A stretch of DNA of 64,000 nt from Xiphias gladius. Taxonomy: Eukaryota; Chordata; Actinopteri; Istiophoriformes; Xiphiidae. Within the stretch, counting starts at the first letter, position 1. The number at the start of each line of letters is the position of its first letter. The notes under the pieces are model-generated. The model had not been told where the DNA came from. It worked only from the letters and a program-made list of their open reading frames with translations, and made no database searches. The stretch spans positions 23,180,001-23,244,000 of the forward strand of contig NC_053413.1 in the NCBI RefSeq assembly GCF_016859285.1, given 5' to 3'. Positions 1 to 64,000 of this stretch are shown piece after piece. Both the position numbers and the translations under genes were made by a program.

Positions 1-125
1 CAGGCGTGCCCGCTGCTGCGGCCACGCGCGCGGGGCCCGTAAGCAGTGCTGCGTTCGGGAGCTTCATCCGAAGTAGGAATCGAGAGCATGTCAAGGCGCC
101 GGACGGAGCTTATGACAAAATAAAC
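1..125. other. CpG-rich edge of an unseen upstream unit
   Basis: The first ~110 bases are GC- and CpG-rich (a run of CGCGCG-type dinucleotides near 25-40), and the sequence then falls abruptly into A/T-rich DNA. One plus-strand frame is open from base 3 to a stop at 162-164, but its end runs through a poly-T tract and resembles no protein I know. It could be the end of an exon or a promoter edge of a gene lying to the left. I cannot decide which, and no function is assigned. Confidence 0.25.
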
Positions 126-1285
126 ATGAGGCAGTTTTTTTTGTTTTGTTTTTTTTGTTTTTAAAGGCAGGATGTGTTATCTAAATTTAAACAAAGGGCA
201 GACCCATGGCTAAAAAAAACAAACAAACAAACAAAAACAAAACAGATACAGAGTGGAATGGGAAAGAGTGGCCCCGCCATCACTCTGAAACTGACTGACA
301 GGTCTTTAAATAGCTACAAGAAACCAACACAAGAAGCCACTTTAGTCTAACTCATCATCGCATAGTGGAGAGAGATATTTGAAATTTCTGTCTAGATGTT
401 GTTACATGTTTTAAAGCCTTTGTAGCAACGGCTGCAAAAAACAAAACAAAACGAAAAAAAAACCTGACTATAGGCCAGAGTTTTGGCAGTTCTTGTGTGG
501 TTTATATGCGCAGCAACAGATTCACTAAAAGAAATCTAAAAAATTAACAAAAATAACCAAACAATCCATAATAACAAAAAACATGGCCACTTTACATGTG
601 GAATATAACTTATACACTTAATTATCATTGATCCCGACTTTTCTACTGTTGTGTCTCGTTATAATCTTTCCAGTCTTGATTTGCATTGTATCACGTTTTT
701 TATTTTATTTTTTTTTTTTTTTCCCCATTATGAAGCGTACGTGACAACTTCAGGAGTTTGTGCTGTAGGATTGCCCACAGGACCTGAAGGCAGCACCAGA
801 CCCCACCGTGCCCCCAACGTGCTCGTGTTGCTTTTGGTGCTGATGCAATCGCCCTGCTACGTGCGACCAATGAGTTCTTACGAAGCTTCCCAGATAATCC
901 TTAGTTGGGAAAAGGCAAAATTCAGCTTAAAAATGATCAATTTACACTGTTTCAAAAACGGTTCTCTGTTCAGTTTTCACGGTCCCGGGTCAAAAGTTAC
1001 CAGTAATTAGTACGGTATTGAGAAAATGTCCCCAGAAATGACTGTTGACTATCAATGTGTCACTTAAGTGGGTTAAAGAAGAGCAGCCGCTAAAATTACC
1101 ACCAGGTTTTCTGGCAAGTCACTCGTCCCAGTTCTCACAAGAGAGAACCAGAGAGATCAAGAGACCAGCTGGTCATCCTTCACATGTGTTGTTCAGTCTT
1201 CTCCCTGCTGATGTACAATTTCTACATCAGGTTTTTAATTAACTTGACACACTCATAACTCAGCAGTGTGGGATGTACTAGAGTG

Positions 1286-1316
<31 letters not shown>

Positions 1317-2203
1317 GTGGTGCAGCAGCAGCACAGAGAAGCCAGCGAGACATACCAGACATTAACCCTACTTGCACCTGTAGTAGAAAGGCAGTTGTTG
1401 CGCTAAAAGAAAAAACCAACATAGTGACCACTTTGCAAAATAGCTTTAATAGGCTGTAAGATGCAGTTGAACGCTCTGGGGGGTACAAAAAGTTATGTAG
1501 TTGACTTTGAGTTAAGCTCTTTTTGTCAAACGACTTTTTAACCTACTACCACTACTAACTAATACCGTTTTTGAGAGTGAACTTCCAGGCTAAACCGAAG
1601 ATTTTTCAGTTCTTGGCTCTGAAATGCCGTGTTTGCTCTCAGGCCTGAGGGTGGTGCCAGAGGAAAGGGCATGGCTTCATTAAAAGTAAAAGGTTTCATC
1701 CCACTGGGAGCATGGACGTGCTCAGCAAATGGGAGGTCAGCCTCCTTCGATGATGGACCGAAGAATGGAACTAGAGGAGAGCCCGCAGACAGGACTGAGA
1801 TGAGGAGAGGTCTCTGCTCGGAAAATTTCACTTTAGACTCAGCCACTGGACACTGAAGTACATTCACAGTAAATGTCATGAAAATCTGGCCATTACTGCT
1901 CAAGCTGGAATTTATGAACTGACTGTGGCACCTAGATGAAAGGTCAAAAGGTTCACCGAAATCACAAGGACTCACCCTCTCGGATACAACAGTCATCCGC
2001 ACTGAAATAACTGGCAACCTGGCCAGAATTTGGAGAGAGATCAACATCCAGACCGATGGTTTTTTATGTGTATAGTTTAGAATTATTTGTGTTTGTATGT
2101 ACAGGCATGCATGCAAACTTGTATGCATGCATTTCTGAGTATGTAAGTGTATCTAGCTGTGTCTGTGTGTATATATATATATATATATATATGTATGTTT
2201 ATT

Positions 2204-2253
<50 letters not shown>

Positions 2254-2996
2254 TTTCTGTGTGTGTGTGTGTGTGTGTTTGTGTGTGTTCCACGTACCTG
2301 CTGTGAAAGCAGCACAGAGCAGCCAGTGTTCTGGTCAACCCCGTGTTATGTAACAGCCGATTTGTATTCTCACAGTTGTCAGGGCCCTTTATCCTGGTGC
2401 ACCAGCCAAAACCTGCTGCTCTCACTCGAGTCACCAGTGCAAGAATTTTGCATTGCTAACCCAGAGCAGATACAAGCGACGTTTGCATGCATCTTCTGTA
2501 CTATCATTGTACTATCATTGTTGATTACTACAGCTCATATTACACACTACAGCCAGCAGTGTCCCAGTGGATGAGAAAACATCTGAAACTTTGGAATCGT
2601 TATGTTGCTCATAGTCTTTCTTGTTGCCATCTTCTAGTTGTTCTTTTAAGTTTGATTTTTCCTTTCCTTCCTGCATGTCGTACAGTTCCCTTCTTTATTA
2701 AGTGTAATATACAAAATCCTATTTTTTTTTCTCTCATTATAGCAGTTCCTTACTATCCACTAAGGTTCATGCATTTATTGCACATTTAAGATGCAGGACG
2801 CCAAATATCAGTTGTACATTCTTTCCTGCAGCTTTTCCGAGGCCTCAAACTCACTCAGTTTTCCTCCCTCTGTGTGCTGGATGCGTTTCACTGTGTCGTT
2901 GTAGGTGTGCATGCACTACGTTTAGCTATGGTGCATATCAAGTAACAGTAACTTAACCATGTTGTCAAGGAAACTTACCTTAATTGCAGAGGGACC

Positions 2997-3036
<40 letters not shown>

Positions 3037-3150
3037 ATATCCTGTTGTGAAGCACGGGACCTTAACACACCTGGATGATAAATATAGCCCACAGTATTTG
3101 TCAAACACACAAACACATAGTTACATTTCTATACTTGTGAGGACCCAACA

Positions 3151-3186
<36 letters not shown>

Positions 3187-4100
3187 GTCCTTCTGCAATT
3201 AAGATAAGTTATCATTTGTAATCTGCTGCCACCTGCTGGCTGAACTCTAACTTGCAGCCAGGGACAGAGAGGGGGGGGGGCTTTTTTCTTTTTATTTTCT
3301 GAATCAACAAACTTTTGCCCCTCTGCTCAATTCATCCACGACAGCAGTGGAGGCGGCAGAATGTGCCGCATCTCCCCCACAGGACCACCTGCATGCACGA
3401 TCAGGTCTACACATCACCTTTTTATTAACCTGTAATGTATTCAGCAGCTACGGTTTGTCAGAACTGCTGAAGAACTAGAGCCACAATAGAACTAAATATG
3501 AAAAAAAAGTAGTTGTATGGCAGTCATTTGAGGTGTTATTACATACAGTATTTATCTATCATTTACTATTTATTTATTGATCGAAACGACCCCGTTGTTT
3601 GATCGTGGCTCATGTACTGAGTTATAGTCTGTTCAGCGTGGATAATGAAAGGCTGATGAATAGCCGAGTCAATTACATAGTGATCGACGGCAAAACGTGG
3701 ATGTAGGCAAAAATGAATGGATGAACGAATGAAACAAAGACAGGCTGTAGAACAAATGCCAACTTCATAAATCCGCGATGCACTGAAAGTCGCAGCAGGC
3801 GGCTGAACTATTTGTGGCCCCCCCCCCCCCCGAGTTTTCACCTCGGTTTTCGGCCACCGAGACCGGCAGAGGAAGTGAGAGAGCGAGCAAAACAGCCAAT
3901 AAATATGCAAGCGACGGAAGCGAGAGCAAAATGAAAGGCTGGGAAGCGAGAGAAAGGGAGTTTTCTAAGGGATGAATTAAACGGAGGTAAATCCACCACT
4001 GCCACCGCTACTGCGAGCCAAGAGCACCGACTGACCCCAACACACACACACACACACACACACATGTGATGCCTGCAGTAACTCTCAACGCTCAGCGGCA
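126..4100. other. Non-coding stretch with A/T-rich DNA and microsatellites
   Basis: No exon with convincing splice sites and family resemblance was found on either strand. Positions 126-620 are A/T-rich with A-runs and T-runs, like a 3' UTR or intergenic DNA. Simple repeats are at 1288-1316 (GT), 2160-2289 (TA then GT, compound), 3000-3028 (CA), 3152-3184 (GT) and 4039-4064 (CA). Open frames here, such as the minus-strand one at 1559-2128, show no recognisable domain. Confidence 0.5.
2160..2289. repeat. Compound (TA)n-(GT)n microsatellite
   Basis: A pure TA run (about 2170-2192) is followed by an interrupted GT tract to about 2289. Alternating purine-pyrimidine DNA of this kind can adopt Z-form. 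It generates several spurious open frames of Cys-Val or His-Thr repeats on both strands. Confidence 0.95.
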
Positions 4101-4109
4101 CATGTCGGG

Positions 4110-5440
4110 GTTTCGAGAGACGGATCGCGTCCCTCATTTACATAGTCGATGCTTACAGTAAAACGTAGTCACAGGGAATTCCAGCAAATGATCGATGGCG
4201 CTGGGGAAACACGTGGCTGAATGCACGCATCCCCCTGACTCGGTGTCGCCCCGGCTTCCCCGCAGAGCCGGCGGACCCGTGCATATCGCGGCGGAGGCAG
4301 GGGAAGCTGCGTGGGTGTCTGCCGAGCGACACCGGTGGGCGCTCGCCTAGTCCGCACGGGGTCACAAACCGTGCTGCGGGCGACTGCGCCATCGGTGCGG
4401 GAAGGCACACGCAGCGTGAAGTGGAAGGCTGCGGGGCCGGTTACGCATAGCGATTCCTTCCGCCGTCCGGGTGCCATGACAGCAGACGCACAGTCACCCC
4501 CGCCGACAGAAAGTCGTGCCCCTGTGTGTGTGTGTGTGTGCGGGGTTATTGTAGTATACATAATCTAAACGGTGTGAAGTACACTCGCAGAGGTGGAGAT
4601 CTGGTTCAGCTGCATGCCGGACTTGTGTCGCTACAGTGTGAGGGGGCCCTGACAGCTGCCCGGCAGCACCGCCACTGTCCAGATCTCAGTCAGGTACTCG
4701 ACCACGATTTTTCTTCATGAGCTCAAAGCCCTGCCTGTAAAAGCAGTTGCACAATGTCTTCTGTCTCGTGTGTTAATCAGAGAGAGAAAGAGAGAGAGAG
4801 AGAGAGAGTTCTCTGGTTGTTTAACCGGGTGCTTCAGTTGTTTTTTTTGTTTTGTTTTTTAAATTAAGTGCTCTCTCCTTATCTTTCATGCCTCTGCCTC
4901 TCAGAGCAAAGAGAGCGTGTAGGGACAGTTTAAACACAGTGTGTTTCGCAGTGTGTGAAAAGGGGACGGCCAGTTTGGCTTGGGTCACCTATACTCGAGG
5001 CTGACTCCTCTGGAACTTCTCTTCCTTGCTGGGTGAAAAACGCAGACTGTTGCTTCGCCGAATGCAAGACCTTTCCTCTCGTGCAGCTCCAGAACGCACG
5101 CAGGTCAGCTGCAGTCTTTTGCAATGTGTTCTAGGCGAGGCCTCGACGAAGGAGGTGAGGTGACACGAGGTGATGGACAGTGCGAGCCTCCCTCTTCGCC
5201 GACCGGCTGGATCGGTGTGTCGGGCCCCACCGACACGTGGCGTCCCCATGTTGACGTGCACCTTCGCGACCACTCACGGAAAGCGCTACCGAGCACGCAC
5301 TCTCGCCCCCTTCCAGGTCCAAGGATGCTGCTCTCTGGCTAAACCTGACCTCTGCACGTTTATACAGCCTCCACCGTTCCTCACTTCCGTCACGGTGTAC
5401 TGTAGGCCCGGTACACCGTGAGGCCTTTTCCGAAGGCCCT
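4110..5440. promoter_or_regulatory. CpG-rich block, candidate promoter / 5' noncoding exon region of kcnj10
   Basis: This is the most GC- and CpG-rich block of the first 12 kb, dense in CGG, GCG and CCG between about 4190-4480 and 5010-5440. Mammalian KCNJ10 is known to have noncoding 5' exon(s). Here the coding exon begins directly at a splice acceptor (AG at 12844-12845), so an upstream noncoding exon is required. A good donor-like site (CAG|GTACTC) is near 4692-4698. Assignment to kcnj10 is inference. The block could instead be a promoter of a divergent gene or noncoding RNA. Confidence 0.35.
5391..5420. repeat. Perfect 10-bp inverted repeat in the CpG-rich block
   Basis: CACGGTGTAC at 5391-5400 and its exact reverse complement GTACACCGTG at 5411-5420 are separated by a 10-base loop. 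In RNA this would be a stable hairpin, and in DNA it is a dyad that could bind a dimeric factor. It sits at the 3' edge of the CpG-rich block. Confidence 0.8.
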
Positions 5441-5714
5441 TCCTGAACCTTGCACCGGGCATACTCATAGGGACTTTTCAGCACATTTGAGCATGGTCTT
5501 CATCGACTCCATCCACCCCCCCCCTCCCCCAATTAAATAATGCTTTGTCACCCTCTCCAGAGGCAGAATTAGGAGCGGTATTCACCTCACGGATGTTCCT
5601 CTTTATGTGTTTGAGCTTAACAGGACGCTCCGTACAGACGCTCTTGGACACAGCAAATGCCCGGGCACAGGCGTTATGAATAGAGGGCTCTGTGGTTCCC
5701 CCGAAAAGAGTGTT

Positions 5715-5751
<37 letters not shown>

Positions 5752-8192
5752 TTGCTGCAGGGGGTGGTTTGCTGGGGCTGTTTGTTGTTTGCGTGTGTGT
5801 GCGCGTGCCTGAGTGCATTTGTGGAGAATGTGCATGCGAGGCCCCAAACATGTGCACGTATCGTGTTCACTCCTTTGGATGTTGCGCACTCAGTTGGGAC
5901 GTGAGGGAGTTATACAACAACAAATGCAGCAAAACATTTATTGAAAAAAAAAAGTAATATTTAGAACCTCAGTCTTTCAGGCCAATTTTGAAGGTTTTAA
6001 CGTGATGCATTTGTGGTCACTTGCATTATTCTGATAGTGAATTGAGACTGGGGGGGGGGGAGTGGCGATCAGTTATTACAGCAATTACACAGACGTGAGC
6101 AGGACACAACAGGAATTCAGGAGTGAGGGAGAGAGAGAGAGACCTCTTATAAAGCCAAGTCCTGTCTCTTTGGGAAGAATTTGCGAGCAGTGAGACCGGG
6201 CTCTGGGTCAGAAACAGGAGCCCGATGAGCCAGTGACTGTATCTATAATTCTCCTTAATGGTATATCAATGTCAAGGGTAGCAGCCCGTTGAAGTTATTC
6301 TTCCTGCAGAATTACAGTCCCAGTTGTGTCCTGTGAGAATGCGTATGACAACAAAGCAGACATGTGGACGAAAGGCTGAGGCTCTGGGCTCCTAACTCTT
6401 CTCTGTACGGGTCAATTAGATTGCAATCCCTTCTGAAAAGGTAAGCAATTTATTTCTCAACAGATTGCAATGCAAATATCTTAAAAACAAATAAAATATT
6501 CTGTATGCAACAAAATTGATTTGTTTCCTAAATTAAGAAATGAAAAATCCTGGCATGTCTCATACTGTTAAGGTAAGTTTTCTCATTTGCGCCTACCTGT
6601 ATAATGACCCATCCGGAAAGGAAATGTGCATATTCTAGTACAGACTTATGGCTCTGACTTGTTCAATTATGTTATATGTTTCATTTATTCTCAACTAATA
6701 TATGCATTTACATATCTATTTACATGCATTATTTCCACTGGTAATTGTTATATTTCACCGGTTAAAAAAACAGTATAAACTATAAAAAAAATTCTCATAA
6801 CAAAACAAAAAATAAAATAAAAGGATTTCAAATTTGGCCAACTTATCAAATTTACAATATTGTTCATTTTTTTAGGCTCACACAAATCTGTAACTCGTAA
6901 ATACATGAAAGTAAGTTGAACAATAACAATATTAATGATTAAGTTTATTGATGAAAACATCATGGAATTTGATAAAGTTTGAAGCCGTCCTGTAAACAAT
7001 CCTCTAAGGTTATTTAATGCGGAGGCCCCTGTAGAGTTTGGTGCAAAGTCTCAAAGGATTCACGTCCACATGTGATCCACATCTGGCCATTCAGAAATGT
7101 AAGGAAGCTGAGTTCATGGAAAACGAAAATATCTGGTCAGCGTTCACATCCGATCCGAGCATTTGATTTCAGAGCATCTGATATGACAAATATTGTCACT
7201 CTGTTCATCCCAACATTGTGAAAGACACAGGGTATGTGTTCTTGAAATGCTTTAAAGTTCGAAAATAAGCTTTAAAAGTTATGGATTAAAAAAAACAAAA
7301 CAGTTACCAATGAGTCAGATGGAGGCATTGCTTGGTACACGCAGACAATATAGGGCTTAGCACTCTCTAGCAGTAATGTGAGAAAATAGGAAAAGTTAGA
7401 AGCTAAGACCAAAAATATTATTTTATCACTGAGATGTTGGAGAAAAACAAGAGAAATTAGTCATAAAGCTTTACTGTTTTTATCTCTAATGATTTTGAAC
7501 ATTCAGAGTGTATTTTAATCTTCAAATTAAATCAGTCAATCCATCAAGAAGGTATTTATGCTTCCCTAAGAACCTCATGCTCTCTTAACTTATATGAGTC
7601 TACTGTTTTGAACAGTTTACGGTGAATCGACTGATTTCTGCGAGCTATCGTGTAATTATCCAAGTTCAGGGCGTCGGTAGAGTGTGAGTGGCGTGTTATA
7701 TCTTGGGTATCCGTCGACCAGCTGATTAGGAACAGGCACTGAAGAAACCTGACTCATGAACTATAGAAAGTCAGTAAAGGAGGAGGAAAAAGAGACGGAA
7801 ACAGGGAGATGGGGGGGTACAGAGGCTGTTCAACAATTGTTTACACATTAAGCGACAGAAATTGATTTGTCGGGCTTCTCTTCTCTTTAAGTAAATCTCA
7901 CCTTCTCTGGGCGAATTATGTGATTCTGTTGATGCTGATAAATAAATTATTCGAAGGGAAAGAAGGAAAGAAAGAGAATGAGATATTAAGGAAGGTAAGA
8001 ACGAAACAAACTGGAGGGTGTGTGTGTGTGTGTGTGTGTGTGTGGGAGAGAGAGAGAGGGGGGAGACAGTGAGGGAGAGATGGAGGGGGATTACTCCTCA
8101 CTCCAGAATACTAACGAGGGCCTTTTGTCACAGATCTCTTTCTCTCTCCCTTCCTCTCTTCAGTTCTCTCGTTTTTCCTTTCACTCATCTCT

Positions 8193-8235
<43 letters not shown>

Positions 8236-8421
8236 GCACACACAAATGCACATATAATTGTACACTCTCTTTCAAATAATTACACACAAACACATACAAA
8301 ATCACACATGTACGCCTACAGTCACACAGAAATACGCATGTAATTGCAATCCCACTCTCACATGATCACACACACACTCTCAGTCTCTCTCTCTCTCTTT
8401 CTCTCTTTCTCTCTCTATCAC

Positions 8422-8476
<55 letters not shown>

Positions 8477-8883
8477 GATGGGCACAGAGTCGTTTTTGTC
8501 AATGGCGTCTTTTGTTTCTTTTATCTTAGCTCCAAACAAAGCATTCCTGTGTACACAGAGGAGAGAGAGAAGGAAGGAGAGAGAAAGAGGAAAGTAGAAA
8601 GAGAGAGAGAGAGAGAGAGAGGGAGATCAGGAAAACGTTGAGCGCTTCTTTTGTTTGGCAAAAGAAAAAGTTTTGATTCAGTTTTTGGATTCGGCTTCCC
8701 GAGGCCGGGCGGTACAGTAAAGTTGTCGTGTTGCCATGGAGATGGAATACATCCTACTGGAGAGGTGGGTCAGAAATATTTCCCCGTTTTCACTCTCATT
8801 TACTCCCATTTACTCCCATTTACTCCATTATTATTCATCCGATATACCTGCCCTGGGATTTGTGTTTTTTCCAGGACGTGAGA

Positions 8884-8919
<36 letters not shown>

Positions 8920-9090
8920 CACAGAAGATGGGGTGAGAGGGCGATGCAGAGTTGAAAGAGTGAAGTTATCAATGGTGTCATTGTGATTGTGAAGCTTTTG
9001 AGGGCCTCACCCTTGCAGAATCACAAAAGTGTGATGTAATCAAAGCTGATTGATTGCATAATTAATGATCAGCATTGCAGGGAGGCTATT
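5441..9090. other. Non-coding stretch with microsatellites
   Basis: No supported exon. It contains GT/TG arrays (5709-5752, 8017-8043, 8888-8918), CA arrays (about 8195-8244 and 8425-8474), a GA-rich stretch (8560-8625), and an A/T-rich stretch (6440-6960). If the promoter is at 4-5 kb, this is the large first intron of kcnj10; otherwise it is intergenic. Confidence 0.5.
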
Positions 9091-9097
9091 TTGATTT

Positions 9098-9345
9098 ACG
9101 CTACATGGCCAAAAATATACGGACACCTTCTGCTTTTGGTCGAGGGATGTTTTTCGCAGTTTGAGCGAGGTGCTTTAGGTCCAAATAAGGGAAGCCGGAA
9201 TAATGTTTTTGCCCACCTGCACAAAGCGAGGTCCATAGAGAAGTGGTTTTTTTTTTCACATTTGGTGCGGAAGAACTTGCCTGGTCTGCCAAGAGCCCTG
9301 ACCTCAACCCCGTCCAACATCTTTAGGATGAACTGAAATGCTGAC
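9098..9345 (+). mobile_element. Degraded Tc1/mariner-type transposon fragment
   Basis: It opens with the fish-repeat start 'acatggccaaaaatat' and runs into the coding remnant of a Tc1-like transposase. In the frame starting at 9282 the codons read WSAKSPDLNPVQHL, then a stop, then DEL. This corresponds to the well-known SPDLNPIEHLWDEL region around the second Asp and the Glu of the DD34E catalytic triad. The Glu of IEH is Gln and the Trp codon is a stop, and the middle of the element is deleted. It is an inactive fossil with no complete ORF. Confidence 0.75.
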
Positions 9346-9439
9346 TGCGAACCAAGGCTTAATTTTGGGAAGTAACTAAATACGCTCACTGAAGTAAAAA
9401 AAAAAAGATTAGATATAAGATCCAAAAATGAATATAAAT

Positions 9440-9556
9440 TTGTTTAGCTGAACTTTGTTTTTCTTCTTTCCTCTCCTATCCATCTCACAACCCCTCAGAT
9501 TTATCTAGTGACCCTTTGGAAGGAACCCGACCTCTAGGTTGGGAACCACTGGACTA
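9440..9556 (-). mobile_element. Short hAT-like nonautonomous element fragment
   Basis: Read on the minus strand it starts GTGGTTCCCAAC and continues through a region reading 'ctagataaatctgagggg' and 'gaggaaagaagaaaaac'. The same order of words occurs on the plus strand at about 54364-54480, so the two are copies of one dispersed family. The GTGGTTCCCAAC terminus is typical of fish hAT-type MITEs. The family name is inferred from memory of such ends, not from a search. Confidence 0.5.
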
Positions 9557-12500
9557 AACCAGCTACCATTACCTACCATAACCAGTTTTTGAAACTAGCT
9601 CAAACTCAACCAGGTGCAACAGTAAAATCCCATTTAAGCATCAATTAATAGTATTATCAGTCGAATAATGTAATATATAAAATTGTTTGCAGAATGTGTA
9701 CTTTTATTTTTTTATAATTTAAGTGCATTCTGTTGATAATTTTTTTTTGATTTTTTGAATGCAGGCCCTTTGCTTGTAAGGAAGTATTTGTACTGGTACT
9801 TAGGTAAAGGATCTGAGAACCTCATCAATGCTTGACTTCACCAGTGCTTTAGTAGCTGATTGGGATCAGATCTCAGCGGACAGCTCAACACAAAAACCTT
9901 ATCTAGACAAACATCTGAGTTTCAGACAAAGATTTTTTATTTTTTTTTCTATTTACCTAAATTGACTCATTCAAGTTTCTCCTCTCTCCTTCGGCTCCCA
10001 AATGAGACTCCTTGTGGACGGTTTGTTGGGTTAATGCAGCGCATCTTCATCCTAATTCTACTCTTCTTTCTCTTCCCTTTCCTCCTCCTTGTCTTCCTCT
10101 TTTGTGGGTCATCCTCTCTCCACTGGCCTACATGATTTGTCGGACGTAAGTGAGCGTGTCAAGTGTGTGGAGATACAGTAACTGTCTGTCTGTGTGTGAT
10201 GGGGTGGACCGGAAATGTTCTGACGGGGGCACACATTCATACAAACGTGCCACAGCGTAAAGCATTAAAAACACATGTATTACTGTATCCCACATCTCAT
10301 CAAATGATTTGAGTCTGTAACACCAGTTCCCCTGGTCTGGCCAAATATGTCATTAAAGACTGTGAAGAGACCAACTGAATAGGAAATGCTTTTATTGTTG
10401 CTGTTCACCCTTCCCATCAAGTGCTTTGTCCTGTAATCGAGTCCTACAGCCATGCCCGCAGATGTGTGAGGCGGTTGTCCTTGTAAAAAAAAAAACAACC
10501 GTGAAAAAAAGGTTTTGTCTAATTTTTAGCACTCACGGTCAATTAAAATACAAAAGTGCTGGTGGTTATCATGCCGACAGGCTCACGAGGACAATGCTGA
10601 TATGCTGCTAAAGTAAATTTATTGGGGAAATTTAAAATTTGACCTGAAGACGGTGCCAAGGGAATAATCAGGGGATCACCAAAGTCATTAGGAATCAGCA
10701 TCCGGGGGCCATGAATGTCTGTATAAAATTTCCCTCTACCAACATGGTGGACACACTGACTCATCAAACAGATTAGGCCATCCCTGGAGCCTTGCCTCTA
10801 GTGCAGCTAAAAACCTTTTCACTTGTTTACACATCTTTAATGACATATTTTATCGAAAGAGCCGCTAGTATTGTTCGGGTCTGACACAAACTTTTTTGCT
10901 TTTTTGTCCGACCTCAGTCTTTACTTGTGACCGTTTTCCCTTGTGGTTTTGATTTTTGATGCATGACGTTTTATTCAGTGGTTCTCAAACCAGTGGTTCA
11001 AAGGTTACAGCAAGGCAATAACTCCCAGGCAATAAACACCTGAGAAATGTGTTTTTGAAGTACTGTGAAAAAGAAAGAAAGAAGTCTCGTCATTAGCTGT
11101 ATATTCTAGAGAAACATAGGTTTACAAATGTGGTAACCACTTCATATTTTTCCGACTATGTATCAGGAAATTCTTCTCCTTCCTCTAACAGCTACTACAA
11201 AGAACTGTCAAAATCGTTTGAGAAGCTCAACATTTGTGGAATCGCAACATATTTTCCCATGACAAGATGGCTGCTTGGTAGCTAATGTCACTTCTTTTTA
11301 ATGTGAATCTTCATGATCCTTCCAATGAAGGCAAACTAAAGACCTCAGTATACTTCAAGCAAACCGACCAGCGTCTGAAACTCCCTTCCTCCTCTCCGTT
11401 TCTACGCTGTGAGAGGCAGGGCCAAAAACCAAAAAAACACAACCAGCGGCCTACTTCGCATAGCGAGGGACCAAGTATGCAGAGGTGGGGAATCAGGTAG
11501 GGTTTGGACTTCTCTTAAGCTCTCCTCTTTCATTCTTCACACAGTAACCTATGTCAAAATGTTTTTACAACACCGTGATTGCCCTTAAGGGGAAATTGTC
11601 CAACAAATGTGCATCATTATTTGCATTTTAACAATTTATCGTGTCTCGCCCATCTCTGTGATGGCAGGCTTTTTGGCCCTGCCCTTCGACTGCGGTCATT
11701 TGGAACAGCTGTAATAACTTTTGCCGTCAGACATGGTGAGACGGCTCCTCGTACAGTACCACCTGGTTTGTTTTAAGCATACTGAGACCATAATGCTTGA
11801 AGACAGCTATGCTTTGGCGTTGTTTGCCTCGATTTAGAGTCCTCGTAGGGTGTGAGAATAAGCTGTGGTGGTCCTTCTGACTCCAAACTCCTGACAAGAC
11901 GGCTTTGAGCACAATCCTAAAAATCTGCCGGCTTCAGAAACACTTCTGAAATCATGACATGAGCCAAAAGATTGAGAACCACACACACAGTACACCCAAA
12001 CAGGTGTTTTACTTATTAGATGATTATCCCTCCTCTTTGGACTATGTACCTGGGCTGAATACCTGGTAGTGTAATCACAGTATTTACACAAAATACTTGG
12101 CCAAATCTAGTCCTTATTCCCAGGAAAAATACCTGCCAGAACCCAGATTTTTTTTTTTTTTTTTTAATTCTCTCAAGTTGAGTGCGATGTAATGGGAGTG
12201 TGTCTGGGGGCCAATTTATGAGATTCAAGTCCACATGATTGCATTTACTGTACGCACGGTACAATTTGGCGTTGAGTTGAGAAACCTCAGTAAGCTCCCC
12301 ATACTTTCCGCCAAATTTCAACAGAAAAATTTGCCCAAAAAAATCCAAAACACTTGCATGGGTGTGCAAGCCCTTTCAGGTTTGTTTTGACTTGTTTTGC
12401 TGATTAAAAACTGTGGTTTCCTGCTTTGTAATTTAAATTAACAGTTTGATATTAACTTGTCTGCTAGGTGTTTTATTTTATTTTTCGTACATATTTTGAA

Positions 12501-12845
12501 AATAAACAGTTATATGAGGCTTGCTTTTGAGATCAATTTCCCCTGGGAATGAGAGCAGGTGGCTGCAGGGGAAATTGCTGTCATTTTGGGCAGTTTCTAG
12601 ATTTCCCCGCATATAATACAGGAAGTCAGCATCATTATTGTCAAATCATGCTGATGTTGTGAATATTGTAAGATATTAAAAAATGTTTATCTATCCATCC
12701 AGCTTTTTTTTTTTTCACTAATTTTATGTAAAGACCTCCCATTCCACTCCAAACTAATCTCAAATGAGCCTAATAACAACACTGGCCATTTAAAAAAAGA
12801 TAATCTGAGAAATTAATTTAACTCCTGTTTTTTGTCATTCACTAG
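9557..12845. other. Non-coding stretch upstream of the kcnj10 coding exons
   Basis: No supported coding exon. A/T-rich with T- and A-runs. It ends in a polypyrimidine-like stretch and an AG (12844-12845) directly before the kcnj10 start codon, which I read as the acceptor of the intron following a noncoding first exon. Confidence 0.5.
10978..11982. mobile_element. Possible ~1 kb nonautonomous DNA transposon
   Basis: GTGGTTCTCAA at 10978-10988 is exactly inverted as TTGAGAACCAC at 11972-11982, a terminal-inverted-repeat arrangement of hAT type. I found no convincing 8-bp target duplication and no transposase remnant inside, so the pairing of the two ends may be chance or may join ends of two different insertions. 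Confidence 0.3.
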
Positions 12846-15648
12846 ATGACATCTGCCACACCTCCTTCCTCTCGTAGCTCCTCCCCCCAGAAGGTTTGCC
12901 ACTCCCAGACACAGACGGACGTTTTAAAACCCTTACTGGGCGGCATTTCCAGTGGGGGCGGGACTCTGAGGAAGAGGAGGCGTGTTCTGTCCAAGGATGG
13001 GCGTAGCAACGTGCGAATCGAGCACGTCAGCGGGCGAAGCGCTCTGTACATGCGTGACCTCTGGACGACATTTCTGGACATGCAGTGGCGCTACAAGTTC
13101 TTCCTGTTCACGGCCACGTTTGCCGGGACCTGGTTCCTGTTTGGTGTGCTGTGGTACCTGGTGGCGCTGGTGCACGGAGACCTGCTGGGTGAGAGAGGGG
13201 GGGCTTTAAAAAAGAAAGAATGGACCCTTCAGCCGAATCATCCAAAAACTTTCCTGTTTTTCCTGTTTAAAAACATCTCCTCCAAACCTTTTTACCTCCT
13301 GTGCACAGGTCTACAGGTCATTATGAGCCAACCCAAGCAAATGACTTAAAGCAAAAGACTGAGCGTTGAGGTTGGATGGTATTTGTAACTGTGTGATAAA
13401 GACGTGTCGATGTTGAGGTTAATCTGACTCTAATCTAATTTTAATCATTACCCATAGCAGGAAGTTCATTTGTATCTTCAAAAAGGCACCTGCTCCTCTT
13501 TCTCCCTCCAGTGTCACATTTCAAGCGTTTGCTCGACTGAGTGTGATTGTAAAAGTTATACAAGTCCAATTATATAAGTTTCATATCAATAGGATATTTT
13601 CGAGGCAAACACTTTTATTCTGCCCTGGAAATATTTTGTTTTTGAAACATTAAAATGACCTGCATCCCACAAGAAAAGTGTACAGAAGTAGCACAAAGTC
13701 TTATCTGTTATGTTAACATATTTCAGAATAAGGCGAACGCACTTTTTTTGCCTTTTCAACATGTTTCCAGAGTTCGATCCTCCATCAAACCACACACCCT
13801 GTGTGATGCAGATGCAGACCCTGACGGGGGCCTTCCTCTTCTCTCTGGAGTCCCAGACAACTATTGGCTATGGTTTTCGCTGCATCACCGAAGAATGCCC
13901 AGCTGCCATCATCCTCCTCATCATCCAGCTGGTCATCACCATGCTGATGGAGATCTTCATCACTGGCACCTTCCTGGCCAAGGTAGCCAATAATAAAACA
14001 TCCAGCTGTAAAGAGCAATACAGTGAAAAGAGAGAACTGCCTCACACCGTATATATACATTCATGCAGTTTTCATAATCAAATTGCTGGAGAATATAAAT
14101 ATTAAAACAAATCTATGTTTTCGCAAGCATTTTCAAGTAAAAGCAGAAGTGTGTTCTCGCCAACAACTAGAGCATATGCGGTTCTTTGCAGCTCTGCATT
14201 CATTTCTATGCTGAGTGCAAGACACTTAAATCTTATCAAAGATCACCAAACTGAAAAACCAGAAGTTACCAACCTTTCTCTGCTCAGGTTGCTCGGCCAA
14301 AGAAGCGAGGGGAGACGGTAAAGTTTAGCCAACATGCTGTGGTGTCGACCCATGAAGGCCGACCCTGCCTGATGATCAGGGTGGCCAACATGCGCAAGAG
14401 TCTCCTGCTTGGGTGTCAAGTAAGTGCGTGTAGATGTAGGGAGAAAAAGATACAGATTATGAGGTATTTTCACCATTTCTACAAATTCTGCACATTTGTC
14501 TAGACAAATTGACAGTGATATTGAATAGGTCACCGCGCAACATATGTGAATTTCATGTGCATGAGCAATTTGTCAAACGTTGAACCGATATAGCTGAAGC
14601 AACTCGTGCACATTTTTCCCTCCAGGTGACTGGGAAACTGCTCCAGACGTCTCTGACCAAGGAAGGCGAGACGGTTCGTCTGGACCAGAGGAACGTGCCC
14701 TTCCAAGTGGACACTTCCAGCGACAGCCCCTTCCTCATCCTGCCCCTCACCTTCTACCATGTCATTGATGAGAACAGCCCCCTGCGAGCCTGGGCATCCA
14801 AGGGTAGGTGGTGAGGGTGGAGATCAGTGGTTGGGGGTGTCACAAGTGTCACAGGTAAAAGGTTATAGCCATTTTATCTTTGCAATCTTTTGACCCCGGC
14901 ACCTTTCTGACATTGGAGCTGGGTGGGGGTGGGGGGCTGTGTCCAATCAATTTTGTTTTTTGTAACTTTTTGAAAACCACAATTCAACAAGAATACCCAC
15001 TTGTCTCTCAAGCACTTTTCATATGTAAAACTGAGTACAAAAGCATGCATTTTTTTGAGCAGATACTGTCTGAAAGTGTGAGCCCCATTTGAGCGATTAC
15101 TACAACTAGTGTTCAAAGACTCCACAGTGTGCCTTTTAGTATTTCTTTATTGATACCCCCTTCCTCTCTCCCATTATTCCTTTTCATCCTCTGCTTCTTA
15201 TTTTCACAACCCTCTAACTTGCCATCGCCTCATATCTCATTTACCTCCATCAGGCGGGGGCTGGACAGATCCCGAATTGGCTGACTTCGAGCTGTTGGTG
15301 ATCATGAGCGCTACGGTGGAGCCCACTTCCGCCACCTGCCAGGTCCGCACCTCCTACCTGCCTGACGAGATCCTCTGGGGCTATGAGTTTCCCCCCGTAG
15401 TCTCCCTTTCCCCATCAGGCAAATATGTAGCGGACTTTGCCTTCTTTGACAAAGTGGCCAAGACCAAGACCACGCCCATCTTCAAACCATCCAGCCCCCA
15501 GCGTGGGTACCAGAGCAACGGGGGTGGGACTGTGCCTGAAGTGTCGGATCCAGAGAAGATTCGTCTGGAGCAGAGCTACAGAGAGCGAGGGGAGGACCGT
15601 GGCCGCGTCAGAGACACTCCTCTCAGTGTTCGCATCAGCAATGTGTGA
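12846..15648 (+). CDS. kcnj10: Inward-rectifier K+ channel Kir4.1 (ATP-sensitive inward rectifier potassium channel 10)
   Basis: Kir4.1 forms tetrameric inward-rectifier K+ channels in the plasma membrane, known in glia and renal/ear epithelia for K+ buffering, alone or with Kir5.1. Five coding exons join in frame: 12846-13188, 13771-13982, 14288-14419, 14626-14803 and 15254-15648, giving 419 residues (human protein 379). Splice sites are GT-AG with phases 1, 0, 0, 1. Features: cytoplasmic N-terminus with the [13 protein letters not shown] block (about 44-56), M1 about 85-109, pore with the TIGYGF selectivity filter (GYG 147-149), M2 about 160-184 with the rectification Glu at 175 (human E158 equivalent), ARPKKR-type basic stretch after M2, a long cytoplasmic domain, and C-terminal LSVRISNV ending in the PDZ-binding SNV. 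The N-terminus carries a Ser/Gly-rich insertion relative to human. The AG before the ATG is an acceptor, so the 5' UTR lies upstream. The C-terminal motif and N-terminus point to kcnj10 rather than kcnj15 or kcnj16; which teleost paralogue (a or b) is not decidable here. Confidence 0.96.
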
Positions 15649-17190
15649 ACAAATGGTTGGCTGTTTGAAAAGGGAGCGTTTCATACAGAGCAACTCGCAG
15701 GAGGCTGCCAAGTTCAGTGTCAACAGTAATTCACTGAAACATCATATCAAAACAGCTTTGGACACTGTCCTCTTAGACTGTTTTGAACTCATAACAGAAA
15801 GATTTTGGTTCTCCGTCGCACCAAATGATGCAGAAAGCAAATACGGGAGACTATGGGGCTACCCCTATGGTCAACTTCAAGTTTGTCATTGTCATACATT
15901 TGCTGGGATAATACATGTTTTTACACAGGCTTGACTGTATTCATATGATGGTATAACACACTACCTAACTGCAGCTATTTACATTTGAGTGTGGGGCGAG
16001 TGTCATTCACATCTACTGTATACTCTTTTTTAACTAAAAAAATAATAGGTGGGATTATTTATTCACATAGGAAGAGACAACAAAACAAAACAAAACAAAA
16101 AAGAACGAAAAAAAACCAAAACAAAGCAAAACAAAAAATGGAACAAAAGGAAACTAAAACAAGCAGTGTAGAGGATGGAAACCTGGGTAGGCTTGTTTGG
16201 GTCTTTCCAGAGAACTAAATGCCAAACCAGAAAATGAAAAACGGTACCGACAAAAAAGTGCGAGACAATATGAGTGTATATTTTCTAGTGAATTGAGGGT
16301 AGTGGGATGTGGGAGATGGAAAAAACTTCTACGATAAAGTGGGCAGGATAGACCCACAGACACTTTGGTATAGAAGGGTAGAACCGTGTACTATACCTCC
16401 TCTAACATACATGTTAGGTAAATGTGTGGTTAATACACACACAATGTGCATAAACTACTGTACGCACAAATTTATTTATAATTGTCATATTACTTTGAGT
16501 TTCAGCATAGTCCTCCTCGTATTACGGTAAAAACAACAGCGAGTAATGCTTATCTATAACGCACATAATCCCTTTAACACCACTAGAAGCACTTACATAT
16601 TGAGGATCATTGAACTTGAAGCAGTTAGAAGAAACTCTAAAACAGATGCCTCCTTCCTGCGAAGTGAATTAGATTTGCGGTTTCTCTGTCTCGGTGGCCT
16701 CAAGCAAACTGACAAATGACACAATTTCTTTAGAAAATCACAAGCAGCTACTGTACGTAAACGTTGAAGAAGCCCTCCTTTCCGGGTGAATAAGCGGCTG
16801 TGGCTTTCACTTTACTAACACTGTCAAATAAGCCACAGGCACTTTGTCAGAAAAGCCCCCCACCCCCACCCCCCGGTTTTCAGTCTATACATCCTCTAGA
16901 CGTCGTCACCAGAGGTGAGTGCCGAGAGATGAGACTGTAAAAGTGATGTTGTAAGTCACTAATGATTCTGATTGAAATGTGTGGCAATGATGGTTATGTG
17001 CGACAGGTGAAGCAAGAACAAGTGTGATGGATATGAAGATGTTGGAAATTGCATGTATTTGTAACATTTCCTTAACTAACATCGAGCTGTGGAGTGTTAT
17101 CAGTTGTTAATGTGCAGCTGGAGAGACTAAATGAGACAATTCTCACTAAAAAGTCATTAAATAAAGCTAATTGAGTAATTAAAGGCCGTA
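15649..17190 (+). other. kcnj10: Probable 3' UTR of kcnj10
   Basis: Continuous non-coding sequence follows the stop codon, with no better exon in it. A canonical AATAAA at 17160-17165 is the first convincing poly(A) signal in context, giving a 3' UTR of about 1.5 kb. An A-rich stretch made of CAAAA-type words lies at 16079-16140 and a C-rich run at 16857-16874. The end point is inferred. Confidence 0.55.
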
Positions 17191-17776
17191 TTTGGTTTCT
17201 GTTTTTTTCCGTATGAATCTTTTCCAGGCTGGAAAGCTTTTTCATAACCCCTTTTTGTTATGAAAAAGTTGGTAGCAGAAAAGGGAATCACACATGAATA
17301 AACTTTAAACTAGAACGGCACTCACTAGAGCACATACCTCTGCCAAGGCAAAACAATCCTGCACGTCTGTCTAGCTCAAATAAAAGAAAGCAGGAAGTAG
17401 CCTGATAACTTTATCACTCCGGTTAACGGAAGCGATAAGGGTCCTCTTTAACCAGAACTGCGCTGGTGCCAGTGTTTTTGCACTGCTCTGTGTGGCGAGT
17501 ACATTTGTGAACCGCCGACAAGACTGATTTATTTAAATAGAAAGAAATGTGCTGCTAAAGCTCCATCAGCCTTAGTTGTATTTCATCAGACTCAGCTGTA
17601 GTTGAGGCCGAAAAAGAAAAAGAAAAAAACCCCGGAATTTACTCTTATGTAGAAAATTTTCCGTACTGTTCACGATGAAGGCAGTGAGTAGAGAGAGAAA
17701 TTTCTCAGAAAAGAAATTGCTGCCGGCTCACAGCACACGTAGTCTCTCTACTTCTTCTTTTAGAACAGTTTGCAGA

Positions 17777-19600
17777 ATGACTCCCTTTGTACTTGTCTGT
17801 GCTGTTTCTCTGCTCCATTTATGCGACGCACAAGGTAAAAAGTTAACTTTTATTTTTCTACAAATATTGTTTTGTTCTTGTGTTGTTGTTGTTGTTGTTG
17901 TATTATAGCACGATTTCAGCAATAGAAGTTGGATTAAAAAAAACACAGCGTGTTTTCAGCAGGAGATGTAACTCAATGTTTCATTGGAACAAATTTTCTC
18001 AATATATAATATTGAGAAAAAGTACATGATTCTCAGTGATGTGCTCAATGTAAATTATTTCAATAGTTATTCTAAAAAAAAAAAAATCTAAAATTTTATT
18101 TTATTGAGATATATTGAAATACATTATATATACATTATATTACGTTATGTCAGGTATTACTGATAGACTCAGACAGGATTTAGGTTTTCCCCAAAAGTTG
18201 TGACTGATGATTGTGACTATATTATCTGTATTTTGATGAGGATGTGGTTTTGAAAGGTTTTAAAAAGGTTTTTAAATCCGTGCCTGGATTTAAAAACCTT
18301 TTTAAAACCTTTCATTTCATTAACCTGTCATTCAAGTTACAAATTTAGAGGATTAGGCATCTAGGAGTTCTTCTTCTCCTGTCAGTTTCTTGGTTTGAAA
18401 TTTCCCCCCTTTTTTCGCATTTACGTTATATAACATCTGTGGAGCTTGTAAAACTTTGCTTTTTGAATCTACAATGTTAGATTGAGTGATCTTGAGATCA
18501 GCTGTTTTTATACGTAATGGAAACACCTTTGGCCTGCCAATAAGACTGAATTGCCTTTTTGTTTCACTTTAAATCACTGAACACATCAGACATGGGGGCA
18601 GTGACTCAGAGGGTCTGGAACCAGTGTATTATATCCACCCAGTAATAGTTTTTAATTGTATGATGTAAACTTCCACCAGGTTTTTAAAACCCCTCTAATT
18701 CACTGACAAACATAGAGCCTTACAACTGGAACACGATATAAAATGCAGCCATAATTGATGTTATTTCCCCGTTCTTTTCTGGCTGTGACATGTCAAGAGT
18801 CTGCTTTAAAAAAGGCTTAAACTTTACACTTTGAAACAAATCAAAAGCATTTTAAGTAACCACACCCTGAAATTCAGCTTGAACCCTTCCTCCCAGCATA
18901 CTTAAGAAATACAAGTGGGGTAGTGATGCTGAAAGCCGTTCTTTTCAGTGTACTGACTCGCTTGAAACAGTTACTTTGAAAGACTCGTTCAAGAGAATCT
19001 TTCACCGATCGGTGCTTGACAGGAACGCCGACTGTGCAGTCCCACTCACTGAACTGAAACAGGCCGAACGGTGTGTACTCCTCTTGGTCCCCGGCCTCTC
19101 ATCTTGATTGTAACTGGATATGAGACACTTGTAATGGCCAACAAGTTCTCAAACCTTAATAAGAATATATGTTGTTTGTTCCTACCCTCTGATACGACCC
19201 ATAGGGGTGTCTCCCGAATTTTGTGCCCCTAAGGCAGCAAGGAGATACGAGCACAGATAACTTAAAAAGCACTGTTGTGTAATGTGATAAATGACGAACA
19301 ATTATATGATATGACAATGCTAAAAACAGCTTGGTTAGGTTTAGGGAAGGATCATGGTTTGGGTTACAATAAGTACTTTATTAAAGTTAGAGGATGTTCG
19401 TCGTCATGGTTCCGATAATAAATGCAGCTTTTTCCACTTCAAAACCTGTGAAACCGGTTGAGGCAACACAAAAGTTACAAATTCACAGTTAAGAACTCAT
19501 TAGAAAACCACTGTAATTCACCATTGAAAGAACTGGGGCTTCTCACGTCTTTCTCTTCTTCTCTGTTTTTTCTGTTAAACTTGACCTGTTACAACACATT

Positions 19601-19645
<45 letters not shown>

Positions 19646-22600
19646 CACGCAGCTTCATTTCATTAACAGGCAACAAAAACAACCCGACTATGCTCTGTTG
19701 TTGCTCACTTTGTGAGGGGTGAGGGCCGGGGGGAAGTGTAGACACGCTCATCTCTTCATCATCAGTACTTATGGCGATGTCGGTTCTTGCAATGCAGCAG
19801 TGCATGGCAGAAGAAGCATTCGTTGTGCGAAGAAAGGATTTAGTATCCTTATTGATATTTACCTCGTTTCTGTCCCTATGATGGACACTGCCGCATCAGT
19901 ACTTTTGAGGAGCAGTCCATCAGATCGTCAGTTAAATATCTTTAATTGGTTATGATGAGTTCAGCTCAACCTATTATTGTGGTCGCTCTACTTACTAAAG
20001 GCAGAAGATTTAAAAAATAAAAATAAAAAAAAATAAAAATGTTATCTAATTTATTGAAGTTGGCAAAAAAGCACTTTTTACAGGGCGCACAGTAAACTCA
20101 GTACCATGTAGTGAATCTAGTTGAAACCTAAAATTGGGGAGAGTACCACTCTGATTTTACGTTAATGACTAAAGGATTTCCCCTGTGTTTTAGTTAATGG
20201 AAATAAATGTGTGCTAAAAGGAGGGAGTGCCATTCCTTGATTCCTCTCCCTAAATGAATATATAAATAAATATGAAATGACATAATAGATAACTAACAAA
20301 GTAAATGCCAATCAGTTTATGACCATTATAAAAACACTGGTCATATATGTATAAACATACACATGGTTTTAACATCGGTACTTTTTTGATATCTCTTCTT
20401 TTAGGGTCCAGCGATGTGACGCCAGTGTTTGTGCTGCAAGGAAAGGATGTGATTCTTGAGGTCAAGGAAGCTCAACTCAACACACATACAGATGTTTTCT
20501 GGAAATTTAATAAAAGTTACAATATAGTAAAATTTGCTCGTTCTGGTGAACCATTCATCTTTAAGAGGTATCAGGGAAAGGTTACGCTTCTTGTCAAAAA
20601 TCACTCTTTGCTACTAAGGAACCTAAACGAGAGTGACAGTGGATATTATACTGCAGTATTGACTGGTGAACAAGACCAAATGGCAGCTGAATACAAGGTC
20701 ATTGTCCAAGGTAGGTTTCTTATCTTTTTTTTTTTTTTTTTTGATAGAGAATATTACCTTGTTTTTAAAAGTCTGCTTTTGCTGACCTCTTGCCCCCCCC
20801 CCCCCAGAGCAAGTGTCACCAGTTGATTTGACAGTGAAGTCCAGTAGCCCAGACTCCTGTAACTTCACTGTGGACTGCAGAATAAAGAGCTCCAACATTA
20901 GCAAGACTTTTAGCTGCGTCAACCAGTCCTGCGCTCCGGAGGAAGGAGAGGAAGCCACAGCCTATGATTCCTCTATTAATGTGTACCTGCGACCAGGCTT
21001 CATCTTCTGTAACCACAGCAACCACGTGAGCTGGGAAACAGACGAGGAAAAGAATCATTTTTTCTGTGGGTCACTGCCAGGTACGACGAATGACGTATGA
21101 CGTATTGACATACCGACAGGGATTGACAGTTTAAAGTTACTCATAACCATCTGAACATTTCACACAGCACAGTTCTGTGGAGGCAGACTGGTTCAGTTAC
21201 AGCAGAGTGAGTGGAGCCACGAAAAAAAAACAGACGTAGTTGGAAAAATTGCTAATTACACTTTTTTTTTAAGCTTTTACCTGCTTCCATTCACCTTTGA
21301 TGCCAGATGTTAATTATACTCTCAACATTTCGGCATACACTCGGGACCTTTTTTAGGGGTTGAATTATAGTGTGGCTAGGCTGCAATTTTTTTTTTTCCA
21401 ATCAGCATTGCAGGGGCTTGATTATTAACTTAGCCCTTGTATAATGCAGTCTCATGCAGAGTTTTCTGCTTTTTCTCAAGGAAAATACCCACTGTCACTG
21501 GGTGATCTAAAAAGTTGTGAGTTATCATAACTCAGACAGGGAGATTATTTCTGCTTTCAGAACACTTCTTTCTTTCCAAAAATATTTGTGAAATTCAAAC
21601 TGCAACCTTGAAGTATGCCAACATTTCTGATCCAGTCCTTTTTCTTTTTCTTTCCAGTTTCTAATGAAGCCACCATAATTGCGCTTGGGATTACCGCTCC
21701 GATTGCTAGCCTCGTTGTCCTTTCCATTTGCCTTTTCATAAAATGTAAGTCCCACTGTGCAGAGGATAATGCAATAAAAATCTTGATAATTTTTAGCAAA
21801 TGGAAATCCAGCATTGCAGCGTTATCAAGAACAGGAATAACTTGCTGTTCATTCGTTTCAGTTGTGCAAATGAGAAATGCAAGTTCAGTTTTGCCCAATA
21901 GCAGAACAAAGACATTAACACTGAACCTGAAAATAAGACAGGTGCCATATTTTGGATTTGACTGATGTGTCAACATTGACATCTCTAAATTGGCTAGATA
22001 GCTTGTTAGCTCAAGAGCTGAAGCGGTTTGAACAGTTTAAAATCTTTCTACCGAATGTAAAAGATCAGTCATTGTAGATGGTGGGTGGTGTGGTGACATT
22101 ATGTCAGACAACTGTGCTTCCTCTCAACCACTACCAATAAACACGGATACGAGCTACAAAAACAAAAGTTTGCCTGCATCCTTGTCCCCTCCGTTTGGTT
22201 GTTTGCCAAACCCACGTAACCGTTCAAAAAGCCCAGAAGCTTGTTGAATGACTCACAGAAGGGACTGCGATCCAGCGAAAACTGCGATTAAAATTGTTAA
22301 CAGAATATGAAAATACATGAAAACGTGAAAAACTTTGACTGCAAAAAGGTACGTGTTTTTCTAATTTTGGTTGGACTTCAGTGATTAACCATATATAAAA
22401 AAAAACCTCCTGTGGAAAGGAATCCACAGCTATGGCAGAGTGCATGATTTACTATACACACACAGGATGGGGTTGTTCTGTGTGGGAACAGCTCAAAATA
22501 TTTTCTTCCTTCATTACAAAAAAACTGACAATTTGCAGAAAAGGGAAATTTAACACTTTAAAAAAACTGAAGTATCTGAGGAAAATATACATTTTAAGCA

Positions 22601-23326
22601 AAACAACATATATTTTTATGACTGACAGGGAGAAGAAAAAACTGCAAAAATACAGTATATGAAGTTCCTCAGGTAAGCGTCAAGTTTTGTTTTGAAAAAT
22701 CTCTGACTTTGCTAGTCAAACTGAGGAAAAGAATTTCACATTGTGACTACTTTAACAATGAAGATTTGAAGAATTTGTGTTAGTTCGGGTGGAACAGAAA
22801 TCCACCCTGCCGAACGCACTGGCCAACCTATAACTAAGCTAAAAGAAAAACTAAACAACAACTCTATTTCCATGTCTAGGCAGCCCATCTGAATAAACTC
22901 TATTTCCCTGCTAAACCGACTGTCACTGATCCTTCTGTGTGCACCTACCATACCTGCCATATGCATATGTTACTATTTGTGCTGTTTTCCTGTGTCCAAA
23001 CATCTTGCTGTGAGATGAAGAATTTCCAGATGCACTATGATCCATCGAAACATGTGGGTCGAGTTCTCATCAAACAGCAGGTGCGGATATGTTTGTGTGA
23101 GGTCATTTCATTTGTTCATTTGTTTTCTTTCTAGAGCGTCAGTCCAGTCCAAACTCCTACAGAATGTGTCTCAGATGTTTCTACAACCTCCACCTATGCC
23201 TTGGTGGCATTTCACACCGGACCCCGTGAATCCACTAAGACCAAAAACCCCACCCTGCCAGAGACTGTGTATGCTTTGGTTCAAAGAGATGCGAAGTTCC
23301 CCCCGAAACCAACACCTAGAGCTTAA
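17777..23326 (+). CDS. SLAM/CD2-family receptor 1 (two-Ig, single-pass, tyrosine-motif tail)
   Basis: Leukocyte surface receptors of this family bind themselves or each other and signal through SAP-type SH2 adaptors. Six exons join in frame with phases 1,1,1,1,0: 17777-17834, 20405-20710, 20808-21080, 21658-21744, 22629-22672 and 23135-23326, giving 319 residues. Residues 1-19 are a signal peptide. The V-type domain (about 20-121) has the late LNESDSGYY motif but no cysteine, which is characteristic of SLAM/CD2 V domains. The C2-type domain (about 122-212) has six cysteines and the CNHSNHVSW block. TM is about 218-240. The tail has NTVYEVP (Tyr252; ITSM-like, but +3 is Pro), STYALV (Tyr277) and TVYALV (Tyr302, a canonical TxYxxV ITSM). 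The start is supported by the shared GCAGAATG context with the neighbouring paralogue. Intron 1 is ~2.6 kb. The exact SLAMF orthologue cannot be named; teleost copies are lineage-specific. Confidence 0.88.
18251..18314. repeat. Perfect 29-bp palindromic hairpin in intron 1 of SLAM-type gene 1
   Basis: The arm at 18251-18279 (beginning TGAAAGGTTTTAAAAAGG) is repeated as its exact reverse complement at 18286-18314, with a 6-base loop (GTGCCT). There is no mismatch across 29 pairs and pairing stops immediately outside. It could be a minimal MITE-like hairpin, a structured intronic element, or the trace of a snap-back replication event. Confidence 0.9.
19331..19396 (+). repeat. Dispersed repeat, copy 1 (TTGGTTAGGTTTAGG family)
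   Basis: Starts TTGGTTAGGTTTAGG and ends GTTAGAGGAT, with a similar middle (tggtttgggt...aaaataa). A second copy with the same spacing lies at 56906-56971. This phrase is common in fish genomes; the element class is unknown to me. Confidence 0.6.
19605..19644. repeat. (TA)n microsatellite
   Basis: Pure alternating TA of about 20 units within intron 1 of SLAM-type gene 1. Confidence 0.95.
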
Positions 23327-23439
23327 AAGCATTGATAAGATAAACAGTATTTACAGGACTGTGTACATGATGCTAATACTGTATTTTGCTCAGCCAAAAT
23401 GATTTTTAAACATCTTGGCACACAAGGAATGTTATATAA

Positions 23440-23458
23440 ATACATACATATATATATC

Positions 23459-23501
<43 letters not shown>

Positions 23502-23664
23502 TTATTTATGTCGCTCTGTCTCTCTCTCTCTATACATATATATATATGTATATATATATATATTTGTTTGTGTGTGTATATGTGTATGTATATATGTGTA
23601 TATATGTATATATATATATATAAGAAAAAATATATATATATACATGAAGCTCTTCAGAAATAAA
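23440..23664 (+). other. 3' UTR end of SLAM-type gene 1 with TA/TG microsatellite and poly(A) signal
   Basis: About 110 bases after the stop codon an imperfect (TA)n/(TG)n array fills 23440-23642. It is followed at 23659-23664 by AATAAA, the likely poly(A) signal. The array would be transcribed in the 3' UTR. Just beyond, 23690-23745 resembles the start of intron 5 (about 22715-22770), a small internal duplication. Confidence 0.55.
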
Positions 23665-23749
23665 GCTTGTGAATGAATTACTGACTGATTACTGTCAGAC
23701 TGAGGAACAGAATTTCACATTATGAGAATTATGTGAGATTTGAAGGATA

Positions 23750-24260
23750 AAGAAAATACCTGGCTCTCTACCTCAGTACCCTAATAGTACTTCATCACTG
23801 CAACTGGAAGTTTAGAGGAGCTGCTAAACATAACACAGGCCACAGCAAACGAACAGTGCAGAAAACAACATGAAATATAATATTTCTTCACATGAGTCCA
23901 AAACCAACTACAGAAGGGCAAAAAGGGACACGGCAGTGAGACACACAGACCAGTAGTCAGATTAAGGCTTCATGTTCTCTGTGCATCCGTGGATGCATTT
24001 ATGCAGAATTCACGCTGGTTTTTAAGGCTGCCTCTGGGCTTATACCGTCTAAGCTTTCTCATTCTGTCGAGTCTGGTGTTCCCTCTTGCACGCAGAGCAG
24101 CCACTAACCCCCTACCAACCTGCGGAGGTGAGGGGATAAAACCAAACAGGGTGCAGCCAGTGTCAGCCAGTGACAGGGCTTCCACACTATCTTGAGATTT
24201 TACTACATAAAATTTTTCTACAGATGAATGATGCATGTGCTCTTTTGTGCGGTCCCGAAT
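23750..24260. other. Intergenic spacer between the two SLAM-type genes
   Basis: Only about 1 kb separates the stop of the first gene from the start codon of the second. I see no exon here. The open minus-strand frame at 23970-24374 overlaps the start of the next gene and has no recognisable domain. Confidence 0.5.
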
Positions 24261-24269
24261 GTGCGTGCC

Positions 24270-24332
24270 CACGTGACACGAGGCACTTCCTATTGCCTGT
24301 AGTAGGAAGTTCGTTTTAAGCTCCACTTCCTC
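24270..24332. promoter_or_regulatory. Cluster of ETS/PU.1-type sites and an E-box before SLAM-type gene 2
   Basis: An E-box CACGTG (24270-24275) is followed by three ETS cores within 50 bases: ACTTCCT (24285-24291), AGGAAGT (24304-24310) and CCACTTCCTC (24323-24332; its complement GAGGAAGTGG fits the PU.1 consensus). They lie 11-70 bases before the start codon. ETS/PU.1 sites near TATA-less start regions are typical of leukocyte genes. Binding is inference. Confidence 0.4.
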
Positions 24333-24342
24333 ATATAGCAGA

Positions 24343-24818
24343 ATGGGTCCAATTTCATTTTTACGTGCTTTCATTCTGATGTATTCATGTCAAATGCAAG
24401 GTAAAGCTTTTTTTCTTACTAATATTACAAATTTTTTGGATTGTTTTTATTCTTTATTAAAAAAAAATTTAAAATCTGGTTGTTGTATTTTCGCGCTAAA
24501 ACACGAGGGTAGTAGGACATGAAATAAAACTAACTGAGCGGAGGCGAGGAGGAAGCCGAGAGGCTTGCATGGAAATCTGATTAGATCAAGTGTGATGATA
24601 AACAGGCAGACAAAAGAAAAGTAAGAGCAAGAATAAAGAGGTTTGAAAATTGTCAGAGATGTAAAAATTGTAGGAAAAACAGATAAAATGTACTAGTTTA
24701 ATATAACTAGTGCAGTGCCTGTTCACAACGCGCTTGTTATGTCAATACTAGTTCAATATTTTTTTTCAGTCATCTAGTCTTCATCATGTAATCTCCACGT
24801 CACTTCTGTATGATGATG

Positions 24819-24903
<85 letters not shown>

Positions 24904-27900
24904 ACCCTATTTGTCACATACCTGATCAGAAAATCCTGGACCCCGACCTCACAAGGACTGCCGTGACACACACACGCTCACTGGCCAATTTATTAAGTAC
25001 ACCCAGATAAAACTGATGCAGTTGGATACAAACAGGTCCGCAATAAATCCTCCCTTCACGAAGATTATAATGTTCCGTTCAGGGAAGGGGAAACCGGATA
25101 AAACGGCCGATTAACAGCGTTACACGACCCATGTTGTGACCGCACCACAACAGCAGCGGTGCATAAGTGGCTCTTTCCGCCCCTCGGCCGTCCTGATATA
25201 TTCTGCCCGGGTGGGCATACAAAGCAAGATGGTGCCGTCCCGCTGAGCCATTTCCAATTTCCAGAGCTTGGGTCTCTGTGTAAAATAGCCCCACGCTCCA
25301 GACGGTTCTGTGCGAGGTTTTGTGGCTGCCCCTTGTTTTCCGGGGACAGTGAGTACCTGACCCAGGATGGCGGATGTGGGATTGACACGAAATCAGAATA
25401 GACACAACAGTATACGCGTAAAGTCTGGACTGGAGCGAACTTAATCGAAATACAAACGATGGATTCAAACAAAACACCAAGCCCTGGGGTGGATTATGTC
25501 TGCTAGTAAGATAGAAACCTTCTCACAACCAAATGGTGTGACACTTCAAACAAGTAAGGGAATAACTGTAGTTCAGGCAGCCATTGAAGTGAAACAGATT
25601 TACAAATCAAATCTAAAGGATATTACATAACAAGGTGGAAGAAGAGAAACTCACATCTTTGCGAAGTGGGTCAAGACTAGTCTGGGAAAAGCTGCTGGTA
25701 CCTGACAGAAACAACCTGACGAAAACTCAGTGGCGAGCAGAGACTGTAGCTGCTGAGCGCTCACCTCCTTCGTATGCTCATTGTTTTTTAAATGGGGGCC
25801 AATATTTCACTAAAAGAGTCGGCAAGCAAGTGTTACTCTGGCGTAATTATGAAAAAACTGGCTCTTCCGAACACACAGCATATATTCCATATACCTAAAT
25901 ACCCAAATGTAAAGTCTGACGCCAACGAAAACTATTCGTAGGAGAATTTCCTTAGCTAGGGAAAGACAATGGTCATAGTCAGTCTAAACCTGACTCGAAA
26001 GAGCTACAATCAGACACATACCTAAGTGGCTGGTGACTCTGATTTTGAAACCATCAGTTTGCATGTTTCCCCTACGTTCTTATGTACAGCACAAGTGAGT
26101 ACAGGAAATGGATTGAAGAGCCCTGCATGATCAAAAAAAACAAAAAATGTTATCTCTAATGAGATAAGATCATAAACACATTACAAAAAACATTTTTGAG
26201 ACAGGTGGTGCATAGTTATTGTTTTCAAAATCTGAGAAATTACATGTTATGTATAATGAGATTTAAATGTATTATAAGACTGTTGAATGGTCTCTTTTTA
26301 TTACATTACATTAATGCGGAACCAATCAAGAACAGGCCACTTCGACACGTGGAAAGAGGCAGCAAAGGATCAAAGTGAGGGAACAATAATGTGGGTGAGA
26401 AGGGTAAAAGAGAAAAAGTCCCCTGTTTTCCAGAAGAGAGAGACTGGGTAGACTCTGCAGTGTTGAAAAGAAAAATAAAAGACTCTGAGTAACAACTTAC
26501 AGTTTCACCTGTCACACTCCCCCTTCCTGCAGCAAGTTGTGCTAAAAGACTGAGCCAGTGCAATTAAATACATTTACCGACCCTCAATAAACCGCGATAA
26601 GCTGAAGATACTTCACAAATTTTGAACTGATGGTCCAGTGTGTCAGAAATAAAGAACAGAAATGGAGTAACATTCAGTACTGACTAAAGAACCATACACT
26701 GCCTGTGATTTTTATTGTGTTATGTGTCTATTGTTTTTCACAGGGTCCAGTGCTGCGACTCCTGTGTTTGTGCAGAAGGGCGGTGATGTTCTTCTGGAGG
26801 TCATGCAAGCTGATGTACCTACAGATTTTCTTTTTCTTTCATGGACATTCAATAGAAGGGACGTTTTAGTAATATTTTCACCCGGCAAAGAACCAGTGGT
26901 CTCCAATGCTTACGATGGCAGGGTTGAGGCTTTTGTGAAAAATGACTCCGTCAAAATGAAGAATCTAACAGAGGCCGACACTGGAGTTTACACTGCGCGA
27001 GTGGTAGGGGTTCAAGAACAAATACTAGCTGAATACAACGTCACGGTTGAAGGTAGGTTTGTTAACATTTCGGACGCTGGTGGAGACTAACTGCCGCCAT
27101 GTTTCTAAAACGCGTCACGCAAACTTTCCCCCCCTCAGATCCAGTGTCTCCAGTTGAGCTGACAGTAGAGTCCGTGTCCGCCAGCTCAGACTCCTGTAAC
27201 ATCAGTGTGACCTGCAGCACACGGGACTCACATCACATTAACAGCACTTTCCGATGTGACGCCCAAACCTGCGGTCAGGAGGGGGGACAGGGAACCCAGG
27301 TCGCAACCGCTGGCGCTTCCCTCCATGTCTACCTGTCGCACGGCTCAATCGTCTGTAACCACAGCAACCGGGTCAGCTGGGCCAAGGACATGAAAACAAC
27401 GAAACATTTTTGTACCAGACACGCTGGTAAGTCTGACGGACAAAACAACCGATTTACAACAATACACAGTTTGGATTTAGCCCAGGTTAACCAGTTTTTA
27501 CACTGAGAACAAAAACGATTCGCCTTATCTTTCAGCCAACGTGAATTGTTAGTATTGGGAACGTTATAGAGCTGAACTTTAAAATGGTCAGAGGAGTTTT
27601 CCGTTTAGCTCTAATATTTTGACTGGCAGAACTAGCTGTCATTATTAACCTTTACCAGGATGGCTTTGTAAAACTAGGTGGCAGGTGGAACTTAAACTTA
27701 CTCATTCAGGGACTTTGGGAATGTTGGTGGTTTTACATTGTGTTTGGCTCCAACCATTAGGTTAAAAAACAAGTTATGTCTCACTACACATCAGGTCTGT
27801 TATGTCATGCAGCCTGAGCTAAAGTGGGTACAGATTTCTAATCTGTTTTTTGTTTGTCTTTACAGAGCCTATAACCTACCGTAACTATGTTATTGGTATT

Positions 27901-30231
27901 GCCAGTGTGGTTGTTTTCGTCACACTACTCATAGCACTTGTTGCAGCTGTTCGTTATCATCGAAAAAGCGGAAAATGTAAGTCCAAGCGTGCATTTCATA
28001 TAGAAGCCCTGAGTTTTCCAATGAACTGTACACATGAGGGTCAAGTGAAAAGACTGACTTTTTTACGCCAGGATCATTTTTATTCATCTGTGAAAACAAG
28101 CCCTGAGAGACAAGTTTTTTTTTTTTTTTTTTTTGGTCAGGATTTTTAGAAATGATTGTTTTTGTATTATTCATTTCGGCCAAAGGAGGCTGAAGTGCAC
28201 CACTACCCCCCGTCTAAATAGGAATAAAAGCATTCATGTTTTCTTCTAGGTTATTTTTAATTTCTCCATGCACTCTAAACACAAGGTACATATATTGTGC
28301 GTTAGTGACTTATGTAACATTACTGTCGTATCTTTCTTTTGGCAAGTTGGTTCAGTACCTTTTGCCGTTCATGCAGTGTCCACATTATAGATGGGAATCC
28401 ATCCATTTTATATGTGATTATTGCATCTGTCAAATTATTTTTCCATTGTAGAAAAAGAGACAATGTCCGAATTGGTTTTGCCTTTATGCTTTAGTTTAGC
28501 CCGTTCATTCTAAGCATCCCCAGGCTACATCTCAGGGGCAAGGAGAGGGGTATTTTTGCCAAAGCGCCTTTTTTGATACTATCTCTAAAAGTTGCCAACG
28601 TAACAGAATATCAAATCCTACAAATAGGGGTTTTAAAGTGTGCTAATATGTGAAGATGGAATTATTCAGACACACACAAAATCTGGTCTTAATATAGGCA
28701 CAGCTCAAGTACGGTAAAAGTGAAGAAAGGCAGAAAAAGAGTATAAAAGATTAGAGCATGCTAAGAAAAATGTCATTTTCACCATGTATTTTTCTATGAC
28801 TGACCTGCAGATAAAAGACAGGACACTGAAAATACAGTGTGTGCAGATCCTCAGGTAAGCCTCAGTTTTTGAAACATCACTCTTCCAACTTTGCCAGATG
28901 AGATAAAGGAATTTCAGATTTGAGCAATTTAACAATTGAGACTGGATTTGAGGAAAGAGGCAAAACGATGAAGGTGGTCTATTTGCTGTACATGACCCGT
29001 GGCTCCTTGCTAGGCCAACTACTGAATTAATCTGCCGTTCCTGGTCCCGCTGCTTGCTCCCGCCCGCAACATGTGTTCGCCACTGGTCGTGCTGCTGCTT
29101 CCTTGTGCTCAAATAAGCGTGATGGAATATCCAGACGGACCGCGATCACTCCGCCGGACGTCCTTCCAAGGTCTTGTCTGGAAATTAGTCCACTCAAACT
29201 GCAGTATGTTTCTTTGCGCTGCGTGTGTGTGGGTCAAATTGCTGAATGTGTGTCTTTCGTGCATCGTTAGAAAGGTCAAAAGGTCCAGTTTTCAGAGCAG
29301 GTGACACAAACTCCAAAACTATGGTTTGACAAAAAAGCACATGCATTTTCCAAAAGATGCTGTGCTCTCAAAACTCTTCATACACTTATCACAATCACAT
29401 ACTGGTCTCCAAAAAGACAATACTACAACAATGAGAATATTGCAACCAGCGTCTGCACTTGTGTTCAGTGCTTTTGCAAACCATGTTTTCTATGGGATAG
29501 TTGTTTGAAAATGTCAGTAAACTGAAGAGACCAGAAACCTTAATTTTCAGTCTTAGAACAATTCAAGAGAAGAAGAAAAAAAATGTAATTTGCAATTTCT
29601 TTCTCCAAAGGCTATGTACTGCATGTGTAGACAAGGTGGTGCCAATGCTTTCTTTTTTCGCTCTTTTTTAAGTTGCAGTGTGTTGTGCTCTTTCAGCCAA
29701 GGGATTTGATTGTACTCAAATAGCGAATTTGTCCAAAACCTTACTTTTCTCTTGATAATAAAAAAAAAACACACCTAAATATGTGTTTTATAACCATTTC
29801 TTGCATTTTGGATTAAAAAAAAAAAAACGTATTCAATGTAATGTCATGAAAAACGGGGTTATCGCTTTAGTAGTCAGTGATACAGACGTTTGTGGTTTCC
29901 GGAAGATATAGACGAGCTATTGTTAATCATAGTGAGATGACTTGACATGTTAGTAATACAGTACAATAGCACCTTTACAAAGAGTAAAGTAATAGTAAAA
30001 TAAAGTGCGATGTAAAATGCAAGCAATCCTTGCCAATAATGTTTTCTGTGACTTATTTTCCAGGTCGAAACTATAGCACAACATCTGGTTACGAATCCAA
30101 CCAATGATGCGCCTTCATCCATCTACGACTCGGTACGGTCTCATCCTGGATCCATGGGATCCACTGAGGCTGAATGTAGGACTGTGCCAGAAACTTTGTA
30201 TTCTGAGGTAAAAAAGCTTGCCATGGCCTGA
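24343..30231 (+). CDS. SLAM/CD2-family receptor 2 (two-Ig, single-pass, ITSM-containing tail)
   Basis: Tandem paralogue of the preceding receptor with the same exon plan and phases: 24343-24400, 26744-27052, 27139-27426, 27866-27976, 28811-28854 and 30064-30231, giving 325 residues. Residues 1-19 form a hydrophobic signal peptide (MGPISFLRAFILMYSCQMQ). The V-type domain (about 20-122) lacks cysteines and has LTEADTGVYTA. The C2-type domain (about 123-218) has six cysteines and CNHSNRVSW. TM is about 227-248. In the tail the first motif reads NTVCADP: the tyrosine present at the same place in receptor 1 is a cysteine (266). SIYDSV (Tyr291) and the canonical ITSM TLYSEV (Tyr316) remain. The V and C2 exons are the left arm of a 751-bp inverted repeat whose other arm is at 31808-32558. 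The TM and tail exons lie in the loop. The first exon is my own call, based on length, phase and GCAGAATG context identical to receptor 1. Confidence 0.86.
24811..24901. repeat. (GAT)n(AAT)n trinucleotide microsatellite
   Basis: Three GAT units run into about 27 uninterrupted AAT units. It lies in intron 1 of SLAM-type gene 2 and yields poly-Ile and poly-Tyr phantom frames. Confidence 0.97.
24970..25080 (+). mobile_element. Truncated DNA-transposon terminus
   Basis: 'ctcactggccaatttattaa' followed by 'gtacacc' closely resembles the terminal sequence of fish Tc1-like elements, and 'gcaataaatcctcccttca' downstream matches a word also seen at about 34832-34850 ('gcaataaatcccaccttc'). No matching second terminus was found, so it is truncated. 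Confidence 0.45.
26698..27448 (+). repeat. Left arm of the 751-bp inverted repeat
   Basis: Covers 46 bases of intron 1, the V exon, the short intron, the C2 exon and 22 bases of the next intron of SLAM-type gene 2. The reverse complement of 31808-32558 aligns over the same 751 bases without gaps. I count five substitutions (one in intron 1, one in the short intron, three in exons), about 99.3% identity. Confidence 0.92.
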
Positions 30232-30645
30232 AAAAAAATCAGGAATCGCATTCCACGTACTGCCCATGTTGTGATTTCCAGTTTGTATTCAAGTGTTGCC
30301 CGAGCTGGCGACACAGCCCCCCCCCCCCATGTGACTGAAGTGTAGACTTTCAGCTTTATTTCAAGGGGTTTGACAAAAATATTGCATTCACCGTTTAGGA
30401 ATTACAGCCATTTTATGCATAGTCCCTCATTTTCAGAGGCTCAAAAGTAATTGGACAAACCGACATAATTAGAAATATAAGGATTAGTTTTAATACCTGG
30501 ATGGAAATCCCTTAGTTGGTCTGAACATAAGGATCAATGCCAGAGAGGTACATTATGCTGGGAAAAGCCTCAGACTTTTCAGAGACCCCTTTCAAGCCTG
30601 TCTTTTTGAGTATTTATGTGCTGAAAAGATAAGTCAAGTGTAATT

Positions 30646-31161
30646 CACTTTATTAGGAACACTGTGCTATTACTTGGCAGGGCCTCCCATTGCTCTCAAA
30701 ACAGCCTCAGTTTCTTCGTGGCCTGGATTCCACACGATGTTGGAAGCTTTCCTTTGAGACTCTGGTCCCTGTTGACACGATTGCATCACATATTTTGGGC
30801 AGATTTGTCAGCTGCACCTTCATGCTGCCAAATCTCCCTTTCTACCTCATCCCAAAGGTGTTCTGTTGGATTTCGATTGGCTCGATATGTTTCATGTTTG
30901 GCTGTTGTAAAGCAGACGATTGGGTTTTGGGGGGAGGGGGCGGGATATGGTTCATACAACCACCGTTTTTGGTGTTACGTGCATTTCTATTCAAAATGCT
31001 CCAAGTGGTTTGTCTCCTCTGTTATAACGTCTCTGACTATTTTCTAGAGTAAGCCCTAGAGACCTGCACCTGCATGATTTTATGCACTGTAGCGCTGCCA
31101 TGTGATTGGCTGATGGGTAATTGCATGAATAAGCAGGTGTATGGGCGTTCCTAATAAAGTG
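30646..31161 (-). mobile_element. Internally deleted Tc1-like transposon
   Basis: Exact 15-bp inverted ends: CACTTTATTAGGAAC at 30646-30660 and its complement GTTCCTAATAAAGTG at 31147-31161. On the minus strand the interior encodes a broken remnant of the transposase C-terminus (read as fragments like NTFGMR, QLTNLPKICDAIVS, SFQHRVES and a Ser-rich-free basic end). It corresponds to the region after the NPIEH motif of autonomous Tc1 transposases, with stops and frameshifts. The N-terminal and catalytic middle are deleted. It lies in the loop between the inverted SLAM arms, after the stop codon of SLAM-type gene 2. Confidence 0.8.
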
Positions 31162-31807
31162 CCTGGTGGGTGATTTGATTCAATAAAATTACAAAAATAT
31201 GAGGGGGGTATGTAGCTTAAATAAGTGTCCAGTAATGTTGAATGTACAATTAACTGCTTTGCTTAGTTCACCCAAAGATTAAAACATGATTAAATAAATA
31301 TTGGGAATGATCAATTTTTGGTCAAATGAACATGGAACAAACATACATGCAAGCTTTTTAAGAATATTGAAAATATGACCACATGCAGTCTTACATATAG
31401 TGTATTAATCTGGGCAATTTTGTTGTTGTTGTTGTTGTTTCAAGATAATATCTACAAAACATTTTTTAACAAAGGCATCTCTTTACAACCATTGTATTTA
31501 CAAAGTGAGCACATTCATTATCGGGCACAATCAATGGATAACGAAGAATAATCAGTATCTGTATTAAATATTAAAAGTTTTCTTGTGAGGAAACAATGTT
31601 TATGTCTGCATTTAGTGTTCCACACAAAAACAGATTGTGACTATTCTTGAAGCCCTTTAAATGAAACTTCGTTTGTATTTCAACCCTGCAGCCTGACAAA
31701 GTGGTTGAGTCATGTTCAGAACTTATTTATGTGGATGTATAAAAGGTTTTATTTGAAAAATAGATTCTTGTATGATCTAACTTTAACTTTTATTCATTAT
31801 CCGCAAA
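31162..31807. other. A/T-rich non-coding stretch
   Basis: I looked on the minus strand for a transmembrane exon continuing the inverted SLAM copy (which would follow its C2 exon here) and found none. A (TTG)n run lies at about 31421-31439. No gene seen. Confidence 0.5.
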
Positions 31808-32558
31808 TTGTTTTGTCCGTCAGACTTACCAGCGTGTCTGGTACAAAAATGTTTTGTTGTTTTCATGTCCCTGGCCCAGCTGACCCGGTTGCTGTGGTTA
31901 CAGACGATTGAGCCGTGCGACAGGTAGACATGGAGGGAAGCGCCAGCGGTTGCGACCTTGGTTCCCTGTCCCCCCTCCTGACCGCAGGTTTGGGCGTCAC
32001 ATCGGAAAGTGCTGTTAATGTGATGTGAGTCCCGTGTGCTGCAGGTCACACTGATGTTACAGGAGTCTGAGCTGGCGGACACGGACTCTACTGTCAGCTC
32101 AACTGGAGACACTGGATCTGAGGGGGGGAAAGTTTGCGTGAGGCGTTTTAGAAACATGGCGGCAGTTAGTCTCCACCAGCGTCCGAAATGTTAACAAACC
32201 TACCTTCAACCGTGACGTTGTATTCAGCTAGTATTTGTTCTTGAGCCCCTACCACTCGCGCAGTGTAAACTCCAGTGTCGGCCTCTGTTAGATTCTTCAT
32301 TTTGACGGAGTCATTTTTCACAAAAGCCTCAACCCTGCCATCGTAAGCATTGGAGACCACTGGTTCTTTGCCGGGTGAAAATATTACTAAAACGTCCCTT
32401 CTATTGAATGTCCATGAAAGAAAAAGAAAATCTGTAGGTACATCAGCTTGCATGACCTCCAGAAGAACATCACCGCCCTTCTGCACAAACACAGGAGTCG
32501 CAGCACTGGACCCTGTGAAAAACAATAGACACATAACACAATAAAAATCACAGACAGT
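31808..32558 (-). repeat. Right arm of the 751-bp inverted repeat
   Basis: Reverse-complement partner of 26698-27448, same length, five substitutions. Homology stops sharply at both ends: below 31808 the sequence is unrelated to intron 3 of SLAM-type gene 2, and above 32558 it is unrelated to its intron 1. Confidence 0.92.
31830..32512 (-). pseudogene. Inverted partial copy of SLAM-type gene 2: V and C2 exons only
   Basis: The V exon (32512-32204) and C2 exon (32117-31830) keep their frames, GT-AG splice sites and phase-1 boundaries. Relative to the parent they differ at three coding bases, all amino-acid changing: Val to Ala near the V-domain end, and Gln to Lys and Lys to Arg in C2. No transmembrane or tail exon was found downstream, so it could at best encode a secreted ectodomain: reading through the last donor adds a short tail ending NKS before a stop. 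An upstream exon with a compatible phase-1 donor lies 143 bases away (see the chimeric fragment). Without transcript evidence I call it a partial copy, probably a pseudogene. Confidence 0.7.
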
Positions 32559-32654
32559 TATGCAGAGGCACCGGCTTGTGATGCTCAGTAGTGAATATTA
32601 CATTACTCACGTGTCATTGCCTAACATTTTATCAAACAGTGTTCTTCTTCCTAC

Positions 32655-32812
32655 CTGGTGTCTCAATGCAGACCACCAGTCCCAGTATCACAAAGAAAGA
32701 TATTCTATTCTTGTCTTCATTAGAGTCATTTTTCACAAAAGCCTCAACCCTTCCATTGTAAGCAATATAGACCATTGGCTCTCTAACCAGGTGGAAACAT
32801 TACTAAAACATT
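32655..32812 (-). pseudogene. Chimeric fragment: diverged V-exon piece fused to a signal-peptide-like exon
   Basis: On the minus strand about 32812-32726 aligns with the middle of the SLAM V exon (PMVYIAYNGRVEAFVKNDS versus PVVSNAYDGRVEAFVKNDS) but is clearly more diverged than the inverted arm. It continues in the same open frame into NEDKN followed by a hydrophobic run RISFFVILGLVVCIETP. This ends at a phase-1 donor (G|GTAGG at 32655/32654), exactly the arrangement of a SLAM signal-peptide exon. The only in-frame Met is in the V piece. It may be debris of older SLAM duplications, or a makeshift first exon for the inverted copy. Confidence 0.5.
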
Positions 32813-32879
32813 ACACATTATATTTATATAATGTGTAATACATTACACTTTATTATACATTATATTCTGTCAAAGCTGG

Positions 32880-33130
32880 TGCAAGCAGGGTAACCGGAGC
32901 GCAGGCGATAGGGACCCAAATGCAGACGCAGAGGCAGAGTTTATGCAATTCGGTGATTTATGGTAAACAAACAGGAACCTAAGCTTATGTAATGGTGATG
33001 CAGGCAGGTGTCAAGGACCAGTGGAGCCAGTCCAAACAAACACATCCAGAAGATTCACAGGCGGGAATCCCAAGTCCAAAAAGTCACAGCACCGGTGAGG
33101 CAGGACGTGAAGCGCACAGTGAAGCAACAT
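32880..33130 (+). repeat. Probable dispersed repeat (GGACCCAAATGCAGACGC type)
   Basis: The phrase 'agggacccaaatgcagacgc' with 'atttatggtaaacaaacagg' downstream is familiar to me from fish interspersed repeats, but I cannot name the class and see no termini. Low confidence. Confidence 0.3.
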
Positions 33131-36100
33131 AATGTTCTGACAGCTGCAAGGGTGGAAAGACAAGGCTATATATACACAGAGACTGACTGATTTTTAGCCC
33201 CATTGGGCTGCTGTTTACAGTAAATGGCTGACTGAACTTGCAACGATAACCACTTCCTTTCTGAGAGCTGTGAAGTTAAGACATTGTTTTTCATTGTCGG
33301 ATTGCTCTGTGCGCAAGATGAAAATCACCTGTGGTAAACTGGGGGTAAAATGTGGTAAGTGTTCATACTGAAGATATACATCGTTTGAGAAAACAAAGGA
33401 ACTTTACGTCTGTACAGGGTAATCGTTCTGCGCTAGGAAACAAAAATAAGATTAGGAGAAAACCAACCATAAGTAAGGCAAAAGTCAGACCTGATCCCTG
33501 GAGCACTTGGCCCTGCACCAGTGTGCTACAAAAAGACATCTGAATGCAGTTCACATGAGAATACAGTAAAGTTTGTGGAAAAAAAAACAAAAAACAAACT
33601 TATTTTACATATCCTCATTCCCACTCTGAAGGACTGAGTCGATACACTAGTTGTCAGGTTTTATTGGCTCTCTGTCCTTCACTCTTCAACACTTAACTCT
33701 GGGACGTCCGAAATCTGAAATCAGAGAACACCTGACTTGTGCTGTCGACCGAACGGTTTTAATTCTCCTTCACTCTTTAGATGCCAAAAGCCTCCTGTTG
33801 TTGCTTAGTGCTGCGGCAACATTAGTCTACGTTCGATTTATTTATTTGACATTAATATTAGGCTCTGGAGGGATTACCAAGGGGTCGCTGGCTCTGATCC
33901 CAGAACAGCTAAGAAGAACGGGCAGTGCCCCTCCCTCAATATTTAGAACAGGAAGCTTGTGAGCAAGACAGTTGAACCTTGTGGGCTGGCTTGGTGGCAA
34001 CAGTAAAACACCTGCTGTAGTTGAATTCAAGATGGTTATGTCAAAAGATACACAAAGTCCTCGTTCCCAGAAAAATATGAAAGTAGAGACATGTCCAATG
34101 GCAGAAAATACAAATAAGCAAGTCTATAACATTGGTTCTAAGATTCTGCTGCAGTATGCCACGTGGACTGGAGTCTACTGTATTTGAGGTTGTAGGTTTC
34201 TTTATCTAAATGGTGTTTTTTTTTGAATGGGCAGACACGGCTGCGTTACCACAGCATTTGACTGACTGTGATCGCAAGATTCAAACTAGGAGAAGACCAC
34301 CGTTGAAAGCAGGTAGACACAGGAGTCGCGCTTGCATTCAGAAAATGTTACAGAATAGACGGGAGTCTAACGGGGGCGACGGAGAAAGTGGTGACAAAAA
34401 ATTTAGCTTCGGGCCGCAAGAACAGACTTCCGAGGCTATTTTCGCTTATTTTTACGACGGACATGTTAATTCGGACAGACACACTTATTGTTAGGACTGG
34501 ATTCACTAAGTGTTTTTGTCAGGTTTAGTGTCTTGTATGGACTAGAAAGATGGAGCAGAATTTTGTAAGTTAAGATTCAGACCCAGAGCAGGAGGGGGTA
34601 TTTGACTCTTCACGCTGAGTCATGGCACACTGAGCCAAGTGATTTTATAATGTACTGTGCATTGGCTGGTGTTAGACCAGACCCTTAGTCCGTATTGAAT
34701 TATGCTAAAATCAAAAATTAAAAGAAAAAGAAAAAAGATTAAATCTAGATGTACACGCAGATGCAATTTTTGCTAAGGTAGACCAAGCTAAAAATGCGTC
34801 CAGTCCAATGCAGTGTAATACGACAGCCCTGCAATAAATCCCACCTTCTTGACAAAGTAAAAACTGAACATTACAACCCTCAAGAAGATTGGAAGTGTCA
34901 GTGCGCTTTTGCATACCCTAACATCTGACAGCGTTGGCGTCAGTACGAAACGTTTTCCTTTGGTAAATCATTTTACTCTGATTTACAGTGAGAAGTGAGT
35001 GAGAAGAAGCCAAATCTGTCGAACAAACAATGACAGATTTTGTCCTTGATGCATCATCTGCATTTTGATGACATACAAGTCACGCGTAATCTTTCCCAAG
35101 CCGCAATCCGCAGACCTCAAACCCATGAGGCTGAAAAACTTTAATCTTTCTTTGCTTCGCTGCAGGTAGGAATCCCAGCATGATGCCTTCCGGCAGAATA
35201 CCCAGTGTTTGCATTTGTCATGCCAATTTGCATTACAATGTTTTCCCACACTCATGTTAATCTATCTGCTGTTCTTCTTGCCCACAGATCCTGCATCTGT
35301 TTCAGGAAGTGCTTTTTTTTAAAAAAAATCAAATGCTGCCTGCTTATTTAAAAGAAGCTGTGATCGAGGCCAAACTCCTGCCCTGCCAAAGCCTGGACTT
35401 AAACCAGATCAGCTCAAAGACCTGCTGGTCAGTTTAGAGCCTCATCAGATGCATCTCTGCATCTTAAAACTCTCTGCGAAAGAAGAGGCTTTCGCAGCAT
35501 TAACGCTGAGGAAGAATAATCTGCCAACAGTTTTTACTGATCAGCCGGGGATTTTTAGACCATGACTAAAATAATCCATCTTCATATAGACAAAAGATGC
35601 AAGATGGATCATATTCTGAATCCATTTGCATAATAAATTGCTGATAAAAAAAAGGCACGTCGACTTCCACAAGAGAAAGATCACTATAACGCCAGGAATG
35701 GTCATTGTTAGCCACTGAATTTATTCCTGTCAGTTACTGTAGGTTTGCTTATTATCTTTATAGGTTGATACTTTATTTCGGCTTGCAAACCCTTTCCTCA
35801 CACAAGGTGTCCAGCAATTCAAAACTAATGTGTCATGAGATGTTTTCAGTGACAGACAGTAGCAACAGTTACAGTTTACCTGACTTGCATCGGGCATATT
35901 GGTGGAGTTAAAAAAAAAAAAAAAAATTCATAGTAGTTTAATGTGTGTACAATCAATAGGCCGGTCAGTGGGATTTCTGAGGCTTTTCTGGATGTATGTA
36001 GAAGGGTCAGTGTCAATTGGTCCTCTGATTTGAGGAGGCTGAGGACTTTCAAAGTTCGAGTCTGACCTTTAACTATAGGCTATTTTCAGAGCCAAAATGC

Positions 36101-37860
36101 ATCATCACTCAATGTTTAATCGAAATCAGTCCAGTGACTGTAGCATTGCCCATCTGACCTTTTACACTCATCTCCTATTTTTAATCAAGTAGGAGTTTTT
36201 GGGTGAGGTGATAAAGGATGAAGGATGAAGAGGGTCTTTTAGTGTTGTTTTTCCAAACACCCGCATGGACACTTCATTGGAGGACAATCCCAAATCACAT
36301 TATTTGTGACCGGCCTCTGCATTATGTAGAGGATAGAATAAAAATGTACATAAAAGTTTAACAAGGTCCTTGGAGTGAAATGGAATTGCCTGCGTTTTAT
36401 CTCATTTCTCTCTGCATGCACCGCGCAGCTTCATTTACTCATGTTAATAATTCAAGGCAAGGTGAGAAAACTGACGATTTAGTGCTCACTGAGTAAAGAG
36501 CAGAAAACTTTTGACATAACCACAGCGTGACTGTAGTATTAGGATAACATGAAGACTGGATACCAAGGGGGCAAAGTGGGCAACTGCCCCGGGGCCCCAA
36601 AGCTTCAGGTTTACTGTGGATCATCTGTTTCGTGTTAATTTTATTGAAGAATTGTTTGGCAATATGCACCACGAGAGCACAAAATCAGCTGACAGGATGT
36701 GGACCACAGAGTGTATCCTATTTCATTTCCTGATCTTGAGTCCCCGTCTTGAAGCGAAGCCGGTCTGTGGTCCTTGAGTTCGCAGGATTTTTGACCCTAA
36801 AACAGAAAAACAAGACCGTCAGATCTCATTTTAAGACCATCATCGCTTCAGTTTAGTGCTTATAAACTGAAGTGTTCCTAAATGACAAGTTTAATCACGT
36901 TACCACAGAGCAACTCTAGGGTCAGGGAGTGTTTCACCGTAGAAAAACTTTACACATTGCATCGAGAGTGGGAAAAACATGGGGTTCATTGAGACGCGGC
37001 AGCTCGTTTTCGGGGATTATGAATAAACAGTACAATACTATAGATTTCTCTTTATATCCTCATATGGTCACATTTTATGCCACTTCATCCATTTTTGTGT
37101 AGCAAAGGATCTCAAATTTCCTGCATTTGGACACTTTGAATATAATTTGTATTTTGTCCTTTTTGAAAAAAATTTTGAGTGACATATTATGTATTTGTCC
37201 ATCAGCGCCTATACGTGGGGGCTGCAGTAGTCCTTTTCTTGCAGTTTCGTTGATCATATGTTGATTGTAAACTGCCCTCAAGGTAGTTTATTTCGTTCCC
37301 CTTGGAGATTTTAAAGCTTTTTTTTTTTTTTAGGACTCCGGTAACGCTGCCGCCACAAGATGGCGACAGCATAAAGCAAAAAAACCCACCAGCCACTTGA
37401 CAACTTCTCTGCCTCGTAGACAAAAACCCAGTGACATCATCTGCGGAGGGACAGAGGGTGTGCGAAGGACAAATGTCTTGAAATGCATTACATCATTCTC
37501 CACTAATATGATAATATATCTCAGGCGCTGAGTGTGGTGCCAAGCATGAGAGGGGCCATAATCCATGTGACGACCACTTCAAATGTGAACAAGGGGATAA
37601 AATAGAAGTGGTGGTGGGGGGGAGGTTCGGGGGGGGGGTCCACTGGAGTCGGGAGTGCAGCACTGAAGGTTATTCCAGACATTATCCCTCAATGAGAGCA
37701 GGAGGAGAGAGGAGACGGTATTCACTATTAGACACTGAGTAAAGATGAAGACGGGATCAGCTCTAACGCTCCCTGTCTGTCTTCTGTCCTTGTCTTTCTG
37801 TTTTTCTGCCGGAGATGTTAGTTCTGTCTCGCGTTTGCTTTTTCGCCATCCTCATTTTTC
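33131..37860. other. Non-coding stretch between the SLAM locus and the purine tract
   Basis: No exon of a recognisable family on either strand. It contains a repeat trace at 34805-34890 (sharing 'gcaataaatcc' plus context with about 25041) and small A- and T-runs (35911-35926, 37319-37332). Short open frames have no domain signal. Confidence 0.45.
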
Positions 37861-37867
37861 CTGTCAT

Positions 37868-39664
37868 TCAGGGGAGAGGAGAGGAGGGCTGTGGAGGGAA
37901 ATGAGACAATGATGGGAGAGTATACGGTTGCAGAGGGGAGAGAATGACTGAGAAGTATAGGAAAAAGGAGGGATGAAAAGATCTGCACAGTGAAAGAGGG
38001 GCAGAAAAATTGAGAGAGGAGAGGGGAGGAATTGAGAGCAAAAGGAGAAAAAGAGAAAACAGAAAAGGGAAGAGGAGAAGAAGGTTGGAGAGGTGCCAGC
38101 ATTTTAGAGAGGAGGCAAAAGAAAAGAGGAGAGAAGGAAGATGAAGAGACATAGAGGAGTGAAGAGAGAACTGAAGAGCGACTGCAAAGACTGGAAAGGG
38201 GAGAGATGAGAAGAGGACTGAGGAGAAAAAGGAGAAAAAAGAGGGAGGAGGCAGTGAAAGGAGGGAAGACGAGGAGAAAGAGGAGAGAAATGGTATAGGA
38301 GATGTGAAAGGAAGAGTACAAAGATTAGAGGAAAGGACAAGAGGATGAGGGGAGGTAGAAGAAGGACTAAGATGAGGTGACAAAGGGATAAAGGAAGAAA
38401 ACAAGTGAGAAATGAGATGGGAGAGGAGGAGGTTAGGGAAGAGAAGGGGTTAAAGAAGGACAGAGAGGAATAGAGGGGAGGAGGAGGAGATTTAAGAGGT
38501 AGAGAGACTACTAAGATGAGAGGAGGAGGTGGATGGTGAAAGAATGACTGAGGGAAATTGAAAGAAAAACATGGGAGAAGAGGGGGAGGTTAGAGAGATG
38601 TACATAAAAGGAAAGAGAAGATGAATCAAAAGAAGAGGAGGGGATAGAGGATGGTGGAATGGAGAACTGTAGAAGATGGGAGAGAAGAGGGGAAAGGATG
38701 ACTGAGGAAGATAGGTGAGAGAGGAGAAGATGTCAGAGAGATGAGAGGACTGACAGAAGGAGAGGAAAGAAGAACAGACAAATGATAGGTAAGGGAGAAA
38801 TGAGGAGATTGACGGAGGGAGAAGAGGTGGAAGAATGACTGATGAGACTGTGTGAGAAGCCTCAGATGAGAGAAAGAGGGAGGGAGGAGGAAGTTAGAGA
38901 GATAAGAGGAGGACTGCTGGGATGAGCCAAGGAAAGAGGAGACTGCAGAGGAGAGGTAAAAACAGGGTGAGGAGAGATGACGAGAAGAAAGAGAAGAGGA
39001 AACGAGTGGAGGAGAAGAGGGTAAACAAGAAGGATGGAGACATGAAAGAAGAGGTGAGGAAAAGGAGGGAACAGGAGTGAAAAAGAGGGAAGAACAGAAT
39101 GTTGAATATTTGAAAAGATGGCTAACAAGACTGAGGAAGAGAGAAGAAGATGTGAAAGGTGACAAAGGAGAAAAGAGGAAATGAGAGGAAAAAAGAGGAA
39201 AACAGGAGAGAGGCGAATGTTTGAGAGATGAGAGGACTGAGAGGAGGAGGTAAAAGAAGTAGAGAGATGAAGAGATGTAAGAGAGGTGAAGGGAGATTTG
39301 AAAAGATAGGAGAGGCAAAAGACTGACTGTAAAGAAAAAAGGAAAGGAAAAGATAAGAATGGAAAAGTGAAAGAGGAATGTAAAAGGGGGAGTGGCAAGA
39401 AGAAGAGACATAAGGAGATGTGAAGGAAGAACTGAGAGGAGAGAAAAATCACTGGAAAGCTGTGAGAAGAGGGATTGCCATAATAAAACAATGGGAGAGG
39501 AGAAAAAAGCAGAAGTGGACAATAACGGGAGCAACGCAGGAAGGGAAAGGAGGGATGAAGAGATCGGGCATAAGGGCGGAAGAGAGCAGAGAAACAGGAG
39601 AGAAAGAGAGAGGTTATGGAGGTGACAGAGAGAAAATGAGTTTTAAGTGAGAGGAGAGACTGAG
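37868..39664 (+). repeat. 1.8-kb polypurine (GA-rich) tract with degenerate repeats
   Basis: Almost entirely A and G on the plus strand, built from words such as GAGGAG, AGAGGAA and recurring phrases. AGAGAGATGAGAGGACTGA or close variants appear near 38734, 38897 (with a gap) and 39224, and GAATGACTGA-type words near 37945, 38543, 38696 (GATGACTGA) and 38831. It is an old, scrambled minisatellite-like array rather than a gene. The long minus-strand Ser/Leu/Phe/Pro frames (up to 302 codons) are its low-complexity reflection. Confidence 0.9.
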
Positions 39665-39989
39665 ACTCTGCGCATGCTTGTTTCGGCGTCGTGCGCTGAG
39701 CTCCACTGTCACTATGCTAACATTGGGCTAAACATGCTATATGGCCTTGTGCTGCGTGCTCTACGTAGACACACACTCACTCACTTCCCGTTTCGGGCCC
39801 TGTCCAGGTACAGTCATTCACACTTCGACCTAAATAAACAGCGTGTGAGAGATGTACATTCATTCAAAGTCAAGAGTTTTTGTTAGCCACATCCTGAAGC
39901 GTATTTTATAAAATAAACAAATAAAAGGAACTCCCTGTAAACTCGATGTCAGCAAAATAAATCAGAGAAATGTTACGTCTGTTCTTAAG

Positions 39990-42900
39990 AAAGCCATGTC
40001 TTCTTTTATTTTCTGTAATACTGTGGAAAAATAATTACATACAATTTGAAGGAAAAAAAAAACAGAAATCAAACAGATAAACATGAAAATAAAAATAAAA
40101 ATCAATAATATCTTGTATGTTTTGTACAGTTCTTTTTTTTTTCTTGAAGAAAAGGGATAAACAAGTACTCAAACCCGACATGAACATAATACATGTGAAC
40201 AATATATAGGGATAAAAATAAAGAATAGGAGTACGGAGAATATATGCTTATTTGAACAAACAAACTTTCCCTCTCTTGCCGTCACGCACAGCTCCACTTC
40301 ACACATTGTTAAGTGCAATATGGAATCCTTCTCACTGTTTCTGATCATTGTCTTCGTTTGCTCAATGAGACTTAACAGGACATCAATTAATCCCGTCCAC
40401 TCGTGCCGCCGCTTCGGAGAGCAGACAGGCTCGGCAGCTGGATGAGGGATGAGCAGACCACCTCGGCTCCTCCCGTCTGTCCCAAGGCCACGCGGTGTCT
40501 CCTTCACTCTCTCTTACCAGCTGCGCGCTTTAGGGGTTTTTGACTGATGTGTGGCTTTGAAGGCTGATCGCGATGTTACCACGCTTTTGTAATTTAGTGA
40601 AGATGCTGATGGTAACGTGTTTATTCTCTGCCAATATTCAACACCTTCAAAAAAGTGCCGTTTTTAATCCAAAAGCACACACATACAGCGTTACCAACGC
40701 AATCTTTATGGCAGGGTGGGAAATGCCTTTTGCAGCCCTTTTAGGCAGTTTGAAGTTATAATCCTTGAGATTTTAGTCCTGTTTGATTTCTGGCTACTCT
40801 CGGCAACCGCTAGCGCATTTTGATAACACAGGTCCCTGTGTTTTGTCAAAAATAAAATGTTTTTCGACCACCAGGTACGGGGCTACTCGGGCAGAAATGA
40901 AACACGCAATGTAATGAAGCAGAGGAAGTTGTGTATCTGTGTAATTTGGCATTCTGCTTTATATCAGTGTTCAGTCTGACGTTTGGTTCATTTGGGCTGA
41001 TCTCCTCCTGTGAGTCGGGGCTACTTTGTTTTGTTTTGTTTTGCCCTATCCATCGGTTGCTTCCTTGATCTGGCCTATAGAGCTCTGATTGGTCTGTTGT
41101 CTGTTGTTTTCAAACTTGCAATGAGTACGACACCAGGCGTATTTGAACCAAAATGGCACATACATTTAAGAGGCTATATTAATGCCATTTTAACATCGTA
41201 AATGTGGTGTGATGTAAAAATCTCAAAGATTATAACTTTCACACATATTCAATACCAAGGGAATTGTTGGTTAAAAATACTGCCTTTAGATTAACAATAT
41301 TTTCTCAAAAATGATTATCAAAAATACCAATCTCTAAAGGAAATCCAACGATTGGTTAATTTATCAGCTATTTGCCAAAAACACCAGTCAACCCCTAATT
41401 TCTACAGTCCAGTGGTCCCAACATATTTATAATGGTATGGAAATATACCGGGGTTACATGGTGCCATCACATGTGCACACATACATTTTCACAGATGGAC
41501 GCATACACCCGTGTGCATGTATGGAAACACAAACTAGTAGCATGTGCACACACACACGCGCACACACACACACGCACACGCACGCACCATGAGCATACAT
41601 AAACACAGTAAAAACAAATGGCTGCTGCATTTGTTTGTCTGCTCAGTTCATTTTCTTTGCACAGTCTTTTGAGACTCTCTGGTGTCTCCAAAAGGTAAAA
41701 ATGGAGACCAAGTCACTTGAGTCACTCTTGGCCAGGGAGGGCACGGCACAGCACAGCATGGAAGGGAGCAGTTGGCTGTGGGTCTGGCCTGGTTGTAGCC
41801 TGGGTTGGCCTAGTTGAGACAGAATTTTGGCTATTTGTGGCCTGGCGGAGCAGTCATTTTGGCCACAGACGCACACATCCACTCTCTGTCTTCGCTGGGT
41901 CGATTAATCAGAACGCCCCTTTCCCATGCACACGAGATAAAATAAAAAATACTGCGTATAAAAGTTTAAACACACACTTTTGACCACCACTGGTGGTGTA
42001 ACACCACAAATTATTACCAAGAAAATAAGTTTTAAAATACAGATTTTCATAGAAAGAAAGGAGATCATGAAATAATGACCACTGAGGATGGATGTCATGA
42101 GCTCATGAAGCTATATATTCTCTAAAAAGCAGACCCCCCCCCCAACATACACATACAAGCTAGATTACTATATCTACCCCATATGTTATCATCTTGAAGA
42201 AAATTTGGAAGAAAGCTATGAGAGAAAGGTTTGCAATGATTTTTTTTTTTTTTTTTCTTCATGAAAAGACAGGTTCAACCTCTACATTTGGAAGCTGGTA
42301 GGTGGCTAGTAATATGACGCAGGAGAGAGTAGAGCGTAAAGAGTCACAGTACACACCGCGGTGAGAGGTACATCATATGGGGAGGAGGGAAAAACGACAT
42401 GAAGTAAACACTTCCACATTCCCTTCCCAAACCACATGTGTTTGTTTTTTTTCATCGCAGAACCAAATCTAAACATCCAGCCTATACTTTTGGCATCCAT
42501 GCTGTCTTTTACATATTTATATGCCCCTACTGTCAACAGATTGTAAATAGTTAAGAGGTAATGACTAGGTACCTGGATGGCCTGGCCATGCATCTGTTGG
42601 CCTCAGTACCTCCCCCGTGTCAAACGTATTCATTCCACACAAGGTCATGATGACATTGCAAGTCAGATGCAAAACACTGCGCAGCCATAAGTCTGTAAAA
42701 AGGTTGTAAAGAGGTAATAGTATGCTGTACCAAGGCTGTGATAACCATTTAAATTTAAAAGGATGCTCCATCTGCCGTTCTTCTCTCCATAACTGCTGAA
42801 ACGGTTTATATAGTGACCTTGGAGCTGCAAGGTTCCATCTGATATTCTAATCAGAAATGATGTAGCTGTGGTTTCCTTTCTGGAAGTGTTTATTCAAAAT

Positions 42901-45900
42901 AGGGGCAATAAATACAAGTTTTACTGCCCCTTAGCACAAAATTACCATAATATTTTTTATCTGTGAGGGGTTGATAGGGTGGCTTATAAGTATAAAGACT
43001 CAATGATTACTTCTGGAGGTGCTAAGATTTCTGGCTTTACTTTGCAGCCCCTGGTCCTTTTTTAGAGCCCCAGCTCATCTGCTATCATTTTTAACTGCTC
43101 AGAAACGTGGTGCAGATACAAGTGGGCGACTCTTTGTTGTATTCAGTCCTTCTTTACTTTGTTTTTCTGATAAAGCAGATGTGCCCTTAATACAAAGGTA
43201 AAGATAAAATTGTTGAAGCAATTCCTGGTGGCCGCCAAGAGAGGTTTAAAAAAAGTCATGTATTACTTAATGTCGCTTAAAAAAAAATTAAGTTGCATTA
43301 GCGACTAATTTCAAGTTCAGTATATAGTAAAGATTGATGCTGCAGCTGTGGAGTCTAAGCAACAAATGATTGTCACCATAAAAGGTGGAGTTGTGAGATG
43401 GTGCGATGAATAGTGTTCGAATCCAATCTCCCTTACAAAGCTCGGTCTGCAAACAGGAACCAATCCTGCAGCCAGTGGTAACTTTATGGCGGAAGAAACA
43501 ACTCTTTTTCACTGATCTTGCTTTAGTACCGGTAGCTGTGTTGGACCAATGTTTTCGGTTGCAGAATTCACATTTTTAAGGAAGTGACGGGAAGTCAAAT
43601 TTATTTCACGTAGAGGCGAACATCTGGAGAAATAAAACTGATTCCCTGTGCTCACTGCTCATAAAGACCCAACTGGATATCTGTGTTTCTTTCCCCAAAG
43701 ATGCGATTGTGTAACAAGAAAAATGGTTCCACTCGGAGAGTACGAAATGAGGCAGTCAAATACAGCCATTCAAAGCATTTAGTTCTGTACAACTCAAATG
43801 AACGTCTGAAAACCAACCTGGTGTTGTTTTAGAAGTAAGGCTTCCTTTATAGCACTTCTTAAAATAACTTTTTATATCAGCCGAAAGGATGACTGATTTG
43901 ACTCATTTGACTATTCAAACTCCGCAGTTGCACTTGCTATGCAGATAATAATCCACGCTGGTCAAATTACAGTCGACCAGACTTGAGAAGCCGTTTGTAA
44001 ACTGCTCATATTGTGAATTTCGACTTAATATCGGGAAAGTAAGCAAAGACACCTTTTTTTTTTTTTTGTCCTCCTTGTGCATTTGAAGACAAAGACAAAT
44101 TCTGATTTCCTCTTTTGGGGGAAACATTTGGGTAATGGTGCAGTGGAGAGTCACTCAAATATGGGACTTGTTTAGCAGCTGCACCAGTAGACGTTGGAGC
44201 AAACAAGCAATATTTTAAATGCTGATCATCACGACCTGAGGGGCCAGAAGCCAGCCACACATACCAAAGCCGACACAACATAACGGAAAGATCTCGGACG
44301 TGAAATACCGCCAAATTTTCTGTTGCGCTGAGGAAACCAGCATACTTACACATAAATGTACAAAGTACCGTATGAGCTAGATAGAACCCTCTGTACCTTC
44401 TTTTTGATATGTTAGACTCCACTTGAACCACCTCATTGCTTACAAAGTTTACAGCACAGCTCAAAGTGAGCAGCCGCTTCTTCTCCATCCATCATTTTGA
44501 ATGTCGTCGACGTTTAAAAAAGGCAGTCCGGTCAAAAGACCGGAAGACAAACGAAGAGTTACAGACCGAACAGAGATATCCACCAAAGAGATTTCCCCCC
44601 GCTGGATAGTCACCATTTTGGAATCAAGCTCTTCAAAATTTTCTAATTCATGTCTACAACATCCACTTTAAAAATACCATCCATCTCTTTTAAAAGAAAC
44701 TCAAAATGTTTCCAATAATGATCACGTTGCCGCATACACATTAAAAAGCGAGTGTCACCCAAAACTCTGAACCTTTGGTCCACAACTCCTTATAAAAATA
44801 CTATAAAATGTTTCTGAATGCCATTTATTCCATACGGTTCGGTATAAATATGGGGGGAAAAAAACTACTCTACTGTGCAAGTGAGAGAAACAAATACTTT
44901 TTGACACTTGAGGATAAGGGAGGTATTTTTTGTACAAATTGCAGAAATTCATTGAATGAAAAAAGCACTCCTACCACACCTCATTTCACTAATACTGTCT
45001 GATGTGAAATGTGAAGTATAGAAATGTATCACGATGATAAAAATGAGAGATGAGGAGGAGAAGGAGTTTACAGAGATGCTTGCTACCATTCCTTTCCCCT
45101 CAGATGTGGCATGTACAAAACCTGGTCGTCCAGGGCGTCTCATTGTACACTTTACAAAAGAAGACACATCTCAATAGTTTGTGTGTGTTGGCACATAAGC
45201 ATTGGCACTCTGGTCACTCACTGTACCACCGTAAGAAGCTTTGTCCCGCTTAAATCAAGGCAGATCTCGTAAAAAATGGCCACTGGGCAGGTTTGAGTGA
45301 GGAAAGAGGATCAAAAAGTGCCAGATATAGTTATAGTCCAAGCTGCCCCGTTGCTGCGATACACAGAAACACATGAGTCTCTGAAGATCTGCGTGTATGT
45401 GCGTGTGTTTTGCAATTGGTGAGAGTCAGAAAATGCAAAAAGTGTGGATTACAGGGAGGTTTGCTGTGGGTCACTGTACTGCGTCATACTGAATAGGTTT
45501 GTACAAGGAAATAGCTTCAAATGATCCCAATCTGAATTTGCTCGTATTTACAGAGAAGGGGTGGAGGGGGATGGTCGGAGAGCAAAACGAGGGTTGCAGG
45601 AAGCAAACGGCTCTTCTGCTCCTCCTTAAGCTCTGGGCGCTCCTCTTCTTCCTGTCTTCAAAGTGCTCTACTTCTCTCTCTGTCTCTTTTCTCGTGATTG
45701 TGGCACGCTGTTGCTCTCGTTGAAGCATATACACTTCACGCAACAGAAGGTCTGTGCAAACGTGTGTGAATGTCGCTTTGCATGTGTTGTATGTATTGCT
45801 GCTAACTATAGTATATGCGATGCTGCCGACTGCTGCGCGTTATTGTGTTTTTTGATTGGTTCAGAAAATTAACCAATTTCCATGCACTGGTTGCTATGGA

Positions 45901-46037
45901 AACAGAAAAAACATTTTTTTTTTAAATGTTTATGTATAGAAAGGTGGGATTTTTTTTTTTTTTAGTTTCAAAGTTACTTTATGTGTAATAAGTACTGCTG
46001 CTGCAAAAAGCGAGCCAAAGAGTGTGTACATATGTTC
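39990..46037 (-). other. kirrel1: Possible long 3' UTR of kirrel1
   Basis: Downstream (minus strand) of the kirrel1 stop there is no other recognisable gene. Mammalian KIRREL1 is known to have a long 3' UTR. On the minus strand an AATAAA lies at 40010-40005, near where the sequence changes character towards the purine tract. I cannot exclude nearer poly(A) sites (for example at about 44827-44822). Extent is inferred. Confidence 0.3.
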
Positions 46038-60972
<14,935 letters not shown>

Positions 60973-61506
60973 CTGTTCGACGAAGACAGAAGGAGGGGAG
61001 AGGAGAGGAGAAGAGGGGAGAGGAGGTGTGGGTAGAGGACGGGGTGGGTAGAATTTAGGGAGGGGAACCGACAGAGAAAGATCAAAGAAGAGGAGGAGGC
61101 GCATGGTGGAAGGAAAGGACGAAAAAAGGACATAAAAAGGAGGGAACAGGGAACATCACGGGAGAAATAAGAGAGAAGGCAGGGAAGAGAAAGGAGAGAG
61201 ACATAGGGGTGTCACTAATGGAGCCAAGAGAAATGAAGAAATAGAAAACCAGAGTCCAGCTTGCAATGGGATCACACCAGCCGTGGCGCCCGTCAACATG
61301 TTGACGTTCCAACTCGTAAGTACTCAGTGGTCGTTACTACATTATTCCATAAGTGCTCAGTAGTTTTTACGACATTATTACAGGAGTACTCAGTACTCAA
61401 AGGTTGGGACACGCCCGTCTATGAACTCAGCCTTCATTTTGATCTCAACCGCACACCTGTAAAGTTTTGTGACCTTATCTCGCAGAGTTGTGACGCTATC
61501 GCGTTG

Positions 61507-61591
61507 ACAAAATCTGTCCAAGACCGACAGGCAAACTGTGGTGGTTCCCGCTACAGTACATGTCCCCAGGACCACATTTTGCCATGATGAG

Positions 61592-61623
<32 letters not shown>

Positions 61624-62251
61624 ACACACACACACACACACAGACAGACAGATAAAAATCTGCAGGTAGAAATATAATAAACAGCAAAAGTTTAAGAGAA
61701 CAGGTTGAGACAAGAGAGAGATTAGAAGCTGAAAAGGTGCAAAGGAGAATTTAAACAGAAATTAATTGAGACATTTTATAGAAATCCATGTTCTTATTCT
61801 TGTGCTTTATCTTCATAATTTAGAAGTTTAATGCTGGTGCAGGAAAGTGTCTACAAAATGTTCTTTCAATTAATGCAAGAAATTCAGTTTTATAATGACA
61901 CGGGGCTTTGCATTTAAAATGAGAGCTGAATACTCATATGAAAGCTAAAAAACACAGTAGTGCTGAAATGTTTCATTGATTAATCGGCTACAAAAGCTAT
62001 TTTTGCTGCTTTTCTCATTTTTATATTATTGTAGATTGAATATATTTGGGTTTGACATTTTATAAATTAAAGGACATCTTTATTAGAAAAACAGCCATCC
62101 TTCCATTGGAAAATAATTAATAGGTGAATCAATAATGAAAAAAATCCTTCATTACAGCCATAAAATATAAGCTGTAAATCTTCTTCTGCACAATAAGAAA
62201 ATAAAATCCAGTTTTCTTGGATTGAGGAGTAGGGTGTCTTGCAATGCAGCT
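61507..62251. repeat. Tandem duplication, unit 1 (745 bp)
   Basis: Begins ACAAAATCTGTC, contains a CA microsatellite (61591-61641) and A/T-rich unique sequence. It is repeated immediately at 62252. Apart from the microsatellite length I see only about four single-base differences from unit 2. Confidence 0.93.
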
Positions 62252-62981
62252 ACAAAATCTGTCCAAGACCGACAGGCAAACTGTGGTGGTTCCCGCTACA
62301 GTACATGTCCCCAGGACCACATTTTGCCATGATGAGACACACACACACACACTCACACACACACACACACAGACAGACAGATAAAAATCTGCAGGTAGAA
62401 ATATAATAAACAGCAAAAGTTTAAGAGAACAGGTTGAGACAAGAGAGAGATTAGAAGCTGAAAAGGTGCAAAGGAGAATTTAAACAGAAATTAATTGAGA
62501 CATTTTATAGAAATCCATGTTCTTATTCTTGTGCTTTATCTTCATAATTTAGAAGTTTAATGCTGGTGCAGGAAAGTGTCTACAAAATGTTCTTTCAATT
62601 AATGCAAGAAATTCAGTTTTATAATGACACGGGGCTTTGCATTTAAAATGAGAGCTGAATACTCATTTGAAAGCTAAAAAACACAGTAGTGCTGAAATGT
62701 TTCATTGATTAATCGGCTACAAAAGCTATTTTTGCTGCTTTTCTCATTTTTATATTATTGTAGATTGAATATATTTGGGTTTGACATTTTATAAATTAAA
62801 GGACATCTTTATTAGGAAAACAGCCATCCTTCCATTGGAAAATAATTAATAGGTGAATCAATAATGAACAAAATCCTTCATTACAGCCATAAAATATAAG
62901 CTGTAAATCTTCTTCTGCACAATAAGAAAATAAAATCCAGTTTTCTTGGATTGAGGAGTAGGGGTGTCTTGCAATGCAGCT
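62252..62981. repeat. Tandem duplication, unit 2 (730 bp)
   Basis: Direct repeat of the preceding unit with a shorter CA array. The 12-base word ACAAAATCTGTC marks the start of each unit and occurs a third time at 62982-62993, after which the sequence diverges. This is what a duplication between short direct repeats leaves behind. Confidence 0.93.
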
Positions 62982-62993
62982 ACAAAATCTGTC

Positions 62994-64000
62994 AAGAAAG
63001 TGTGTATAGCCTTCACTATAGTGTAAATGCGTGGTCAGTAACACGGTAACATAAGTGCAGCATGTAATATGTATGAGCATGTGTGGGGGGCATAACACTG
63101 GCTGCAAGAGATGTAAAAACATCTGTGTTTGAGTGTGTGAGTCAGTGTTTGCGACCGTATATGAAAGCAAAGATGCGCGTACGCGAGTGTGCGTCTATGT
63201 GTGTGCGCTGGCAGGCATAATTTCGTGTGTAGGAGAGTGTAGTGGAGCACGAGGAGTGTGAATGTGGTTGAAAAGAGGGAAAAATACATCGCTGTGATAA
63301 CGTGCACGTGCGTAACGTCACTTACAGTTCCTTCCTGGCTGTGTATGTGTGTGTGAGTGTGAGTCTGCGGCTGTACATGCGGGTTGAAAGTAACAGATGT
63401 TTAGTGCTGTATCCACAAGCACTTCTCTTTTCATGAGGTGCAAACATGGCTGACAATAGCAAGGCAAAGCTTATTGGAAGGAGTGTGATTATACGTGCAC
63501 GCAGACGCAAGGCCACTGAAAAACAGCATGAATGAAAAGTAATGACCGCGCACTGGTTCAGTCGAATAAGGTCCGGATTGATCTGATGAAGATCTGATTG
63601 AAATCAAAATGTCTATATAAATAGATGCATGAATGGTTTGGGGTCATTGTGCAGACACGACTTTTTGTGAATACAAAATTTACTAAAACACCGCAAGTAC
63701 AGCTGTGGCTTGAGTAGGAATCAAACCCATAACCTCATATACGCAAGAGTATCCCTTCAGGTATTATCAAGTTTCATTTCAAACCTTATTGCCGTTATTC
63801 AACTTTTAAAACCTCTTACATGAGGAGAAACCAAAAGGTACAATTACTATGACTCTCCATTTCTGTCATCTTGCTCAAACGCTTAGTAGCCTAAAAACTA
63901 AGCTGTCACCATAAATGAATGATATTCTTGACTGTCACATCCTCCTCAATAGCCACGCAGGCTGGGAAATTCTGAGTTTTGTCCAATTCCACTTTCACGT
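62994..64000. other. kirrel1: Upstream kirrel1 intron (non-coding)
   Basis: No Ig exon, splice-bounded frame or RNA gene that I can support. It presumably belongs to the intron preceding the first visible kirrel1 exon (60972), since the Ig1 and first Ig2 exons have not appeared by 64,000. Contains TG-rich patches at 63120-63380. Confidence 0.5.

Follow-up and report, generated by a model that had tools for sequence, protein, structure and literature searches.

Within the window, a 64,000-nucleotide stretch of a swordfish (Xiphias gladius) contig at C14:23180001-23244000, the V and C2 exons of a CD2/SLAM-type receptor gene, here called gene 2, are present a second time downstream in reverse orientation, and we regard this arrangement as probably (about 0.7) the product of a recent inverted partial duplication of the V and C2 segment, placed beside the apparent remnant of an older SLAM-like gene. 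The two copies form the arms of an inverted repeat: The left arm lies at 26698–27448 (plus) and the right arm at 31808–32558 (minus), each is 751 bp long, and the pair aligns without gaps around a loop of 4,359 bp. Six mismatches separate the arms over their 751 bp, one of which (26702 C/T) is located five bases from the outer end. Four of the five internal differences are exonic, namely 27011 T/C (Val/Ala), 27297 C/A (Gln/Lys), 27385 A/G (Lys/Arg) and the silent 27401 G/A, while the fifth, 27114 G/C, falls within the V–C2 intron; that three of the four exonic changes alter the protein neither shows nor excludes selection. The right arm carries its V exon at 32204–32512 (minus; protein 99% identical to the left) and its C2 exon at 31830–32117 (minus; 98% identical). 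The first-pass annotation had described two inverted 751-bp arms with five differences, each holding an intact V and C2 exon pair with splice sites and identical phases, and this description stands: Five differences are counted once the edge mismatch is set aside, and all four exons are open and bounded by matching phase-1 splice sites.

The gene from which the copied segment would derive is complete in its present orientation and encodes a CD2/SLAM-type receptor. Gene 2 comprises, all on the plus strand, a signal-peptide exon of 58 nt with a phase-1 donor (24343–24400; MGPISFLRAFILMYSCQMQ), a V exon devoid of cysteine (26744–27052; V-set, CD48-like fold), the C2 exon (27139–27426), a hydrophobic phase 1-1 transmembrane exon (27866–27976), a first tail exon (28811–28854) and a second tail exon with the stop codon (30064–30231); the joined product has 325 residues. 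The transmembrane exon and both tail exons were indeed found inside the 4.36-kb loop, as previously annotated, and with the filters used no second phase 1-1 hydrophobic exon besides the former turned up on the loop's plus strand. The second tail exon contains SSIYDSV and ETLYSEV, both of which we take to be ITSM-like. Upstream of gene 2 lies gene 1, which follows the same plan, with a candidate signal exon of likewise 58 nt (17777–17834), a V exon (20407–20709), a C2 exon (20807–21079) and a transmembrane exon (21658–21744); its V and C2 domains are each 45% identical to those of gene 2, and the signal-exon donors of genes 1 and 2 read GTAAAA and GTAAAG, respectively.

Sequence and fold alike suggest membership in the CD2/SLAM family. 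Pfam recognizes a V-set domain in gene 2 (5.3e-7), and neither a CD2/SLAM-specific Pfam model above its cut-off nor a separate Pfam match for the C2 domain was obtained for this gene. In a comparison of V and C2 with solved structures, SLAMF6 (2if7) came first with an E-value of 2.6e-7, followed by CEACAM6 at 0.0011, and a Foldseek search with a model of the V domain placed CD48 entries at ranks 1 to 3; this model was built on three sequences, and one of five was confident (pLDDT 79, the others ranging from 60 to 30). Receptors of the CD2/SLAM family have a V domain without the canonical disulfide and conserved cysteines in C2, and their tails carry the tyrosine switch motif TxYxxV/I. Accordingly arranged cysteines are found in gene 2, with none in V and six in C2, all of them common to gene 1, and the switch motif is matched by ETLYSEV in gene 2, within its last exon, and by TVYALV in gene 1. 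Gene 2 thus shares with CD48, CD244 and SLAMF6 a cysteine-less V plus C2 ectodomain, a transmembrane segment and an ITSM-like tail, and the earlier label "SLAM-type" is borne out by the SLAMF6 sequence match and the V model closest to CD48.

The inverted pair stands alone in its surroundings. When 264 kb around the window (5,000 bases of which are N) were compared with themselves, the non-overlapping pairs at E <= 1e-20 included a single inverted one, namely the two arms, so the pair is more than a chance occurrence; the same comparison lists six pairs in direct orientation, each at least 200 bp long and at least 90% identical, within 20 kb. When the assembly (690.8 Mb, 1,298 contigs) was searched with the DNA of the left arm, four places appeared among the best candidates scored: the two arms, gene 1 and a V-exon fragment described below. 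As all of these lie at this locus, an origin of the arms from a dispersed transposable element is out. Searched in the genome, C2 gave three matches, every one at this locus. V gave nine at E <= 1: strong ones in both arms (gene 2 and its right copy) and in gene 1, and weaker ones in the V fragment (0.027) and at five places elsewhere (0.0016 to 0.45). Several other features were seen in the vicinity: a direct tandem duplication of about 750 bp with 97% identity (61507–62268 / 62252–62997), a 168-bp direct repeat with 94% identity (53986–54153 / 55896–56063), and, in neighbouring sequence, direct repeats of 0.9–1 kb with about 98% identity at C14:23291023-23293108 and C14:23313078-23316258 (loci L028 and L030-L031). 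On the minus strand at 58000–61000 there are pieces of an apparent multi-Ig-domain gene, two short ones of which match Ig domains of titin, Robo, CEACAM and others; we guess that this gene is KIRREL-like.

The right-hand copy consists, unlike CD2/SLAM receptors, of ectodomain exons only. A scan for open exons with a hydrophobic core recovers the transmembrane exons of gene 2 and gene 1 as positive controls; between 31830 and 24000 on the minus strand it detected no transmembrane exon of phase 1-1. Read through its donor, the right C2 exon yields 15 residues and then a stop, and two AATAAA motifs follow just past the exon (31748–31794, minus). Neither the intact signal exon nor the membrane anchor expected of a CD2/SLAM family member was found for the copy. 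Its open frames say little, because 3.6% of single changes create a stop and four changes consequently leave the frames open with a chance of 86%.

On the other side of the right arm lies what the first-pass annotation had taken for a signal-like exon with a compatible phase-1 donor (32655–32720, minus). The donor part of this claim holds in one frame, whereas an intact, usable exon is not present: The hydrophobic frame and the ATG frame disagree. The adjacent ATG reads MKTRIEYLSL and reaches a stop after 10 codons, and the donor is in phase 1 solely in the hydrophobic frame (RISFFVILGLVVCIETPG). The latter enters from the fragment of an old V exon (32723–32809, minus; 85% identical to both arms), within which its nearest in-frame methionine is located, and from this methionine it forms an open stretch of 41 residues. 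A short repeat at this position (AGAATAGAAT) may have caused the break of the frame. The V fragment breaks off at an AT-rich hairpin whose stem measures 13 bp (32810–32839); folding of 91 nt gave a z of −2.65, with 1 of 200 shuffles folding equally well. For first exons farther upstream, the minus strand was scanned from 32563 to 45000, which gave 10 candidates at a first setting that misses the signal exon of gene 2 itself and 12 at a looser one that recovers it; none of these 12 has a donor resembling those of genes 1 and 2. Three candidate places (42068–41978, 40084–40039 and 33618–33555) are strongly hydrophobic, and for this reason a first exon for the right copy further upstream is still weakly possible. 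A whole second minus-strand gene in the present orientation is out, as no transmembrane exon was found down to 24000 and the first exon at 32655 is not intact; most likely, the right copy is an unexpressed or non-productive pseudo-copy.

As to how the arms arose, a 751-bp segment containing V and C2 together with 46 and 22 bases of flanking intron would have been copied in reverse 4.36 kb downstream, probably by template switching during replication or repair, and inserted beside the apparent relic of an older SLAM-like gene; at the outer junction there is an imperfect match of CATAcACTGcCTGTG with CATAACTGtCTGTG, and the right arm adjoins both the broken signal-like stretch and the V fragment. 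The copy was made at the DNA level, because the V–C2 intron is kept in both arms, and a retrocopy is ruled out on the same ground. The arms end sharply in unrelated flanks, as expected for a recent inverted partial duplication: No colinear match between the flanks was found by blastn, the best hit being a 42-base piece far from the arms (E 0.035). Local alignments of the outer flanks were equalled or bettered by 14 of 200 shuffles over 390 bp and by 9 of 60 over 2 kb, those of the inner flanks by 56 of 200 over 420 bp and 50 of 60 over 1.3 kb; extension from the arm ends was equally good in 42 of 300 shuffles on the outside and in 167 of 300 on the inside. The case for a recent duplication rests mainly on these sharp ends and on the missing transmembrane exon. 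At a neutral rate of a few per billion years, the 0.7% divergence would make the arms young, about a million years, an age made less certain by the ability of inverted arms to undergo conversion with each other. The five differences did not reveal which arm is older, since gene 1, compared by eye, is too distant to provide polarity.

Several observations run counter to the duplication reading. The copied piece fits the exon pair closely enough to look purposeful, albeit in a single case, it is unusual for two AATAAA motifs and a stop in frame to follow the right C2 exon so closely, and the open hydrophobic frame of 41 residues as well as the weak first-exon candidates in 32563–45000 would suit a functional copy. 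The inverted pair could instead be older, with a decayed minus-strand SLAM-like gene on the right whose V–C2 part was recently overwritten from gene 2 by gene conversion. The 85% V fragment and the signal-like stretch, which share a strand and lie immediately beyond the right arm, are in line with such a history. Moreover, 15 of 17 bases agree at a similar distance just beyond both outer arm ends, which could be a weak trace of older homology favouring conversion over a fresh insertion. The flanks, however, have no significant homology, and with the V fragment upstream of the signal-like stretch the two are not in gene order, so we hold this history to be unlikely. More improbable by far is a right arm that is a false inverted copy: Inverted copies can arise in long-read assemblies, but a simple read hairpin would not be expected to leave five internal differences, a spacer of 4.36 kb and flanks unrelated to each other. 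Once the arms of a recent inverted duplication are in place, gene conversion could exchange sequence between them, as could crossing over on rare occasions. The latter would invert the loop, which is physically possible, and a rare segregating inversion of this kind, an unregulated allele with loss or truncation of gene 2, is compatible with a recent inverted duplication, so that both can hold. The length, identity and spacing of the arms resemble those of inverted repeats known to mediate inversions, and a rare inversion allele is possible inasmuch as the arms fall within the size range that recombines in the human data of PMC3961182 and PMC6044046. Set against this, the basis is one assembled haplotype, whose sequence bears no sign of a past inversion, and we consider such an allele doubtful, if with an appreciable chance.

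A further explanation takes the flip cassette proposed in the first-pass annotation as one that switches in a regulated manner between two receptors or states. Its geometry, phases and loop content hold, and the upstream first-exon candidates lend it weak support; the Sclerotinia region discussed below (PMC3574095) is a precedent for regular flipping of a segment of 3.6 kb. The second complete receptor would lack a clear first exon, as the one named for it is broken and the others are weak candidates. V(D)J-type recombination signals, scored against the consensus, are at chance level, with one weak site (33311) in 24000–33600 and zero to four per shuffle in 20 shuffles, and in 24000–34000 no structured RNA matched Rfam. 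We give a regulated cassette hardly any credence. A flip is more likely to truncate gene 2, perhaps to a secreted form, than to build a second receptor, because within 60 nt the right inner flank has both a stop codon in frame and two AATAAA motifs. After such a flip, gene 2 would keep its signal, V and C2 exons where they are, and C2 would border what had been the inner flank of the right arm; were the C2 donor left unspliced, an in-frame stop would follow after 15 residues (GKSDGQNNLRIMNKS), and the AATAAA motifs start 13 and 54 nt beyond the arm. Two or more AATAAA occur in 98 of 18,270 60-nt stretches of the window (0.5%) in what is a post hoc test. The inversion would mainly disable the membrane form of gene 2. 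That it serves as a membrane-to-secreted switch, in which a soluble ligand-binding ectodomain replaces the signalling receptor, would require no signal exon on the right, yet we deem it highly improbable. A hairpin of the two arms within the mRNA of gene 2 is less likely, because plus-strand AATAAA motifs (31153, 31182 and 31293) precede the right arm.

Comparable inverted-repeat systems are known. In one human inversion, the breakpoint probably lies in a 782-bp stretch of 99.9% identity within longer duplications (PMC3961182), and 30 inversions of the inverted-repeat class were mapped in one person, with a roughly linear relation between arm length and loop length in human data (PMC6044046). 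The swordfish locus shares with the human HsInv set of these two sources near-identical inverted arms of at least several hundred bases and gene parts inside the loop or in the arms; it differs in that its arms are at the short end and contain part of one gene, and in that one orientation is known. In the MAT locus of Sclerotinia sclerotiorum, 3.6 kb between 250-bp inverted repeats flip every meiotic generation: Here, too, the inverted repeats consist of a partial gene copy, the loop is about 4 kb and one gene is cut by the inversion, but both orientations occur in tetrads and field isolates as opposed to the one known in swordfish (PMC3574095). The flip/flop region of Saccharomyces chromosome XIV likewise has an invertible region bounded by inverted gene copies whose sequences are kept alike; it differs by arms of 4 kb, a region of 24 kb and pairs of expressed genes in the arms (PMC9731477). 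In the literature on teleost SLAM receptors, on flips and inverted repeats, on soluble SLAM and on flips of fish immune receptors, we did not find the present arrangement.

The rearrangement is thus of an uncommon but ordinary type, at an interesting gene. It provides a clear and testable example of receptor ectodomain exons copied backwards, and it teaches that exons can be intact and their phases matched without making up a working second gene. If the loop does flip in the population or in tissues, this locus would constitute a vertebrate immune receptor whose form depends on orientation, a state easily missed by short reads.
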